Shown: positions 1-64,000 of the stretch, piece after piece
How the letters are laid out: each line of letters begins with the position of its first letter
Position numbering within the stretch: position 1 is the stretch's first letter
Assembly: GCF_016863015.1 (NCBI RefSeq)
Contig: NZ_BOOB01000003.1
Location: 186,001 to 250,000, forward strand
Direction of reading: 5' to 3'
Origin: Microbispora amethystogenes
GTDB taxonomy: Bacteria; Actinomycetota; Actinomycetes; Streptosporangiales; Streptosporangiaceae
Length of the DNA: 64,000 bases
Notes under the pieces: generated by a model
What the model was told of the DNA's origin: nothing
The model's database searches: none
Seen by the model: the letters and a program-made list of their open reading frames with translations, nothing else
Translations under genes and position numbers: made by a program

Positions 1-961
1 ACCACGTCAGATAGCTGTCGGTGGCGAACAGCGCGGCGGTCGCGGTGGTGAGCTGGTAGCTGGGGTTCAGCTCGGTCACCGAGATGCCGATGCTCGACGC
101 CCTGCTCCCGGCGTACTTGGAGATCAGGGAGCGGACCGTGCTGGTGATCGTCGAGATCTGCGAGACCTTGCCGAGGCTGTCGGCGGCCGAGGTGGCGCCG
201 GGGTACCAGTGGACGATGACGAAGTCGGCCTTGTCCTTCACGATCGACATGACCGTGTTGTTCCAGTCGGCGCTGTCGCCGGAGCCGACGATGCCGTCCG
301 GCCAGCCGCCCGGGGTGGTGAGCACCACGCCGATCTTGATGGAGGAGTCGACGGCCTTCATGGCCGAGATGTACTGCAGCACGTTGTTCGCGTACGCCTT
401 GGGGCTCTTGTCGGAGTGGTTGTCCTGCTCCCAGCCCGAGCCATAGTGGCCGTTGCCGTAGACCTCGTTGCCGATCTCCCAGTACTTGACGCCGTACCCC
501 TTGGTGACGTTGGCGTACTTCACCCAGTCGGCGGCCTCCTGCGCGGTGCCCGAGCCGTAGTTGGCGATGATGACCGGCTGCGCGCCGGCCGAGCGCACCG
601 TGCCCATGTAGGTGTCGAAGTCGGTGTTCGGCGCCACGTAGCCGCCGTCGGCGGTGTTGGTCTTCCAGTGGTAGATGTCGCCGTACGAGCCGCCGGGGTA
701 GCGGACGGCGGTGAAACCGGCGTCGCGCAGCAGGCCCGCGATGGGGGCGCTGTTCATGTTCCCGTCGTAGACGGCGACGTTGACCCCGTGCCCGGCGGCG
801 GGGATCGTGCCCAGGCTCGTGCCGGTGTTCACCGTCACGGTGGCGGATGTCGCGGCCGACGCGGGTGCGACGGTGACGGCCGTGACCGACGCGGCGGCGA
901 GCGCCGCGGACGTCAGCAGGGCCAGTCCGACGCGCCGCCGGCCTGTGAGCGAGGCGTGCAT
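1..961 (-). CDS. Secreted clan GH-A glycosidase, alpha-L-arabinofuranosidase-like (N-terminal 320 residues; 3' end outside window)
   Basis: The reading frame runs off the left edge. The ATG at 961 follows AAGGAG by 7 bases. Residues 1-36 form a signal peptide (RRR, hydrophobic stretch, then APASAA), so the enzyme is exported. The catalytic domain starts with GHGVNVAVYD and RYPGGSYGDIYHW (about 57-99). The clan GH-A acid/base is Glu166 in WEIGNEVYGNG, and a probable nucleophile is Glu297 in SVTELNP. Family knowledge: actinomycete homologues with this GVN..RYPGG..GNE..YGNG pattern are annotated as alpha-L-arabinofuranosidases that trim plant cell-wall arabinan or arabinoxylan, often with a C-terminal carbohydrate-binding module. 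That module, if present, lies outside the window. Substrate is inferred only. Confidence 0.8.
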   Translation of the reverse strand, partial: MHASLTGRRRVGLALLTSAALAAASVTAVTVAPASAATSATVTVNTGTSLGTIPAAGHGVNVAVYDGNMNSAPIAGLLRDAGFTAVRYPGGSYGDIYHWKTNTADGGYVAPNTDFDTYMGTVRSAGAQPVIIANYGSGTAQEAADWVKYANVTKGYGVKYWEIGNEVYGNGHYGSGWEQDNHSDKSPKAYANNVLQYISAMKAVDSSIKIGVVLTTPGGWPDGIVGSGDSADWNNTVMSIVKDKADFVIVHWYPGATSAADSLGKVSQISTITSTVRSLISKYAGSRASSIGISVTELNPSYQLTTATAALFATDSYLTW

Positions 962-1128
962 GGAGGAGCTCCTTCGAGCGATCGCGCTGTCGCCCGTGCC
1001 GGGCGCAGATCGAGCCGCATCCTGTTCCCCGCCACCCCGCACGGTCAACGAGAAGACCCCTCGCAACCTCCTGACCTGCGGTCGATTTCGTATGGAGTTG
1101 CAACTTTCATCATGCCGTCATGGTCATG

Positions 1129-1835
1129 TCACGGCGACAGCAGACACGCCAGGGCGTGTTCGAGCTCCTCGGGAGTCGCGACGGGCGCCGCCCAGGGGAC
1201 CCGGATGAGATGGCCGGGCCCCGGCCGCAGAGTGGCGCCGTAGCGGTCCAGCTCCCACAGCCACACCTCGCCGGGAGCCGCCTCGCCCGTCAGCCTCTCC
1301 GCCGCCTCCCTGAGCTGCTGCGCGTGGGACCCGTTGACGTGGCGCACCATGCGCTCGGCCGGTGGCAGCAGCGGGTCGGGGGCCGAGGCGAGGTACGTCT
1401 CGGCGTCGAGGACGCCCGAGTCCCCGCCGGTCAGATAGATCACGTGGCAGACGTCGACGCGCACCAGCGCGGGAGCACCGCCCTCGACGGCCGCGAAGAG
1501 GTCCTCGTCGGGGCACGCCTCCGCGATGGCGACGGCGGCGGCGCGGGCACGGGCCGCGTCCAGCCGCGCACCTTGAGCAGGGCGCGGGGCCGCTCGACCC
1601 CCCCGACCTCCCTGCTCGCGGAGAGGTCGACCGTCACCAGGGTCTCGGCGGGTGCGCCGTAGAGGACCTCGCCCGGCCGCACCAGCAGGACCGGCCGGCC
1701 CCTGCCGTCCACACCGCCGCGGGCGGCGGCCGTGGGCACGTCCGACCCGGCGACCGAGACGTGGGTGGGCGCCGACAGGGCCGCGAGAGTGCGTACGCGC
1801 TCGGGGACCGGGGGAGCGGTGACGGGATGCCGCAT
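1129..1835 (-). pseudogene. DUF2470-domain (HugZ/heme-utilisation-like) protein, frameshifted
   Basis: Two overlapping frames together make one protein. The first half starts at ATG 1835 (AAGGAG 5 bases upstream; MRHPVTAPPVPERV) and is open through LLKVRGW. The second half, in another frame, reads DAARARAAAVAIAEACPDED and continues to the end with the DUF2470 pattern: DPLLPPAERMVRHVNGSHAQ, LDRYGATLR, IRVPW. The break lies near 1560-1575. The expected text is W-L-D-A, and losing one copy of a 4-base CTGG repeat would produce the observed shift. So this is either a recent pseudogene or a sequencing error. Related proteins (HugZ-like flavin-fold domain plus DUF2470) are linked to heme or iron handling, which agrees with the iron box directly upstream. 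Confidence 0.65.
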
Positions 1836-1850
1836 GGGAGCTCCTTCGAT

Positions 1851-1887
1851 GTAGGTTAGGCTCACCTTAGTAAGGCTTACCTAACTT
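1851..1887. promoter_or_regulatory. Double DtxR/IdeR-type iron box between divergent promoters
   Basis: Bases 1851-1869 (GTAGGTTAGGCTCACCTTA) match the DtxR/IdeR consensus TWAGGTTAGSCTAACCTWA at 17 of 19 positions. Bases 1871-1887 (TAAGGCTTACCTAACTT) form a second, weaker overlapping copy of the same dyad. The site sits between the DUF2470 gene (ATG 1835, minus) and the S4 paralogue (ATG 1902, plus), so one repressor dimer pair could control both. It does not look like an actinobacterial Zur box. Iron-dependent repression of both genes is inferred. Confidence 0.7.
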
Positions 1888-1901
1888 GGAAAGAGGGCGC
1901 C

Positions 1902-2516
1902 ATGCGTTACACGGGACCGAAGGTGCGGCTGTCGCGCCGGGCGGGCGTTCCGCTCACCCGCAAGGCGGTGAAGTACTTCGAGGCCCGGCCCTACCCGCCC
2001 GGCGAGCACGGCCGTGCGACCAACCGCCGCACCGCCGGTGACTACGGCGTGCGGCTGCTGGAGAAGCAGAAGCTTCGCTGGTACTACGACGTGTCCGAAC
2101 GTCAGCTCCGCCGCTACTGGGACCTCGCCGTCCGCCGTCCCGGCCGGTCCGGCGAGGAGCTGGTGGCGCTCCTGGAGACCCGGCTCGCCTCCCTCGTCCT
2201 GCGGGCCGGCCTGGCGCCGTCCATCTACGCGGCCCGGCAGTACGTGAACCACGGGCACATCGCGGTCGACGGCCGCAAGGTGGACATTCCCAGCTACCAG
2301 GTCAAGCCGGGCCAGTCGGTGGCCGTACGGGACCGGTCCGTCAGGATGCAGCCGTTCGTCGCCGCCGCCGAGGGCACGTACGCCGACGAACGGATCGCCC
2401 CCTATCTGGACGTCGACCACCGCGGGCTGCGCTTCACCCTGCTGCGCCGCCCCGCGCGCGAGGAGATCGTGGTCCCGGTGGACGAGCAGCTCGTGGTCGA
2501 GCACTACTCCCGCTGA
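1902..2516 (+). CDS. rpsD: Ribosomal protein S4 paralogue lacking cysteines (C- form)
   Basis: 204 residues, full length for bacterial uS4. The N-terminal S4 domain carries YTGPKVRLSRRAGVPLTRKA and RPYPPGEHGR. The RNA-binding S4 fold follows (RLASLVLRAGLAPSIYAARQ, about residues 89-150), and the C-terminus is DEQLVVEHYSR. S4 is a 16S rRNA-binding assembly protein of the small subunit. There is no cysteine anywhere in the protein, so it cannot bind the zinc of the C+ form; such copies usually replace a metalloprotein form when metal is scarce. The promoter holds a DtxR/IdeR-like box, suggesting iron rather than zinc control. The main rpsD would be expected elsewhere, near rpoA, but cannot be checked here. 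Confidence 0.85.
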   Translation: MRYTGPKVRLSRRAGVPLTRKAVKYFEARPYPPGEHGRATNRRTAGDYGVRLLEKQKLRWYYDVSERQLRRYWDLAVRRPGRSGEELVALLETRLASLVLRAGLAPSIYAARQYVNHGHIAVDGRKVDIPSYQVKPGQSVAVRDRSVRMQPFVAAAEGTYADERIAPYLDVDHRGLRFTLLRRPAREEIVVPVDEQLVVEHYSR

Positions 2517-2560
2517 CGCCCCGGGCCTCTCCCTCGTTCGCGACCTCGTCGGCCGGGCCT

Positions 2561-5152
2561 TCAGCGCTCTTCGCCTCGATGGGCGGCCAGGAGGTCCTCG
2601 ATCGCGTTTGTGACAATCTCCACACCGTTGGGGATCTCGGCCAGGTCGGCGAGGAAGAGGCCGGGCCAGGCGTTGAAGTTCCTGGTGCGAGCCGCCCTGA
2701 GCTGCGGTCTGAGCGGAGGCAGCGCCTCCAGCGACGCCGCGAACCGAGCGACCGCCTCTTCTCCCACGTACCGGACCAGAGCACCGAGGCTGAAGTACAG
2801 GTTGGCCTTTTCGACTGTCTCCGCTCCCATGGTCAGCATCGGCCGGGGAGTGCCGTCGATCGGGTAGTGGGCGGAGATGCTCGGGTATCTCGCCTCGTTC
2901 GAGACTACGCGAGCACCCGATAGTTCGGCGTGGTCCATCACGTCGCGAAACACGGAGCGAACCTCGTGCGGTGCCTCGGACAACGCGGCCTCCAGATGCA
3001 TACGTGTCCACTTGGTCTGGGGCTGCAGGTCGCTGCGGTCGGCCAGCACACCCAGGGCCAGGTCCCACAGAGACCCTTCGCCCGGGACGACCCATCGCCT
3101 CGGTCCCTGGACGGAGACGGGAGCCGCCTGCCAGCCGGCAAGTTTCCAGATCAGATTGACCAGACCGGTGGGAGAGTACTGCCGCCCGTCGAGCGCCCAA
3201 AGCAGCGGCGCGGACCGATCGTTCACCCAGGATGCCTGTGCCCGGCGCGGGTCCTCACTGAGCCATGGGCCGAGAGCTCTGCGTTCCGGCCTTGTTCCGG
3301 CCTCGAAGGTAAGGAGGGTTCCCGGGGCTATGCGCTGCGCGTCGACCAGGGTCGGCACCGCGTTCGGACGACGCGTCCGCGGATTGGGCTTACTGCGCTG
3401 GTATTCGGGACGGAGCGCCGGGCTGGACACGCCACTTCGCATTGCAGTCAGCACGAGGTCGGCCAGCTGGGCACACCGCATCGGGTCGGTGAACAATCCC
3501 CTCGCGGAGGAGTCTGAGCCGAGAGACTCGTCGAAGTGATGGACCATCCAGGAAAGGGCCTCCTGCGTAAGCAGCGGGACCCGGGTGAGCTCCTTATCCT
3601 CCCAGGGATAGTCAGGGTCGTCGATGCTCTCGACGCCAAGCTGCTGGAAGACGACATGGGCGATGAGGAAGTCGCCGTACTCGGCGATGGCCTCGGCGCG
3701 GCCCTCCCGCTCCTTCTGGCCCGACTGGAGCGCGGCTCCCACCGCACGCAGCACGAGCACCGACCGCCAGATCTGGTGCGCGCTGGGTGGGCTGTCGCGG
3801 AACAGCAGGTTGTAGGCCTCCTGCTCGCCCTCCTCCCACAGCAGATCGATGCTCTGCTTCGCCCGGGCCGCGAGTTCGGGATTGCGATGCGCGCAGGCCA
3901 GGGCGGTGGCCGCGTGTACGACGGAGCAGCCCGCGTCGGGAGCGGGATCGGCCTCGCCCCTCTTGATTGTGTAGATCTTGCCGAGGTCGAGCGCGAAGTC
4001 CTGACGGATGACCGACTGCTCCCGGTGCAGGGAGACGAAGTCACGCTTCTCCACCCTGTTCTGTGTGTTCGTGCTGCGCGTTACCCGATCCCCGAAGCCC
4101 TCCGGACAGTCCTCGGTGGAGATCACTCGCACGCCGACGTATCCGGCCTGAGCGGTCTCTGGATCACGCCGCATCGCCTCGGCGATCGATACCACCGTCT
4201 GTGCGCCGTTCACGACGCTGGCACCCGTAAGACAGAGATCGATTGGCCCGTGGGTCGCCTTGCTCCATGCCTCAGGCTTCAGAGAATCGCAGAGCATGGT
4301 GATGCCGTTGTTGAAGTACCAGAAATCGGCCGGCTCCCGCAGCAGGGTGTCCACCATCTTGTGGTTCACCTCGGTGAGACCCAGCGACTTGCGGATGTTC
4401 TGCGTGAAGAGCCGGTCGCCGTGTGCCTCGAACCACTGGGCGACATCCGCCACCGAGACCCGGCCCTGGTACGCCTCGAACGGATCGCCCAAGTGGATCC
4501 ACTTGTCGAGCTTCGCGACGAGGTTGATCCCAGGCTCGGCCAGGTCGTCCCGGGCGGTCTCCCAGATCCTCTTTGTTCCCCAGACCTCGAAGTCGAGCAC
4601 ATCCTGCATCGTGTTGTATCGCTTCTGGGCGTTCGTGAATCGCCGTTCCACATCGGGATGCAGGTCGCCGGGGCCGGTAAGCGCGACCACGAGCGTCACC
4701 CGCAGATCGAAGTCGCGCCAGACGCTCTTGATGCGCTCTACCGCGTTCTCCTGGAAAGCCTGGTTGAAGTGCGCGAAGTTGTGATCGTCGATGTGGTCCA
4801 GCCCTTCGAGGAGCTTCAACGCTTCCCCGACGCCGAATCCAGCGCTTCCCCGATCGTTCCACTTGCTCTGGATGAGCCAGACGTGGGTGCTCTCCTCGTC
4901 GACCACGACCGCGTCGATACCGATCTCGTCGCGTCCGTCGATCAGCGTCTGCGCCGCCGCGTAGCTGTCCCAGCCGGTCAGTTTCCTGGCCACGATGCAG
5001 GCCAGCGCGCGGCTGAGGAACTTCCGCTCCCGTTCGTCCGGAGACTTGTTCGTGGAATCGCTCATGTCGATCAGATCATCGAACTCCCGATGCAGGGCCT
5101 CCTTGATCTGATGGATCTCTCGGGGCATGCCCGCAGGCTTGGTGGATCCCAC
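2561..5152 (-). CDS. AIPR-family abortive-infection protein with N-terminal PD-(D/E)XK-like nuclease and C-terminal RAMA/DUF4357-like segment
   Basis: 863 residues from a GTG at 5152. Residues 65-100 hold a Mrr-like PD-(D/E)XK pattern: DEIGID-AVVV then LIQSKW (Asp80, Gln95, Lys97). The AIPR core follows, with FWYFNNGITMLCD (277-289), VNGAQTV (314-320) and RSTNTQN (359-365); these are hallmarks of PF10592, named for phage abortive infection. Residues 600-695 (IAPGTLLTF, SWVNDRSAPLLWALDGRQYS, VQGPRRWVVPGEGSL) resemble the RAMA/DUF4357 modules that read modified DNA and occur in restriction loci; this assignment is tentative. The gene lies 68 bases after hsdM on the same strand and is probably the last gene of the R-M operon. 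Its job is likely a back-up phage response, but the trigger is unknown. Confidence 0.8.
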   Translation of the reverse strand: MGSTKPAGMPREIHQIKEALHREFDDLIDMSDSTNKSPDERERKFLSRALACIVARKLTGWDSYAAAQTLIDGRDEIGIDAVVVDEESTHVWLIQSKWNDRGSAGFGVGEALKLLEGLDHIDDHNFAHFNQAFQENAVERIKSVWRDFDLRVTLVVALTGPGDLHPDVERRFTNAQKRYNTMQDVLDFEVWGTKRIWETARDDLAEPGINLVAKLDKWIHLGDPFEAYQGRVSVADVAQWFEAHGDRLFTQNIRKSLGLTEVNHKMVDTLLREPADFWYFNNGITMLCDSLKPEAWSKATHGPIDLCLTGASVVNGAQTVVSIAEAMRRDPETAQAGYVGVRVISTEDCPEGFGDRVTRSTNTQNRVEKRDFVSLHREQSVIRQDFALDLGKIYTIKRGEADPAPDAGCSVVHAATALACAHRNPELAARAKQSIDLLWEEGEQEAYNLLFRDSPPSAHQIWRSVLVLRAVGAALQSGQKEREGRAEAIAEYGDFLIAHVVFQQLGVESIDDPDYPWEDKELTRVPLLTQEALSWMVHHFDESLGSDSSARGLFTDPMRCAQLADLVLTAMRSGVSSPALRPEYQRSKPNPRTRRPNAVPTLVDAQRIAPGTLLTFEAGTRPERRALGPWLSEDPRRAQASWVNDRSAPLLWALDGRQYSPTGLVNLIWKLAGWQAAPVSVQGPRRWVVPGEGSLWDLALGVLADRSDLQPQTKWTRMHLEAALSEAPHEVRSVFRDVMDHAELSGARVVSNEARYPSISAHYPIDGTPRPMLTMGAETVEKANLYFSLGALVRYVGEEAVARFAASLEALPPLRPQLRAARTRNFNAWPGLFLADLAEIPNGVEIVTNAIEDLLAAHRGEER

Positions 5153-5220
5153 TGGAATTGTCCTTGTCGGCGTAACACGGAACGGATGGCACTTACATGA
5201 GGTGTGGCGTGCGCGTGTAG

Positions 5221-6789
5221 TCAGGAGGACTCGGCGAACGGAGGCTGTTCTCCTTCGGCACCGTGGCCCAGGGCGGCGGCGATGGCTTCGATCTGGGTGA
5301 GCGCGGCTCTCAGGTCGGCCGCGATCGAGTGGGCGATCTCCTCCGGGGTACGCGGCGCGGTCTCTCCGCCTGAGCCGTCCCTCGGCCAGGAAATGTCGAG
5401 GTTGACCTTCTCACGAGCAATTAGTTCCTCGTAGGTGAACGGCCTGAATCGGTCCGTAGCGACACGCTCGTCATGCGGTTTGCCGGGAAGGTAGGAGTCG
5501 ACGAAGTCCTGGAGATGCTCACGGCGCAGCGGGCGCTGCTTGAGGGTGAAGTTCTCCCCGGTGCGGAAGTCGTACACCCACAACTGTGACGTCCACGGCG
5601 TCTCCGATGGGCGCCTGCGCTCGAAGAAGAGCACGTTCGCCTTCACACCGCCCGCGTAGAAGATCCCGGTGGGCAGCCGAAGCAACGTGTGGACGTCGTA
5701 CTCCTTGAGTAGACGCCGCCGGATCGTCTCGCCGGCCCCGCCCTCGAAGAGCACGTTGTCGGGCAGCACTACGGCGGCCCGTCCGTCGATCTTCAGCAGC
5801 TTCGCTATGTGCTGCAGGAAGTTCAACTGCTTGTTCTTCGTCGTGACCCAGAAGTCGCGGCTCGCGTAGACGGCCTCGTCCTTGACCGCCTTCTTGTCGT
5901 CTCCGATCACAGTGATCGCGGACTTCTGGCCGAACGGAGGATTGGCGAGAACCACCGACGCCCTGACCTTCGGTTCGGCCAGGAGAGCGTCGCCCACCTC
6001 GATGACTTCCTGGTTCTCGCTGGGGACGACCCCATGGGTCAACATGTTCATGGCTGCCAGGCGCGCTGTGCTCCTGACCAGTTCGATGCCGTGAAAGGCG
6101 TGACCGCGACTGAGCCGGTTGCGAAGGTCGGGGTCGAGCGACTCGGCTGGGTATTCACGGCGCAGATACTCGTTGGCGGCCAGCAGGAACCCGCCGGTGC
6201 CGCAGGCCGGGTCGACGATCGTGTCCTCCGGCGTCGGACGCACGCAGTCGACCATCGCCCGGATCAGTGGGCGCGGTGTGAAGTACTGCCCGGCGCCCGA
6301 CTTCACGTCACTGGCGCTTCGCGCCAGAAGCTCCTCGTAGGCGTCGCCTTTCACATCGACGCCCTCCTTCGACCATTGAATCTTGCCGATCAGATCCTTG
6401 ATCAGCCGCTCCAGCAGGCCGGTCGCCTGGATCTTGTTCTGGGCGCCGAGGAAGATGAGCCGGAACATGCCGGGGCGTTCCCCGAGGACCTCCAGCACGT
6501 GCTCGTAGTACTCCTTGAGATCCTCGCCCTTCTTGCCGGCCAGAGTGTCCCAATCGATGCCGAGGGGAAGGACGCGGTGCGGCTTCCCCCTGCGCGCGTT
6601 CTTCTTCTCCTGCTCGTCCATCATCTTCAGGAACAAGAGGTAGGTGAGCTGCTCGACGTAGTCGATCGCCGGTACGCCCGCATCCCGGAGCACATCGCAG
6701 TAGCTCCACAGCCTGTCTACGAGAGAACGCGTGTGCGCCGCCGTCTCCCGCGACTCGCCTTCTGGTGCCTGATTCAGCGTGTCGGTCAC
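5221..6789 (-). CDS. hsdM: Type I restriction-modification system methyltransferase subunit HsdM
   Basis: 522 residues, a normal HsdM length. An N-terminal helical HsdM_N domain (about 20-155) precedes the N6-adenine methyltransferase domain. The latter has GAGQYFTPRPLI (165-176), the SAM-binding motif DPACGTGGFL (193-202) and the catalytic NPPFG (283-287). With HsdS it forms the M2S methylase that protects host target sites; with HsdR it forms the restriction complex. Its start overlaps the end of hsdS by 4 bases (ATGA at 6786-6789), so translation is coupled. Confidence 0.97.
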   Translation of the reverse strand: MTDTLNQAPEGESRETAAHTRSLVDRLWSYCDVLRDAGVPAIDYVEQLTYLLFLKMMDEQEKKNARRGKPHRVLPLGIDWDTLAGKKGEDLKEYYEHVLEVLGERPGMFRLIFLGAQNKIQATGLLERLIKDLIGKIQWSKEGVDVKGDAYEELLARSASDVKSGAGQYFTPRPLIRAMVDCVRPTPEDTIVDPACGTGGFLLAANEYLRREYPAESLDPDLRNRLSRGHAFHGIELVRSTARLAAMNMLTHGVVPSENQEVIEVGDALLAEPKVRASVVLANPPFGQKSAITVIGDDKKAVKDEAVYASRDFWVTTKNKQLNFLQHIAKLLKIDGRAAVVLPDNVLFEGGAGETIRRRLLKEYDVHTLLRLPTGIFYAGGVKANVLFFERRRPSETPWTSQLWVYDFRTGENFTLKQRPLRREHLQDFVDSYLPGKPHDERVATDRFRPFTYEELIAREKVNLDISWPRDGSGGETAPRTPEEIAHSIAADLRAALTQIEAIAAALGHGAEGEQPPFAESS

Positions 6790-8264
6790 GAGGACAGCCC
6801 CTCCTCTGGGAACAGCGCTTCTTGGGTTTCGGCTGAGGGCACGTCTGCAGGCATCGGCCGCATGAGATCACTGCGACCCACAGGCGCGGCATCTTCGGCC
6901 AGGCGAGGATCGGGCATCACGGCCGTCCGCCTGCTCGGCCGTCGCATTTGCTTCACTGAAGCCGTGCGTTCGGTAGCGATCCGCTGGAGAAGCTCTTCGG
7001 CCGGGGCGTCCGTTGGGTCCTGAGGCACCAGTCGGCCTTCGAAGGCGTTGGTCAGCAACCTGCCGCGAAGGGCAGCGGCCTGCACCTTCACCCGGTCGAT
7101 CAACTCAGCGAGGGACTCGACTTCCGCAAGTCGCTTCGCCACTCGCCCGACAATCTCGTGCTGCTCCTCGACAGGTAAGGCAGGTATAGGTGTCCGGAGA
7201 ATCGTCCCCTGGTCGATCTTCGGCATCGAGCCGGCAAGCCCCTTGGCTGAAGCTTTGAAGAAGTGGCGGATCTTGCTGGTCTGCAGAACGAGCTGCACGA
7301 AGTCAGGGGACGCCTCGCTGTTCAGTCGCACGCGTATCAGCAGGTCCGGAAAGACTGCCCACTGCTTCTCTCCGTTGAAAAGTGCCGATGTTCCGACCAG
7401 CTCTGGAGTGTTGGAGCGCTGGACTAAAATATCGCCGGGCTCTAGCCAAAGGTCGCGAACGCGTGCCGATTCGGCCGTCGCTATCTTGGTGTTGGTCTCG
7501 GTGAACTGGTTTTTTGTCACCGCCGTCAAGGTGAGAGTCCTGACGCCTACTCCGTCCGCTGAGGCCCGCCCGGAGTAGCCGTTGCGAAGAGGCTCTCTCA
7601 GGAGTGACTCCAACGGTCTCGTCTGTGTCGAAGTAGCGGTCTCGATGGCATCCGTCCTGATGCGATCGACAAGCTCTACCATTTGTGCTTCCGCTGAAAA
7701 AAGCATCTCTTGCACAGTGGACAGGTGGCTCAGGTGATTTTCCAAGGCGCGAACTATACGCTGCTGCTCGCTTTTTGGTGGAACCGGAACGGGCAATCTC
7801 TTGATTGTGGACAGGCTGATGGAAGCTAGATTGGTAGTCTGCTTCCCGTTCGATGCGAACCATTCTTGGGCGCACTCGTTTGCGAACCAGGCGAGGATCT
7901 GGGGATGCAGGACATTGCCGTGAATGCGAGCGCGGAAAACATGATTCTGGTGGATGCATTCTGAGAGCTGCCCCTCCCAAACCCATCCTCTGCCGAGCTT
8001 ATCGCGGTCGCCTCCCTCGTTGAGCAACACGTCGCCGGGAAGAAGCCGGAGACGCTCGACCACCGCTGGGGGAACCCGAATTTCTGCTATTGATCCGAGA
8101 TCGATTCGGCCACGCTGAACGTTGGCGACCCGTAGATAAGGAACGAGAGGAAGGGTGGGGTCGGACTGTTTCTTTGTGTCCTTGGTCACACCTCCGACGA
8201 CGTCAGCTATTTCGCCAAGAGTCGTCCATGCCCAGGAGTCCGGGATCGAGGGCAATGAAGTCAT
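6786..8264 (-). CDS. hsdS: Type I restriction-modification system specificity subunit HsdS
   Basis: 492 residues with the usual two target-recognition domains. TRD1 (about 1-170, starting SIPDSWAWTTLGEIADVV) ends in the conserved helical spacer LPVPVPPKSEQQRIV. TRD2 (about 215-380) ends in IPALPVEEQHEIVGRV. A C-terminal tail rich in Arg/Thr/Pro follows. HsdS chooses the bipartite DNA target for HsdM and HsdR. The DNA here is visibly more AT-rich than its neighbours, with several A/T runs between 7400 and 8260, consistent with horizontal acquisition or TRD exchange. It overlaps hsdR by 4 bases at 8261-8264. Confidence 0.95.
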   Translation of the reverse strand: MTSLPSIPDSWAWTTLGEIADVVGGVTKDTKKQSDPTLPLVPYLRVANVQRGRIDLGSIAEIRVPPAVVERLRLLPGDVLLNEGGDRDKLGRGWVWEGQLSECIHQNHVFRARIHGNVLHPQILAWFANECAQEWFASNGKQTTNLASISLSTIKRLPVPVPPKSEQQRIVRALENHLSHLSTVQEMLFSAEAQMVELVDRIRTDAIETATSTQTRPLESLLREPLRNGYSGRASADGVGVRTLTLTAVTKNQFTETNTKIATAESARVRDLWLEPGDILVQRSNTPELVGTSALFNGEKQWAVFPDLLIRVRLNSEASPDFVQLVLQTSKIRHFFKASAKGLAGSMPKIDQGTILRTPIPALPVEEQHEIVGRVAKRLAEVESLAELIDRVKVQAAALRGRLLTNAFEGRLVPQDPTDAPAEELLQRIATERTASVKQMRRPSRRTAVMPDPRLAEDAAPVGRSDLMRPMPADVPSAETQEALFPEEGLSS

Positions 8265-11200
8265 GCGGTGAGGTTCCTTGTGAGGTCGTCGAGGAGGGTG
8301 GGGGCGCGGTCGCCGAAGGCATCGTAGAAGCCGTCCTCGCCGCCGCGCAGGTCGAAGGGAGCGTAGTCCAGGGCGTCTTCAGCGACCTCCGCGCTGTTGA
8401 CGATGATCTCGCACAGTTTGTCCAGGAACCACCGCTGCATCGGTGAGAAGGCGCCCTCGGCTGCCTGGTGCCGGGCGAGCCGGGCCGCGTACCGCTCTTC
8501 CACGATGCTGCGGAACGGTCGCAACTCCGCGTCGAGACGCAGCTCGTACCTGATGATGGAGACGAGGTCGGTCGGCCTGGCCCGGTAGCCCCGGGTGCGT
8601 ACCTTGTCCTCGGTCTTCTCGTACGCCTCCCACAGGTGCGTCACGTTGCCGACGAGGGGGACTCGTTCGATGCGGTGGGCCAGATCGCTGACCTCGGCCC
8701 AGGACAGCCGGACGGTGCCGCTCCCTTCCAGCGCCCGCATGAGGGCGATCGAATCGCGGTGGGTGCGAAGGTAGGAGCGGAAGGACTCGACGGTGTTGCG
8801 CGCGATGCGCTCGCGCGGCACGACGCTCGCGTCGGTGACCTTGTCGCGGCTGATCTCGTCGATGAGCTGGTCGTGCTTGTCCCGGATGTCGATGATTCGC
8901 TCACGCAGTTCCGGGTTCTCGGCCAGCGGGCGGGCGGCCTCCCGCAGTCGCTCGGCGACCGCGTCCTCGCCGCCCTGGTCGGCGGTGTGGGCGAGTTCGT
9001 CGGGGTCGACCGCCGTGGCGAGTTTCTGGACCAGTTCGCGCAGGGTCGTGCCCTGACCGACCTGAGCGAGTTCGTCGCGTTCGGCGTCATTGATCTTGCG
9101 GTCGAGAGCGTCCAGGCGTGCGGCCAGGGTGGCGGTCTGGGCCTCGTCCAGGGAGAGGGCGGCGGCCCGGGAGAGAAGCTGCTTGAGGCTGAGCCGGTTC
9201 TCCGGGTCCCGGTTCAACGGTGTGGCCTGGCACAGCGGATGATCGGTGACCCCGACGGCGTCCACGATGACGAAGCGGTCCTTGGTCGTGACACCCTCGT
9301 CCGGGGTGACGGCCTGGAAGTCGTCCGGGTCGATGGTGCGGCAGCCGCGGCCCTTCATCTGCTCGAAGTAGACGGCGCTCCTCACGCTGCGCATGAAGAA
9401 CACACATTCCAGAGGCTTGACGTCGGTGCCGGTGGCGACCATGTCCACGGTCACCGCGATCCGCAGGTCAGCACTGGTTCGCAGCCGCCGCAGCAGGTCC
9501 TTGGGGTCCTCGCCGGCCAGTTTCGACCGGTAGGTGATCTTCGCGCAGAAGTCGTTGCCCTTGCCGAACACGTCGCGTACGGCCTGCACGATGTCGTCGG
9601 CGTGTGAGTCGTCCTGCGCGAAGATAAGCGTCTTTGGCACCGTCGAGGCATAGTGCGGGAACATGCGCGGCAACACGTGGTCGCGGTAGGCCGACACGAC
9701 GGTGCGGATCTGGTCCTTGGCGACCACCGACCGGCCGATCTCCCGCGAGCCGTAGGTGAAGTCCTCGTCGAGTTCCTCGTACCGCTGCCTGCGGGTGCGC
9801 CGATCCCGCTTCGGCACGACCGTACGGGTGCCGTCCTCGTCCAGGGCCGGAATCGTCGAGCCGTCCTCGCCGATCTTCGTCTTGATCCGGAACACGGCGA
9901 AGTCGACGTTGACGCGGTCGGCGACGGACTGCTCGTAGGTGTACTCGCTGACCGGATCACCGAAGAACGCGAGTGCCTGCGCGGTCGGCGTGGCGGTCAG
10001 ACCGACGACGGGCGCGTCGAAATACTGCAGGACGGCCCGCCAGCGCCCGAAGATCGACCGGTGGCACTCGTCCACCACCACGAGGTCGAACGCCTCGGGC
10101 GGCAGTGCGGTGTTGTAGACCGCGTCCACGGGCCGGGAAGGGACGAAGTCGTCCACGTCCTGCTCGTCGGCTTCTCCGGCGGGCAGCGGCTGACCGGTGA
10201 GCGCGCGGTAGAGCCGCTGGATCGTGGTGACGACCACACTCGCGGAGTCGAGCACAGTGCCGCTGGAGAGGCGCTGAACGGTGTAATCCTCGCCGAGCGT
10301 CTGCCCGCTGTCGGTGACGTACCGAGCGAACTCCCCGGCCGCCTGATCACCCAGGTTGTTCCGGTCGACTAAGAAGAGGACGCGTTTCACCCCGGCGTAC
10401 CTGAAGAGCCGATAGGAGAGCGTGACGGCCGTGAACGTCTTGCCCGCGCCGGTGGCCATCTGCACCAGCGCACGCTGGTGGTTGCCGCGAAGGTGACGCT
10501 CCATCCGTTCGATGGCGTCGGCCTGTGCCGGTCGCAGCCCGTCGGCGTCGAGCGGCGGCATGGTGCGCAGCCGGGCACGGAACGTGGGGGCCTGCGGTGT
10601 TTCACCGGCCTCGGCCATCCAGCGCGCGATGGTCTCGGGCCGGTGGAAGGAGAACACCTCGCGCGATCGGGAATCGGGGTCGAGCGTGCAGGTGAAGTGC
10701 GTCTCGACCCCGGTGCTCTCGTAGCGGAACGGGAGCGGCTCGTCGCGCCGCCACACGGCCATACGGTGGCTCCCGGGCAACGCGGACGCATAGTCGTCTG
10801 ACTGCCACTCCACCCCGGTCAGTGGCGTCCCCTCACGCTTGGCCTCGATGACTCCAACGATCTTCTGATCGACGTAGAGGACATAGTCGGCGCGCTTGCG
10901 GCCGATGGCGAACTCCCGTACGGCCACTCCTCGGCCCGCGCCGGGGTTGAGCTCCGGCATGTCCTGCACGATCCAGCCGGCCTCGCTGAGCATCCGGTCG
11001 ATCGTGCGCCGTGTCTGGGCCTCGGTCAGCGGCGGAGCCTGACGCGCCCGGCGGCCGATGGCGTCCCGCCGGGCCGGGGAGACTTTGGCGGGCCCGGCCG
11101 TCTCCTGTTCGAACCGAGCGCGCAGGGCGTTGAGTTCCGCTGCGAGGGCCTGCACCTGTGCGGCTGCGCCATCACGGTCAGCCTGCGCTCGGTTGAGTTC

Positions 11201-11779
11201 CGCCTCGGCCGCCTGACGGGCCTCTGCTTCGGCCTGCTCCCGGGTACGAGACCCGTCCAGCACGAGCTTGGCCTCGGCTAGTTCTGATTTGAAGCGTTCC
11301 AGCTCCGTGGTGAGTTCGGCACTGGCGAGGAGCGCGGGCGGTGACAGGGGAACGAAGGCGACGAGTTCCCGCTCGCCCGTGATCGCGCGATGGAGCAGCA
11401 GGCCCAGTTGGAAGCAGCGTTCGAGGCAGCGCAGGGCCGTGGGAGCGCTGGCCGCGTGCGCGTGCACGGCTTCGTTCCCCGACCGGCGGATCTGATGGAA
11501 CGCGTCGGCGACATTCGGCGTGATCACGTTCGCCGTGGTCAGGGCGTTGATGCGATGAACCAGGTTATGTCCGTCCACCGGAATTCCGGTGGACCGAATC
11601 ATCACGGCCGTCAGCACTTCGATGAATTGGCGGCATTTGATGAGCGCGCCATTCGGGTCGGTGAAAACGATGGCCTCGGCACCCGCGCCATAGGCCACCA
11701 GAAGTGGCTCGTGCCGGAGTAGGAACCCGAAATTAGGGGAGCGGCCGGCGAGATCGCGTAAGCGTGGGTCCTCCGTCAC
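8261..11779 (-). CDS. hsdR: Type I restriction endonuclease subunit HsdR with N-terminal DUF4145
   Basis: I chose the GTG at 11779 because AAGGAC lies about 7 bases upstream; an ATG at 11794 is the alternative. The long open frame beyond it has no RBS or conserved content. The protein has 1172 residues. A DUF4145 domain comes first (SPNFGFLLRHEPLLVAYG), then an Ala/Glu-rich coiled coil. The HsdR_N nuclease has RADYVLYV and GVIEAKRE (near residue 310). The SF2 translocase has QMATGAGKT (about 440), VVDECHRS (about 570) and GLTATPT. It cuts DNA after ATP-driven translocation when HsdS sites are unmethylated. This is the first gene of the R-S-M-AIPR operon. Confidence 0.95.
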   Translation of the reverse strand: MTEDPRLRDLAGRSPNFGFLLRHEPLLVAYGAGAEAIVFTDPNGALIKCRQFIEVLTAVMIRSTGIPVDGHNLVHRINALTTANVITPNVADAFHQIRRSGNEAVHAHAASAPTALRCLERCFQLGLLLHRAITGERELVAFVPLSPPALLASAELTTELERFKSELAEAKLVLDGSRTREQAEAEARQAAEAELNRAQADRDGAAAQVQALAAELNALRARFEQETAGPAKVSPARRDAIGRRARQAPPLTEAQTRRTIDRMLSEAGWIVQDMPELNPGAGRGVAVREFAIGRKRADYVLYVDQKIVGVIEAKREGTPLTGVEWQSDDYASALPGSHRMAVWRRDEPLPFRYESTGVETHFTCTLDPDSRSREVFSFHRPETIARWMAEAGETPQAPTFRARLRTMPPLDADGLRPAQADAIERMERHLRGNHQRALVQMATGAGKTFTAVTLSYRLFRYAGVKRVLFLVDRNNLGDQAAGEFARYVTDSGQTLGEDYTVQRLSSGTVLDSASVVVTTIQRLYRALTGQPLPAGEADEQDVDDFVPSRPVDAVYNTALPPEAFDLVVVDECHRSIFGRWRAVLQYFDAPVVGLTATPTAQALAFFGDPVSEYTYEQSVADRVNVDFAVFRIKTKIGEDGSTIPALDEDGTRTVVPKRDRRTRRQRYEELDEDFTYGSREIGRSVVAKDQIRTVVSAYRDHVLPRMFPHYASTVPKTLIFAQDDSHADDIVQAVRDVFGKGNDFCAKITYRSKLAGEDPKDLLRRLRTSADLRIAVTVDMVATGTDVKPLECVFFMRSVRSAVYFEQMKGRGCRTIDPDDFQAVTPDEGVTTKDRFVIVDAVGVTDHPLCQATPLNRDPENRLSLKQLLSRAAALSLDEAQTATLAARLDALDRKINDAERDELAQVGQGTTLRELVQKLATAVDPDELAHTADQGGEDAVAERLREAARPLAENPELRERIIDIRDKHDQLIDEISRDKVTDASVVPRERIARNTVESFRSYLRTHRDSIALMRALEGSGTVRLSWAEVSDLAHRIERVPLVGNVTHLWEAYEKTEDKVRTRGYRARPTDLVSIIRYELRLDAELRPFRSIVEERYAARLARHQAAEGAFSPMQRWFLDKLCEIIVNSAEVAEDALDYAPFDLRGGEDGFYDAFGDRAPTLLDDLTRNLTA

Positions 11780-11905
11780 CCCAGGTCCTTCCATGCCCGG
11801 CTTCGATCGTCGTTGCCCAGTCTGCATGATCAGGCAAGCCGTTTTTCTGGCATTCAGGACATCGGAGGCTAATCCCTGTCGACACAATCTGATCACAGTG
11901 CCCGG

Positions 11906-11939
11906 ACCCCGCCGGTCGGGACAATCCGACCAGCGGGGT
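11906..11939 (-). terminator. Long GC hairpin after the DUF6907 gene
   Basis: ACCCCGCCGGTCGG (11906-11919) can pair with CCGACCAGCGGGGT (11926-11939) over 14 positions with a single mismatch, around the loop GACAAT. It begins 7 bases after the stop codon of the DUF6907-like gene (11947), and hsdR starts about 130 bases further downstream on the same strand. It therefore probably separates the regulatory pair from the R-M operon. There is no U-run, as is common for actinomycete terminators. Confidence 0.5.
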
Positions 11940-11946
11940 GGAGACG

Positions 11947-12273
11947 TCAGGCCCCTGGTACCGGGGGGTCCGGCGATTCCATGCCGCCCAGGCTGCCGAG
12001 TTCGATCAGGTGAACCCCGGCGGCGCGTGCCTGGGAAACCGTCAGTTCGGCGACAAGGTGGTCGTCGAGCTGGACCTGTACATATGGTTCGTCGTCCTCC
12101 GGTCGGAGGATCAGGTCGAGCCACAACTGTCGGGACAGGGGATCCGCGCTCAGCTCCACGCCGCGCAGCCATGCGTTGTGGATACGCTCGCCGCGCCGCT
12201 CGCCGATGTGCGCCTCCATGCACCAGGGCGGGCACCACCGAGTGCGCAGGAAGGCCCTGACGAGGCGCTTCAC
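11947..12273 (-). CDS. Small DUF6907-like protein with CPPWC motif
   Basis: 108 residues from a GTG at 12273 that overlaps the stop of the upstream 72-residue gene (GTGA, 4 bases), so the two are translationally coupled. The N-terminus reads TRWCPPWCMEAH. This Cys-Pro-x-Trp-Cys...His arrangement is typical of the small actinobacterial DUF6907 family and could bind a metal. A predicted beta-rich half follows (LWLDLILRPEDDEPYVQVQL). Such proteins are usually encoded beside XRE regulators in streptomycetes and relatives, as here. Function is unknown; an accessory or sensing role with the XRE protein is a guess from context. Confidence 0.7.
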   Translation of the reverse strand: MKRLVRAFLRTRWCPPWCMEAHIGERRGERIHNAWLRGVELSADPLSRQLWLDLILRPEDDEPYVQVQLDDHLVAELTVSQARAAGVHLIELGSLGGMESPDPPVPGA

Positions 12274-12488
12274 GGACCCACCGCCAGGTCGGCCAGGCTC
12301 TCCTGCTCGGCGATGGCGTGGCAGAGCTCGCGCAGGTCGTCGCCGTCCACGGTGCGGAAGGCGCCCGCGTCCTCCGCTCGGAGGGGGAACGGACGCTCGC
12401 GGGTCGCCCAGAAGCGGCCCGCGTCGCTCCGCATGATCCGCCACCCGGCGAACCTCGTCCCGGCGGTGTTGCCCCTATCGTGTGACAT
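12270..12488 (-). CDS. 72-residue hypothetical protein paired with XRE/DUF6907 module
   Basis: Starts at ATG 12488 with AGGAGG upstream. The sequence has GWRIMRSDAGRFWATRERPF in its first half and an acidic helix (GDDLRELCHAIAEQESL) in the second. Small proteins with this GWRI.R.D.GRFWATR pattern are recurrent partners of actinomycete XRE regulators, but I know of no assigned activity. It is divergent from the XRE gene at 12668 and coupled to the DUF6907-like gene. Confidence 0.7.
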   Translation of the reverse strand: MSHDRGNTAGTRFAGWRIMRSDAGRFWATRERPFPLRAEDAGAFRTVDGDDLRELCHAIAEQESLADLAVGP

Positions 12489-12667
12489 GGGTCAGGACCT
12501 CCTCCTGATCAAGGGACCCGTACGGCGCCGCGAACGCCTGCGGGTCCCGCGTTTTACCAGGTCGTGAACCCTGGACGATGTCATCATGGGGAACGGTCGG
12601 GGACGCCGGAAGCGCATCGGCGCTGGGAGCTCGGCCTCCAGCGCCCACCAGCAACCGAGAGGTGCCC

Positions 12668-13951
12668 GTGCCGCGTTCCTCCGAGCCGGTCAATCCGGCT
12701 GCTTCCCCCTGGCATCTGCTCGGCTCCGCCGTACGGCACTGGCGCGAGGAGGTGCGGCATCTCAGCCAGCGCGAGGTGGCCAAGGCGGCCTATCTGGACG
12801 ACGGGGACCTGTCGAAGTGGGAACGCGGGCTTGCTCGCCCGCACGCGGACGTGGTGGCGAGGCTGGATACGGCTCTCGGTGCGGGTCAGCACCTTGTGGC
12901 GCTGCACGCCACTGTCGTGGAGCTGGAAAGGCTGCGTACGGTGGCGACGGGACCACGCGCGGAGGAGGAGATCGCGACGGAACGCCGACATCTTCTGCAA
13001 CTCGCCATCGCCGGGACGCTCGGCGCCGGTTCCGAGCCCATTCGGCGGCTCCTCGGTGACGCGTTCGGCCAGGAGTTCCGGGCCGTCGAGGACTGGGAAA
13101 TGGCCTGCGCGGACCACCTGTACGCGTTGCGGACTCGCCCCCCGTCCCAGGTGGCGTCGGACCTGCTCGTCGACCTGCTGACCGTGCGGCGGCAGTTGGA
13201 GACGGCGACTCCCGCTCAAGCCGTCGAGCTCCAGCGGATCACCGCCACGCTCGCGTCCGTGCAGGGCAACGCATTGACCCGCCTGGGCGAGCACGGCGCG
13301 GCGCTGCGCTGGTGGCGTACGGCCCGCCAGGCGGCCGACGCCTCCGGCGACCTCGGGCTGCGGCTGATGGTCCGGGGGGAGGAGGCGGGCCACGGGCTCT
13401 ACGGGCAGCGCGACCCGGAGACCGTGCTGGGCCTCGTCGAGAGCGCCGAGCGGATCGCGGGCGGGCCGACCGCTGACCTGCTCACCACCCGGGCGAAGGC
13501 GTTGAGCCTGCTGGGCAGGCACGACGAGGCGCGCGACACCGTGAATGCCCTCATCGCGCTCGCGTGCGGCGGCGTCAAAGGAGAAGCGTTCGGCTTCTGG
13601 AAACCGGACCAGATCAACTTCGCGGAGAGCTGGGTGTACGCCAGCGCGGGTGACGAGGCGGCGGCTGACCGCGCCAGGCAGCAGGTGCTCGCCGCCACCC
13701 GCGACTATCAGTACGACGCGAACGTCCGTCTGCACGAGGCGCTCTGCATCGTCTCCAAGGGAGGAGCGGACACGGGCATGCGCCAAGCCGCCGCCGTGAT
13801 CACCAGCCTTCCGGCCGCCTATCGCAGCCACCACATCGTGCAGACCGGGCGTCTGGTGCTGCGGGCCGTACCGGTGGACCAGCGCGGACGCAGGGCCGTC
13901 GGCGAGTTCCGCGAACTCCTCGGGGCAGGCGCTGGGACCGCTACGGCGTGA
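12668..13951 (+). CDS. XRE-family HTH regulator with TPR-like C-terminal domain
   Basis: I place the start at GTG 12668 (GAGAGG 5 bases upstream), giving 427 residues; the frame is open back to 12578. The N-terminal HTH (about 10-75) includes SQREVAKAAYLDDGDLSKWE. The remaining 350 residues are alpha-helical with TPR-like repeats (e.g. RLGEHGAALRWWRTARQAAD and SLLGRHDEARDTVNAL). This architecture is common in actinomycete developmental and stress regulators, where the helical part binds a peptide or partner protein. It is divergent from the 72-residue/DUF6907 pair, which it probably regulates. Its 3' end overlaps the convergent GNAT gene by 11 bases. Confidence 0.85.
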   Translation: MPRSSEPVNPAASPWHLLGSAVRHWREEVRHLSQREVAKAAYLDDGDLSKWERGLARPHADVVARLDTALGAGQHLVALHATVVELERLRTVATGPRAEEEIATERRHLLQLAIAGTLGAGSEPIRRLLGDAFGQEFRAVEDWEMACADHLYALRTRPPSQVASDLLVDLLTVRRQLETATPAQAVELQRITATLASVQGNALTRLGEHGAALRWWRTARQAADASGDLGLRLMVRGEEAGHGLYGQRDPETVLGLVESAERIAGGPTADLLTTRAKALSLLGRHDEARDTVNALIALACGGVKGEAFGFWKPDQINFAESWVYASAGDEAAADRARQQVLAATRDYQYDANVRLHEALCIVSKGGADTGMRQAAAVITSLPAAYRSHHIVQTGRLVLRAVPVDQRGRRAVGEFRELLGAGAGTATA

Positions 13952-14666
13952 TCCGCGGCGACGGGGGCCACGGCGTACGGAAGCCGCGGAAGGTCACGCG
14001 CCTGCGGACGGCGAAGCCGAGCCGCTCGTAGAGGGCGATCGCGGAGGTGTTGGCTTCGGCCGCGTGGAGGAACGGGCGCTCGTTCCGCGCGATGATGCGT
14101 GCGACCAAGGCGTTCACCAGCCGGGCGGCATACCCCCGCCCGCGCGCTTCGGGGGCGGTGCAGACGGCGCTGATCTCGGTCCATCCGGGTGGGCGGAGCC
14201 GTTCGCCCGCCATGGCGACCAGGGCGCCGTTCTCGCGGATTCCCAGGTAGGTGCCGAGTTCGTGAGTGCGGGGCCAGAACGGTCCCGGCCGGGTCCGCGC
14301 GGTGAGATCGAGCATCTCCGGCACGTCGCCGACCCCCAGTTCGACTATCTCCGAGCAGGGCTCGACGTCGGCGCGACCGGGGATCGCGGGAAAGACCAGC
14401 TGGAGGCCGTCGAGAGTGAAGAGCGGCTCCCAGTCGGCGGGCGGGGTCGCCGGGCAGCTGAACAGGTCGGCGAACCCGCCGCGACCGAGCAGGCGCGCGA
14501 GGTCGTCCCACTCCGCCGGGTCCGGCTCGGCGGACACCGTGGAGAAGCTCGCGACCTCCGGCAGGTAACCGGCAGCCCGGCCGAGCCGGCGGGCGAGGTG
14601 CGCGTGGTGGCCGCGGAGCGACTCGCCGACCGGGTCGTCGAGTGCGACGGTGTCGCGGTCGATCAT
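13941..14666 (-). CDS. GNAT-family N-acetyltransferase (FR47-like)
   Basis: About 241 residues from ATG 14666 (MIDRDTVALDD), preceded by GGAAGG; an ATG at 14711 would add 15 residues encoded by tandem repeats. The acetyl-CoA-binding motif A is in the C-terminal third: AVCTAPEARGRGYAARLV. Motif B follows (ANTSAIALYERLGFAVRR). The N-terminal half is poorly conserved, as in other FR47-like enzymes. It transfers an acetyl group to an unknown amine in the cytoplasm. It stands alone between convergent and unrelated genes. Confidence 0.85.
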   Translation of the reverse strand: MIDRDTVALDDPVGESLRGHHAHLARRLGRAAGYLPEVASFSTVSAEPDPAEWDDLARLLGRGGFADLFSCPATPPADWEPLFTLDGLQLVFPAIPGRADVEPCSEIVELGVGDVPEMLDLTARTRPGPFWPRTHELGTYLGIRENGALVAMAGERLRPPGWTEISAVCTAPEARGRGYAARLVNALVARIIARNERPFLHAAEANTSAIALYERLGFAVRRRVTFRGFRTPWPPSPRITP

Positions 14667-14670
14667 CGCC

Positions 14671-14712
14671 CAGTGCCTTCCACTCAGTGCCTTCCGCTCA
14701 GTGCCTTCCATG
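14671..14712. repeat. Three tandem 14-base copies spanning the GNAT start region
   Basis: CAGTGCCTTCCACT (14671-14684), CAGTGCCTTCCGCT (14685-14698) and CAGTGCCTTCCATG (14699-14712) are direct repeats. On the minus strand each supplies a GGAAGG Shine-Dalgarno-like element. Copy number could therefore alter initiation of the GNAT gene, and the third copy creates the upstream ATG at 14711. Confidence 0.75.
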
Positions 14713-14745
14713 CCGGGCCGCGACCTGCGTGCAGCCGCAGTCTAG

Positions 14746-15549
14746 TCAGGCGGGTTCCTGACCTGCCTTCCGGAGGAGGTCGTCGTGGACGCCGGAGGCC
14801 GGTGAGACGGCTGGATCGATGAACCACTCCCGCCCGAGCAGGAGGCCGAACACGGGCGCGGGAAGCCCGACCAAGATCCGGAAGACCGCCCCGGTCCGGC
14901 CGCGCCCGTACACCTGCGACCGGTGGGCGGCGAGGGCCGCCCGCTTCTGCCGGGCGAAGCGGCGCACGTCGATCCGGTGGGTGATCTCGGCCCGGGAGCT
15001 GTAACCGACGGTCTCGTGGCGGACCGGGAGCCGGAGGAACCGGAGCAGGCTGAACAGCCGCACCAGCGGCTCCCGCGGCATCGTCGCCTGCAGGACGCGC
15101 GCACCGGTCATCTCGGCGGCGAGGGCGCCGACGCGGTGCACCTTCACGTGGTCGTGGTGCCCGTAGCCGCCGTGCGCGTCGTAGCTGAGCAGCAGGTCCA
15201 CGTGCTCGTCACGCAGCAGCCCGGCCAGCCGCGCGGCGGCCTCGTCCTCCGGAGCGCGGGCGAATCGCGGACGATCCGGCGGGTCGGGGAACAGGATCGG
15301 CCCGTGCCCGCTGTCGGCGTAGCCGAGGTGGACGACCCGGGCGACGCCCAGCACGCTCGCGGCGGCGCGTAGTTCGTCCAGCCGCATCCGCCCGTCCGGG
15401 CCGGTGGCCGCGCCCATGACCCCGTCGGAGGCGACCACGACGATCACCCGATGTCCCTCGGCCGCCAACCTCGCGAGCGTGCCGCCGGTGAGCAGCGCCT
15501 CGTCGTCCGGGTGCGCGTGGAAGGCCAGGACCGTCGCCACTTCGGCCAC
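14746..15549 (-). CDS. PIG-L family deacetylase (LmbE-like)
   Basis: 267 residues from GTG 15549, with AAGG upstream; the longer frame has no conserved content. Zinc ligands are in FHAHPDDEALL near the N-terminus and in GGYGHHDHVKVH. The fold is that of GlcNAc-PI de-N-acetylases, the family that contains the mycothiol enzymes MshB and Mca. The C-terminal part (SLLRFLRLPVRHETVGYSSR) is specific to a subgroup of unknown substrate. The gene is divergent from a MerR regulator across a 56-base region, so it may be that regulator's target. Confidence 0.85.
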   Translation of the reverse strand: MAEVATVLAFHAHPDDEALLTGGTLARLAAEGHRVIVVVASDGVMGAATGPDGRMRLDELRAAASVLGVARVVHLGYADSGHGPILFPDPPDRPRFARAPEDEAAARLAGLLRDEHVDLLLSYDAHGGYGHHDHVKVHRVGALAAEMTGARVLQATMPREPLVRLFSLLRFLRLPVRHETVGYSSRAEITHRIDVRRFARQKRAALAAHRSQVYGRGRTGAVFRILVGLPAPVFGLLLGREWFIDPAVSPASGVHDDLLRKAGQEPA

Positions 15550-15567
15550 CCAAGCGGCCTTCGGCCC

Positions 15568-15598
15568 TTGAACCTCCCGTCGCGGGAGGTCGTAGCGT
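15568..15598 (+). promoter_or_regulatory. MerR-type promoter with 19-bp spacer and perfect dyad
   Basis: TTGAAC (15568-15573) and TAGCGT (15593-15598) are separated by exactly 19 bases, the extended spacing typical of MerR-activated promoters. A perfect 8-3-8 dyad (15572-15590, ACCTCCCG/CGGGAGGT) fills the spacer. The predicted transcription start falls at or next to the GTG at 15606, so the regulator's own mRNA would be leaderless. The dyad also lies 22 bases upstream of the divergent PIG-L start. Confidence 0.8.
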
Positions 15599-15605
15599 TT
15601 CCGGC

Positions 15606-16379
15606 GTGAGCGGGGCAGACGACGCCGGACGACGGTGGTCCATCGGAGAACTGGCGCGGGCCACCGGGACGACCGTGCGCGCGCTGTACCACTACGACGA
15701 GATAGGACTGCTCGTCGCGAGCGAGCGCACGGTCGCCGGCCATCGCCGGTACACCGAACGTGACCTGCGCCGGCTCTACCGCGTACGGGCACTGCGCGGG
15801 CTCGGGCTGTCGCTGGAGGAGGTCGCGGCCGTACTCGCGGGCGCGGCGGACGACCCGGAGTCGCTGCGTGACCTGCTCGCTGAGCAGTTGCGCAGGCTCG
15901 ACCAGCACGCCGAACGGATCGGCGTGCTGCGGCAGCGGATCGGTGACCTGCTCCGGCAGACCGGCGACCCGTACGGCCCCGATCCGGATCGGTTGATGGC
16001 GACGTTGGAGGTCATGTCGGTGTTCGAGACGTATTTCACTGAAGAGCAGCGCGGCCGGCTCACGGAGCGGCGGGACGCGCTGGGCCCCGAGGGCGTCGAG
16101 GCCGCGAGGCGCGAGTGGGCCGGCCTCGTCGAGGAGGGCCTGCGGCACCTGGCCGGCGGCATCCCCGCGGACGACCCGCGGGCCCGGGACCTCGTACGCC
16201 GCTGGGACGCGCTGGCGGGCCGGTTCCACCCGGAAGGGCCCGCGGGCGCGGAGACCGCGGCGGCGGCCCGCAGGATGTGGCGGGACAACAGCGCGGAGAT
16301 CGGAGCGAACCTGCCCTGGCCGGCCGAGCGGATGTCCGGCCTGGTCGCCTACCTGGAGCAGGCCCGCCGGGCGGGCTGA
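15606..16379 (+). CDS. MerR-family regulator with TipA-S-like ligand-binding domain
   Basis: 257 residues. The winged-helix MerR domain (WSIGELARATGTTVRALYHY, residues about 11-78) is followed by a dimerisation helix (about 85-125). A TipAS-like antibiotic-recognition fold comes last (ETYFTEEQRGRLTERRDALG ... RFHPEG ... MWRDNSAEIGANL). TipA-type proteins bind thiopeptides or other amphipathic drugs and activate their own promoter, which fits the 19-bp-spacer promoter directly upstream. The ligand is unknown. The GTG start is probably leaderless. Confidence 0.88.
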   Translation: MSGADDAGRRWSIGELARATGTTVRALYHYDEIGLLVASERTVAGHRRYTERDLRRLYRVRALRGLGLSLEEVAAVLAGAADDPESLRDLLAEQLRRLDQHAERIGVLRQRIGDLLRQTGDPYGPDPDRLMATLEVMSVFETYFTEEQRGRLTERRDALGPEGVEAARREWAGLVEEGLRHLAGGIPADDPRARDLVRRWDALAGRFHPEGPAGAETAAAARRMWRDNSAEIGANLPWPAERMSGLVAYLEQARRAG

Positions 16380-16511
16380 ACCCGTCCCCAGGCCCGGTCC
16401 GGCCGCGCCGGATGCCGGAGGCGGTCGTCGGGGCGGGGTGCGGGCGGGGTGAACCTTTCACGGGGTCCGCCGCGTCTTCCGAGCCCCGGATTCAGCGGGG
16501 AAGCGGGAGCG

Positions 16512-16540
16512 TTGACCCGCCGGAAGGACCGGCCTACCGT
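16512..16540 (+). promoter_or_regulatory. Predicted housekeeping-type promoter of the secreted-protein gene
   Basis: TTGACC (16512-16517), a 17-base spacer and TACCGT (16535-16540) give a good SigA/HrdB-like promoter. It lies about 43 bases upstream of the GTG at 16583, leaving a short leader with GGAGG. Confidence 0.55.
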
Positions 16541-16582
16541 GCGGGTCGCACGCCCCCGTCCCTGTCGTCCGCCGGAGGTCCC

Positions 16583-17074
16583 GTGTTCCGCACCGCCGCA
16601 GCGCGCCTCGTCCCCCTGGCCGCCGCCGCCCTCGTGGCGGCCACCGCGCTCCCCGCCTCGGCCGAGGTCGCCGACCCCGCTCCCGTCGCTCCCCACCAGT
16701 ACTTCTACGGCTACGTCAACGGTCAGACCGGTCACGCGACCATCAAGATGGCGTGCTTCGGGCCGGTACACCCAGGACAGACCGGCCATCCGCTCGCCGG
16801 GCAGAGCGTGGAGGTGCGGCCCCTCGCGATCTCGTCGTCGGCGGCGAGCGCCGGCTACACCGGCGGTGGCGGCACCACGATCGTGGTGGACCTGGGCGAC
16901 CCGTCGACCGTCTCGAGGGCGCTCGCGCTGAGCTACTACGGGGTCAAGGCCGAGATCCCGGTCACCGCGACGCTGCCGTGCTACGGGTCGGGGAAGGTGA
17001 CGTTCACGCCCATGCCCACCAGCTGGACCGCCCGTACGGCGACCGTCCTGGTCGACTACGTCGGCCAGCCCTGA
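16583..17074 (+). CDS. Small secreted protein with one conserved disulfide pair (hypothetical)
   Basis: 163 residues from GTG 16583 with GGAGG 4 bases upstream. Residues 1-28 are a signal peptide (AAARLVPLAAAALVAATALP, then ASA). The mature part is a beta-rich domain with two cysteines (KMACFGPV and LPCYGSG) that probably form a disulfide. It contains Gly-rich TGGGGTTIVVDLGD and ends TARTATVLVDYVGQP. It looks like a small extracellular immunoglobulin-like module of the kind common in actinomycetes. No enzymatic motif is visible. Confidence 0.75.
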   Translation: MFRTAAARLVPLAAAALVAATALPASAEVADPAPVAPHQYFYGYVNGQTGHATIKMACFGPVHPGQTGHPLAGQSVEVRPLAISSSAASAGYTGGGGTTIVVDLGDPSTVSRALALSYYGVKAEIPVTATLPCYGSGKVTFTPMPTSWTARTATVLVDYVGQP

Positions 17075-17161
17075 CCCGCATCCCGCCGCCGTGCCGTGAC
17101 CGCCGGACCCCCGAGGACGGGAGCCCGGCGGTCATGGGGTGGCGCGTCCGGCGGTCGCTGA

Positions 17162-19801
17162 TCAAGGCTTGAAGGTGGCGGCGATGGTCTCGAAGGTCTT
17201 CTTCTTCTTTTTCCAGTCCTTGTCCTGGGTCTTGTAGAGCAGCGCGTAGCCGTTGTTCTTGTCGGTGACGAATCCGCGGTCGATCACGCGTGACCTGAAC
17301 CGGCTGTCGCCGAAGGTGAACTCCCAGTCGGCCGCGGTCTTCCAGAAGTCCTTGACCTCCCGGATCTCGACGAGCTTGTAGCCGGGGAAGTTCCCGCTCA
17401 TCCCCGGCACGTCGCGCCGCCAGGTCTTCAGGGCGTCCGACTCGGGACTGGAGGTGTGGTGGACCTCCAGATAGGTGTGCGAGTCACCGCGGAAGCGAAC
17501 CTCGCCGTTGCCGCTGCCGTCGACGTGCCATCCCTTCGGCAGCGCGAGCGAGAAGCCGCTCGAGTGCTTGTACTTGTGCCAGCCGTCGGGGACGTCCCCC
17601 GGCCCGGGGGCTTCGGAGCTCTTGGAGGGCTTGGGGGACGGCGAGGCCGTCGCCTCCTCCGAGGGGGTCGCGGACGGCTCGGCGGAGGACGGCGCGGCCG
17701 AGGACGACGCCGCGGCAGTGGCCTCCTGGGTGTTCTTCCCCGTCTCGGCCGGGCCTGCGGCAGACCCGGAGGAGGGTTTCTCCTCCGAGCCGCTCCTGCC
17801 CGCCTGTACGCCGAGGTAGCCGGCGACACCCACGATGACCACCAGCCCGACGAGCATCAGCGCGGCCTTCAGCAGGCCCCCGGGCGCGCGCGACGTGCCG
17901 GGCGTCGTGGTGGTGTCGTGCTGCCAGACGGCCCCCTCCTGGGAGAACGCCGCAGGCGCCCCCTGAGCTCCGCCGATGCCTGTGCCGACGCCGGCCACTC
18001 CGGCGCCCGTACCCCGGGCGGCCGCTGCGGTGTCCGCTGTGGTGCCCGCCCTGGCGTCCGTACGGCGATGCTCGCTCGCGCCGTTTCGCGCGGTGGCCGC
18101 GGCCGCTCCGGACGCGGCGGCCGGACGTGACGACGTCCTCTTCGAGGGGTCCTTCGTGGTCTCCTCGGTGGGCTGTCCGGTGGGCTTCCCGGCGGAGCTC
18201 CCGCCGACGGCGGGGGAGATCCTGGTGCTGCCGTCGCGCGCGCCCGCCTCCTGCGGCCGTCCCCGGCCAGCGGCGGGCTCGCCGTTCTTCCCGGCCTCGT
18301 CCCGCCGGCCGGCCGAGGGCTTCGTACGCGCGGGCGGGGCGGCCTGCACGCCGGTCTCCGGCATCTCGTTCGGCCGCCCGGCCGCGTCCGAGGCCGTTTC
18401 CCCTGTACGGCCCTCGCCCCGGCCGGCCTCAGCCGAGCCAGGTTCAGCCGAGACGGCCTCGGCCGAGCCGGGAGAGTCGTCGTCCTGGACGACAGGGATG
18501 GGCGAGGTGGTCTCACCCGGGCTCGCGGTGTCGCCGGCCACTCCACGACCCGCCGACTGACCCGCCACCTGCCCCGCGCCGTCGCCGTTCCGGCCGGGCT
18601 TGGCGTCCGGCCCGTCGCCGTTCCGGCTGGACGCCGGGGAAGGGTCGTCGCGCCGCGCGGCCGGAGGGTACGGCGTCACACCCCGGGAAGCCTTGCCCGG
18701 CTCGGACCTCGATGCGGACGTCTGGGGCCGCGAAGCCTCCGGGGCCTGTGCTTCTAGAGACTGTGCCTCTGGAGACTGTGTTTCTGGAGACTGGGGCTCC
18801 CGGGTCCGGGACTTCGGGCTCGGGGACGCCTCCGGCTTCGGCGACCGCGGTGAAGCAGGCGCGGAGGAACCCGGCACGGCCGGGGAGGCGGCGGGAGAAC
18901 CGGCCCCGGCAGGCGTGGCGGCCTCCGCGGGAGCGGAGGAAGAACCGGGCGCGGACGGGCCGTCGGACCGGGCGGGCGGCGGAACGAGGTCCCGCGCCGC
19001 CCGCTTGAGCTGCCGGACGAGCTCGTCGTATCCCGGCCGGTCGGCGGGCTCCTTGGCGAGCATGCGCATCAGCACCGGGCCGAGCGCGCCCGCCCGGCGG
19101 GCCGGGGCGGGGTCCTCGTTCAGCACGGCGTGCATGGTGGCCATCGCCATACCCCGGTCGTGCGGGGGCCTGCCCTCCGCCGCGGTGTAGAGCGTGGCGC
19201 CGAGCGACCACAGGTCCGACTCGCGCTGCGCGGCCTCGCCGCGGAGCCGTTCGGGGGCGATGAAGGCGGGAGTGCCGACGAGGCCGGTGCGGGTCATCGT
19301 GTTGTCGGCTTCGAGCCGGGCGATGCCGAAGTCGGTCAGGACCACCCGGCCGTCATCCGTGAGGAGCACGTTCTCCGGCTTCACGTCACGGTGCAGAACG
19401 CCCTGGCGGTGGGCGGCGCGAAGCGCGTCGAGGATCTGCAGCCCGATCTCGACGGTGCGCTCGGGGGACAGCGGGCCGTCCTCCCTGATCACCTGTCCCA
19501 GCGAGCGGGACTGCACGAGCTGCATGATGATCCAGGGCCGGTCGTCCTCCTCGATCACGTCGTGGACGACCACCACGTTGGGATGGGTCAGACGCCCCGC
19601 GGCGCGGGCCTCGCGCATGGTGCGGCGGTTGAGGTCGCTGAGCTCGTCGCCCATGGCGCTGTCGTAGCGGACCTCCTTGACCGCGACAGGGCGGTCAAGC
19701 AACTGGTCGTGGGCCCGCCAGACCACTCCCATGCCACCCCGGCCGATCGGCTCCATCAACTGGTACCGGCCTCCGACGAGCCGGCTTTCCGCACGCGCCA
19801 C
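17162..19801 (-). CDS. Membrane-anchored Ser/Thr protein kinase, PknB-like, with long disordered linker
   Basis: 879 residues from GTG 19801 (AAGGGG 6 bases upstream). The Hanks kinase domain (about 12-270) is complete: GRGGMG (20-25), Lys42, HRDVKPEN (137-144), DFG (157-159), APE (182-184). Residues 275-640 are a Pro/Ser/Glu/Arg-rich linker of about 365 residues; near 18750-18810 it is encoded by 15-base tandem repeats giving PE(T/A)QSPEAQ-type units. One TM helix lies at about 643-667. The extracellular 736-879 domain (DGWHKYKHSSGFSLALPKGW ... FWKTAADWEFTFG) is a small lipoprotein-like fold rather than PASTA, so it may sense something other than peptidoglycan fragments. The signal is unknown. 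Confidence 0.92.
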   Translation of the reverse strand: MARAESRLVGGRYQLMEPIGRGGMGVVWRAHDQLLDRPVAVKEVRYDSAMGDELSDLNRRTMREARAAGRLTHPNVVVVHDVIEEDDRPWIIMQLVQSRSLGQVIREDGPLSPERTVEIGLQILDALRAAHRQGVLHRDVKPENVLLTDDGRVVLTDFGIARLEADNTMTRTGLVGTPAFIAPERLRGEAAQRESDLWSLGATLYTAAEGRPPHDRGMAMATMHAVLNEDPAPARRAGALGPVLMRMLAKEPADRPGYDELVRQLKRAARDLVPPPARSDGPSAPGSSSAPAEAATPAGAGSPAASPAVPGSSAPASPRSPKPEASPSPKSRTREPQSPETQSPEAQSLEAQAPEASRPQTSASRSEPGKASRGVTPYPPAARRDDPSPASSRNGDGPDAKPGRNGDGAGQVAGQSAGRGVAGDTASPGETTSPIPVVQDDDSPGSAEAVSAEPGSAEAGRGEGRTGETASDAAGRPNEMPETGVQAAPPARTKPSAGRRDEAGKNGEPAAGRGRPQEAGARDGSTRISPAVGGSSAGKPTGQPTEETTKDPSKRTSSRPAAASGAAAATARNGASEHRRTDARAGTTADTAAAARGTGAGVAGVGTGIGGAQGAPAAFSQEGAVWQHDTTTTPGTSRAPGGLLKAALMLVGLVVIVGVAGYLGVQAGRSGSEEKPSSGSAAGPAETGKNTQEATAAASSSAAPSSAEPSATPSEEATASPSPKPSKSSEAPGPGDVPDGWHKYKHSSGFSLALPKGWHVDGSGNGEVRFRGDSHTYLEVHHTSSPESDALKTWRRDVPGMSGNFPGYKLVEIREVKDFWKTAADWEFTFGDSRFRSRVIDRGFVTDKNNGYALLYKTQDKDWKKKKKTFETIAATFKP

Positions 19802-19895
19802 TCGAACCCCTTCCTGGACCCATGAATCGTCCCACGGATGGCAAAGGGATCAACCGCCCCCACCGCTCGCCATCCCGAGATCCGAGACAAATCGG

Positions 19896-19924
19896 TTCGA
19901 GTCGTGGCCCGTCGCTGCTAAGGT
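19896..19924 (+). promoter_or_regulatory. Promoter of the leader peptide / aro-like gene
   Basis: TTCGAG (19896-19901), a 17-base spacer and TAAGGT (19919-19924). The expected transcription start is 7 bases downstream at the ATG of the leader peptide (19932), so the leader would be translated without a 5' UTR. Confidence 0.55.
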
Positions 19925-19931
19925 CCTAGAT

Positions 19932-19994
19932 ATGGGTAGGTACAGCTCGTTTACCAGGCCGGTTCCGGGAGGGCCGGTCGCGATCGTGAGCTAG
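19932..19994 (+). CDS. Short leader peptide in front of the DAHPS/chorismate mutase-like gene
   Basis: A 20-residue ORF: MGRYSSF, then TRPVPGGPVAIVS. It starts right after a predicted promoter and ends at TAG 19992-19994, inside the 5' arm region of a long hairpin and 21 bases before an intrinsic terminator. It contains one Tyr and one Phe next to two serines rather than a run of one amino acid, so a classic attenuation code is not obvious. I infer a cis-acting role because of position and the terminator. It could instead be a spurious ORF in a structured leader. Confidence 0.45.
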   Translation: MGRYSSFTRPVPGGPVAIVS

Positions 19995-20012
19995 CGACCA
20001 TCCGGAGCCGGC
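19958..20012 (+). promoter_or_regulatory. Long-range hairpin in the leader RNA
   Basis: GCCGGTTCCGG (19958-19968) can pair with CCGGAGCCGGC (20002-20012) with one G.U pair. Inside it, GGTCGC (19976-19981) pairs with GCGACC (19994-19999). The leader-peptide stop codon lies within the inner loop/stem, so a ribosome finishing or stalling on the leader would disrupt this structure. Confidence 0.45.
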
Positions 20013-20015
20013 TTG

Positions 20016-20045
20016 AGGCAGGGACGCCAGCGTCTCTGCCTTTTT
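20016..20045 (+). terminator. Intrinsic terminator within the leader, upstream of the CDS
   Basis: AGGCAGGGACGC (20016-20027) pairs with GCGTCTCTGCCT (20030-20041), followed by TTTTT (20041-20045). It sits after the leader peptide and 62 bases before the ATG at 20108 of the aro-like gene. A canonical U-tailed terminator is unusual in such GC-rich DNA, and its position points to transcription attenuation. Confidence 0.75.
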
Positions 20046-20107
20046 CGTTGTCAGAACCGCTGGCCAGAGCTTTCTGGCCGGAATTTCCCGGCCTGCGAGG
20101 AGCCCGC

Positions 20108-21340
20108 ATGTCGAAGACAGCCCAGCTCGACCGAGACGCCGTACGAATCGGCGACCTGATGATCGGTCATGGGCTCCCCGTGGTGGTGATCGGCGGGGAG
20201 AACGCCCGGTGGCTGCGTCTGCCCGCCGCCGGCGACTCACCAGAGGCCCGCTACGACCGATCCGCCCAGTCCGACCGATCCGACCGATCCGACCGAGCGG
20301 CCGGGGCTGCCGGGAAGACAGACGGGGAGACGACGGGGGAGATGGCCGAGAAGGCGGCCGGGGAGGCGAGGGCGCGCTGGGCCGGGCCGTTGCTGGTGGA
20401 GCTGTCCTCGGCCGCCGACCTGCCCGCCGTGGCCAGGCATGCCGACGCGGTGGTGATCGGGCCGGCCTGGGCCCGCGAACCCGGTCTCGTCCGCGCCGCG
20501 GCCCGGCTCGGGCTGCCCGTGATCCTCCAGCGGGGGGTAGATCAGCGAGGACGGGCGGTGACGCTGGAGGAGTGGCTGGCCGCCGCCGACGACTGCGCGG
20601 CCGAGGGCAACGAGGCGATCGTGCTCTGCGAGAACGGTGGCCGTACGGAACCGGCCGGCGCCGCGTCCCACCTGCCGCCGTCCCACCTTTCCCCGTCCGA
20701 TCTCGCGCCCGCCCCCGACTCCGGCCCTGCCTCTGATTCCGCCTCCGATTCCAACTCCGATTGCAACTCGGGCGCCGTCCTCGCACTCGGCCGCGCTCCC
20801 GACGCGACCGCCCACGCGGCTTTCGATTCAGCCTTCCGCTCAGCGCCCGACCTCGCGCTCATGCGCGCCGCGCGGGAGCGGACTGGTCGCCCGGTGCTCG
20901 CCGCGCTGGGCCGCGACGGCGGCCTCGCGGGCGCGGCCGTCGCGGCGGGGGCCGACGGCCTGCTGCTCGACCCCGCCGCACCACCCGAAGCGCGCGCGGC
21001 GGCCGACGAGGCGGCGACCGTCCTCGCGGCCCTCGTCCGCCCGCAGTCCCCGCGGACCCTGACCGAGGCCCGGGGGGAGATCGACCGGGTGGACGCGGCT
21101 CTCGCCGTCCTCCTCGAACGACGGGCCCTGCTGGCCGCGCGGATCCAGCGGCTCAAGCCCGTCGGCGGCTTCCAGGGACGGGACATGGAGCGCGAGCGCC
21201 GCCTGGTCGCGGGCATGGCCCGGCGCGCTCCCCGCCTGGGCGTACGGCGGCTCGCGCCGATTATGAACGCGGTGATCGAGGCGGGCCTGCACGCGGCGGA
21301 GGAGGAGAGAGCCCGCGACCGGGACACAGACGGCATGTGA
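20108..21340 (+). CDS. Degenerate DAHP-synthase-like domain fused to C-terminal AroQ-type chorismate mutase
   Basis: 410 residues from ATG 20108 (AGGAG 5 bases upstream). Residues 318-400 form an AroQ chorismate mutase (EIDRVDAALAVLLERRALLA, RLVAGMARRAPRLGVRRLAP), which converts chorismate to prephenate. Residues 1-310 align in outline with type I-beta DAHP synthase: IGDLMIGHGLPVVVIGG, VVIGPAWAREPGLVRAAARL, VILQRGVDQRG, GNEAIVLCENGGRT, AAVAAGADGLLLDP. The catalytic signatures are lost: the KRG lysine is Gln (QRG), no GPCSVES or KPRTSPY remains, and Ser/Asp-rich and DRSDRSD low-complexity inserts interrupt the barrel. The DAHPS half is therefore probably structural or regulatory. Transcription is likely attenuated by the leader upstream. 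Confidence 0.7.
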   Translation: MSKTAQLDRDAVRIGDLMIGHGLPVVVIGGENARWLRLPAAGDSPEARYDRSAQSDRSDRSDRAAGAAGKTDGETTGEMAEKAAGEARARWAGPLLVELSSAADLPAVARHADAVVIGPAWAREPGLVRAAARLGLPVILQRGVDQRGRAVTLEEWLAAADDCAAEGNEAIVLCENGGRTEPAGAASHLPPSHLSPSDLAPAPDSGPASDSASDSNSDCNSGAVLALGRAPDATAHAAFDSAFRSAPDLALMRAARERTGRPVLAALGRDGGLAGAAVAAGADGLLLDPAAPPEARAAADEAATVLAALVRPQSPRTLTEARGEIDRVDAALAVLLERRALLAARIQRLKPVGGFQGRDMERERRLVAGMARRAPRLGVRRLAPIMNAVIEAGLHAAEEERARDRDTDGM

Positions 21341-21461
21341 TCGCCAGGGCCCCACTGCTCGCATAAGGCTCTGCTCACGTGAGGCTCTGCCTCGTTCAGC
21401 GCCGCCTCATCCGAGGGCCGGCCCAGGGAACCGGGCAGGGGCTCAGTCGGGGGGCCCGATG

Positions 21462-23954
21462 TCAGCCGACGAAGCGCACCTCCTGGAAACGTCCGTCGTC
21501 GCCGCGCAGCACGGCGTGGGGGAGGTCGTCCAGCCAGTCGCGCGCCAGGAGATCGCTCTCGCCCTCCATGCAGGCTTGGTCGTCCGGCGGTGGATGTGCG
21601 AGGTCGGAGAGCACACGCCGCGCGGCCTGGAGCTCGTGCTTGGCGCCGAGCTTCTCGAAAAGGGCCAGCGCCTCGGCCATGCAGCGCCTGCCCTCCTCGC
21701 CTCCGGCGGCACGGCCGAGCGCCGACAGCGCCCTGGCCCGCGTTTCGGTGTCGCCGAGTTCGTCGGCGAGCGCGACCGCCCGCCGGCCCCACTCGACGGC
21801 CGACGGCCCGTGGCAGACGGCGCACCTGTTCGCGTACGCCGTGCTGAGGTTCAGGAAGATGACGGCCTGCGCGGGCCGGTCGTCGAGGTCACGGGCGGTG
21901 GCCAGGGCGGCGCACAACTGCCACAGGATGTACGACGACGTGCTCTTCGGGCGCCACGCGAAATAAGTGAGCGCGAGGTTGATCCGCGCTTCCATGAGAG
22001 CGGCGGGATGGCCCAGCCCGTGCGTGTCGAGCTGCTGGAGCAGCCCGACGGCCTCGGTCAGCACCTTCGCCGCCTCCGCGTGACGCCGCCTCGCGCGCAA
22101 CGTGTCGCCCAGTGCGACGGCCGCGTGCGCCCTGCCGCGCAGATCACCCGCAAGGGTGCATATGCGCAGGTCGCGGCGGTGGCAGTCCTCCGCCTTCGCC
22201 AGGAACCCCATCCGCATGTACGTCAGCCCGAGGTTGTGCATGATTCGGCCTCGGGTCCGCTCGTCGGTGGCCAGGGCGAGGGCCGTTCTCAGGTGGGTGA
22301 CCGAGTCCTCGTAGCACCCCGTGAGGCGATAAGCGTTGCCCAGGTTCGCCTCGACCGCGAGCACGGCGCGCGGCCCCAGCCGTCTGGCCACGTCCAGGGC
22401 GACCGGTGCCATGGCGAGCCACTCGTCGGTGAGCCGGCGGAACTCGAAGTAGGCGGGAAGGCTCACCGCGAGGGCGTGTGACCGTTCCCAGTCGCCACGT
22501 CCGGCGGCGGCGGTGACCGCCGCGGCGAGAACCCGCGCCTCGGCGTCCAGCCACACCACCGCCTCCTCCCGCGAGGCGAACGACGACTCTCGCCGGGCAC
22601 GCTCCTCCGGCTGGGTCAGCCACGCCACGGCGGCGGAGATTCGGGCGCAGAAATGACCGAGGAGCCGGTCGAACGCCTCGTCCTGCCGGTCGGGCCCGGA
22701 CCGGTCGCGTGCCCGCTCCCCGGCGTACAGGCGGACGAGGTCGTGCATGCGCCACCGGCCGTACGCGTCGCCGCGCTCGACGAGATGCGCGCGGTGCAGG
22801 GACTCCAGCAGGCGGCGGGCCGGTCTCTCGTCGAGGCCGGCGGTGACGGCGGCCGCCTCCGTGGACAGGTCGGGGCCGGGGCAGGCGGTCATCAGCCGGA
22901 ATACGCGGGCCTCCTCCGCGCCGAGCCGGCGGTAGGACAGCTCGAAGGCGGCGCGCACCGCGCGGTCCTCGTACGCCAGCTCGTCGAGCCGGGTGGCCTC
23001 CTCCTCCAGGTCCTCCGCCATCGCGCGCAGAGGACGGGCCGGATCGGCGGCGAGCAACGCGGCGACGATGCACAGAGCCAGCGGAAGCCCGGCGCACAGA
23101 CGGGCGATGTCCGCCGCCTCGGCGGGCTCGCGGGCGACCCGGGTGTCGGCGTCACCCCGGGCCAGGCGGAGCCGCCGGGCCAGGAGGTCCACGGCCGCAC
23201 GGGGCGCGAGCATGCCGAGGTCGAAGACGCGCGCGCCCACGTCCAGCGTGTGCCGGGAGGTGACCAGCACCTTCCCGCTGCCGGGCAGCAGCGGCCGCAC
23301 CTGCTCGGCCGAGGAGGCGTTGTCGAGGACCAGCAGGACCGGGCGGCCCTCCCCGGCGTAAGCGTCCAGCACCGTCGCGAACAGCCGGGCACGGTCCTGG
23401 GTGTCCGGGGGGATGCGTTCGGGGTCCAGGCCCAGCGCCCGCAGCAGCCCGCCGAGCACCCGCCCCGGCTGCGCCCCGCGCTGGTCGCCGTGCTCGGCAT
23501 CGGGGTGGCTGTGGGAGGCGTGGTCGTGGGGGTCGCTGTAGCCCTGGGGGTCGCTGTATCCGTGGAGGTCGGTGAACAGCACGCCGCCGGGAAACCAGCC
23601 GCGCTCTCTCGCGATGTGCGCGGCCTGCAGGGCGAGCTCGGTCTTGCCCGCGCCGCCGAGGCCCGTGACGAGGGCGATGCGAGGGCGGAGCGGCCCGTCG
23701 CCCGTACCGGTACCGGCGTCCTCGGAAGCGGCGTCCTCGGAAGCGGCGTCCTGGGAAGCGGTGCGCTCAGGTGGGCCGAGCACATCGAGCAGTGCGGCAA
23801 GCTCGGTGTCCCTGCCTGTGAACCCCTCAGTCGGCGGGGGCGCACCGGACAGCGCCGGGGTCACCTCCGGCGGAAGCTGAACCGTGATGTTGTCGCCCTG
23901 GGTCACCGCGTTGAGGAAAAGCCCGCCGCTGATCGTGTAGCGGTCGGCCGCCAC
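21462..23954 (-). CDS. NLR-like NB-ARC ATPase with TPR C-terminus and N-terminal ISGG amyloid-like motif
   Basis: 830 residues from GTG 23954. Residues 6-25 are YTISGGLFLNAVTQGDNITV, matching the C-terminus of the protein encoded immediately upstream. The STAND/NB-ARC module has a P-loop GLGGAGKT (98-105), LLVLDNASS (207-215) and GSGKVLVTSRHTLD. A winged-helix region follows (about 330-420), then at least seven TPR-like repeats (about 470-800). It lacks the SARP DNA-binding domain of AfsR and has no enzymatic effector of its own. By family logic it would oligomerise when the TPRs bind a trigger and template the partner through the N-terminal motif. Short Ser/Asp-rich repeats (QDAASEDAASED; QGYSDPHDH) interrupt the ATPase. 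An ordinary regulatory role cannot be excluded. Confidence 0.85.
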   Translation of the reverse strand: MAADRYTISGGLFLNAVTQGDNITVQLPPEVTPALSGAPPPTEGFTGRDTELAALLDVLGPPERTASQDAASEDAASEDAGTGTGDGPLRPRIALVTGLGGAGKTELALQAAHIARERGWFPGGVLFTDLHGYSDPQGYSDPHDHASHSHPDAEHGDQRGAQPGRVLGGLLRALGLDPERIPPDTQDRARLFATVLDAYAGEGRPVLLVLDNASSAEQVRPLLPGSGKVLVTSRHTLDVGARVFDLGMLAPRAAVDLLARRLRLARGDADTRVAREPAEAADIARLCAGLPLALCIVAALLAADPARPLRAMAEDLEEEATRLDELAYEDRAVRAAFELSYRRLGAEEARVFRLMTACPGPDLSTEAAAVTAGLDERPARRLLESLHRAHLVERGDAYGRWRMHDLVRLYAGERARDRSGPDRQDEAFDRLLGHFCARISAAVAWLTQPEERARRESSFASREEAVVWLDAEARVLAAAVTAAAGRGDWERSHALAVSLPAYFEFRRLTDEWLAMAPVALDVARRLGPRAVLAVEANLGNAYRLTGCYEDSVTHLRTALALATDERTRGRIMHNLGLTYMRMGFLAKAEDCHRRDLRICTLAGDLRGRAHAAVALGDTLRARRRHAEAAKVLTEAVGLLQQLDTHGLGHPAALMEARINLALTYFAWRPKSTSSYILWQLCAALATARDLDDRPAQAVIFLNLSTAYANRCAVCHGPSAVEWGRRAVALADELGDTETRARALSALGRAAGGEEGRRCMAEALALFEKLGAKHELQAARRVLSDLAHPPPDDQACMEGESDLLARDWLDDLPHAVLRGDDGRFQEVRFVG

Positions 23955-23958
23955 GCGT

Positions 23959-24411
23959 TCAGTCCTGCCCCGCGCGCTCGCCGGGGGCGGCGGAGCCGGG
24001 ACCGGAGACGGCCGGTCCCGTGATGGTGTGCCCCTGGATGACCGGTCCGTGAAACGTGCCGCCGCTGATCTCGTAGTGCGCTCCGCCGCTCATCGCGCCT
24101 GTTTCGACGCTGCTCTCAGTACCAGTACCAGTACCAGTGCCAGCACCAGTCCCGGTTCCGGCGGCAGCTCTTTTCGGGGCGTCGTTCCCCGGAGCGCCCG
24201 TGCCGCTCGCCGGGGCACGCGCATGCTCCCGGCGGGTCAGCACCTGCCCCCAGACTCCGGCGGCCAGGCTGACGAGGCCGACAAAGAGCCCGATCACGCT
24301 CGCGAGTTTGTCAGCGTTGTCCAGGCCGACCGAGGAGAGGTACACGACGAGCGCCGCGCCGGCACCGAGTGCGGTGATCCCGCCGACCCATGTGAGGATA
24401 CGTCCGCGCAT
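23959..24411 (-). CDS. Small two-TM protein with C-terminal ISGG amyloid-like motif, partner of the NLR-like ATPase
   Basis: 150 residues from ATG 24411; its stop is only 4 bases before the NLR-like start, so they form one operon. Two TM helices lie at about 5-28 and 37-58. A flexible Ala/Gly/Thr linker follows (GTGTGAGTGTGTGT, about 85-98, encoded by 6-base DNA repeats). The tail, residues 113-132 (YEISGGTFHGPVIQGHTITG), shares 11 of 20 positions with the NLR-like N-terminus, including ISGG-x-F and V-x-QG. An effector with a C-terminal motif encoded next to an NLR with an N-terminal copy is the arrangement described for bacterial amyloid signalling sequences (BASS). The membrane part could be a pore- or depolarisation-type effector; this is inference. 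Confidence 0.75.
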   Translation of the reverse strand: MRGRILTWVGGITALGAGAALVVYLSSVGLDNADKLASVIGLFVGLVSLAAGVWGQVLTRREHARAPASGTGAPGNDAPKRAAAGTGTGAGTGTGTGTESSVETGAMSGGAHYEISGGTFHGPVIQGHTITGPAVSGPGSAAPGERAGQD

Positions 24412-24507
24412 ATCCCCACTATTGTCGGGCCGGGGCTTTCGGGTGGACGGTTCGCTGACTTTCCGCCGCCTGCCGCAGTGGCCGCCACAGGGGTGCGGCC
24501 AAGCGCT

Positions 24508-27138
24508 TCAGTGACCGCTTCGCGGGGTGCTTCGGGGAGACGCGGCGTGGAGGCGGGCGCGGCTCGTCCTGCCGGTGGCCGCCGGCGCGCCGACCGAACC
24601 CGTACGGCGGGGCGGGCGGCGAGCGGAGCCACGGACTGGCGAGTGGGCGGTGGAAGCTACCGCCGGGTTGTGGCCGAACATGCGGGCGAAGGTGCGGGCC
24701 ACGTCAGGGCTGAACATCCGGGCGAAGGTCTGGGAGAAATCGTGGCCGGCCGCCGGGAAGCGCATCGGGGAAACGGCGGCGGCCGCCTGGTTGCCTCCCG
24801 CGGCCAAAGGAACCCGGCCGCTTCCGGCGGAGAAGGGGAGCCTTCCGGCGGCCAGGGGGTGGCTGCCGTTTCCGGGTGCGGGGGTGGCCCGGCTCCCCGG
24901 GGTCCCCGCGCCTCCGGACGCCGGCCCGCCCGCCTGGGACGCGGCGTCGTCGTGCCGCCGGTGTTCGGCCTCCCGCTTCTTCTTCTCTTTCTCCTGCTTC
25001 TTGCGTTGCTTCTCCAGCGCCTCCTTCAGGCCCGGCGTGAAGCCGCCGCCGAACCTGGACATGTCCGGCGGGGTGAAGCCGTGCGCCGGAATGCCCCGCA
25101 GGGCGGCGCGCATGGAGTCCACCCAGATCGGGCCGGGCAGCGAGGCGCCCTGCACGGAGCCGTAGTACCGGCCGCCGATGGTGACGCCGGTGAGCGGATA
25201 GCGGTAGGAGCCGCGGATGTCGCCGACGCTGACGGCGGCGGCCAGGCTGGGCGTGTACCCCGCGAACCAGGCCGAGGTGTAGCCGTTGTTCGTGCCCGTC
25301 TTGCCCGCGGCGGGACGGCCGATGGACTGCCCGCGCATCGTGCCCTTGGTGAACACCCCCGTGAGCACGTGGCTGACCGCGTCGGCGACGGCCGGCTCCA
25401 GCGCGGTCACGCAGGCGGACGGCACCTCGGTCCGGGTGCCGTCGTGCTCCACCACCGCCGCGATGGCCATCGGCCTGCAGTAACGGCCGCGCGCGGCCAG
25501 CGCCGCGTACGCCGCCGCCACGGTCGTGGGATCCATCTCGTTGGCGCCCAGCGTGAACGTCGGCACCTCGCGGAGCGGCGAGCCGTCCGCGCGCCGGATG
25601 CCGAGCGACCGGGCCGTCGCGACCACGTCGCACAGCCCCACCTCGCGCTCCAGTCGCATGTAGAAGATGTTGACCGACTGCCAGGTGCCCATCTCCAGGC
25701 TGTACGGCCCGCCGCCGCCCTCACCGCCCGCGTTGTGGATGACCGTGTGGGGGTCGTTCACCGCCCGGCCCGAGCAGTCGCGGTAGCCGTACGACGGGAC
25801 GTACGAACCGGGGATCGTGAAGCCGTCGCCGAACCGCATCCCCTGTTTCAGCGCGGTGGCCAGCGTGAACACCTTGAACGTCGAGCCCGCCTGGAGGCCG
25901 AGGCCGCCGCCGTGCGCGACGTCGGCCGCGAGGTTGTAGGTGGTGTTGCGCCCGAGGGCGCGGTCGTGCGGGTTGCGCCCGTACCGCTTGCTCACCGCCA
26001 TCGCGCGGATGCGCCCGGTGCCCGGCTCGATCATCGTCTCGGACGCCACCTGGTTGTCGCGCGGGCTGACCCGCGCGGCGAGGGCCCGGTCCGCGGCCCG
26101 CTGCGCGGCGGGGTCGATGGTCGTCCAGATCGTGAGGCCGCCCCGCTGGAGGCGTCGCTCCCGGTCTGCCCTGGTGTAGCCGAACGCGGGGTTCGTCAGC
26201 ACCTCCCGCTCGACGTACACGCAGAAGAAGGGGTACGTGCTGCCCGCGCAGCCGCCGGGCTCGGGACGCAGGTGGAGCGCCAGCGGCGCGGCCGCCGCGT
26301 CACTGGCCTGGTCCCGGCCGATCAGCCCGAGCTCGGCCATCCGGCTCAGGACGAGGTCGCGCCGGGCGCGCAGCCGCCCTCTGTGGTCGTCGCCCAGGGA
26401 CGGGTCGGTGTCGTACGGCGTGCGCACCGCGCCGGCCAGCGTGGCCGCCTGCGTCAGCGTGAGGTCGGCGGCGTCGACCCCGAAGAACCGCCGGGCCGCC
26501 GCCTGGACGCCGAAGGCGCCCGCGCCGAAGTAGGCGATGTTGAGGTAGCGCTCCAGGATCTGGTCCTTGGTGTACTTGCGCTCCAGCGCCAGCGCGTACC
26601 GCAGCTCGTCCAGTTTGCGGCGGAAGGTGCGTACGAGGGCCTGCGCGCGCTCCTGCTCCGTCTCGGCCTGGGTCAGCATGATGTTCTTGACGAGCTGCTG
26701 GCTGATGGACGAGCCGCCCTGCCGGATGCCGCCCGCCTGGGTGTTGGTGACGAGCGCCCGCAGCGTGCCCTTGAGGTCGAGGCCGCCGTGCTCGTAGAAC
26801 CGGGAGTCCTCGATGGCGACGATGGCCTGCCGCATGACCGGGGCGACCGCGCTCAGCGGCACCGACTGCCGGTTCTGGTAGTAGAACTGGGCGATCTGCC
26901 GGCCGTCGCGGTCGAGCAGCCGCGTCATCTCGGGCAGCGGCTCCTCCCGCAGCGGCGCGGGCAGCTCGGTGAACGCGGACGCGGCACGCTTGGCCGCCAG
27001 GCCGGCCCCGCCCACGAAGGGCATGACCAGCCCGGCGACCAGTCCGCCTCCGGCCGCGCCGCACAGGCTCAGCGAGAGGAGGGCGCGCCCGAGACTGACA
27101 CGCCCGAGACCAGCGTGGCCGAGGAGACGAGAGGTCAC
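24508..27138 (-). CDS. Class A penicillin-binding protein (GT51 transglycosylase plus transpeptidase)
   Basis: 876 residues from GTG 27138. A short cytoplasmic tail and one TM helix (about 17-46) are followed by a GT51 domain with EDSRFYEHGG (110-119) and GGSSISQQLVKN (141-152). The transpeptidase domain has STFK (Ser419 nucleophile), SVN (488-490) and KTGTNN (613-618). It polymerises and cross-links peptidoglycan at the outer membrane face. After about residue 720 the C-terminus is Lys/Glu-rich and then Ala/Gly/Pro-rich low complexity, with the repeat KFARMF/FARMF-like pieces, and no PASTA domain. It lies 52 bases after the murA paralogue on the same strand, so the two probably form a wall-synthesis operon. 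Confidence 0.93.
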   Translation of the reverse strand: MTSRLLGHAGLGRVSLGRALLSLSLCGAAGGGLVAGLVMPFVGGAGLAAKRAASAFTELPAPLREEPLPEMTRLLDRDGRQIAQFYYQNRQSVPLSAVAPVMRQAIVAIEDSRFYEHGGLDLKGTLRALVTNTQAGGIRQGGSSISQQLVKNIMLTQAETEQERAQALVRTFRRKLDELRYALALERKYTKDQILERYLNIAYFGAGAFGVQAAARRFFGVDAADLTLTQAATLAGAVRTPYDTDPSLGDDHRGRLRARRDLVLSRMAELGLIGRDQASDAAAAPLALHLRPEPGGCAGSTYPFFCVYVEREVLTNPAFGYTRADRERRLQRGGLTIWTTIDPAAQRAADRALAARVSPRDNQVASETMIEPGTGRIRAMAVSKRYGRNPHDRALGRNTTYNLAADVAHGGGLGLQAGSTFKVFTLATALKQGMRFGDGFTIPGSYVPSYGYRDCSGRAVNDPHTVIHNAGGEGGGGPYSLEMGTWQSVNIFYMRLEREVGLCDVVATARSLGIRRADGSPLREVPTFTLGANEMDPTTVAAAYAALAARGRYCRPMAIAAVVEHDGTRTEVPSACVTALEPAVADAVSHVLTGVFTKGTMRGQSIGRPAAGKTGTNNGYTSAWFAGYTPSLAAAVSVGDIRGSYRYPLTGVTIGGRYYGSVQGASLPGPIWVDSMRAALRGIPAHGFTPPDMSRFGGGFTPGLKEALEKQRKKQEKEKKKREAEHRRHDDAASQAGGPASGGAGTPGSRATPAPGNGSHPLAAGRLPFSAGSGRVPLAAGGNQAAAAVSPMRFPAAGHDFSQTFARMFSPDVARTFARMFGHNPAVASTAHSPVRGSARRPPRRTGSVGAPAATGRTSRARLHAASPRSTPRSGH

Positions 27139-27190
27139 GGGATATCAGTGCGACCTCCGGCGTTCTCCCAAACCCGGGAGGCGGAAAGCT

Positions 27191-28495
27191 TTACGTCAGC
27201 CTGTTGATCTTCAACCCCAGAGAGGTGAACTGTTCGAACGGCCTGTGGTATCCGCGTTCGATGTGGTTGACGCCGCGCAGGGTCGAGGTGCCCTCGGCGA
27301 CGGCGGCGGCCAGCACCGCGGAGAACCCGGCGCGGATGTCGGGCAGCGTGACGTCGGCCCCGCGCAGGTTGGAGATGCCCCGCACGACCGCCGAGTGCTT
27401 GGCGTTGGTGTCGTGGTAGCGGCAGGCCGGTCCGCCGAGGCACTGGGCGAACACCTCGATCTCGCAGCCCATCTTCTGCAGCGCGGGCACGTACACCAGG
27501 CGGTTCTCGAAGACCGTCTCGTGCAGCACCGACATGCCCTCGGCGCGGGTGAACAGCACCATGAGCGGCGTCTGCCAGTCCGTCATGAAACCGGGATGGG
27601 TGTCGGTCTGCACCGCCGCCGCGCGCAGGCCGTCCGGGGCCGAGGCGCACAGCCAGTCGTCGGTTATCTCGAACCGCGCGCCCATCCTGGCGAGCGTCGT
27701 GATGGCCGTGACCAGCCGGTCCTGGTGGCAGCCGTGCACTCGCACCTCGCCGCCCGTCACCAGCCCCGCCACGAGGTACGAGAACGCCTCGATGCGGTCG
27801 CCGGCCAGCCAGGTGGAGGCGCCGTGCAGGCGCTCGACGCCCTCGATGACGATGCGCCGGTCGGGGCTGAGCTCGATCATGGCGCCCATGCGCTGGAGGA
27901 ACAGCGCGAGCTCGACCACCTCGGGCTCCATGGCGGCGCCCTTGATGACGGTCTTGCCCTCGGCGAGGACGGCGGTCATCAGGATCGTCTCGGTCGCGCC
28001 CACACTGGGGTAGGGAAGCGAGATGCGGCTGCCGCGCAATCGGGCCGCCTTGGCCGTGATGCCGTTGTCGCCGACCTCGATCTCGGCGCCCATCGACCGC
28101 AGCGCCTCGACGTGGAAGTTCACCGGCCGCCTGCCGATCGGGTCGCCGCCGACGAGCGGCACGAACGCCTCGCCCGCCAGGTGCAGCAGCGGGCCGAGCA
28201 TCAGGATCGGGATGCGGTTGAGGCCGGTGTACTCCTCCGGGACCCGCGGCCGGATGTCGCTGCCCCGCTCGATGGTGATCTCACCGGGGGTGATGTCCAC
28301 GTGGATGCCGAGGGCTTCGAGCATGGCGGCGGTCAGCCCCACCTCGCCGACCTCGGGCGCGTTCTGCAGGGTGCTCGGACCGGTTCCGAGCATCGCCGCC
28401 ACCATGTGCTTGGAGACCGCGTTCTTCGATCCCCTGACCTCCACGTCGCCCCGCAACGGGCCCGACGGGTCGATCTGCCAAACCTCTTCGCTCAC
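27191..28495 (-). CDS. murA: UDP-N-acetylglucosamine 1-carboxyvinyltransferase (MurA paralogue) with Asp at the fosfomycin cysteine
   Basis: 434 residues from GTG 28495 (GGGAGG 4 bases upstream). It transfers enolpyruvate from PEP to UDP-GlcNAc, the first committed step of peptidoglycan synthesis. The EPSP-synthase-type double fold is complete, with RGSKNAVS (Lys24-Asn25), PYPSVGATE and TDTHPGFMTDWQ. The loop that carries the fosfomycin-reactive Cys in most MurA (GGC-x-IG) here reads GGDPIG, with Asp118. A Cys-to-Asp change is known from mycobacterial and chlamydial MurA and gives intrinsic fosfomycin insensitivity. It differs enough from the typical actinomycete housekeeping MurA that it may be a second copy. 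Confidence 0.9.
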   Translation of the reverse strand: MSEEVWQIDPSGPLRGDVEVRGSKNAVSKHMVAAMLGTGPSTLQNAPEVGEVGLTAAMLEALGIHVDITPGEITIERGSDIRPRVPEEYTGLNRIPILMLGPLLHLAGEAFVPLVGGDPIGRRPVNFHVEALRSMGAEIEVGDNGITAKAARLRGSRISLPYPSVGATETILMTAVLAEGKTVIKGAAMEPEVVELALFLQRMGAMIELSPDRRIVIEGVERLHGASTWLAGDRIEAFSYLVAGLVTGGEVRVHGCHQDRLVTAITTLARMGARFEITDDWLCASAPDGLRAAAVQTDTHPGFMTDWQTPLMVLFTRAEGMSVLHETVFENRLVYVPALQKMGCEIEVFAQCLGGPACRYHDTNAKHSAVVRGISNLRGADVTLPDIRAGFSAVLAAAVAEGTSTLRGVNHIERGYHRPFEQFTSLGLKINRLT

Positions 28496-28594
28496 TCGGC
28501 CTCCCTTGGCCCCACCCATGCCGTGCGTCCCCCGCACTCGGTCCTGCAAGAGTACGGGACCGAATTCGATCGCTATGTGAGTACTATCGGGACG

Positions 28595-29083
28595 GTGCGG
28601 CATGTGAGGGGCAATCTGGCGACCGTCGTCGTGACCGTCCTGGTGCTGGCCCTCCTCGGCGTCGTCGCCGGGTACGTGTGGTCGGTGCTCGCCCCCGCCA
28701 CCCGCTACGTGATCTTCGAGGGGACGCGCCAGCCCGTCGACCCGGAGACGCAGTCGCTCATCGAGGCCGATGGCTGGTTCGCCGTGGTCACCGGCGCGTT
28801 CGGCCTGGCCTCCGGCATCGTGGGTTACGTGCTGTCGCGCCGCCACCCGCCGGTCGAGATGCTCGTGGGGCTCGCCGCCGGCGGCCTGCTCGCCGGGTAT
28901 GTCGCCCTGATGGCCGGCACCTCCGCGAAGGGGACCGTCCAGGCGGCGGGACCCGGCGGCTTCACCACCACGACGTCCCTGGGAGTGACGGCGTACGGCG
29001 TGCTGTTCGCCTGGCCCCTGCTGTCCACCGCGGTCTTCTGGGTCGTCGAGTTCGCCGTGAGCTACCGTCAGCGCGAAGGCTGA
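28595..29083 (+). CDS. Four-TM membrane protein of unknown function (DUF2567-like)
   Basis: 162 residues. I place the start at GTG 28595 because TACTAT (28582-28587) ends 7 bases before it, indicating a leaderless mRNA. Four hydrophobic segments: LATVVVTVLVLALLGVVAGY, AVVTGAFGLASGIVGYVLSR, EMLVGLAAGGLLAGYVALMA and YGVLFAWPLLSTAVFWVVEF. A conserved extracytoplasmic stretch after TM1 (TRYVIFEGTRQPVDPETQSL) resembles DUF2567 proteins. It is divergent from murA. No enzymatic motif is seen. Confidence 0.75.
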   Translation: MRHVRGNLATVVVTVLVLALLGVVAGYVWSVLAPATRYVIFEGTRQPVDPETQSLIEADGWFAVVTGAFGLASGIVGYVLSRRHPPVEMLVGLAAGGLLAGYVALMAGTSAKGTVQAAGPGGFTTTTSLGVTAYGVLFAWPLLSTAVFWVVEFAVSYRQREG

Positions 29084-29151
29084 CGCCACCGGCGGTGTGC
29101 GGCCTCACGCCCGCGGGCCGGCTCTTTCCCGGCAGTATCGTGATCAGTGTC

Positions 29152-30120
29152 ATGCTGAGACTGGAGTTCACCGACGCCGACCTGCGCCAGATCACCGTCG
29201 CCGCCACTCCGGACGCGGTGCTGGAAACAGCCCTCAGCGTGCGGCGGCTGCGTACCGGGCCGGGCGGGGGGAGCCGGTCGAGCCCCGGCCTGCGGCGGCT
29301 GCGCCACGTGGTGAAGGGCGGCCTGGCGGCGCGGGCGGGCGTGCTCCTGGAGGTGGTCCCGCCCGACGGCTTCCTCCCGGACTTCCTGCTGCAGCCGGAG
29401 GCGCGTGACTTCGCCACCGGAGTCGAGCTGGTCGGCCAGGTGCCCGCGACGCTGCTCGCCGCCGACCTGAGCGAACTGCTCCCGTCTCCGAGGCCGAGCC
29501 GCTGGCTGCGGGAGCTGGCCTCCGGGGACGCCGCGGCGCGGCGGACGCTCACCGCCGACCTGCACGCCTACTTCGGCTCGTCACTGGCCCCCATCTGGCC
29601 GCTGGTCCAGGCCGGTGTCGCCGCCGACCGTTCCCTGCGGGCCGAGACCCTGCTCCGCGGCGGTATCGACGCGCTGCTCGCCACGATCAACCCATGGTGG
29701 CGCTGGCGGCCCCCCGTGCTGGAGATTCCCTCACCGCTCGCTTACCACGTCCCGCTGTGCGGCCGCGGGCTGCTGCTGGTCCCCTCGTACTTCGCGCCGA
29801 CGTCCCTGCTGGCCTGGCGGCCCGACCAGCCCACCGTGCTGGTCTACCCGCTGTGCCACAACGACCGGACCGGCTTCGCCGACGCCCTCGGCCCGCTGCT
29901 CGGGCGCACCCGGGCCGCGGTCCTGGCCGCGCTGCGCGATCCGGCGACGACGACCTCCCTGGCCGAGCGGGTGGGGGTGTCCCTCGCCTCCGCCAGCCAG
30001 CACGCCACGGTCCTGCGCAACGCCGGGCTGGTCGCCACGACCCGGGCCGGCGGAGCCGTCCTGCACGCGCTGACCCCGCTGGGAGAGGCCCTCCTGCGGG
30101 GCGACGCCGCCGCCGGATAG
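29152..30120 (+). CDS. ArsR-like winged-helix regulator with large N-terminal domain
   Basis: 322 residues from ATG 29152. The N-terminal two thirds (LRLEFTDADLRQITVAATPD ... NPWWRWRPPVLEIPSPLAYH ... FAPTSLLAWRPDQPTVLVYP) is typical of a family of actinobacterial ArsR-type proteins carrying a DUF5937-like ligand domain. The C-terminal HTH is about 255-320 (TTTSLAERVGVSLASASQHA, VLRNAGLVATTRAGGAVLHA). No Cys metal-binding site is visible, so the effector is probably organic. There is no clear target operon next to it. Confidence 0.82.
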   Translation: MLRLEFTDADLRQITVAATPDAVLETALSVRRLRTGPGGGSRSSPGLRRLRHVVKGGLAARAGVLLEVVPPDGFLPDFLLQPEARDFATGVELVGQVPATLLAADLSELLPSPRPSRWLRELASGDAAARRTLTADLHAYFGSSLAPIWPLVQAGVAADRSLRAETLLRGGIDALLATINPWWRWRPPVLEIPSPLAYHVPLCGRGLLLVPSYFAPTSLLAWRPDQPTVLVYPLCHNDRTGFADALGPLLGRTRAAVLAALRDPATTTSLAERVGVSLASASQHATVLRNAGLVATTRAGGAVLHALTPLGEALLRGDAAAG

Positions 30121-30146
30121 CACCTGCCGGTCAGCCGTTCAGCCGT

Positions 30147-31583
30147 TCAGCCGGTCGGCTCGGGCAGGCGGGGAGCGGTCCGCCAGAAGCCGGTCGCCTG
30201 CTCGAAGGCGTGCCCGAGGCGCAGGACGTCCATGTCGGCCCACGGCCGGCCGACGATCTGCAGGCCGACCGGGAGCCCGTCGGACGTGAAACCGCAGGGC
30301 ACCGACATCGCGGGCGCGTGCAGCACGCTGATCCAGTAGCAGGAGCGCATCCAGGCCAGGTAGTCGGGCATCTCCACCCCGGCCACCTCCGTGACGTACG
30401 GCTGCTCGACCGGGAACGGCGGCACCTGGCTGACGGGCGCCACGAGGAAGTCGTACCGGCCGAAGAAGCGCCGCATGCGGTGCCAGAGCCGGGTGCGCAG
30501 GCGCTCGGCCCGCCCGAGTTCGGCCCCGGTGACCTTCCGTCCCTGCTCCACGTTCCACGCCACGTTGGGGCCCACCTCGGGGAAGTCGCCGAAGGCGAGT
30601 GCGTAGTGCCACGACCGGTAGACGCGGAACGCCTCCTCCGCGTCGGACAGGTCCAGGTCGACCTGCTCGACCTTCACGCCCAGGCCGGTCAGCTCCTCCA
30701 CCGCCCGCGCCGTCGCCGCCGCGGTACGCGGGTCGACCGGCAAGCCCCCGAGATCGGGGCTGAAAGCCACCCGGACGGATGTGAGGTCCATGTCCAGCGG
30801 TTCCGCGAACGCCGACCCGTCCTCACGAATCGAAAGCGGCGAGACCGGGTCGAACCCGGCGATGGCCGACATGAACAGTGCCAGATCACCGGCCGTACGG
30901 GCCATCGCTCCCGCCACGCTCAACGTGAACCAGGCCGCCGTCGGCGACTTCGACGGCACCCGGCCGGGAGTCGGCCGCAGGCCCGCCACGTTGCAGAAGG
31001 ACGCGGGGTTGCGCAGTGAACCGCCCATGTCCGAACCGTCGGCGAGCGGCACCATCCGGCAGGCCAGCGCCGCTGCGGCCCCGCCGCTGCTGCCGCCCGC
31101 GCTCTTCGACAGGTCGTAGGGGTTGCGCGTCGCGCCGAAGACCTCGTTGACCGTGTGGGACCCGGTGCCGAACTCGGGGGTGTTCGTCTTGCCGAGCATG
31201 ATCCCGCCCGCCTCGCGGATGCGGCGCACCAGGGGATCGTCCTCGACGGGCACATGGTCGGCGAACGCCCGCGAGCCGTACGTCGTCCGCACGCCGGCGG
31301 TGTCGGCGAGGTCCTTGTGCGCGACCGGGATGCCGTGCAGCGGCCCGTGCACCATGCCACGTGCGAGGTCCTCGTCGGCCCGCGCGGCCTGGTCGAGCGC
31401 CCGCTCCGCGATAAGTGTCACGATGGCGTTGACCTGCGGATTCGTCTCTTCGATTCGCCGCAGGCACGCCTGCGTCAGCTCGACGGCGCTCACCTCCCGC
31501 GCCCGCAGCAGCGCGGCCATCTCCGTCGCCGTCAGGTCCGCCGCCCCGCTGTCGTGGCCGGCCTGTTCGCCGTGTTCGCTCAC
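30147..31583 (-). CDS. Amidase signature family enzyme
   Basis: 478 residues from GTG 31583. The catalytic Ser-cisSer-Lys triad is complete: Lys90 (VAHKD), Ser165 in SAGGSSGGAAA and Ser189 in SDMGGSLRNPA. The family hydrolyses or transfers amides (GatA, fatty amide hydrolases, nylon and indoleacetamide amidases). The absence of gatB/gatC neighbours and the PFPVEQ region argue for a free-standing catabolic amidase with unknown substrate. The enzyme is cytoplasmic, as there is no signal peptide. It is a monocistron, convergent with the ArsR-like gene. Confidence 0.9.
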   Translation of the reverse strand: MSEHGEQAGHDSGAADLTATEMAALLRAREVSAVELTQACLRRIEETNPQVNAIVTLIAERALDQAARADEDLARGMVHGPLHGIPVAHKDLADTAGVRTTYGSRAFADHVPVEDDPLVRRIREAGGIMLGKTNTPEFGTGSHTVNEVFGATRNPYDLSKSAGGSSGGAAAALACRMVPLADGSDMGGSLRNPASFCNVAGLRPTPGRVPSKSPTAAWFTLSVAGAMARTAGDLALFMSAIAGFDPVSPLSIREDGSAFAEPLDMDLTSVRVAFSPDLGGLPVDPRTAAATARAVEELTGLGVKVEQVDLDLSDAEEAFRVYRSWHYALAFGDFPEVGPNVAWNVEQGRKVTGAELGRAERLRTRLWHRMRRFFGRYDFLVAPVSQVPPFPVEQPYVTEVAGVEMPDYLAWMRSCYWISVLHAPAMSVPCGFTSDGLPVGLQIVGRPWADMDVLRLGHAFEQATGFWRTAPRLPEPTG

Positions 31584-31659
31584 ACTTCCCCCGATCCCTC
31601 CGGCTATCGCCAGTGTCGAGGCGGGTGAGCCGTACCGGCGATGGCAACAGTCGACAGGT

Positions 31660-32157
31660 TCACAGCTTGGCGATGGGGGCGGTCACCGCCTGCGCGAGCC
31701 GGACGAGGTTCTCCGGTGCCGTCTCGATCTGCAGGCCACGCCGCCCGGCGGAGAAGTAGACGGTCTCGAAGCCGAGCGCCGACTCGTCCACCACGGTCGG
31801 CAGTCGCTTGCGCTGGCCGAGCGGGCTGATGCCCCCGACGACGTAGCCGGTGGTCCGCTCGACCTTGGCCGCGTCGGCCATCGCCGCCCGCTTGCCCTTC
31901 AGCGCCGCCGCGAACGCCTTGAGGTCGAGCTTGCCCGCCACCGGCACGACCGCGACCGCCAGGCCCGCCTCGGTCTCCGCCACCAGCGTCTTGAAGATCC
32001 GCTCGTACGGCACTCCGAGCGCGTCGGCCGCCTCCTCACCGTACGCCTGCGCGTTCGGGTCGTGGTCGTAGGGGTGGAGGGTGAACTCCGCCTTCGCCTG
32101 CGTGAGGGCGACCGTCGCCGGAGTGCTCTGGCCGCCCTTGCTCTTGGTCTTGCTCAC
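31660..32157 (-). CDS. ybaK: YbaK/EbsC-type Cys-tRNA(Pro) deacylase
   Basis: 165 residues from GTG 32157. TAGGCT ends 7 bases upstream, so the mRNA is likely leaderless; the longer open frame is unsupported. The YbaK fold has LHPYDHDP, AADALGVPYERIFKTLVAE, VPVAGKLDLKAFAAALKGKR and YVVGGISPLGQRKRLPTVVD. It hydrolyses mischarged Cys-tRNA(Pro) in trans, a translation quality-control step in the cytoplasm. It stands alone, downstream of the DUF222-HNH gene on the same strand. Confidence 0.9.
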   Translation of the reverse strand: MSKTKSKGGQSTPATVALTQAKAEFTLHPYDHDPNAQAYGEEAADALGVPYERIFKTLVAETEAGLAVAVVPVAGKLDLKAFAAALKGKRAAMADAAKVERTTGYVVGGISPLGQRKRLPTVVDESALGFETVYFSAGRRGLQIETAPENLVRLAQAVTAPIAKL

Positions 32158-32439
32158 GACCGCAAGCCTAACGGCGGCACCCCCGACGTTCCCGTCCCAG
32201 TGCCCCTGCCGTCCCGCTGTTCCCGCCACGCCGCGGTCGCTGTGATGCCCCTGCCGGTGCGGCCCCTGCCGTCCCGCGGTCCCTACTGCCGCTGCATCCC
32301 GCCGTCCCCGCCGTTTTTGCACTCGCCCGGCCACGACTGCACGCCGAGCCTGCCCGTGCCGAGCCTGCCCTGCCGAACTGGCCGAGGCAGACAGCCAGAA
32401 AGCCGAGCAGGCGGGCCAGGGCCGGCCGTACCAGCGGGT

Positions 32440-34461
32440 TCATTCGCGTTGCCGGAAGGAAGCGAAGCGGCCAAGGAAGGTGAAGGCCCAGCGATCTTCG
32501 CCGACCTTCCGGCGCAAGTAGCGGCCGGGACGGCGGTAGCGGTCACGGTTGTGGAACTGGCACGCCGGTCCCAGCAGCTTCAGGTCGGTAAGCCCGCCGC
32601 TGCACCAGTTGTCCGCGTGGTCGATCTCGCACATTGTGGCGGGCAGGGGGCAGCCCTCGACCCAGCAGGTGGCGTACCGGGCGAAGACCGCCCGGCGCTG
32701 TGCGGGCGTGGCGAGGCGGACCTTGCGGCCCATGTCGAGCACCTGCCCGTCGGCATCCATCACGATCCGTACCAGGGCACTGGTGCGAGCCAGACGATGC
32801 ACGCTGGCAACGGGGAGCATCTGCCCGGTGGCCAGCAACAGCCCGGGCGCGGTCCCGAGCAGCGCCCACGCCAAAGCCGTCGGTGTACCCGGCCCTCCCT
32901 CCGGTTCGTCTGGTGGCCCGTCCGGTTCGTCCGGGGTTGCCTCCGACCCGGCTGGTGTCCCCTCCGGTTCGTCCGGGGTTGCCTCCGACCCGGCTGGTGT
33001 CCCCTCCGGTTCCTCCGGGGTTGCTCCTGCGGCCGTGGTCTGCTCATGCCTGCCTTGTCCAGGCCAAATTTGCTGGGCCACGGATGCACCGTCGGCGGCG
33101 GGGCTGGTCGTGGCGGGGGAAGGGGTGGCGGAGACACCGTCGGCGGGAGCGGGAACGCCGTCGCCGTGGGCAGGCTGGACGCGCCTGGTTAGGGGGCTGT
33201 CATCGGAAACCCGGCCAGCAGGATCGTCATCGGCCGCAGCGGTGCTGTCCGGGCCGCTGCACCCAGAGCAGTCGGGTTCGGCCTTCTTCACGGGAACCGG
33301 ATTTCCGGCAGGAACAGGGTCGCCGTCAGGGACGGGCCCCTTGTCGGAAGCGGGACCGTCGGCGGGGGACGGCCTCTTGCCGGAAGCGGGACCGTCGGCG
33401 GGGGCCGGTCCCTTGCCGGAACCAGTGCCGTCGGCGGAGACAGTGCTGTCGGAGGGAAGGGGGTCGTCGTTGGGAAGGGACTCCGCTCTGACCATCACGA
33501 GAAGCTCAGCGGCGACCTTCTGCCCGAGGAGCGCGATGAACGCGTCCGCGTTGCGTACCCGTCGCGGCCGGTCATCTCCCTCGGCCCTGGGCTTGCCATA
33601 GGTCTGCAGCAACGTCATCAGGCGCGCGGCCGCCTCGCGGGGAAGGTAGAACTGCCCTTCCACTCCGCCGTTCTTGGTGGGGCGTACCGTCATGAAGCGC
33701 CGCTGGTAGTCGGCTTGCTCATCCTGCTCTTCCCCGTCGGGATCCAGCAGCGCCCGCAGATACCGTCCCGCCTTGGACACTTCCGCGGCGGTCGCCTTTT
33801 CGGCCAATTCCACCAGAATCGGCTCGGCCAGCGCTGCATTGTCATCCGACAGCCCGGCCGTCGCGGCGCAGATAGCCTCCGCCACCCCGGCCGCCATCTC
33901 GCCCGTGGCGAACCGCCGCGCCACCTCCGGCAGACGGGTCAGCTCCTCGCTGAGGGTCAGCATACGACTCGCTTCAGGCGTGCTCATTCCCCCAGCGGTG
34001 CGCAGCCAGGTCCGCGTCGAGGCGTGCCCATGCTGCTTGGCCTGCCCCGTTCGATGTACGCGGCCGACGCGCTCAGCCAGCGCACTCATAATCCGGTCGC
34101 GGGCGAACAGCAGGTCCTCGGCTTCGGCCAGACAGATCTCCGCCGCATCCGGGGCCGGCATCAACGCCAACGCCTGCGCCGTCTCGCGCAACGATGCCAC
34201 CAGCATCCAGGACGACCGTTCCCGGTGGTTGCTACGACCGTCGGTGTCCGAGTCCGCCGAAGCCCTGGTACCCCCGAATCCGGTATCCCCGAATCCGGTG
34301 CGGTCGAATTCACGGTCACTGGATCCGCAATCCGGTCCGCTGCTGTTGTATCCGCGGCCCGTGCCAGGACCGGCCGTCCCACTGCCGGTTGCTCCGCGTT
34401 CGGCGTCGTCGCAATTATTCGAACGGTGAAGGTCGCCAGGACCAAAGCCGAACAGACCCAT
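32440..34461 (-). CDS. DUF222-HNH (13E12-repeat-type) endonuclease-like protein with repeat-rich linker
   Basis: 673 residues from ATG 34461 (GGAGG 5 bases upstream). The DUF222 helical domain spans about 40-300 (AERVGRVHRTGQAKQHGHAS, TRTWLRTAGGMSTPEASRML, FYLPREAAARLMTLLQTYGK). A Ser/Pro/Gly/Asp linker of about 230 residues contains PSPADGPASGK- and EGTPAGSEATPDEP-type repeats. The C-terminal HNH nuclease has CWVEGCPLPATMCEIDHADN, then WCSGGLTDLKLLGPACQFHN, with four cysteines that can hold structural zinc. The family is multicopy in actinobacteria; a selfish or recombination role has been suggested, but its biology is unclear. Confidence 0.88.
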   Translation of the reverse strand: MGLFGFGPGDLHRSNNCDDAERGATGSGTAGPGTGRGYNSSGPDCGSSDREFDRTGFGDTGFGGTRASADSDTDGRSNHRERSSWMLVASLRETAQALALMPAPDAAEICLAEAEDLLFARDRIMSALAERVGRVHRTGQAKQHGHASTRTWLRTAGGMSTPEASRMLTLSEELTRLPEVARRFATGEMAAGVAEAICAATAGLSDDNAALAEPILVELAEKATAAEVSKAGRYLRALLDPDGEEQDEQADYQRRFMTVRPTKNGGVEGQFYLPREAAARLMTLLQTYGKPRAEGDDRPRRVRNADAFIALLGQKVAAELLVMVRAESLPNDDPLPSDSTVSADGTGSGKGPAPADGPASGKRPSPADGPASDKGPVPDGDPVPAGNPVPVKKAEPDCSGCSGPDSTAAADDDPAGRVSDDSPLTRRVQPAHGDGVPAPADGVSATPSPATTSPAADGASVAQQIWPGQGRHEQTTAAGATPEEPEGTPAGSEATPDEPEGTPAGSEATPDEPDGPPDEPEGGPGTPTALAWALLGTAPGLLLATGQMLPVASVHRLARTSALVRIVMDADGQVLDMGRKVRLATPAQRRAVFARYATCWVEGCPLPATMCEIDHADNWCSGGLTDLKLLGPACQFHNRDRYRRPGRYLRRKVGEDRWAFTFLGRFASFRQRE
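32921..33026. repeat. 42-base in-frame tandem repeat in the DUF222-HNH linker
   Basis: Copies at 32921-32962 and 32963-33004 are identical 42-mers (TCCGGTTCGTCCGGGGTTGC at the start), and a third partial copy begins at 33005. On the minus strand each encodes GTPAGSEATPDEPE. A separate 36-base repeat lies near 33340-33420. Identical copies imply recent expansion or ongoing copy-number change. Confidence 0.85.
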
Positions 34462-35333
34462 GGCACCTCCCCCGTTTGGAAACTCGAAAGCCTGTATGAA
34501 TTCTCCCATGCCCCTGTTGGCGAGAACAGTCTTGCCAGCTACATTGTTGGAGCTGCAGGCTGTCGTCGATCGAATCAATTCTCCGGGGCATTTTTACTAA
34601 TTGCCTGTTTCGCTCCACGTCGTAGCCGCACCTGGAACAGCCCGCCGGCGGGGGAGAGGCGCGTGATCGCCGCCGCATAAGTGCGTGGTAGAGCGCTGCG
34701 GCGAGTTGGCGTGGGCAGGCTGCGGCGACAAGTAAAGGGGTGGGTGGCCTGGCCTGGGAGGGCTGGATCCAGGCGCGCCGTGAAGTCGCACCTGTGCCTG
34801 AGGCGGTCACTTGGCCGGCCTCCATCGCGAGGGCCGTGAACTGGATGCGGCAGTGCGTCAGCGGACGGCGGGGACGGACACGCTGCGGGACAAGGCTGAT
34901 GAGCAACGGTGCGTCGGGGCGTCACGCGCCGGACGGCGGCGAATAGGCCCGGGACCTCGGTGCCGTCCCGGGATGATGTTCAAGCTCAGGGGCGCGGCAG
35001 GGCGGTGCAGGGGCGAGGACGCGGTCGGGCGGTGTGGCCGGGGCGCGGGTCGCGTCGGGGGCGGTGCGTTCTGGGCGGCGGCAGGTAGGCGCCTGGCCTC
35101 GGTGCCGCCTGGTCAGGATGCGGCAGGGGCGAGGACGCGGTCGGGCGGTGTGGCCGGGGCGCGGGTCGCGTCGGGGGCGGTGCGTTCTGAGCGGCGGCGG
35201 GCGGTCGCCTGGCTTCGGTGCTGTCTGTTCAGGATGCGGCAGGGGCAGGCAGGCGTAGGGACAGCGGTAAGGGCGGTGTCGGCGGGTTGGTGTGGTCGGG
35301 GTGCGGGGTGCGGGGTGCGGGGCGCGGGGTGCG
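34462..35333. other. 872-base gap with no convincing gene; relics and tandem repeats
   Basis: No frame in this stretch has actinomycete-like coding character plus a start signal. The left part (34462-34900) is upstream sequence of the DUF222 gene. From about 34920 on, the minus strand carries degenerate relatives of the 3' end of the flanking gene; for instance 34924-34965 can be read DGTEVPGLFAAVR against the real gene's DGTDARSVFATVR. The 116-base tandem repeats listed separately follow, then a G-rich run at 35295-35333 of GTGCGGGG units. Confidence 0.55.
35008..35239. repeat. 116-base intergenic tandem repeat (two full copies plus flanking partial copies)
   Basis: The block beginning CAGGGGCGAGGACGCGGTCG occurs at 35008 and again at 35124, an exact 116-base period; its first 65 or so bases are identical in both. 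A third copy starts at 35240 and diverges after about 7 bases, and a more decayed relative lies at about 34925-35007. The period and length do not fit CRISPR. Part of each unit resembles the 3' end of the adjacent maltokinase-cap-like gene. Confidence 0.75.
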
Positions 35334-36047
35334 TCAGGGGGTTGTGGTCCGGACGGTGGCGAACACGCTGCGGGCATCGGTGCCGTCCGGCAGGCGCCAG
35401 CCGGCCGTCACGTGTCCCTGAGCCCCCGTCGTGTCCTCTTCGCCGGGCAGCAGCACACGGTTCACCCGGATCACCAGTCCTCCGTCCTGGTCGCGCTGCG
35501 GACCCTCCCCTGCGCCTTCCGTGCCTTCCGGCGCGACCGTACCTGCCCGTACGGCGATGTCGGTGCATCGCGGTCCGCTGGTCGCGGCCGTCGAGGTGAC
35601 CGGGCCGGTGATCCGAGGTCCCGTGAAGCCGCTGACGACGGTGGGGTCGGTGGTGTTGCTCTCGCTCTGGGCCTGCGGCTCGGCCTCGCCCTGGAGGAGT
35701 GCCAAGAGTTGTGCGACGAGGACCGGGTCATGGGTGCCGTCGTAGACCCACCGCGGTCCGAGGACCCCGTGCTCCGTGGTGCCGATGAGGGCATGATCCG
35801 CTCCGTCGAGCGGCGCCCCCCGGTAGGTGAGCGGCACGAGGTAGGAGAGCGTCTCGTCACCGGAGTCGTCGGTGACGACCATGAACTCGATGCCGACCTC
35901 GCCCTGCGGGTCGTCGAGCCGGAAGCCGCCGGCTCTGGCGAGCTCCGGGTGGCGCTCCCCGCCTTCGTACCAGGGCTGGGAAGGAAGCCACGAGGTGAGG
36001 AGTTCCAGTTTGCCGGGCGTCAGCGTGGTCTTGTGGATGACAGCCAT
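35334..36047 (-). CDS. Maltokinase N-terminal cap-like domain protein
   Basis: 237 residues from ATG 36047, with GGAGGG about 10 bases upstream. The N-terminus, AVIHKTTLTPGKLELLTSWL, and the stretches GGFRLDDPQGEVGIEFMVV, YLVPLTYRGAPL and EHGVLGPRWVYDGTHDPVLV are characteristic of the cap domain found at the start of actinobacterial maltokinase (Pep2/Mak) and of free-standing relatives often labelled 1,4-alpha-glucan branching. The kinase domain is absent, so catalysis is unlikely. There is a poorly conserved acidic C-terminal part. Gene relics of its 3' end lie downstream. Confidence 0.8.
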   Translation of the reverse strand: MAVIHKTTLTPGKLELLTSWLPSQPWYEGGERHPELARAGGFRLDDPQGEVGIEFMVVTDDSGDETLSYLVPLTYRGAPLDGADHALIGTTEHGVLGPRWVYDGTHDPVLVAQLLALLQGEAEPQAQSESNTTDPTVVSGFTGPRITGPVTSTAATSGPRCTDIAVRAGTVAPEGTEGAGEGPQRDQDGGLVIRVNRVLLPGEEDTTGAQGHVTAGWRLPDGTDARSVFATVRTTTP

Positions 36048-36304
36048 AGCTCGAAGGCCCTCCGTCGCGATCTCGTCACCATGCCGCCCCCAGGTCCTGG
36101 CGTCACAGGCCGGGAACGATCCGCTGGTAACGATCATCGTCTCACACGGGGGCGGCTCATCGGGCGTGCCGGGCCGAGCGCCGTCCGGACGGCAAGCCGG
36201 GACGGAAAGCCCGGAGGGCAAGCCCGGGTAAACAGCCTGGACAGTCAGCCTGGACGGTCAGCCCGATGAACGGCTCGTCGGTGTCGGGCCCGGTGGCCGG
36301 CCGG

Positions 36305-40264
<3,960 letters not shown>

Positions 40265-40265
<1 letters not shown>

Positions 40266-40417
40266 TGACCTTCGCGTCCGGAGGAATGATCTTCATCGCG
40301 CTCTTCCTGATCGGCGGGGTCGTCTCCGGCATCCGGCAGGGGATCAAGCTGCTGGCGGCGCTCGCCGGCGTCGGCGCGGCCCTGGCCCTGACCGCGGGAG
40401 TGATGTGGTGGCAGTGA
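40265..40417 (+). CDS. 50-residue membrane protein within the his operon
   Basis: ATG 40265 overlaps the hisB stop by one base (TGATG), and its stop at 40417 overlaps the start region of hisH. Sequence begins [20 protein letters not shown]; two hydrophobic stretches (about 8-23 and 28-47) are separated by SGIRQGIK, and it ends MWWQ. The tight coupling on both sides supports translation. Similar small membrane ORFs occur between hisB and hisH in other actinomycetes. Function unknown. Confidence 0.75.
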
Positions 40418-41046
40418 GCAGGCGCGTGGTGGTGCTCGACTACGGATCGGGCAACCTCCGGTCGGCGGAGCGGGCGCTCGCCCGGGTCGGCGCCGACGTG
40501 ACGGTCACCGCCGACTTCGACGCGGCCCTGGAGGCGGACGGGCTCGTCGTCCCCGGGGTCGGGGCGTTCGCGGCCTGCATGGAGGGGCTGAAGAGCGTGC
40601 GCGGCGACCAGATCGTCGGGCGCCGCCTGTCGGGCGGCCGGCCGGTGCTCGGCATCTGCGTCGGCATGCAGATCCTCTTCGGCAAGGGCGTCGAGCACGG
40701 CGTCCACACGGAGGGCTGTGGCGAGTGGCCGGGCACGGTCGAGCGGCTCGACGCGCCCGTGCTGCCCCACATGGGCTGGAACACCGTGACCGCCCCCGAG
40801 GGCAGCGTGCTGTTCCAGGGGCTGGACGAGGCGACCCGCTTCTACTTCGTGCACTCCTATGGCGTGCGGGAGTGGCTGCTCCAGACGGGCGACGGCTTCC
40901 GCGCACCGCTGGTCACCTGGGCCGAGCACGGCGTGCCGTTCGTGGCCGCCGTCGAGAACGGGCCGCTCATGGCGACCCAGTTCCACCCGGAGAAGTCCGG
41001 GGACGCGGGCGCCCGGCTGCTGTCCAACTGGCTCACCACGCTGTGA
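40405..41046 (+). CDS. hisH: Imidazole glycerol phosphate synthase, glutaminase subunit
   Basis: 213 residues counting from GTG 40405. GTG 40408 fits best with GGGAG at 40396-40400, and GTG 40414 would give a GTGA overlap with the small gene, so the first one to three residues are uncertain. It is a class I glutamine amidotransferase: Cys85 in [11 protein letters not shown], and the His-Glu pair in TQFHPEKSG. It passes ammonia to HisF to form imidazole glycerol phosphate and AICAR. Confidence 0.95.
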
Positions 41047-41313
41047 GAGGCGCGGCACGCGGCATCCCGGTACGGCGGTGCGACACTGGGGAGCGGCGGC
41101 GCGCGACATGAACAACAAGACAGGCAAGAAGATGGGCACCGACCTGGGAATGAGCCCGGAAACGGACGTGAATGCGACCGGGCCGGGCTATAACCGTGAC
41201 CAGAGCCCTGATCACGGCTGCGACCAGGCCCGATCGCAGCCGTGAACACAGCTTGCACACAGTCGTGACCACAAGAACAGAGCCGTGACCGAGAGACCTG
41301 GGCGGGAGGCTCG

Positions 41314-41676
41314 ATGAGCAAGGAGCGGGCCCGCCGGAGGGCGGAGCGCGAGGCCGAGCGCGAGCGCCTCGCGGCGGCCCGCGCCGAACGCGAGGCGAGA
41401 GCCGCCAGGCGGCGCGAGCTGCGCGACAGGCTCGTCGGACCCATCAGGGCCGCGGTGCTCCCGCGGCCCGCCCGCCCGGTGCGGGTCGCCCGGCAGCGGG
41501 GGTATCTCGCCCGCCGCCGCCGCACCGAGAACGGGGTCGCGGTCACACTGTGGTTCCTCGTCCAGGCGCTCGCCTGGATCCTGTTCGAGTCGTGGATGGC
41601 CCGGCTGGGCGTCTTCCTCGGCTCGATCCTGCTGCTCCCGGTGCTCGTCACCATCGTTTTCGACCGGAGGTCATGA
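41314..41676 (+). CDS. Coiled-coil plus two-TM membrane protein between hisH and priA
   Basis: 120 residues from ATG 41314 (GGAGG 4 bases upstream). Residues 1-45 are a highly charged Arg/Glu/Ala helix ([20 protein letters not shown]), probably a coiled coil. Two TM segments follow: [19 protein letters not shown] and [19 protein letters not shown]. The stop is 4 bases before priA, so it is co-transcribed. Its role in histidine synthesis, if any, is unknown. The 267 bases upstream hold several CCGTGACC-type short repeats and no convincing gene. Confidence 0.75.
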
Positions 41677-41680
41677 CCCA

Positions 41681-42406
41681 ATGTCGCTCGTATTGCTCCC
41701 AGCCGTCGACGTCGCCGACGGCCAGGCCGTACGCCTCGTGCAGGGCGAGGCGGGGACGGAGACCTCGTACGGGGACCCGCTCGCCGCCGCCCTCGCCTGG
41801 CAGGAGGCCGGCGCGGAGTGGATCCATCTGGTCGACCTCGACGCGGCGTTCGGCCGGGGAAGCAACCGCGAGCTGCTGGCCTCCGTCGTGGGCAGGCTCG
41901 ACGTGCAGGTCGAGCTGTCCGGCGGGATCCGCGACGACGCCTCGCTGGAGGCCGCGCTGGCCACCGGCTGCCGCCGGGTCAACATCGGGACCGCCGCGCT
42001 GGAGGACCCGGCGTGGTGCGCCAAGGCGATCGCCGAGTACGGCGACCGCATCGCCGTGGGGCTCGACGTGCGCGGCACCACGCTGGCCGCCCGCGGCTGG
42101 ACGAAGGAGGGCGGCGACCTGTGGGAGGTCCTCGACCGCCTGGAGTCCGAGGGCTGCCCCCGCTACGTCGTCACCGACGTGACCAAGGACGGCACGCTGC
42201 GCGGTCCCAACCTCGACCTGCTGCGCCAGGTCTGCGCGCGGACCGACCGCCCGGTCGTCGCCAGCGGCGGGGTGTCGTCGCTCGACGACCTGCGGGCCAT
42301 CGCGACGCTCGTGCCGGACGGCGTCGAGGGCGCGATCGTGGGCAAGGCGCTGTACGCCCAGGCGTTCACGCTGCAGGAGGCACTCGCGGCGGTGACGACC
42401 GGATGA
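41681..42406 (+). CDS. priA: Bifunctional ProFAR / PRA isomerase
   Basis: 241 residues, (beta-alpha)8 barrel. Catalytic Asp10 lies in [10 protein letters not shown], and the second acid is in [13 protein letters not shown]. In actinobacteria this HisA homologue isomerises both ProFAR (histidine) and phosphoribosylanthranilate (tryptophan). This fits the absence of trpF beside the trpC-trpB-trpA genes here. GGAGG lies about 11 bases before the ATG. It overlaps the RidA gene by 4 bases. Confidence 0.93.
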
Positions 42407-42891
42407 GCATCCCGACACCCGCGCAGACGTCCGCGCAGACGTCCGCCCAGGCGCCCGCACAGGCGCCGGTCCAGCCACCCTCGGCGCAGATGCCCGAGGG
42501 CCGGATCTCCTCCGGAGGTCCCTGGGAGGACCGGTACGGCTACGCCCGTGCGGTCGTCGCCGGGCCGCACGTGCTCGTGTCCGGCTGCACCGCCACCGTC
42601 GGCGGGGAGGTGCAGCACGTGGGCGACGCCTACCGGCAGACGCTCACCGCCTTCTCGATCGCGCTGGACGCCGTGGAGAAGGCCGGCACGACGCGGGCCG
42701 ACGTGGTGCGCACCCGCATGTTCGTCGTGAACGCCGCCGACTTCGACGCCGTCGGCAAGGCGCACGGAGAGATCTTCGGCGACGTGCGGCCCGCCTGCAC
42801 GAGCGTGCAGATCGCCGGGCTCGTCGACCACCGCATGCTGGTCGAGGTCGAGGTCGAGGCGTACCGCGCGGTACGCGGCGGCGGGGGCTGA
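42403..42891 (+). CDS. RidA-family protein with Gln/Ala repeat N-terminus
   Basis: 162 residues; ATG overlaps the priA stop (ATGA). The RidA (YjgF/YER057c) core begins at about residue 33 ([20 protein letters not shown]) and keeps the imine-binding arginine in [13 protein letters not shown]. RidA deaminates reactive enamine/imine intermediates, such as 2-aminoacrylate. Residues 5-27 are an unusual [18 protein letters not shown] stretch encoded by short DNA repeats, absent from typical RidA. It is located between priA and hisF and co-translated with the pathway. Confidence 0.9.
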
Positions 42892-42894
42892 GCG

Positions 42895-43665
42895 ATGACG
42901 GTTGCGGTGCGCGTCATCCCCTGCCTCGACGTCGACGCCGGACGGGTCGTGAAGGGCGTCAACTTCGAGAACCTCAGGGACGCGGGCGACCCGGTCGAAC
43001 TGGCCGCGCGGTACGACGCCGAGGGCGCCGACGAGCTGACCTTCCTCGACATCACCGCGTCCTCCGGGGAGCGGGAGACCATGCTCGACGTGGTCCGCCG
43101 TACGGCCGAGCAGGTCTTCATCCCGCTGACCGTCGGCGGCGGCGTGCGGTCGGCCGACGACGTGGACCGGCTGCTGCGTGCGGGCGCCGACAAGGTCGGT
43201 GTCAACACGGCCGCGATCGCCCGGCCGGAACTGCTGACCGAGGCGTCCCGCCGGTTCGGGTCCCAGTGCATCGTGCTGTCGGTGGACGCGCGCCGGGTGG
43301 TCGACGGCCCGCCCACGCCCTCCGGGTTCGAGGTGACCACTCACGGCGGGCGCCGGGGGACCGGCATCGACGCGGTGGAGTGGGCCAGGCGCGGCGAGGA
43401 ACTGGGCGTCGGAGAGATCCTGCTCAACTCGATGGACGGCGACGGCACCAAGGCGGGATACGACCTGGAGATGCTGCGGGCCGTACGGGCCGCGGTCAGC
43501 GTCCCCCTGATCGCCTCCGGCGGCGCCGGGCGGCTGGAGGACTTCCCGCCCGCCGTGGAGGCCGGAGCGGACGCCGTGCTGGCAGCCTCGGTCTTCCACT
43601 TCGGCCAGCTCAAGATCCACGAGGTCAAGGACACGTTGCGGGCGGCCGGTCACCCGGTCCGCTGA
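42895..43665 (+). CDS. hisF: Imidazole glycerol phosphate synthase, cyclase subunit
   Basis: 256 residues, (beta-alpha)8 barrel. Catalytic Asp12 is in [19 protein letters not shown], and the second Asp is in [14 protein letters not shown]. It closes the imidazole ring using ammonia from HisH. The ATG is 3 bases after the RidA stop. It is the last his gene of this block; hisI lies 11 kb further on. Confidence 0.96.
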
Positions 43666-43741
43666 ACACGCGGGGCCGGCCGGGCCCTCACCGCCCGGCC
43701 CGCCCCCGTACGTCCTCGCGTCCTCGAAGACCATTCGCCGG

Positions 43742-44002
43742 TCAGTCGTCGTCGATCTCCACGATGGCCGTGGGGAAGGCCGCGGGGCCGGTGCCGAGCG
43801 AGGAGGACGCCTGCGACTGGTACTGCCACTGCGCCTGGTAGGGGCCGTCACAGCCCCAGTCGGACACCTGGTAGGCGGAACCGGTGTGGCCGACGGGGAC
43901 GACCGTCTCGGCGAACGCTCTGGGCGCCGGTTGCGCGGCCGCGAGACCGATGGCGGCGAGGACCGCGAGACCGAGCGGGCTCGGGAATCGCATGGCGGGC
44001 AT
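43742..44002 (-). CDS. Small secreted peptide (hypothetical)
   Basis: 86 residues from ATG 44002 (GGAGG 4 bases upstream). A clear signal peptide (MRFPSPLGLAVLAAIGLAAA, cleavage near RAFA-ET) leaves about 55 mature residues with one cysteine, a Trp/Gln/Tyr-rich middle (YQVSDWGCDGPYQAQWQYQS) and an acidic end (VEIDDD). I do not recognise a family. It is convergent with hisF. Confidence 0.6.
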   Translation of the reverse strand: MPAMRFPSPLGLAVLAAIGLAAAQPAPRAFAETVVPVGHTGSAYQVSDWGCDGPYQAQWQYQSQASSSLGTGPAAFPTAIVEIDDD

Positions 44003-44604
44003 ACTGCCTCCTGTCCTGCTGAACGTGTCCTGACTGGCCTGCCTGGACTGGTCTGCTTGGACTGGCACGGGCGCGGCGATCCGGATCGGCATCTCCAATG
44101 GTCACCGGGCCTGCCGTGGGCGTCCAGGCGTTCAGCTATAAACAGGGCGATATGCGGATGAATCCGGCATAAGGGATTTCGTATCCCTTTCTCGTCTTGG
44201 TGGCGAGAGGTCGTGCTTTGCCGGGACGAGGCGTGAAGAGGGCCGGGCCGTGACGGCGACTCCGCCGGTCCGGCAGGTTCGAGACGGACTGGTGTAATAG
44301 CGGTCCGTACGGGTAAAGGGGGTGGACCGGTGGCGCGCGCCTCGCCACTCCCGGGTGCGGGAAGGACCGTGCCAGATGGACCGCGACTCCGGTTGCGGAG
44401 AGTGGCATGCCCGGCGCGTCGAGTGACGCGTTGAGGGGGCGGGTCGCAGAGACGGGTGGGAAGAGGCCGGCGGAGCGAGGGCGGTTGCCCTGCCGGCCCT
44501 GTGGGCCCTGTCGGGAGAGCGTGGCCGTGCCGGAACGGGTTCCTTCACGGCCCCGTGAGGGGTCTCGCGGCCCGGACGCCGCGAGGATCGGCCTCAGGAC
44601 CGGG
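44003..44604. other. 602-base gap without a supported gene
   Basis: Several frames stay open here, but none combines a start signal with plausible codon use or similarity. The only distinct element I see is a 7-bp hairpin, AAGGGAT (44171-44177) with ATCCCTT (44183-44189). It lies upstream of the secreted-peptide gene on the minus strand and could be a weak terminator for the small membrane genes that read leftward. Confidence 0.4.
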
Positions 44605-44772
44605 TTAGGACCGGGGTAGGACCGAGGTGAAGAAGGTCGCGAGCCGGCTGGCTCCCGTGTTGACCGTGTCGAACACACCACGGACGGCGCCCGCCGCCGC
44701 GTGCGGCTGGTTGTAGAGGTAGAAAACTACGAACGCGATGGCCGCGTACGTAAGAACCTTCTTCAACTTCAT
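44605..44772 (-). CDS. 55-residue membrane peptide, copy A of a tandem paralogous pair
   Basis: ATG 44772 is preceded by AGGAGG. Begins MKLKKVLTYAAIAFVVFYLY and contains NQPHAAAGAVRGVF, then NTGASRLATFFTSVLPRS. One TM helix (about 6-21) is followed by a short amphipathic extracytoplasmic part. It shares about 31 of 54 positions with the next gene, including LKKVLTY, QP, TGA-x-RL and FFTS. Function unknown. Confidence 0.75.
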   Translation of the reverse strand: MKLKKVLTYAAIAFVVFYLYNQPHAAAGAVRGVFDTVNTGASRLATFFTSVLPRS

Positions 44773-44932
44773 CGGGGGGGCCTCCTGCTGTCGGTTTCCC
44801 GGACGTTTGTACCCGGCGGCAGGAATGATCATAACTAGCCGCGAGGACACGAGCCCGTTCCGCTCTCATCGTGAGACGGACCGGAGGCGTGGCTGAGACG
44901 GGCGCGGCCCGGCCTCCCGCGGCCCCGGGCGG

Positions 44933-45097
44933 TCAGCCCGACACGAGTGAGGTGAAGAAGGCCGAAAGCCGCTCCGCGCCCGTCGTGATGCCTCCGAACA
45001 GGTTCCTGACCGCGGCGGCGGCGTTCGCCGGCTGGGTGAACAAGTAGAAGATCACAAAGGCGACGGCCACATAGGTCAGGACCTTTTTGAGGTTCAT
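44933..45097 (-). CDS. 54-residue membrane peptide, copy B of a tandem paralogous pair
   Basis: ATG 45097 is preceded by GGGAG. Begins MNLKKVLTYVAVAFVIFYLF, continues TQPANAAAAVRNLFGG and ends GAERLSAFFTSLVSG. Same layout as its neighbour copy A, 160 bases downstream: a single N-terminal TM helix and a short tail. Each copy keeps its own ribosome-binding site. Retention of two diverged copies indicates selection. Confidence 0.75.
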   Translation of the reverse strand: MNLKKVLTYVAVAFVIFYLFTQPANAAAAVRNLFGGITTGAERLSAFFTSLVSG

Positions 45098-45188
45098 CGG
45101 GGCTCCCAAACACTCATGTCTGGATCACATGCTGCCCCATATCAAGATGTTTACGTGGGAATTCCGGGCAGTTCCCACTGTGGCCTGA

Positions 45189-45824
45189 TCACAGGCCGAA
45201 TCTGGCCTGCCGCAGCCGGGCGACCGCCTGGTCGTCCCCCTGGAAGGTCACCCGGGCGTGCTCCTGCCGGCCGAAGGCGAACAGCAGCAGCTCGGCCGGC
45301 TCGCCGGTGACCACGACGGCGGGCTCGGCCATGCGGCCCGCCGTCCTCGCCCCGTCCGGGCGCCGGAGCACGACGCCCACCGGCGCCCCGCGCATGAAGA
45401 AGCGGGCGCCGCCCCGCAGCCGCCGCCAGAACGTCTCCTGGAGGTCCTCGGGGAGCTCGCGGGGCTCCCAGCCCGGCTGCGCCCGGCGCACGTCCTCGTG
45501 GTGGACGAACAGCTCGACCGTGTTGACGACCGCGTCCAGGGCGGGCACCAGTCCGTACGGCGTCCAGCGCGGCGGGCCGTTCCGCACGAGCCCCACCAGC
45601 TCGGGGTAGGAGTGGCGCAGCGTGAGCCGCTCCTGCACGGCGGCGGTGTGGCCCGCCAGGAGCGGCAGCGCGATTCCGGGGGCCGCGTCGAGGCGGCGCT
45701 CGCGGAGCACGAGATGGGCCGCGAGGTCCTGGGTGGCCCAGCCCTCGCACAGCGTGGGCGCGCCGGGGCCGAGGTCGTCGAGCAGGTCGCAGAGCGCCGC
45801 GCGCTCCGTACGGGCGTGAGTCAC
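45189..45824 (-). CDS. TIGR03085-family metal-binding protein (DinB/mycothiol-dependent-isomerase-like)
   Basis: 211 residues from GTG 45824; TAGGCT ends 6 bases upstream, so it is probably leaderless. The four-helix DinB-like domain has LCEGWATQDLAAHLVLRERR and NTVELFVHHEDVRRAQPGW, giving His residues for a metal site. A C-terminal SCP2-like part follows (VTGEPAELLLFAFGRQEHAR). Relatives include mycothiol-dependent maleylpyruvate isomerase, but the substrate for TIGR03085 is not known. Confidence 0.85.
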   Translation of the reverse strand: MTHARTERAALCDLLDDLGPGAPTLCEGWATQDLAAHLVLRERRLDAAPGIALPLLAGHTAAVQERLTLRHSYPELVGLVRNGPPRWTPYGLVPALDAVVNTVELFVHHEDVRRAQPGWEPRELPEDLQETFWRRLRGGARFFMRGAPVGVVLRRPDGARTAGRMAEPAVVVTGEPAELLLFAFGRQEHARVTFQGDDQAVARLRQARFGL

Positions 45825-46101
45825 GTGATCAGCCTACGGCCGGCGACCCGGCCGCCCCGAAGCGGAGCGGCCGGAATAAACCGCTTGATCAGGATGATAG
45901 GGAGTAACTAGGGCCGCAACCGCCGGGGTCTCCTCCGGGGGCAGGACTGGCGGGAGGGGCCTGGGTACTTAGGGCCAATGGCTTGGGCGGGCGTGGGCCC
46001 TGGGACCGATCCGGCGGCCCGCCCGCATGGGTATCGTCCCCGTCCGGGGCGCTCACAGGGAGCGGACCCGGACGATCCCCGACCGGAAGGAAGCACACCG
46101 C

Positions 46102-47922
46102 GTGCCGACGAAGGAGTCTCCCGCGCGGCCCGGCAGCTCGATCATGCTCCAGGGTCTCAAGGTCCTCGGCGTGGCGATCAGGACGGAGCCGCGGATCTTC
46201 ATCGGCGCGGTCCTTGCCAGCGCCCTCTACGGAGGGATGACCGTCGCGTCGTCCTGGGCGCTCGGCTGGGCGACCGACAACGCCGTGCTGCCGGCGTTCC
46301 GGGACCACAAGGCCACCACCGGCGGGCTCGTCGCCGCGGCGGCGCTGATCGTGGGCGTCGCGGTGCTCAAGGCCGCGGGCGTCATGGGCCGCCGGATCAT
46401 GGCCGGCATCCACCAGTACCGCATGCAGGCCCACTCGCGCCGCGCGGTGACCCGCCAGTACCTGCGGCTGCCGCTCGCCTGGCACCACCGCCACCCGACC
46501 GGGCAGCTGCTGTCCAACGCCAACTCCGACGTCGAGGCGGCCTGGGCGCCGCTCGCGCCGCTGCCGATGGCGGTGGGCGTGGTCGTGATGCTCGTGACGG
46601 CCGCCGTGGCGATCGTGCTGGTCGACCCCGTCCTCGCCGTCGTCGGCTTCCTGATCTTCCCCGCCGTGGCCGTGCTCAACCTGGTCTACCAGCGCAGGCT
46701 CTCGCCGCTGGCCATGCGGGCCCAGGCGCTGCGGGCCGAGGTGAGCGAGGTCGCGCACGAGAGCTTCGACGGCGCGCTCGTCGTCAAGACCCTCGGCCGG
46801 GAGGACGCCGAGACCATCCGGTTCCAGGCGAAGGCCGACGCGCTGCGGGACGCCAACATCGCCGTCGGCCGGGTCCGGGGCCTGTTCGACCCCCTGCTGG
46901 AGGCGCTGCCCACGCTCGGCGTGCTGGCCGTGCTGCTCGTCGGCTCGCTGCGCCTGGAGTCGGGCGGCGTCGCGGCCGGCGACCTGATCCAGGTGGCCTA
47001 CCTCTTCACGCTCCTGTCCTTCCCCATCCGGGCGCTCGGCTGGGTGCTGGCCGAGCTGCCGCGCAGCGTCGTCGGCTGGACGCGGATCAGGGACGTCCTC
47101 GACGCCACCGGCTCCATGGAGCACGGCACGGCCCGCCTGGACGCCCGCGGCCCGGCGCGGCTGGCCGCCGAGGGCGTCGGCTTCGCGTACGTCCCCGGGA
47201 GCCCGGTGCTGAAGGACGTGACCTTCGCGGTCACGCCGGGCCGCACGACCGCGATCGTCGGCCCCACCGGCGCCGGCAAGTCGACCCTCACCCAGCTGCT
47301 CGCGCGGCTCGTCGACCCCGGCGAGGGCGTCGTACGGGTCGACGGGATCGACCTGCGCGACGTGGCCAGGGGAGAGGTCAGCCGCTCGGTGGCGCTCGTC
47401 CCGCAGCAGACCTTCCTGTTCGACGACACCGTGCGCGGCAACGTCACGCTCGGCGAGGCCGTCCCGGACGAGCGGGTCTGGGCCGCGCTGCGCCTCGCCC
47501 AGGCCGACGGGTTCGTCGGCGCGCTGCCGTCCGGCCTCGACACTCGCATCGGAGAGCGCGGCGCGACGCTGTCCGGCGGGCAGCGGCAGCGCCTCGCGCT
47601 GGCCCGCGCCCTCGTGCGCGAGCCCCGGCTGCTGATCCTCGACGACGCCACGTCCAGCGTCGACCCGCAGGTCGAAAAGCGCATCCTGTACGGCCTGCGC
47701 GACGGCGCGGCCGAGGCCACGGTGATCGTGGTCGCCTACCGGATGGCGACGATCGCCCTCGCCGACGAGGTCGTCTACCTGGAGCAGGGCGTCGTCACCG
47801 ACCAGGGCGCGCACGAGGAACTGCTGGCCCGCTGCGCGGGCTACCGCGCCCTCGTCACCGCGTACGAGCGCGAGGAGGCCGAACGGGCCGCGCTCGACAG
47901 CGGCGAGGAGGTCGTGGCATGA
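46102..47922 (+). CDS. ABC exporter half-transporter with degenerate catalytic site
   Basis: 606 residues from GTG 46102 (AAGGAAG 8 bases upstream). Six TM helices (about 25-300) are fused to an ATPase domain with Walker A GPTGAGKST, signature LSGGQRQR and Walker B LLILDDATSSVD. The residue after Walker B, normally the catalytic Glu, is Asp, as in the degenerate site of heterodimeric exporters such as TM287/288. It therefore likely pairs with the next gene, 49 bases downstream. It exports an unknown lipid, peptide or drug. Confidence 0.92.
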   Translation: MPTKESPARPGSSIMLQGLKVLGVAIRTEPRIFIGAVLASALYGGMTVASSWALGWATDNAVLPAFRDHKATTGGLVAAAALIVGVAVLKAAGVMGRRIMAGIHQYRMQAHSRRAVTRQYLRLPLAWHHRHPTGQLLSNANSDVEAAWAPLAPLPMAVGVVVMLVTAAVAIVLVDPVLAVVGFLIFPAVAVLNLVYQRRLSPLAMRAQALRAEVSEVAHESFDGALVVKTLGREDAETIRFQAKADALRDANIAVGRVRGLFDPLLEALPTLGVLAVLLVGSLRLESGGVAAGDLIQVAYLFTLLSFPIRALGWVLAELPRSVVGWTRIRDVLDATGSMEHGTARLDARGPARLAAEGVGFAYVPGSPVLKDVTFAVTPGRTTAIVGPTGAGKSTLTQLLARLVDPGEGVVRVDGIDLRDVARGEVSRSVALVPQQTFLFDDTVRGNVTLGEAVPDERVWAALRLAQADGFVGALPSGLDTRIGERGATLSGGQRQRLALARALVREPRLLILDDATSSVDPQVEKRILYGLRDGAAEATVIVVAYRMATIALADEVVYLEQGVVTDQGAHEELLARCAGYRALVTAYEREEAERAALDSGEEVVA

Positions 47923-47971
47923 CGAACCGTTCAGGGCTTTCAGTGCGGCTTGCGGAAGGGAGCGTGGCCCG

Positions 47972-49792
47972 GTGACCGCCGTCACGGACACGGGAAAGGA
48001 CACGGGGAAGACGGGGGAGACCTCCGCGCTGCGGTCGGCCGACCGCGGGGCGGTGGACACGCTCCGGCAGGGCCTGCGGCTGTCGCCGGAGTTCCGCCGC
48101 GGGATCGCCGGGACTCTGGCGCTGGCCGTGCTGGCCACGCTGGGCAAGGTCGTCGTGCCGGTCGCCGTGCAGCAGGTGATCGACCGGGGTCTGGGGCAGG
48201 GCGCGCCCGACGTCCCGTTCATCCGCGACGCCGTCGCCCTCTGCGCGGTCGCGGTGGCGCTGACCGCGGTGTGCGGCTACCTCATGAACGTGCGGCTCTA
48301 CCGCTCCACGGAGTCGGGCCTCGCCACCCTGCGTGGCAAGGGCTTCCGGCACGTGCACGACCTGTCGGTCCTGACGCAGAACAGCGAGCGGCGCGGCGGC
48401 CTGGTCTCCCGGGTCACCGGAGACGTCGACCAGATCAGCGCCTTCATGCAGTGGGGCGGCCTGATGGTCATCGTGTCCGTCGGCCAGCTGCTGGTCGCGA
48501 CCGTGCTCATGGCCGTCTACTCATGGCAGCTCACGCTGCTGGTCTGGGCCTGCTTCCTGCCGGTGATGCTGGCCCTGCCGAGGTTCCAGCGCCTGGTGGC
48601 CAGGGCGTACACCCGGGTGCGCGAGCGGGCCGGCGACGTGCTCGCCGCGGTCAGCGAGTCGGTCGTCGGCAGCGCGGTGATCCGCGCGTACGGCTCGGAG
48701 GACCGCACCGCCGAGCGGATCGACCGGGCGGTGGACGGGATGCGCGCGGCGCAGACCCGGGCCCAGAAGATCGTCGGGTTCACGTTCCCGACCACCGAGC
48801 TGGTCGCCTCGGCCGCCGTCGCGCTGGTGGTCGTCGCCGGGGTCGAGCTGGGCGCCGCCGGGTCCATCACGGCGGGGCGGCTCATCGCGTTCCTGTTCCT
48901 GATCACCCTCTTCGTCAGCCCGCTGCAGACCGCGACCGAGGTGCTGAACGAGGCGCAGAACGCGATCGCCGGCTGGCGCCGCATCCTCGGTGTGCTCGAC
49001 ACCCCGGCCGACGTGGCCGACCCGGAGAACGGCGCGACGCTGCCGCGCGGCCCGATCGCGGTCCGCTTCGAGGGGGTCGGCTTCGCCTACCCGGGCGGGC
49101 CGCCCGTCCTGCACGAGGTGTCGGCCGAGATCGCCCCGCGCACACGGGTCGCGGTGGTGGGGGAGACCGGCTCGGGCAAGACGACCTTCGCCAAGCTCCT
49201 CACCCGGCTCATGGACCCGACCTCCGGCCGGATCCTGGTGGACGGGGTCGACCTGCGCGAGGTCGGCTTCGCCTCCCTGCGGGAGCGGATCGTCATGGTC
49301 CCGCAGGACGGCTTCCTGTTCGACTCGACGCTGGCCGGCAACATCCGCTTCGGGCGTCCCTCCGCGACCGACGAGGAGATCACTCGGGCCCTGACCGAGC
49401 TCGGCCTGGCCGACTGGCTCGACGGCCTCCCGGCCGGTCTGGACACCCCCGTCGGCCAGCGCGGCGAGTCGCTGTCGGCCGGCGAGCGGCAGCTGGTCGC
49501 GCTGGCCCGCGCCTACCTCGCCGACCCCGACCTGCTGCTGCTCGACGAGGCCACCTCCGCCGTGGACCCCGCCACCGAGGTGCGGCTCGCCCGGGCGCTC
49601 GACGGGGTCACCCGGGGCCGTACGGCGGTCTCGATCGCCCACCGCCTGTCCACCGCCCAGGCGGCCGACGAGATCCTGGTGTTCGAGCACGGCCGGATCG
49701 TCCAGCGCGGCCCCCACGCCGTGCTCGCCGCCCAGCCCGGCGTGTACGCCGACCTCTACGCCTCCTGGACCACCGCGACCACCGCCCGCTGA
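47972..49792 (+). CDS. ABC exporter half-transporter with consensus catalytic Glu
   Basis: 606 residues from GTG 47972 (GGGAG upstream). TM domain about 30-320; ATPase with Walker A GETGSGKTT, Walker B LLLLDEATSAVD with the normal Glu, and a slightly altered signature LSAGERQ (SAG instead of SGG). The altered signature of this subunit would face the degenerate Walker B site of the partner, which is the expected asymmetry of a heterodimer with one active and one degenerate site. The N-terminus (TDTGKDTGKTGETSAL) has a short repeat. Confidence 0.92.
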   Translation: MTAVTDTGKDTGKTGETSALRSADRGAVDTLRQGLRLSPEFRRGIAGTLALAVLATLGKVVVPVAVQQVIDRGLGQGAPDVPFIRDAVALCAVAVALTAVCGYLMNVRLYRSTESGLATLRGKGFRHVHDLSVLTQNSERRGGLVSRVTGDVDQISAFMQWGGLMVIVSVGQLLVATVLMAVYSWQLTLLVWACFLPVMLALPRFQRLVARAYTRVRERAGDVLAAVSESVVGSAVIRAYGSEDRTAERIDRAVDGMRAAQTRAQKIVGFTFPTTELVASAAVALVVVAGVELGAAGSITAGRLIAFLFLITLFVSPLQTATEVLNEAQNAIAGWRRILGVLDTPADVADPENGATLPRGPIAVRFEGVGFAYPGGPPVLHEVSAEIAPRTRVAVVGETGSGKTTFAKLLTRLMDPTSGRILVDGVDLREVGFASLRERIVMVPQDGFLFDSTLAGNIRFGRPSATDEEITRALTELGLADWLDGLPAGLDTPVGQRGESLSAGERQLVALARAYLADPDLLLLDEATSAVDPATEVRLARALDGVTRGRTAVSIAHRLSTAQAADEILVFEHGRIVQRGPHAVLAAQPGVYADLYASWTTATTAR

Positions 49793-49859
49793 GATTCGGC
49801 GCGAAAGTCCGAGGTCAGCGACACCACCGTCCGCATGCCGTGCGCGGGGCCTGATACAC

Positions 49860-51911
49860 ATGGGAACGATGGTGATCAGTGCGGCGGCGCATCTCGGCGT
49901 GATGGGCGGTCTGGCCGTACCGGCGCTGGTCGTGGCGGTCTCGGCGCTGCTGTTCGCCGTGGCGCGCGCACGGACGCTGGGCGTCTCGCTTTCGGCGATG
50001 GCCGTGGTCACGGCGGTCGCGGTGCTGCTGGTCGCCTGGGGCGGCGCGCCGGCGCGTGTGACGGCGGCGGGCGGCGTCCTCGCGCTGGGCGTGGGCGCCG
50101 GGATCTGGACGGCGGGCCGTGCGCGCCGTCGCCGCGCGGCCGCCCGGCTGGGCCGCCGGGAGTTTCTGCGGCACGCGGCGGCCGTCCCGCGCGACGCGGC
50201 ACGGGCGGAGCGGGCACGCTTCGCCACCGAGTTGCACGATGTGGCCGGGCACCGTCTCACCGGGGTTGTGGTGACGGCGGGTGCCGCGCTCCGGCTGGAC
50301 GCCCCGGACCTGCGGGCGGCGGCGCTCCGGCACGCCGCGGAGGCCGGACGCGCCGCACTGGCGGAACTCGACGCTCTCGGCGCGTCGCTCGACCCCGCGC
50401 GCACGCTGCACGAGCTGGACGCCCTCGCCGCCGCGTTCGCGCAGGCCGGCTACCGCCGCGGCGTCCGGGTCGTCACCCGGGAAGGCGCGGCGCTCGCCTA
50501 TCGCGTACTCAGAGAAGGGTTGACCAACGCCGCCCGGTACGCCGCCGGCGCCACCGTGCGGGCACGAGTGGACGCCGACGGCGACGTTCTCCTCGTCGAG
50601 GTGAGGGACAGCGGAGGGACGGCGGCCGGCGACGGCCTCGGCGCCGGCACGGGGCTGGACGCTCTGCGGCGTGCCGTGGCCGAGGCGGGCGGACGGTTCG
50701 ACGCGGGCCCGCACGAGGGCGGGTGGCTCGTCCGGATGTCGCTTCCGGGCGCTGCCGGGGAGCCGCCGGTGCGGGCGCAGGCCGCCGGACGGCGGACGCG
50801 CACGATCGCACCCAGGGCCTGGCTGCGGCTGCTGGGGCCGGCCTCCGCCGACGCCGCGCTCGTGGTCCTGGCGTTCGCACTGCCCTTGGGAGCATGCCTG
50901 ATTCCGGCCGGAGGGCCGGACGCGTTCCGTGGATCCGCCGTGGCCGACGCGCTGCTGGCCGGAGTGCTCGCCGCCCACGCCGCACCGCTGGCGTGGCGGC
51001 GCAGCGCCCCGTGCGCGGCGGCGATGGCGGCCTGCGCCGTCGTGCTGGGGTGGCTGCTGTGCGAGCACTACGGCTGGACGTCGTCCCACGGGACCGACGT
51101 GCTGCTGTGGTGCTGGTGGGCGGATCTTCTGCTGGTCCATGCGGCAGCGTCGAGAGCGCGGCGTCGCGCGGCCGGAAGCTGGCCGGTGCCGCTCGTGGTG
51201 GCCGCCGTCGCCGGGGCGGCGCTGGCCGCGGACGGCGTGGGGCACCGCTTCACCGCCTGGGCGGTCTTCACCGCGGCCGCGCTCGTCCCCGCCCTGGTCT
51301 GCTGGGCCTTCGGCCTGCGCGCGGGACGGCGGCGGCGGGCCGGAAGCGACGCCTGGACCGCGCTGCACCGGGCCGTCGACGACCACGCGGCCGCTGCCGC
51401 GAACGAGGAGCGGGCGCGGCTGTTGCGGGGCCTGCGCGGCACCGCGTGCGCCCATGTCCGTGCCGCGGTCTCCGCCGCCGAACGCGAGGACCTCCAGGAC
51501 GTCCTGACGCGGTCGCGGGCGGCGATGCTCGTCATGCAGGACCTGGTCACCGAGCTGCGCGCCGCACCCGCCGACGACGACCCGCCGCCAACCCTGGCCG
51601 GGATCCGCACGCTGGCCACGCGTCATCGCGCCGCCTTGCGCGTGACCGGCCCCGTCCGCCCTCTGCCCGCGTCCGCCGAGGTGATCGCCTACCGCACCGT
51701 CGAGGCGCTCATCGAGGACGAGACGCCGATCGGCCTTCACCACGTCCCGGACGGACTGGACCTGACCATCGGCCCACGCCGCCCCGGCGCCCCCGGCGTG
51801 CCGCGCCCATTGCGGGACCGGATCGACGCAGGGGGCGGGACGCTGAGCATCACCGCCGACGGTACGGTGCGGGTGTGGCTCCCACAGACCGATCCGGCGC
51901 GATCCGCGTGA
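49860..51911 (+). CDS. NarL-type sensor histidine kinase with a second, degenerate kinase module
   Basis: 683 residues. Module 1: two to three TM helices (about 5-85), HisKA_3 box ELHDVAGHRLTG (His126) and an HATPase with YRVLREGLTNAARYAAG and GDGLGAGTGLDAL. From about residue 300 a second membrane block follows (four to six TM helices), then RARLLRGLRGTACAHVRAAV, which has the position of an H-box but lacks the ELHD motif, and a vestigial ATPase-like end. It looks like a fusion of two kinase copies in which only the first retains catalytic residues. It overlaps the response regulator by 4 bases. Confidence 0.85.
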   Translation: MGTMVISAAAHLGVMGGLAVPALVVAVSALLFAVARARTLGVSLSAMAVVTAVAVLLVAWGGAPARVTAAGGVLALGVGAGIWTAGRARRRRAAARLGRREFLRHAAAVPRDAARAERARFATELHDVAGHRLTGVVVTAGAALRLDAPDLRAAALRHAAEAGRAALAELDALGASLDPARTLHELDALAAAFAQAGYRRGVRVVTREGAALAYRVLREGLTNAARYAAGATVRARVDADGDVLLVEVRDSGGTAAGDGLGAGTGLDALRRAVAEAGGRFDAGPHEGGWLVRMSLPGAAGEPPVRAQAAGRRTRTIAPRAWLRLLGPASADAALVVLAFALPLGACLIPAGGPDAFRGSAVADALLAGVLAAHAAPLAWRRSAPCAAAMAACAVVLGWLLCEHYGWTSSHGTDVLLWCWWADLLLVHAAASRARRRAAGSWPVPLVVAAVAGAALAADGVGHRFTAWAVFTAAALVPALVCWAFGLRAGRRRRAGSDAWTALHRAVDDHAAAAANEERARLLRGLRGTACAHVRAAVSAAEREDLQDVLTRSRAAMLVMQDLVTELRAAPADDDPPPTLAGIRTLATRHRAALRVTGPVRPLPASAEVIAYRTVEALIEDETPIGLHHVPDGLDLTIGPRRPGAPGVPRPLRDRIDAGGGTLSITADGTVRVWLPQTDPARSA

Positions 51912-52555
51912 CGGTCGCCGACGACCAGCCGATCGTCCGCGCGGGCATCGCCGCCATTCTCGCCGCCGAGCCCGGTCTGCGGGTGGTCGACCAGTGCGGC
52001 GACGGAGAGACGGCCGTGCGGCAGGCCCTCGACCTGCGCCCGGACGTCGCGGTGCTCGACGTCCGCATGCCGGGCCTGGACGGTGTCGCGGCGACCGCGC
52101 GGGTGACGGCCGCTGCCCCCGAGGTGCGGGTCCTGCTCCTCACCAGCTTCGGCCTGGACGAGTACGTGTTCGGCGCGCTGCGGGCCGGAGCGTCGGGCTT
52201 CCTGCTCAAGACCGCCGAGCCGCAGCGCGTCGTCGATGCCGTCCGGGTCGTCGCCGCCGGGGACGCTCTCCTCGACCCAGCCGTCACCCGGCGGCTCATC
52301 GACCACTACGCCGCAGCGCCGGGCGGCTCGCCCGGCTCCGCGCCGCCGGCGACGCTGACGCCGCGGGAGACCGAGGTCCTGGTCCAGGTCGCGCGCGGAC
52401 GCAGCAACGCCGAGATCGCCCGGGAGCTGTCCCTGAGCCCGGCCACCGTCAAGGACCATGTGGCGGTCATCCTGCGCAAACTGAACGTGCGCGACCGTGT
52501 CCAGGCCGCGATCGCCGCCTACGAGACGGGGCTGGTACGCCCCGGCGTTCGCTGA
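51908..52555 (+). CDS. NarL/LuxR-family response regulator
   Basis: 215 residues from GTG 51908 (GTGA overlap with the kinase stop). Receiver domain with VADDQPIVRAG, phospho-acceptor Asp51 in VAVLDVRMPGLDGV, and LLTSFGLDEYVFGALRAGAS. The LuxR HTH (about 148-210) has LTPRETEVLVQVARGRSNAE and LSPATVKDHVAVIL. It forms a two-component pair with the upstream kinase. The ABC exporter before and the hydrolase after are possible targets by proximity only. Confidence 0.93.
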   Translation: MTVADDQPIVRAGIAAILAAEPGLRVVDQCGDGETAVRQALDLRPDVAVLDVRMPGLDGVAATARVTAAAPEVRVLLLTSFGLDEYVFGALRAGASGFLLKTAEPQRVVDAVRVVAAGDALLDPAVTRRLIDHYAAAPGGSPGSAPPATLTPRETEVLVQVARGRSNAEIARELSLSPATVKDHVAVILRKLNVRDRVQAAIAAYETGLVRPGVR

Positions 52556-52668
52556 CGGCCCCCGCCGCGCAGGGGGGACGGACCCCGCCGTCCGGCGGGG
52601 CGCGGGGCCTGTGCGATTCGTCGTCACGCAGGAGGAACGACGCGAACGGCGTACCTAGCCTGGACGGT

Positions 52669-53949
52669 ATGCCAATGATCTTCCTCCGGCGCGCCGGCGG
52701 TGTGCTCATGATCCTGGTGGCGCTGGTCGCGGCGGTCGTCGCGGCCCTGGCCGCGTTCTTCTGCGCGGCCTTCGCGACCGCGCTCGTCCCGGTGTTGGTC
52801 GCGGCGGCCCTTGTGGCGTTCTTCGCGACCTTCTTCCTTTCGTGCTGGGCGGGACTCGCGCTGTTCGGACTCCAGCGCAGCCAGCGACCCGCCGCCGTGG
52901 CCGCCGCCGTCGCCACCGTCGTGTTCGGCGCGGCGGCCGGGGTCCCGCTGTTCCGGCCAATGCCCCGCCCCGTCGGCCCGCCCCCCGGTTCCGACGTCCG
53001 GTTCTGGGACCTGCCGACCGGCTCCCGTATCGCCTACAGTCATATTCCCGCCGTCGGCAGACCCCGTCCGGCGCCTGTGGTGTTCCTGCACGGCGGGCCC
53101 GGGACCGCCAACGACGGAATCTCCCCTGCCGGGCGCGCGCTGGCCGCCGACGGCTTCGATGTGTACGCGTACGACCAGCTCGGCTCGGGACGCTCCACGC
53201 GGCTGCCTGACATCCGCGGATATACCGTCGCACGGCAGGTCGCCGACCTGGACGCGATCCGCCGCCGGCTGGGCGCCGACAAGATCATCCTGATCGGGCA
53301 GTCGTGGGGCGGCGAACTGGCCGGACACTATCTGGCCGCACACCCCGAGCACGTGGCCAAGGCCGTGCTGAGCTCACCCGGCGTCCTGTGGTACGGGGCC
53401 TCCCGGGAACGCGCCAGCGGCGAACTGTGGGACCGGCTCTCACCGCGTCAGCGCGAGCGGGCCGAAAGCCTCGCCTCCAGCCCCCGTATGTCGGCGGCCC
53501 AGCTGCTGGCCGAGGTGAACCCGTCCGCCGCCCACGCCCTCTTGGGCGACGACGAGGCCGACGAGCTCTTCCGCCGGATCCTGGACGCCTCGGTGTCCGC
53601 CGCGCAGTGCCCCGGCCGTCCACCGGCGTCGCTGCCGGCCAACCGCCCCGGCTTCTACGTCAACCAGATGACGATCGCCGACGCCCAGACCCTGCCCGAT
53701 CCGCGTCCCCGCCTGCGTACCGTGACCGTTCCGACGCTGGTGATGCGTGGCGAGTGCGATTACAAGGACTGGCAGGTTACCTACGACTACCGGCGCACCC
53801 TGCCCGGCTCGACCCTGGTCTACGTCCCCCACGCCGGCCATGCCATCGCCATGGACCAGCCGGCCGTCTATCTCGCGGTGGTGCGAGCCTACCTGCTGGG
53901 CCACCGGCTCCCGCTCCCGCCCTACACCGCCGCCACCCCGCCCACCTGA
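52669..53949 (+). CDS. Membrane-anchored alpha/beta hydrolase, proline-iminopeptidase-like
   Basis: 426 residues from ATG 52669; TAGCCT (52656-52661) ends 7 bases upstream, suggesting a leaderless mRNA. Three hydrophobic segments (about 10-30, 33-58 and 73-92) place the enzyme outside the membrane. The S33-type hydrolase domain has HGGPGT (141-146), nucleophile Ser212 in IGQSWGGELAGH, acid in RGECDYKD and His in HAGHAIAMDQP. It probably cleaves N-terminal residues from peptides or small amides or esters. Its start is about 110 bases after the response regulator. Confidence 0.85.
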   Translation: MPMIFLRRAGGVLMILVALVAAVVAALAAFFCAAFATALVPVLVAAALVAFFATFFLSCWAGLALFGLQRSQRPAAVAAAVATVVFGAAAGVPLFRPMPRPVGPPPGSDVRFWDLPTGSRIAYSHIPAVGRPRPAPVVFLHGGPGTANDGISPAGRALAADGFDVYAYDQLGSGRSTRLPDIRGYTVARQVADLDAIRRRLGADKIILIGQSWGGELAGHYLAAHPEHVAKAVLSSPGVLWYGASRERASGELWDRLSPRQRERAESLASSPRMSAAQLLAEVNPSAAHALLGDDEADELFRRILDASVSAAQCPGRPPASLPANRPGFYVNQMTIADAQTLPDPRPRLRTVTVPTLVMRGECDYKDWQVTYDYRRTLPGSTLVYVPHAGHAIAMDQPAVYLAVVRAYLLGHRLPLPPYTAATPPT

Positions 53950-54042
53950 TCAGGCCTGCAGCGCGGCGGCGAGGCCCATCGGATTCCAGTAGCCGCGCAG
54001 GAGGAGGATCTGAGCCTCGCGGCCCTCGACGCGCACCGGCAT
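53950..54042 (-). pseudogene. Possible 3' remnant of a lost gene
   Basis: On the minus strand the frame [20 protein letters not shown], ending [10 protein letters not shown], looks like a real protein C-terminus, but there is no RBS and no conserved sequence upstream. It runs head-to-head with a plus-strand gene whose own N-terminus seems incomplete, suggesting a deletion or rearrangement joined two fragments near 54050-54190. Confidence 0.3.
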
Positions 54043-54193
54043 CTCCGGCGGGGCCCCGGACTCCTCGGACGCCTCAGGGGCCTGCGCGCGGCTGCGCAGG
54101 CTCGATGGGCGCTTCCACATCGAGGTCGCGGCCGCCTCCCAGTCCGCACGCCTCACCCGGGAGGAGATCCGGTTACAGGCCGACATCGGACCG

Positions 54194-54835
54194 TTGCTCT
54201 GGCTTCCCCACGAGACCCTGAGCGGGCACGACGAGACGGCGGCACAGCATCGCGCCCGTCCCGTGGCGGGCGACCTCGCGGCGCTGCGCCCGCTGCTGTG
54301 GGCCCGGCTGCGCGGCTCCCACCTGCCCGCGCTCATCGCCGGCATCGGCTTCATCGCCGCGCCCGGCCTGCTGGCCGACGCGCCGTGGTACCTGGAGTGG
54401 TGGCAGGAGAACCCCTCCGGCGGCCCCGTGCAGCTCCTGCGGGACATGGACCCGGCGAGCAGCGCGTTCTACGACTACACCCACTGGGACTGGTACACCG
54501 GTCCGTCCTCGGGCGCGGAACGCACCATCTGCGGCCCGTACGTCGACTACCTGTGCACCGACGAGTACAGCCTCACGCTGTCGGTGCCCGTGGCGGCGGG
54601 CGGGGGCTTCGCCGGAGTCGCCGCGGCCGACGTGTTCGTCCGGCGCTTCGAGGGCGCGGTGCTCCCGGCGCTGCGCGAGATCCCGGGGCCGGCGTTCCTG
54701 GTGAACGCCGAGGGCCGGGTGATCGCCTCCAACACCGCGAGCTGGGTCGCCGGGTCGGTCTACCGAGGCGCCGAGGGCTTCGGCGTACGCCGGGTGGGCG
54801 ACCTTCCGCTGTCGCTCGTCACCGCCGCCCGGTAG
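54194..54835 (+). CDS. Cache-domain-like sensor protein with uncertain N-terminus
   Basis: From TTG 54194 it has 213 residues; the same frame is open back to 54014 ([20 protein letters not shown]...) but offers no ATG or GTG. The body has the actinobacterial single-Cache pattern: [90 protein letters not shown]. Such proteins bind small ligands. There is no signal peptide or TM and no output domain. The weak start suggests 5' truncation, or a non-standard start. Confidence 0.6.
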
Positions 54836-54876
54836 CGGCGGCGGGGGCGGCAGGGCGCTGCGGCACAATTGGCCAC

Positions 54877-55236
54877 ATGGCCCTCGACCCGAAGATCGCC
54901 GACCGGCTCAAGCGCACCCCGGACGGCCTGGTGCCCGCGATCGTCCAGCAGCACGACACCGGCGAGGTGCTGATGCTCGCCTGGATGGACGACGAGGCGC
55001 TGCACCGCACGCTCACCACCGGCCGGGCGACCTACTGGTCCCGCAGCCGGGGGGAGTACTGGGTGAAGGGCGACACCTCCGGCCACGTGCAGTGGGTCAG
55101 GCACGTCGCGCTCGACTGCGACGGCGACACGGTCCTGCTGAAGGTCGACCAGGTGGGGGCCGCCTGCCACACCGGCGACCGCACCTGCTTCGACGCAGAC
55201 GTCCTCGATGTCCTCGACGTGACCGGCGCGCCGTGA
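54877..55236 (+). CDS. hisI: Phosphoribosyl-AMP cyclohydrolase
   Basis: 119 residues from ATG 54877; CACAAT (54864-54869) ends 7 bases before it, so the mRNA is probably leaderless. It opens the adenine ring of PR-AMP, the third step of histidine synthesis. Metal-site motifs: [26 protein letters not shown], and [12 protein letters not shown]. It lacks the HisE domain. It stands outside the main his block and leads into the trp-linked membrane gene with a GTGA overlap. Confidence 0.95.
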
Positions 55237-55910
55237 CCACTCCCGCCCCCGCTCCCACCCCCGGTCACGCCGCCGCGCCCGGCCGGACCGGCCGTACGGC
55301 GGGGCGCTCGCTGCTCGTCTGGCTGGCCGCCTGCGCCGCCGGCGGCGGGCTCGCGCTGCTGGCCGCGGGCAGGCGATGGGTGACGCTCGGCACCGCAGGG
55401 GGCCCCGGGGAAGCGGGACAGGACGGCCTCACCGGCGGCGACCTGGTCGCCTGGCTCTCACCCGCCGCGCTGGCCGCGCTCGCCGCCGCGGTGGCCGTAC
55501 TGGCGGCGAGGGGGATCGGGCGGCGGGCGATCGGCGGGGTTGTCGCCCTGCTCGGCGCGGCGGTCGCGGCCGGAGCCTGGGACGGCACCCGCGACGCGAC
55601 GGTCGCCGCCGCGGCCCGCGCGCACGCGACGACGGCGACGATCTCCGGCGCCGCGGTCCCGGTGGAGTCGCGCGCCTGGGTCTGGCCGCTGCTCGCCGCC
55701 GTGGGCGGGCTCGTCCTGCTCGGGTCCGGGGTGGTGGCGGCGGTGCGCGGCGCGCGCTGGCCCGGCATGTCGGGCAGGTACGAACGGGACGCCGGTCACG
55801 CCCGCACGGAGCCGGGACGGGCTCCCGCGCGGGACGCCGACCGCGCCATGTGGGACGCGCTGGACGAGGGAGACGACCCCACCGACGACCCCACCCACGA
55901 CCGTCGCTGA
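55233..55910 (+). CDS. Trp-operon-associated membrane protein (TIGR02234)
   Basis: 225 residues from GTG 55233, overlapping the hisI stop by 4 bases. Four TM helices: [51 protein letters not shown] and [20 protein letters not shown]. The cytoplasmic tail keeps the diagnostic [14 protein letters not shown] and [15 protein letters not shown]. This family is found between trpE and trpC in actinobacteria, with unknown function. Here the usual trpE neighbour on its 5' side is missing. Confidence 0.9.
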
Positions 55911-56060
55911 GCCGGTCCGCCCCGGCGCCGGATGGGCCGCGGGAGTTGGACCGTTCCCACCTCAGATTACAAATCGCCCACAAACTGTGGTTCCGCTCCG
56001 ACCGGTCGCCCGGCTGTCGATAGGCTTCGCGGCGACTTCGTTGATCGCACAGGAGACCGG

Positions 56061-56471
56061 ATGAGCCACGGGTACCTGCCGGGTGACTCGGGCGGCCACG
56101 GCCACCCGCCCGGCGCGGGCGGCGTGCCGCCGGTCTCCGGCTATGGCCACGGCTATGGAAACGGGTACGGCTATCCGCCACCGCCCCCTCCGTACGGGTA
56201 CCACCAACCCCATGGTCCCCGCACGAACGGAATGGCCGTCGCATCGCTCGTTCTCGGCGTTCTCGGCCTGCTCTTCTGCGGGGTTCCCGGGATCGCCGGC
56301 GTCATCTGTGGTCACGTCGCGTTGAACCAGACACGGCGGACGGGGGAACAGGGCCGGGGCCTCGCGATCGCCGGGCTGATCCTGTCCTATGCCGGCGCCG
56401 CCGTCTGGATCCTGTACGCGATCGGGCTGGGTCTGCTGGCGGCGCTGAGCGTCTCGCACGTCGCCGGTTAG
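56061..56471 (+). CDS. DUF4190-type membrane protein with Gly/Tyr/Pro-rich N-terminus
   Basis: 136 residues from ATG 56061 (AGGAG 5 bases upstream). Residues 1-52 are Gly/Pro/Tyr/His-rich (YGHGYGNGYGYPPPPPPYGY). Two TM helices follow, with the DUF4190 pattern NGMAVASLVLGVLGLLFCGV, GHVALNQTRRTGEQGRGLAI and AGLILSYAGAAVWILY. The protein is small and common in actinobacteria, often next to RDD proteins as here. Function unknown. Confidence 0.88.
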   Translation: MSHGYLPGDSGGHGHPPGAGGVPPVSGYGHGYGNGYGYPPPPPPYGYHQPHGPRTNGMAVASLVLGVLGLLFCGVPGIAGVICGHVALNQTRRTGEQGRGLAIAGLILSYAGAAVWILYAIGLGLLAALSVSHVAG

Positions 56472-56529
56472 TCCCCGCCCCGGGTCTCCCCCCTTCGCGT
56501 TCCTTCTCCCACTTTCGCTGGAGCTCCAC

Positions 56530-57183
56530 ATGACCTACGGAAACGACCCGTACAACCAGGGCGGTTACCCCCCTCAGCAGCCTCCCCAGCAGCCCGGTGG
56601 GCAGGGCGGGTACCCGCCGCCCCAGGGCGGCTACCCCCCGCCGCCGCAGGGCTCCTACCCCTCGCCCCCGCAGGGCGGCCAGTACGGCCCCGGCGCGTAC
56701 GGCCCGCCCTCCGGCGGTTACGGCGGCCCCGAGCTCGCCCACTGGGGCCTGCGCGTCGGCTCCTACCTGATCGACGCCCTGATCGTCGGCATCCCGTCCG
56801 GAATCCTCTACATGATCGGCGGCTCCATGACCGCCAGTTCCCTGCAGGTGGACCCGAACACCGGGGAGGTCACGTCGACGGGCGGCGGCGGAATCGGCGT
56901 GATCATCTACCTCCTGGGCTTCGTCGTCGCGATCGGCGTCACCCTGTGGCTGAAGTACCAGGAGGGCACCACCGGCCAGACGGTGGGCAAGAAGGTCCTC
57001 GGCATCAAGACGGTCAAGGAGCAGACGGGCGAGTACATCGGCTTCGGCATGGCCTTCGTCCGGTCCCTCTGCCACATCATCGACGGCCTGCCCTGCTACA
57101 TCGGCTTCCTCTGGCCGCTGTGGGACGCCAAGCGGCAGACCTTCGCCGACAAGATCGTCGGCACCGTGGTCGTGCGCGCCTGA
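56530..57183 (+). CDS. RDD-family membrane protein with Pro/Gln/Gly-rich N-terminus
   Basis: 217 residues from ATG 56530. Residues 1-70 are repeats of QPPQQPGGQGGYPPPQGGYP-type sequence. The RDD domain follows: ELAHWGLRVGSYLIDALIVG (its RDD motif is R-x-x-SYLIDAL), IIYLLGFVVAIGVTLWLKYQ, GTTGQTVGKKVLGIKTVK and WPLWDAKRQTFADKIVGTVV. RDD proteins act as Na+/H+ or solute transporters in some bacteria. It is 58 bases after the DUF4190 gene and shares its type of N-terminus. Confidence 0.9.
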   Translation: MTYGNDPYNQGGYPPQQPPQQPGGQGGYPPPQGGYPPPPQGSYPSPPQGGQYGPGAYGPPSGGYGGPELAHWGLRVGSYLIDALIVGIPSGILYMIGGSMTASSLQVDPNTGEVTSTGGGGIGVIIYLLGFVVAIGVTLWLKYQEGTTGQTVGKKVLGIKTVKEQTGEYIGFGMAFVRSLCHIIDGLPCYIGFLWPLWDAKRQTFADKIVGTVVVRA

Positions 57184-57200
57184 GCCGTTAGGCTGAGCAC

Positions 57201-57626
57201 GTGGACGTGACCGGACGGCGCGCGCGGGACCGGATGCGGTCGCTGCGCGCGCCGTTCGGCGCCGCGGCCGGTCTCGCCGCGGCGGTGGCGTACCTGGCGG
57301 TGGTCGACCCGCACGAGCCGGGTCACTACCCCGTCTGTCCCTTCTACTACCTCACCGGTCTGTACTGCCCGGGCTGCGGCGCCCTGCGCGCCGTGCACGA
57401 TCTCGCGCACGCCGACCTCGCCGGCGCCGCGCGCATGAACCTTCTCTTTGTCGTTTGCGTTCCTGTCGTGATCGCGGCATGGGCCAGGTGGACGTTACGA
57501 TCATGGCAGGGGCGGCCCGTCGGCCCGGGTGCCGCACGCCCCGTCTACCTGTGGGGACTGATCGCCGTCGCGGCCGTCTTCTGGGTAGTGCGTAATGTGC
57601 CTTTCGGGCATTTCCTCGCTCCGTGA
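57201..57626 (+). CDS. DUF2752 membrane protein
   Basis: 141 residues from GTG 57201; TAGGCT (57189-57194) ends 6 bases before, indicating its own leaderless promoter inside the cluster. The DUF2752 core is CPFYYLTGLYCPGCGALRAV followed by HDLAHADLAGAARMN. The CPGCG site could bind metal or undergo redox chemistry. There are three TM helices. The family is often located upstream of trpC in actinomycetes; its function is unknown. Confidence 0.9.
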   Translation: MDVTGRRARDRMRSLRAPFGAAAGLAAAVAYLAVVDPHEPGHYPVCPFYYLTGLYCPGCGALRAVHDLAHADLAGAARMNLLFVVCVPVVIAAWARWTLRSWQGRPVGPGAARPVYLWGLIAVAAVFWVVRNVPFGHFLAP

Positions 57627-57727
57627 CGCGACCCTGTGGCCGATCGACGCGAGACGGGCCGATACCATCGCAGGGCAGGAACGCAGAGCAGCCGACCGAG
57701 AGCAGCCGACCGGAGGGACCCTTGCGC

Positions 57728-57787
57728 GTGAGCGAGCGGACAGGTGATTCGCGCGAGCTCCGAGCCGAAGGCGAGGAGGACGCGTGA
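57728..57787 (+). CDS. Possible 19-residue ORF coupled to trpC
   Basis: GTG 57728 opens [19 protein letters not shown], whose stop overlaps the trpC start (GTGA). It lies in a 157-base gap that also has a -10-like TACCAT at 57663-57668 and a direct repeat of AGCAGCCGACCG. It has no Trp, so it is not an attenuation code for Trp. It may only ferry ribosomes to trpC, or be chance. Confidence 0.25.
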
Positions 57788-58608
57788 GTGTTCTTGACGA
57801 CATCATCGTGGGCGTGCGGGAGGACCTCGAGGAGCGGCAGCGCGACGTGCCGATCGAGGAGCTCAAGCGCATCGCCGCCCGAGCCCCCGAGCCCCTGGAC
57901 GCCTACGCCGCGCTCGGCGGCGACCGGGTCTCGGTGATCGCCGAAGTGAAGAGGTCGAGCCCGTCCAAGGGCGCGCTCGCCGCCATCGCCGACCCCGCCG
58001 CGCTCGCCGCCGACTACGAGGAGGGCGGCGCGCACGTCATCAGCGTGCTGACCGAGCGGCGCAGGTTCGGCGGCACGCTCGCCGACCTCGCGGCCGTGCG
58101 GGCCGCGGTCGACGTGCCCGTCCTGCGCAAGGACTTCATCGTCACCTCCTACCAGCTGTGGGAGGCCCGGGCGCACGGCGCCGACCTCGCCCTGCTGATC
58201 GTGGCGGCCCTCGACCAGCAGGCGCTCGTCTCGCTGATCGAGCGGGCCGAGTCGATCGGGCTCTGCCCGCTCGTCGAGGTGCACACCGAGGAGGAGCTGA
58301 CCCGCGCGGTGGACGCCGGCGCGAAGGTCGTCGGCGTCAACGCCCGCGACCTGAAGACGCTGCAGGTGGACCGCGAGGTGTTCGCCCGGCTCGCGCCCAA
58401 GGTGCCGGACGGCGTCATCAAGATCGCGGAGTCCGGGGTGCGCGGGCCACACGACCTGCTCGCGTACGCGCGGGCGGGGGCCGACGCGGTGCTGGTGGGC
58501 GAGAGCCTCGTCACCGGCAGGGACCCCAAGGCCGCGGTCAACGACCTGGTGACCGCGGGCGCGCACCCGGCCTCGCGGCAGGACACCGGCTCCGAGAGGC
58601 ACCCGTGA
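57784..58608 (+). CDS. trpC: Indole-3-glycerol-phosphate synthase
   Basis: 274 residues from GTG 57784 (AGGAGG upstream). (beta-alpha)8 barrel with the IGPS signatures [11 protein letters not shown] (catalytic Glu-Lys), [31 protein letters not shown], and [12 protein letters not shown]. It closes the indole ring from CdRP. It is monofunctional, without a TrpF domain; PriA supplies that step. About 15 extra residues extend the C-terminus ([14 protein letters not shown]). Confidence 0.96.
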
Positions 58609-58634
58609 ACGACAGCACCGCAGAAGGAGGCCGA

Positions 58635-59879
<1,245 letters not shown>

Positions 59880-59902
59880 TCCAGCATCGATAGGGCATCC
59901 CG

Positions 59903-60697
59903 ATGACGACACTCCAGGCGGTGTTCGACAAGGCACGCGCCGAGGACAGGGCCGCGCTCGTCGGCTACCTGCCGGCCGGCTTCCCGACCAAGGACGGCGC
60001 GGTGAAGGCCGCGACCGCGATGGTCGAGGCCGGCTGCGACGTGATCGAGATCGGCCTGCCGTACTCCGATCCGCTGATGGACGGCCCGACGATCCAGGAC
60101 GCGGTGCACCGGTCGCTGGAGAACGGCACCCGCATCGCCGATGTGCTGCGCACCGTCGAGGGCGTGGCGAAGTCCGGGGCCGCGACGCTGGTGATGACGT
60201 ACTGGAACCCGATCGACCGCTACGGCGCCGAGCGCTTCGCCCGGGACCTCGCCTCGGCGGGCGGCGTCGGGACGATCACGCCGGACCTGACGCCCGAGGA
60301 GTCCGGGCCCTGGCTCGACGCGAGCCGGGAGTCCGGCCTCGGCACGGTCTTCCTCGTCGCGCCCAGCTCGCCGGACGAGCGCATCGCCCGGGTCGCCGCC
60401 TGCTGCACCGGTTTCGTGTACGCGGCCTCGCTGATGGGCGTGACCGGCGCCAGGGAGTCGGTCAGCTCGGCGGCCGAGGGACTGGTCAAGAAGACCAGGG
60501 CGCACACGTCGCTGCCGGTCTGCGTGGGTCTCGGTGTCGGGAACGGCGCCCAGGCCGCCGAGGTCGCGTCGTACGCCGACGGGGTCATCGTCGGGTCGGC
60601 CTTCATCCGGCGCCTGCTCGACGCGCCGGACGAGACGTCCGGTCTTGCGGCGGTACGCGAACTCGGGGAGGAACTCGCCAGGGGTGTCCGGCGCTGA
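59903..60697 (+). CDS. trpA: Tryptophan synthase alpha chain
   Basis: 264 residues from ATG 59903. It splits indole-3-glycerol phosphate to indole and G3P. Motifs: LVGYLPAGFPTKDGAVKA, catalytic Glu in DVIEIGLPYSDPLMDGPTIQ, Asp in TPDLTPEESG, and VGLGVGNGAQAAEVA at the phosphate site. The usual downstream lgt gene is not here; a MauE/DsbA pair follows after 138 bases. Confidence 0.95.
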   Translation: MTTLQAVFDKARAEDRAALVGYLPAGFPTKDGAVKAATAMVEAGCDVIEIGLPYSDPLMDGPTIQDAVHRSLENGTRIADVLRTVEGVAKSGAATLVMTYWNPIDRYGAERFARDLASAGGVGTITPDLTPEESGPWLDASRESGLGTVFLVAPSSPDERIARVAACCTGFVYAASLMGVTGARESVSSAAEGLVKKTRAHTSLPVCVGLGVGNGAQAAEVASYADGVIVGSAFIRRLLDAPDETSGLAAVRELGEELARGVRR

Positions 60698-60835
60698 GCC
60701 GGATCTCCGGCTTTCTCCCCCCGGTACCGCCGCGAGCAGCGGAAACGCCACCGCTTACCATGCTCTTATCCCGCACATGGTGAGGTTGGGTCCCGGTACT
60801 GTTCAGTCGGTGTTGCCTACCGGGCGAGGAGTCTG

Positions 60836-61405
60836 ATGGTTCAGTTGGCATCCGGCGCTCAGGTGTCCGGCCGGTTACCGTCCGCGAAACCGGCGCTCCC
60901 TTGGGTCACGACCGCGGCGCGCGTCGTGCTGGCGGCCGTACTGATCGTCGCGGGCGCGCTCAAGATCGGAGCGCCCGCCCTGTCGGTGCAGGCGGTTCGC
61001 GCCTATCAGCTGCTGCCGGAGTCCCTGGCGCAGGTCGTCGGGTACGGCCTGCCCGTCGTGGAGATCATCGCGGGGCTGCTGCTGCTCGTCGGCCTGTTCA
61101 CCCGGGTGGCGGCGGGAGTCGGCGGCGTGCTGATGGTGGCGTTCGTCATCGGCATCGGGTCCGCGTGGGCCAGAGGGCTGCGCATCGACTGCGGCTGCTT
61201 CGGCGGCGACGGCACCCTCGCCGCGGGTCAGGACCCCAACTACTTCTGGGAACTTGTACGTGACATCGGGCTGCTCGCCTGTGCGGCGTGGATCGTCGTG
61301 AAGCCGGTGAGCCGCCTGTCGCTTGACTCGGCTCTCGGTTTCGGGGGAACCCGGGAGCCGGTGGACGAGGACGGTCCGGACGAGGGCCGGGACGACCGCG
61401 ACTGA
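60836..61405 (+). CDS. MauE/DoxX-family membrane redox protein
   Basis: 189 residues from ATG 60836 (GGAG 4 bases upstream). Four TM helices (ARVVLAAVLIVAGALKI, VVGYGLPVVEIIAGLLLLVG, GVGGVLMVAFVIGIGSAWAR, IGLLACAAWIVVKPVSRL) and a conserved DCGCFGG (in RGLRIDCGCFGGDG) mark the MauE/DoxX type. These proteins are linked with disulfide or quinone redox chemistry. It is immediately upstream of a DsbA-like protein, so it probably re-oxidises or feeds it. The C-terminal tail is acidic. Confidence 0.9.
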   Translation: MVQLASGAQVSGRLPSAKPALPWVTTAARVVLAAVLIVAGALKIGAPALSVQAVRAYQLLPESLAQVVGYGLPVVEIIAGLLLLVGLFTRVAAGVGGVLMVAFVIGIGSAWARGLRIDCGCFGGDGTLAAGQDPNYFWELVRDIGLLACAAWIVVKPVSRLSLDSALGFGGTREPVDEDGPDEGRDDRD

Positions 61406-61465
61406 GAGGCAGGACCGCGGGTCCGGCGCAGGGTCCGGCCGCGGTGACAGCAGGGGGGAAGGTTC

Positions 61466-62215
61466 GTGAGCAAGCGGACGAGCGAGGCGGCCAAGGCGCG
61501 CATCGCGGCGCAGCGGGAGGCCCTGCGCAAGCAGGACCAGCGCAGGCGCGTCACGATGATCGCCACCATCGCGGTGGTCGTCGTGGTCGCGGCCGCCTTC
61601 GTCGTGTGGTCGGTGCGGCAGGGCGCCTCGGAGAAGGTCACCGGCGGCCTCGCCGCGGTGACCGTGCAGGAGGACGGGACTGTCGTGATGGCCCAGCCGG
61701 GGGTCACCACGCCCGTGGTCGACGTCTACGAGGACTTCCAGTGCCCGGCGTGCAAGCAGTTCGAGGAGACCAGCGGCGCCACGCTGAAGAACCTGGCCGC
61801 CGAGGGCAAGGCGAAGGTCGCCTACCACGTGATCACGATCTTCACGCAGGAGCCGACCAAGAGCAACTCGCTGCGCGCGGCCTCGGCCGCCCGGTGCATC
61901 ACGGACGGCCGGCAGTGGGTCGCGTTCCACGACAAGCTCTACAAGAACCAGCCGAGCGAGACCTCCAGCGGGTTCTCCGTGGACCAGCTGATCTCGTGGG
62001 GCAAGGAGGCGGGCGTGACCTCCTCCGGCTTCGACGACTGCGTACGCAAGCAGGGCAACGTCCAGGCGCACCAGACGTACACGCAGCAGGTCATGAGCAC
62101 GCAGAAGCTGGGCGGCACGCCGACCATCAAGATCAACGGCAAGGAGCTCGACAGCACGACCGCGTTCGTGCCGAGCGCGCTGCGCGACGCCGTGATCAAC
62201 GCCGCCAAGAGCTGA
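61466..62215 (+). CDS. Membrane-anchored DsbA-like thiol oxidoreductase
   Basis: 249 residues from GTG 61466. A basic N-terminus and one TM helix (about 29-50) anchor the domain outside. The thioredoxin_4 fold has the active site CPAC (Cys93-Cys96, in YEDFQCPACKQFE), GGTPTIKING with the cis-Pro, and a second Cys pair (Cys in AARCITDG and FDDCVRKQ). It introduces or shuffles disulfides in secreted proteins. It forms a two-gene unit with the MauE-like protein. Confidence 0.92.
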   Translation: MSKRTSEAAKARIAAQREALRKQDQRRRVTMIATIAVVVVVAAAFVVWSVRQGASEKVTGGLAAVTVQEDGTVVMAQPGVTTPVVDVYEDFQCPACKQFEETSGATLKNLAAEGKAKVAYHVITIFTQEPTKSNSLRAASAARCITDGRQWVAFHDKLYKNQPSETSSGFSVDQLISWGKEAGVTSSGFDDCVRKQGNVQAHQTYTQQVMSTQKLGGTPTIKINGKELDSTTAFVPSALRDAVINAAKS

Positions 62216-62333
62216 CCCGGAGGCGTACGCCCTGGCCGGAAGCCCCGGTCGGAAGCCCTGGTCCGGATGCTGCGCACACGGATCAGGGCACGGCTCCGGG
62301 CGCTCCGCCTGGCTTGTGACCAAAAATGGATGG

Positions 62334-63122
62334 TCACCGTCCAAGGCCTCGCCTGATCGCAGCCTCGACTGGGGAGAAGGCCCCGTCCGCACGGTCGAGC
62401 TGGAGCGGCTCGGCCGGGCGGAGTTTCGGCTGGCCAAGGAAACGGGGCTCTTTTCCGAGGTTCGGCTGGCCGGCGTGCACCAGAAACGGGTGACAGAGGT
62501 AGACGTCGCCCGCGCTGCCCGTGGCGTGGACGACCGGACGACGCGTGCCGGCGCTCTCCGCATGGCGGGCCAGCTCCCTGGCGTCCAAGCCGTCCTCGCC
62601 CTCAGGTTCCAGGACCCGCGCCACGTCCAGGTGAGAACCCACGCGCAGGCGAGTTGGCGCGGCGTTCTCATCGATGTCCGAGAGCAGGAAGAACATCAGC
62701 AGTGCGCGGTCCCTGGACTCGACGTTCGCACGCCAGGTCAGGTAGTCGCCCGGATCGGAGTCGTGGCCGGGGAAGCTCACATCGACGTGCCACCCGTCGA
62801 CAACGGCCGGTTCGTCCCCGGGGAAGCGGATAACAAAGCCTCCCAGGCTCGTGCGGGGCAACCACCGCCCCACTCCCACGAGGTCGTCGAATGCGGCGTG
62901 CAGACGCGGCGTGTTGGCCGCGGTCTCGAACGGCGCCTGCGCGTAGTCAGGGCGTGCCGCCACCGGCCGCGGCCATGTGGCCGGATCGTCGGGATCGGCG
63001 TCGAGGTCCCGCCAGATGATCTCGCGGCACTCGTCCGCGATCTCTCTGGGGAACGCGCCCCGGATCCGGACGAAGCCGTCTGTGATGAACGTCCTCACCT
63101 GCGCGTCGCTCAACATGCTCAC
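62334..63122 (-). CDS. Phytanoyl-CoA dioxygenase (PhyH) family Fe(II)/2-oxoglutarate oxygenase
   Basis: 262 residues from GTG 63122 (ATG 63116 possible). N-terminal FITDGFVRIRGAFPREIADE is typical. The iron ligands are His and Asp in GWHVDVSF and a distal His in VYLCHPFLVHAGQPN; a 2-oxoglutarate-binding Arg/Ser-type region follows (LGKEPRFLGQPK). The family hydroxylates diverse small molecules, and the substrate is unknown. It is monocistronic and convergent with the DsbA-like gene. Confidence 0.88.
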   Translation of the reverse strand: MSMLSDAQVRTFITDGFVRIRGAFPREIADECREIIWRDLDADPDDPATWPRPVAARPDYAQAPFETAANTPRLHAAFDDLVGVGRWLPRTSLGGFVIRFPGDEPAVVDGWHVDVSFPGHDSDPGDYLTWRANVESRDRALLMFFLLSDIDENAAPTRLRVGSHLDVARVLEPEGEDGLDARELARHAESAGTRRPVVHATGSAGDVYLCHPFLVHAGQPNLGKEPRFLGQPKLRPAEPLQLDRADGAFSPVEAAIRRGLGR

Positions 63123-63473
63123 AGCATCTTCGCCGCGGCGCCGTCAGGCCAAAGCTTTATGGGAGTCCTGGTCCCAGAGGCAGGCCCACCGGAGCCCGGT
63201 AGCCATACCGACCCGGCCGCGAAGGACGGCTTCGGTTCAGTCCTGATCAGCGGTGTGCTCGATGAAGCCGAGTATGCGGGCAGCGACCAATCCGGGTGCC
63301 CGTTCCGGACTCATGCCAACCCCGCCAGGGCGCGACGGTTCATCCTGAGGTGAGTCTGTCCGCTGGACCGACTTGCGTCGCGCCCTGCCGCAGTCCGCCG
63401 AGCCGCAGTCCGCCGAGCCGCCACCGGCCACTCGGCCGTGACACCCCGCCGGAGCCGCGCCGGCCGGGGAAGT
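63123..63473. other. 351-base gap without a confident gene
   Basis: On the minus strand a short frame ending at 63237 reads MSPERAPGLVAARILGFIEH and then TADQD. It has a protein-like composition but is only 25 residues and lacks an RBS, so it may be the tail of a lost gene. A direct repeat CAGTCCGCCGAGCCG occurs twice at about 63400-63422. Nothing else stands out. Confidence 0.3.
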
Positions 63474-63800
63474 TCAGCCCCGGTGGGCCGGGCGGTAGGA
63501 CAGGCGGTCCAGGCCGACCCGGAGGCGGTGCTGGACCTCCACGATCGCGAGGTGCATGGTCTCCGCCTCGGCCTGGGCGTGCACGGGCTGCCCGTTGACG
63601 TCGAGGACCGCCCGCGCGGCGCACCGTTCTCCCGGGCTGAGCGACGGGCTGTAGGCGAGGCTGACCCTGGCGTAGAGGATCGGTTTGGCGGTGAACCTGG
63701 ACACCGACGCGATGCGTTCCCGCGCCTCGGTGACCGCTCCCGCGGGCACCTGCCCGCTCGTCTCCACCATGACCGCCTCGGGCGTGAGTGTGTCGTTCAT
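63474..63800 (-). CDS. HPF/RaiA-like ribosome-associated protein (short form)
   Basis: 108 residues from ATG 63800. It has the beta-alpha-beta-beta-beta-alpha pattern of the hibernation-promoting-factor N-terminal domain: AVTEARERIASVSRFTAKPI, YARVSLAYSPSLSPGERCAA, RAVLDVNGQPVHAQAEAETM and LAIVEVQHRLRVGLDRLSYR. HPF proteins bind the 30S subunit in stationary phase or hypoxia. It lacks the C-terminal dimerisation domain, so it would give monomer-type inactivation, or has a different role. It starts near a sequence that may belong to a stress protein. Confidence 0.7.
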   Translation of the reverse strand: MNDTLTPEAVMVETSGQVPAGAVTEARERIASVSRFTAKPILYARVSLAYSPSLSPGERCAARAVLDVNGQPVHAQAEAETMHLAIVEVQHRLRVGLDRLSYRPAHRG

Positions 63801-63957
63801 GATCGGAGTCTGCCCGTTTCGGCGCTCGGCTCACCAGGGACCTGTGGGACCGGCCGACGGCCCGTGCGTCGCCATTTCAAGGGCCGGACGCCCCTACCGC
63901 GCCGTCGCGGGTCCAGTCGCGGGTTCCGTCGTGGGACGGCGCGCCGACGCGCCTCGC

Positions 63958-64000
63958 TCACGGCTCCGCTGCGACCTCGCCCTCCACGTCGATGTTCAGA
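63958..64000 (-). CDS. Possible C-terminal end of a protein entering from the right edge
   Basis: On the minus strand the last 43 bases read LNIDVEGEVAAEP followed by TGA (63960-63958). The composition is plausible for a protein tail, but 13 residues are too few to identify a family. Confidence 0.3.
   Translation of the reverse strand, partial: LNIDVEGEVAAEP

Follow-up and report, generated by a model that had tools for sequence, protein, structure and literature searches.

An AIPR-family protein with predicted nuclease and RAMA domains in a type I restriction-modification cassette of Microbispora amethystogenes: a possible accessory effector of adenine-methylation-based defence

The 64,000-nucleotide stretch analysed here (the window) carries a type I restriction-modification (R-M) cassette whose last gene encodes an AIPR-family protein, predicted to combine a PD-(D/E)XK nuclease with a ParB/sulfiredoxin-like domain, a helical region and a RAMA domain. 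We tentatively propose, with a confidence that stops a little short of even, that this protein acts as an accessory effector in defence based on adenine methylation, possibly a nucleotide-gated DNA nuclease which uses its RAMA domain to tell DNA states apart.

All four genes lie on the minus strand, in the order hsdR (8261..11779), hsdS (6786..8264), hsdM (5221..6789) and the AIPR gene (2561..5152, 863 residues). For hsdR the sequence offers two starts, GTG 11779 or ATG 11794. The ORF coordinates bear out the 4-base overlaps that the sequence-only reading had described for hsdR/hsdS and hsdS/hsdM, as well as its placing of an 863-residue AIPR gene 68 bases past hsdM on the same strand. By Pfam and motifs the restriction subunit HsdR contains an N-terminal DUF4145, HSDR_N, ResIII/helicase (1e-35) and EcoEI_R_C (8e-18), and it matches NCBIfam PRK11448 at 5e-129, yet below the cut-off of that model. 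The specificity subunit HsdS was recognised by Pfam Methylase_S (2e-10) and PADLOC Specificity_I (7e-86), the N6-adenine methyltransferase HsdM by Pfam N6_Mtase (3e-63) and PADLOC MTase_I (7e-171), and the AIPR protein by Pfam AIPR (8e-36) and PADLOC AbiU (4e-29). DPACGTG and NPPF are both intact in HsdM, and with GAGKT and DECH also present the type I set is complete in subunits and catalytic motifs. A prediction that does not cover actinobacterial promoters found no promoter-like site in 2400-12300; on the minus strand, nothing resembling a terminator was seen in the gap between hsdM and the AIPR gene, and the leader folds no better than shuffled sequences.

The cassette, comprising the AIPR gene, hsdM, hsdS, hsdR and about 420 bases past hsdR (2528..12213, minus strand), is absent from a congeneric species (L281), in which window positions 1-2527 and 12214-12612 are only 7 bases apart. 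Since this species is without the entire AIPR-M-S-R stretch, all four genes behave as one unit. On its right the cassette ends within a DUF6907 ORF (11947-12444), and the GC content of the cassette is 65%, against 71% in the left flank. No repeat of at least 12 bases was found between 2440-2700 and 12100-12350, the single 11-mer being located away from the junctions.

The AIPR protein matches Pfam AIPR (PF10592) through its middle domain, at 124.7 bits against a gathering cut-off of 25, and 22 of 22 aligned members match the same family (best 3e-38, with E up to 10 allowed). Its AF2 model has a mean pLDDT of 84.5, with blocks within residues 11-700 mostly above 85. Sequence searches of the PDB, with the whole protein or with profiles of its three domains, brought up no credible relative, and Foldseek at E 0.001 gave no match for the models of the whole protein or of the ParB/sulfiredoxin-like domain alone; the fold assignments below come from VIA-align, which re-aligns just the top 1000 chains of Foldseek.

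The N-terminal domain (residues 8-207; 4532..5131, minus strand) is predicted to have a PD-(D/E)XK-like nuclease fold. The resemblance to such nucleases covers residues 24-207: VIA-align placed FokI (2fok) at Z 9.0 over residues 26-207 (rmsd 3.5, 146 aligned), and for this domain also MspJI at 7.8, HamA at 7.5 and NucS at 6.1; Card1, Shedu and Cap4 are in the same list, together with unrelated proteins at Z 4.4-5.3. The D-x(14)-QxK motif noticed earlier in the sequence is present as the candidate active site D80...Q95-x-K97 (4862..4915, minus strand), and it is identical in 22/22 and in 88/88 rows of aligned relatives, each set including the window's own protein. The glutamine which replaces D/E in the PD-(D/E)XK motif (QxK) is Mrr-like, and weak Pfam matches to Mrr_cat_2 occur in three of the 22 members (best E 0.04). 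The block around D80 (residues 71-80) is a less sure part of the model, with a mean pLDDT of 78. We infer that the protein has nuclease activity. An N-terminal HEPN toxin is stated for AIPR proteins in the available passages of PMC3506569; this assignment finds no support in the window protein, in which the fold predicted at this place is PD-(D/E)XK and no Pfam HEPN match was obtained.

The middle domain (residues 210-400; 3953..4525, minus strand), which overlaps the Pfam AIPR match, appears to resemble most the ParB/sulfiredoxin (Srx) fold, which includes the modification-sensing nuclease SspE, and this is the weakest of our assignments. With the whole model the best such match was ParB (7o0n) at Z 5.7, the next 4.4 and SspE (7drs) 4.3, the latter weak and over residues 222-365, and the ParB/Srx scores in that list (4.1-5.7) are not above those of evidently unrelated rows. 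The domain alone gave three listed entries, one ParB-N and two Srx, at Z 4.8, 4.5 and 4.4. Kinship by sequence profile was attempted and failed, the hhalign probabilities to DndB (0.8%) and ParB (0.2%) being not significant. The motif N315-G-A-Q-T319 (4196..4210, minus strand) is at the likely place of DGQHR/DGQQR in DndB/SspE; N315, G316 and Q318 are kept in 88/88 rows, and the alignment with DGQHR comes from a non-significant hhalign. The consulted part of PMC9646914 reports that SspE requires DGQQR for GTP hydrolysis, and here N-G-A-Q-T is found instead, with T319 where SspE needs Arg. This domain may use a nucleotide. A predicted helical domain follows (residues 401-577; 3422..3952, minus strand).

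The RAMA-like domain (residues 595-705; 3038..3370, minus strand) is supported as a RAMA fold by both model and profile: VIA-align of the AF2 model gave the MPND-DNA complex (7ydw) at Z 9.7 (rmsd 2.2, 89 of 92 residues) and, from the methyltransferase CcrM (6pbd), its C-terminal part at Z 8.7, and hhalign against 18 Pfam-RAMA proteins gave a probability of 87.6% (E 3.5e-6; control A5 vs A3 0.7%). The RAMA-like segment that had been placed at 600-695 is accordingly real by predicted structure, with limits that proved slightly too narrow. Pfam RAMA (PF18755) has no match at E 1e-3 in the protein's own genome, the window protein included, and is absent too from the Pfam results for the 22 members. 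The Trp of the NGW motif, invariant in the 18 RAMA rows, corresponds to P684, and an insert carries conserved W630 and R637. Whether RAMA domains are readers of 6mA is contested in the accessible portions of PMC9963953 and PMC11037411, the former reporting that MPND binding is unaffected by 6mA; in the AIPR protein the domain may read methylation. Structure prediction thus returned both ends of the protein, nuclease-like and RAMA-like, and supports the anatomy put forward by the sequence-only reading; the function which that reading had added, a second line watching R-M failure or phage base modification, is plausible but unproven.

The protein is closed by an extra C-terminal module (residues 710-863; 2564..3025, minus strand), which is poorly modelled (pLDDT mostly <60). 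The module is rare, with matches in 4 of the 249 genomes, one of them its own, and near relatives of the window AIPR are without a counterpart of residues ~710-863; no relative was found in the viral contigs searched. The sequence-only reading had pointed out neither this module nor the ParB/Srx-like look of the middle domain. A similar module closes other proteins in L053 and L151/L152.

Linkage of such AIPR genes to hsdM, on which the sequence-only reading depended, is conserved in relatives. Relatives counted as RAMA-bearing if 81 or more of their residues aligned over positions 578-708 of the window protein, as was the case for 82 of 88 rows. An HsdM-like gene was found within about 10 kb, in the fetched flanks, at 61/80 RAMA-bearing loci, which are the best 80 of 458 relatives, many of them closely related, and at 49/60 loci with both flanks of at least 9 kb. 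Among the 19 loci missing a match, 11 have both flanks of at least 9 kb and 8 have one flank <9 kb. RAMA-less AIPRs have such a gene near 3/27 loci (Fisher p 2e-9 against the RAMA-bearing ones, kinship ignored), the 27 being drawn from family and phylum samples; none of their flanks exceeds about 9.3 kb, and six of them have a flank <4 kb. A wider HsdM profile gave 62/80 and 4/27, respectively, and in the family sample alone the fetched stretch contained an HsdM-like gene for 13 of 21 homologues. The background, counted with a different program and mostly in the window's own genus, is 17 matches across 21 related genomes, whose listed sizes add up to about 145 Mb. Genes were called mechanically, with a GC3-based script. 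The RAMA-bearing rows form one clade on the AIPR tree, and the contrast with RAMA-less AIPRs therefore amounts to little more than a single evolutionary event rather than 80. Within the tree the partner changed from window-like HsdM to another HsdM-like type, or back, no fewer than 10 times; partners were labelled by the highest HsdM identity found at each locus (window-like at 45% or above), wherever the gene lay. The R-S-M-AIPR order on one strand was seen in 5 other loci; one relative adjoins DISARM DrmD and one MADS-like mad6/mad7, and the neighbours of others include a Gabija-like UvrD helicase, kinases and further defence genes.

In the mechanism that we propose, the RAMA domain would engage DNA and report whether its adenines bear the methyl marks of the neighbouring HsdM/HsdS. 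The ParB/Srx-like domain, possibly a switch that works by binding or hydrolysing a nucleotide, would relay this report, and the PD-(D/E)XK nuclease would be released or restrained accordingly. When the type I enzyme fails, unmethylated invading DNA might be cut, or the cell sacrificed. The logic would be that of SspE, in which a host mark licenses the nuclease (PMC9646914, part of the text), moved to adenine methylation. A self-methylating operon would sit more easily with a nuclease that the host's own methylation restrains or licenses than with one triggered plainly by 6mA or by phage modification. A broader version, in which the protein serves many methyltransferase-based defence systems as a general second effector (several kinds of type I R-M and, going by single relatives, MADS-like and DISARM genes), RAMA reading host methylation and the ParB/Srx-like switch freeing the nuclease against unmarked DNA, seems to us somewhat unlikely.

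Other readings have to be weighed against the same observations. The AIPR protein might guard the type I enzyme, being unleashed on inhibition of HsdMS or a drop in methylation to cut host DNA in a PARIS- or PrrC-like role. Its gene behind hsdM in the operon and the joint presence or absence of all four genes (L281) are in line with this, as are the statements, in excerpts, that the AIPR family was named for abortive infection and associates with R-M (PMC3506569) and that R-M guardians are an established idea (PMC12707154). However, relatives adjoin quite different methyltransferase systems and switch among these, which makes recognition of one Hsd complex unlikely; the mark, not the enzyme, would need to be read, and we consider a guardian role improbable, if worth keeping in view. 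Reading of a mark could also serve type IV-like restriction, RAMA recognising a modification of phage DNA, be it adenine methylation or another, and triggering the cutting of that DNA. The predicted nuclease fold is similar to that of MspJI, a modification-dependent enzyme, and RAMA-Mrr(PD-QXK)-NTPase and GIY-YIG-RAMA fusions are named as type IV candidates in the available part of PMC11037411. Against this, the protein's linkage is to enzymes of a type that methylates adenines in the host's own genome, and a plain 6mA-triggered nuclease would attack self, barring a different site or mark; we hold such restriction to be decidedly unlikely.

Two further readings appear to us very improbable, the first marginally more so. 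The protein might be a regulator, a DndB-like member of the ParB superfamily, adjusting the modification operon or binding to DNA nearby, with its nuclease fold used for binding; DndB is described as a ParB-superfamily protein and claimed as an ATP-dependent negative regulator (PMC10853773), and its N-terminus is placed in the AbiU1/AIPR family (PMC3506569), both according to partial texts. But mere binding needs no identity of the candidate catalytic residues such as that in all 88 rows, and the profile kinship to DndB is not significant. Alternatively, the neighbourhood may result from defence genes clustering together, without any functional tie to methylation, as would be allowed by the Gabija-like UvrD helicase, the kinases and the further defence genes near relatives and by the 19 loci without HsdM-like gene in the fetched flanks; RAMA-less AIPRs, however, which are also predicted defence genes, are far less HsdM-linked, the HsdM-like neighbour is largely kept while the partner type changes, and the four genes come and go together.

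Compared with the AIPR/AbiU1 family, the window protein shares a clear Pfam AIPR match in the middle domain and the association with R-M, which excerpts of PMC3506569, PMC2292703 and PMC5379612 describe for R-M operons and for type I R-M genes in one island, and it differs in its N-terminus, published as HEPN and predicted here as PD-(D/E)XK. The portions of the AIPR accounts consulted make no mention of a RAMA domain or an extra C-terminal module, and a search of open PMC papers by title and abstract, seen in part, found no AIPR + RAMA architecture. With SspE, a PT-sensing DUF262/ParB-like GTPase and HNH nickase, it shares the proposed ParB/Srx-like domain, a nuclease and the pairing with a host DNA-modification system, hsdM/hsdS being adjacent and an HsdM-like gene near most relatives; it differs in its predicted PD-(D/E)XK nuclease, in having RAMA as a separate reader, and in the partner modification, adenine methylation as opposed to phosphorothioation. 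Its predicted RAMA fold is shared with MPND, the CcrM C-terminus and RAMA-Mrr fusions, from which its domain differs in that it is below the Pfam threshold, carries the insert with W630/R637 and is without the NGW Trp. The modification-dependent enzymes of the MspJI/Mrr type have a similar nuclease fold, with a QxK-type motif as in Mrr, and the window protein is set apart by its RAMA reader, its ParB/Srx-like middle and its genetic linkage to a methyltransferase. MzaE, the AIPR protein of the MZA system (NCBIfam NF041935), matches residues 241-373 at 3e-9 with 36 bits, far below the cut-off of 1050, and the genes scanned beside the window AIPR are hsd genes and regulators.

The sole mechanism suggested for AIPR in the literature examined, as far as the texts available go, is a predicted HEPN RNase. 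The present family joins AIPR and the disputed RAMA domain beside adenine methyltransferases and offers a natural, compact test of the role of RAMA. If the proposed role is true, type I R-M would gain a further layer of self/non-self discrimination, and the role would help to explain why AIPR genes accompany R-M systems. A methylation-licensed nuclease would moreover be an adenine-methylation counterpart of SspE, would give the RAMA domain a function, and would explain how an AIPR subfamily might work in which the N-terminus was taken, in the one account available in part, for a HEPN RNase.

The positions that a sequence-only reading had given for hsdR, hsdS, hsdM and an AIPR gene are borne out by ORF calls, all on the minus strand: hsdR, which ends at 8261 (8261-11779), hsdS (6786-8264), hsdM (5221-6789) and the AIPR gene (2561-5152), with two 4-base overlaps among the hsd genes and a 68-base gap preceding AIPR. 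Pfam and PADLOC both identify an AIPR protein and a type I R-M system whose motifs are intact, and the NCBIfam matches point in the same direction, none of them above its own cut-off. HsdR also carries an N-terminal DUF4145 domain (Pfam), a fusion already described for type I R subunits in the accessible part of PMC3506569.

The AF2 model of the AIPR protein, built from 88 sequences, has a mean pLDDT of 84.5, the blocks of residues 11-700 being mostly above 85 (block 71-80 at 78). Re-aligned to PDB chains, residues 24-207 gave Z 9.0 with FokI, 7.8 with MspJI, 7.5 with HamA and 6.1 with NucS, and the nuclease fold predicted for the N-terminal part is a good assignment. D80, Q95 and K97 are identical in all 88 rows, including six relatives from viral contigs that are about 560 aa long and have no RAMA. 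In a phylum sample of 14 AIPR loci (E 1e-3) the nuclease profile matched eight and the RAMA profile five, the window being in both, so that the nuclease is more widespread in the AIPR family than RAMA. Residues 222-375, treated likewise, gave Z 5.7 with ParB, 4.4 with ParB-N and 4.3 with SspE, evidently unrelated proteins in the same list reaching Z 4.4-5.3. Modelled alone (pLDDT 82.6), this middle block matched 4 of 999 chains at Z of at least 2, representing three entries, one ParB-N domain and two sulfiredoxins (Z 4.4-4.8), and Foldseek returned no match at E 0.001 for either the whole model or the block alone. We regard the modelled ParB/Srx fold of the middle part as provisional.

For residues 595-705 of the model, re-alignment to the PDB gave Z 9.7 with the MPND RAMA-DNA complex (89 of 92 residues) and 8.7 with CcrM, and the predicted RAMA assignment is good. 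Pfam RAMA had no match in the AIPR protein at 1e-3; hhalign of a profile of 28 AIPR segments with 18 Pfam-RAMA proteins gave a probability of 87.6% (control 0.7%). Judged from these profiles it is a RAMA of divergent sequence: where all 18 Pfam-RAMA proteins have the Trp of NGW, the window protein has P684, and near-invariant instead in the AIPR segments are W630, R637, A640, W642, W652, D655, Y659, G683 and W687. In MPND, as far as the accessible text of PMC9963953 goes, two Ser and one Trp contact the DNA backbone; a reader function for RAMA is disputed because the same text gives MPND binding as equal with or without 6mA, whereas earlier work claimed selectivity. A 360-aa protein in another fetched locus (L052:1930-3012, plus strand) joins a Pfam NucS_C match (1e-5) to a C-terminal AIPR-type RAMA segment, and this variant therefore moves between nucleases.

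Linkage was scored as an HsdM-like gene inside the fetched flanks, about 10 kb per side. Among the best 80 of 458 AIPR relatives, such a gene lies near 61 of the 80 RAMA-bearing loci (at least 81 residues aligned over residues 578-708), and in 49 of the 60 with both flanks of at least 9 kb; it is at most three genes away in 42 and adjacent in 13. Across about 145 Mb of sequence from 21 related genomes the same HsdM query matched 17 times, so the chance expectation is well below 1% per stretch. RAMA-less AIPR loci had an HsdM-like gene in 3/27, against 3/4 of the RAMA-bearing loci scored alongside. The contrast of 61/80 with 3/27 has a Fisher p of 2e-9, which takes no account of kinship, and the RAMA-bearing rows fall into a single clade of the AIPR tree. 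On this tree we count at least 10 switches of partner from window-like HsdM to other HsdM-like types or back, and 14 gains or losses of an HsdM-like neighbour; these repeated changes argue that the link was re-made and not merely inherited.

The window's order, R-S-M-AIPR on one strand, recurs in five relatives (L062, L070, L073, L084, L101). Identity between L062 and the window is 75% for HsdM, 73% for HsdR, 53% for AIPR and 46% for HsdS; AIPR may thus be diverging almost at the pace of the specificity subunit, or may have been exchanged. Single relatives have as neighbours DISARM DrmD (L116), MADS-like mad6/mad7 (L118), a Gabija-like helicase (L133) and a kinase (L123). Beside the AIPR relatives of L063, L066, L071, L076 and L080 stand two HsdM-like genes, HsdS and a protein of about 1050-1110 aa, which is HsdR-like in L071, the sole one of the five scanned, and is followed in L066 by a kinase-TPR protein; these cassettes are type I-like, and each has two distinct M subunits.

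Counting the window's own genome, 38 of the 200 in the family sample had a match; besides the own one, 21 matches span most of residues 1-710, one of them only to 572. The GTDB genome scan gave 458 relatives, and the best 80 of these, which were kept (L058-L137), are all labelled Actinomycetota. Viral contigs gave 11 relatives, and the 110 plasmid and 19 phage records are almost all partial or distant. The actinobacterial clade also takes in an AIPR gene with RAMA that comes from an IMG/VR viral contig (L138). A close relative of 567 aa (L049:8620-10323, minus strand; 42%) ends at the RAMA boundary, and an HsdM-like gene was not found in its fetched stretch.

In L058-L138 the proteins aligned are 692-755 residues long, and window residues 710-863 are therefore an addition, a C-terminal module (2564-3025) without counterpart in near relatives; the tail of the L050 relative does not match it. 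A similar module terminates a 384-aa protein (L053, 10306-11460), PD-(D/E)XK-like as judged by eye and with no nuclease Pfam match found, as well as proteins of about 640 aa in L151 and L152 with an MGMT-like DNA-binding domain and weak HEPN/Mrr_N matches.

In a congeneric species (L281; left flank 96% identical) window 1-2527 and 12214-12612 are separated by 7 bases, the missing stretch being AIPR, hsdM, hsdS, hsdR and about 420 bases, with its right end inside a DUF6907 ORF. In L282, L283, L285 and L286 window ~2520-2527 is joined to ~13956-13969, and in L284 2521 is joined to 17166; L287 had no match to the right-hand side. The differing right-hand joins in L282-L286 indicate that the neighbouring HTH/DUF6907 stretch was gained or lost separately, and the absence of 12214-13956 (part of the DUF6907 ORF and an HTH regulator) in 4/7 relatives fetched points to a second gain or loss at the same spot. 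The cassette, at 65% GC, is lower than its left flank (71%) and the remainder of the window (73%). Insertion of the cassette at this site is the simpler account, and its loss from the relatives the less simple one. At 1902-2516 lies a second gene for ribosomal protein S4, 45% identical to the genome's other S4; 9/15 genomes of the genus have it at no less than 89% identity, and one more has part of it.

The association of AIPR with R-M is already known, according to the available parts of PMC3506569, PMC2292703 and PMC5379612, and that of PMC11037411 already mentions a fusion of the type RAMA-Mrr(PD-QXK)-NTPase. Apparently new is the joining of predicted PD-(D/E)XK, ParB/Srx-like and RAMA parts in one methyltransferase-linked, partner-switching AIPR protein, which our searches did not find in the accessible portions of the open PMC literature.

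We favour a role for the AIPR protein as a putative accessory nuclease. That it guards the R-M system is a rather unlikely alternative, and type IV-like restriction is less probable still; we give little credence to its being a passenger of a defence island and marginally less to its being a regulator. The functional model is SspE: in the available part of PMC9646914, binding to the host's own mark stimulates its GTP hydrolysis, frees it from self DNA and activates nicking. A close likeness is opposed by the Arg of DGQQR, which is Thr in the window protein. As an accessory nuclease, the AIPR protein would use its RAMA domain to tell DNA states apart beside an adenine methyltransferase, and its ParB/Srx-like part may serve as a nucleotide switch.
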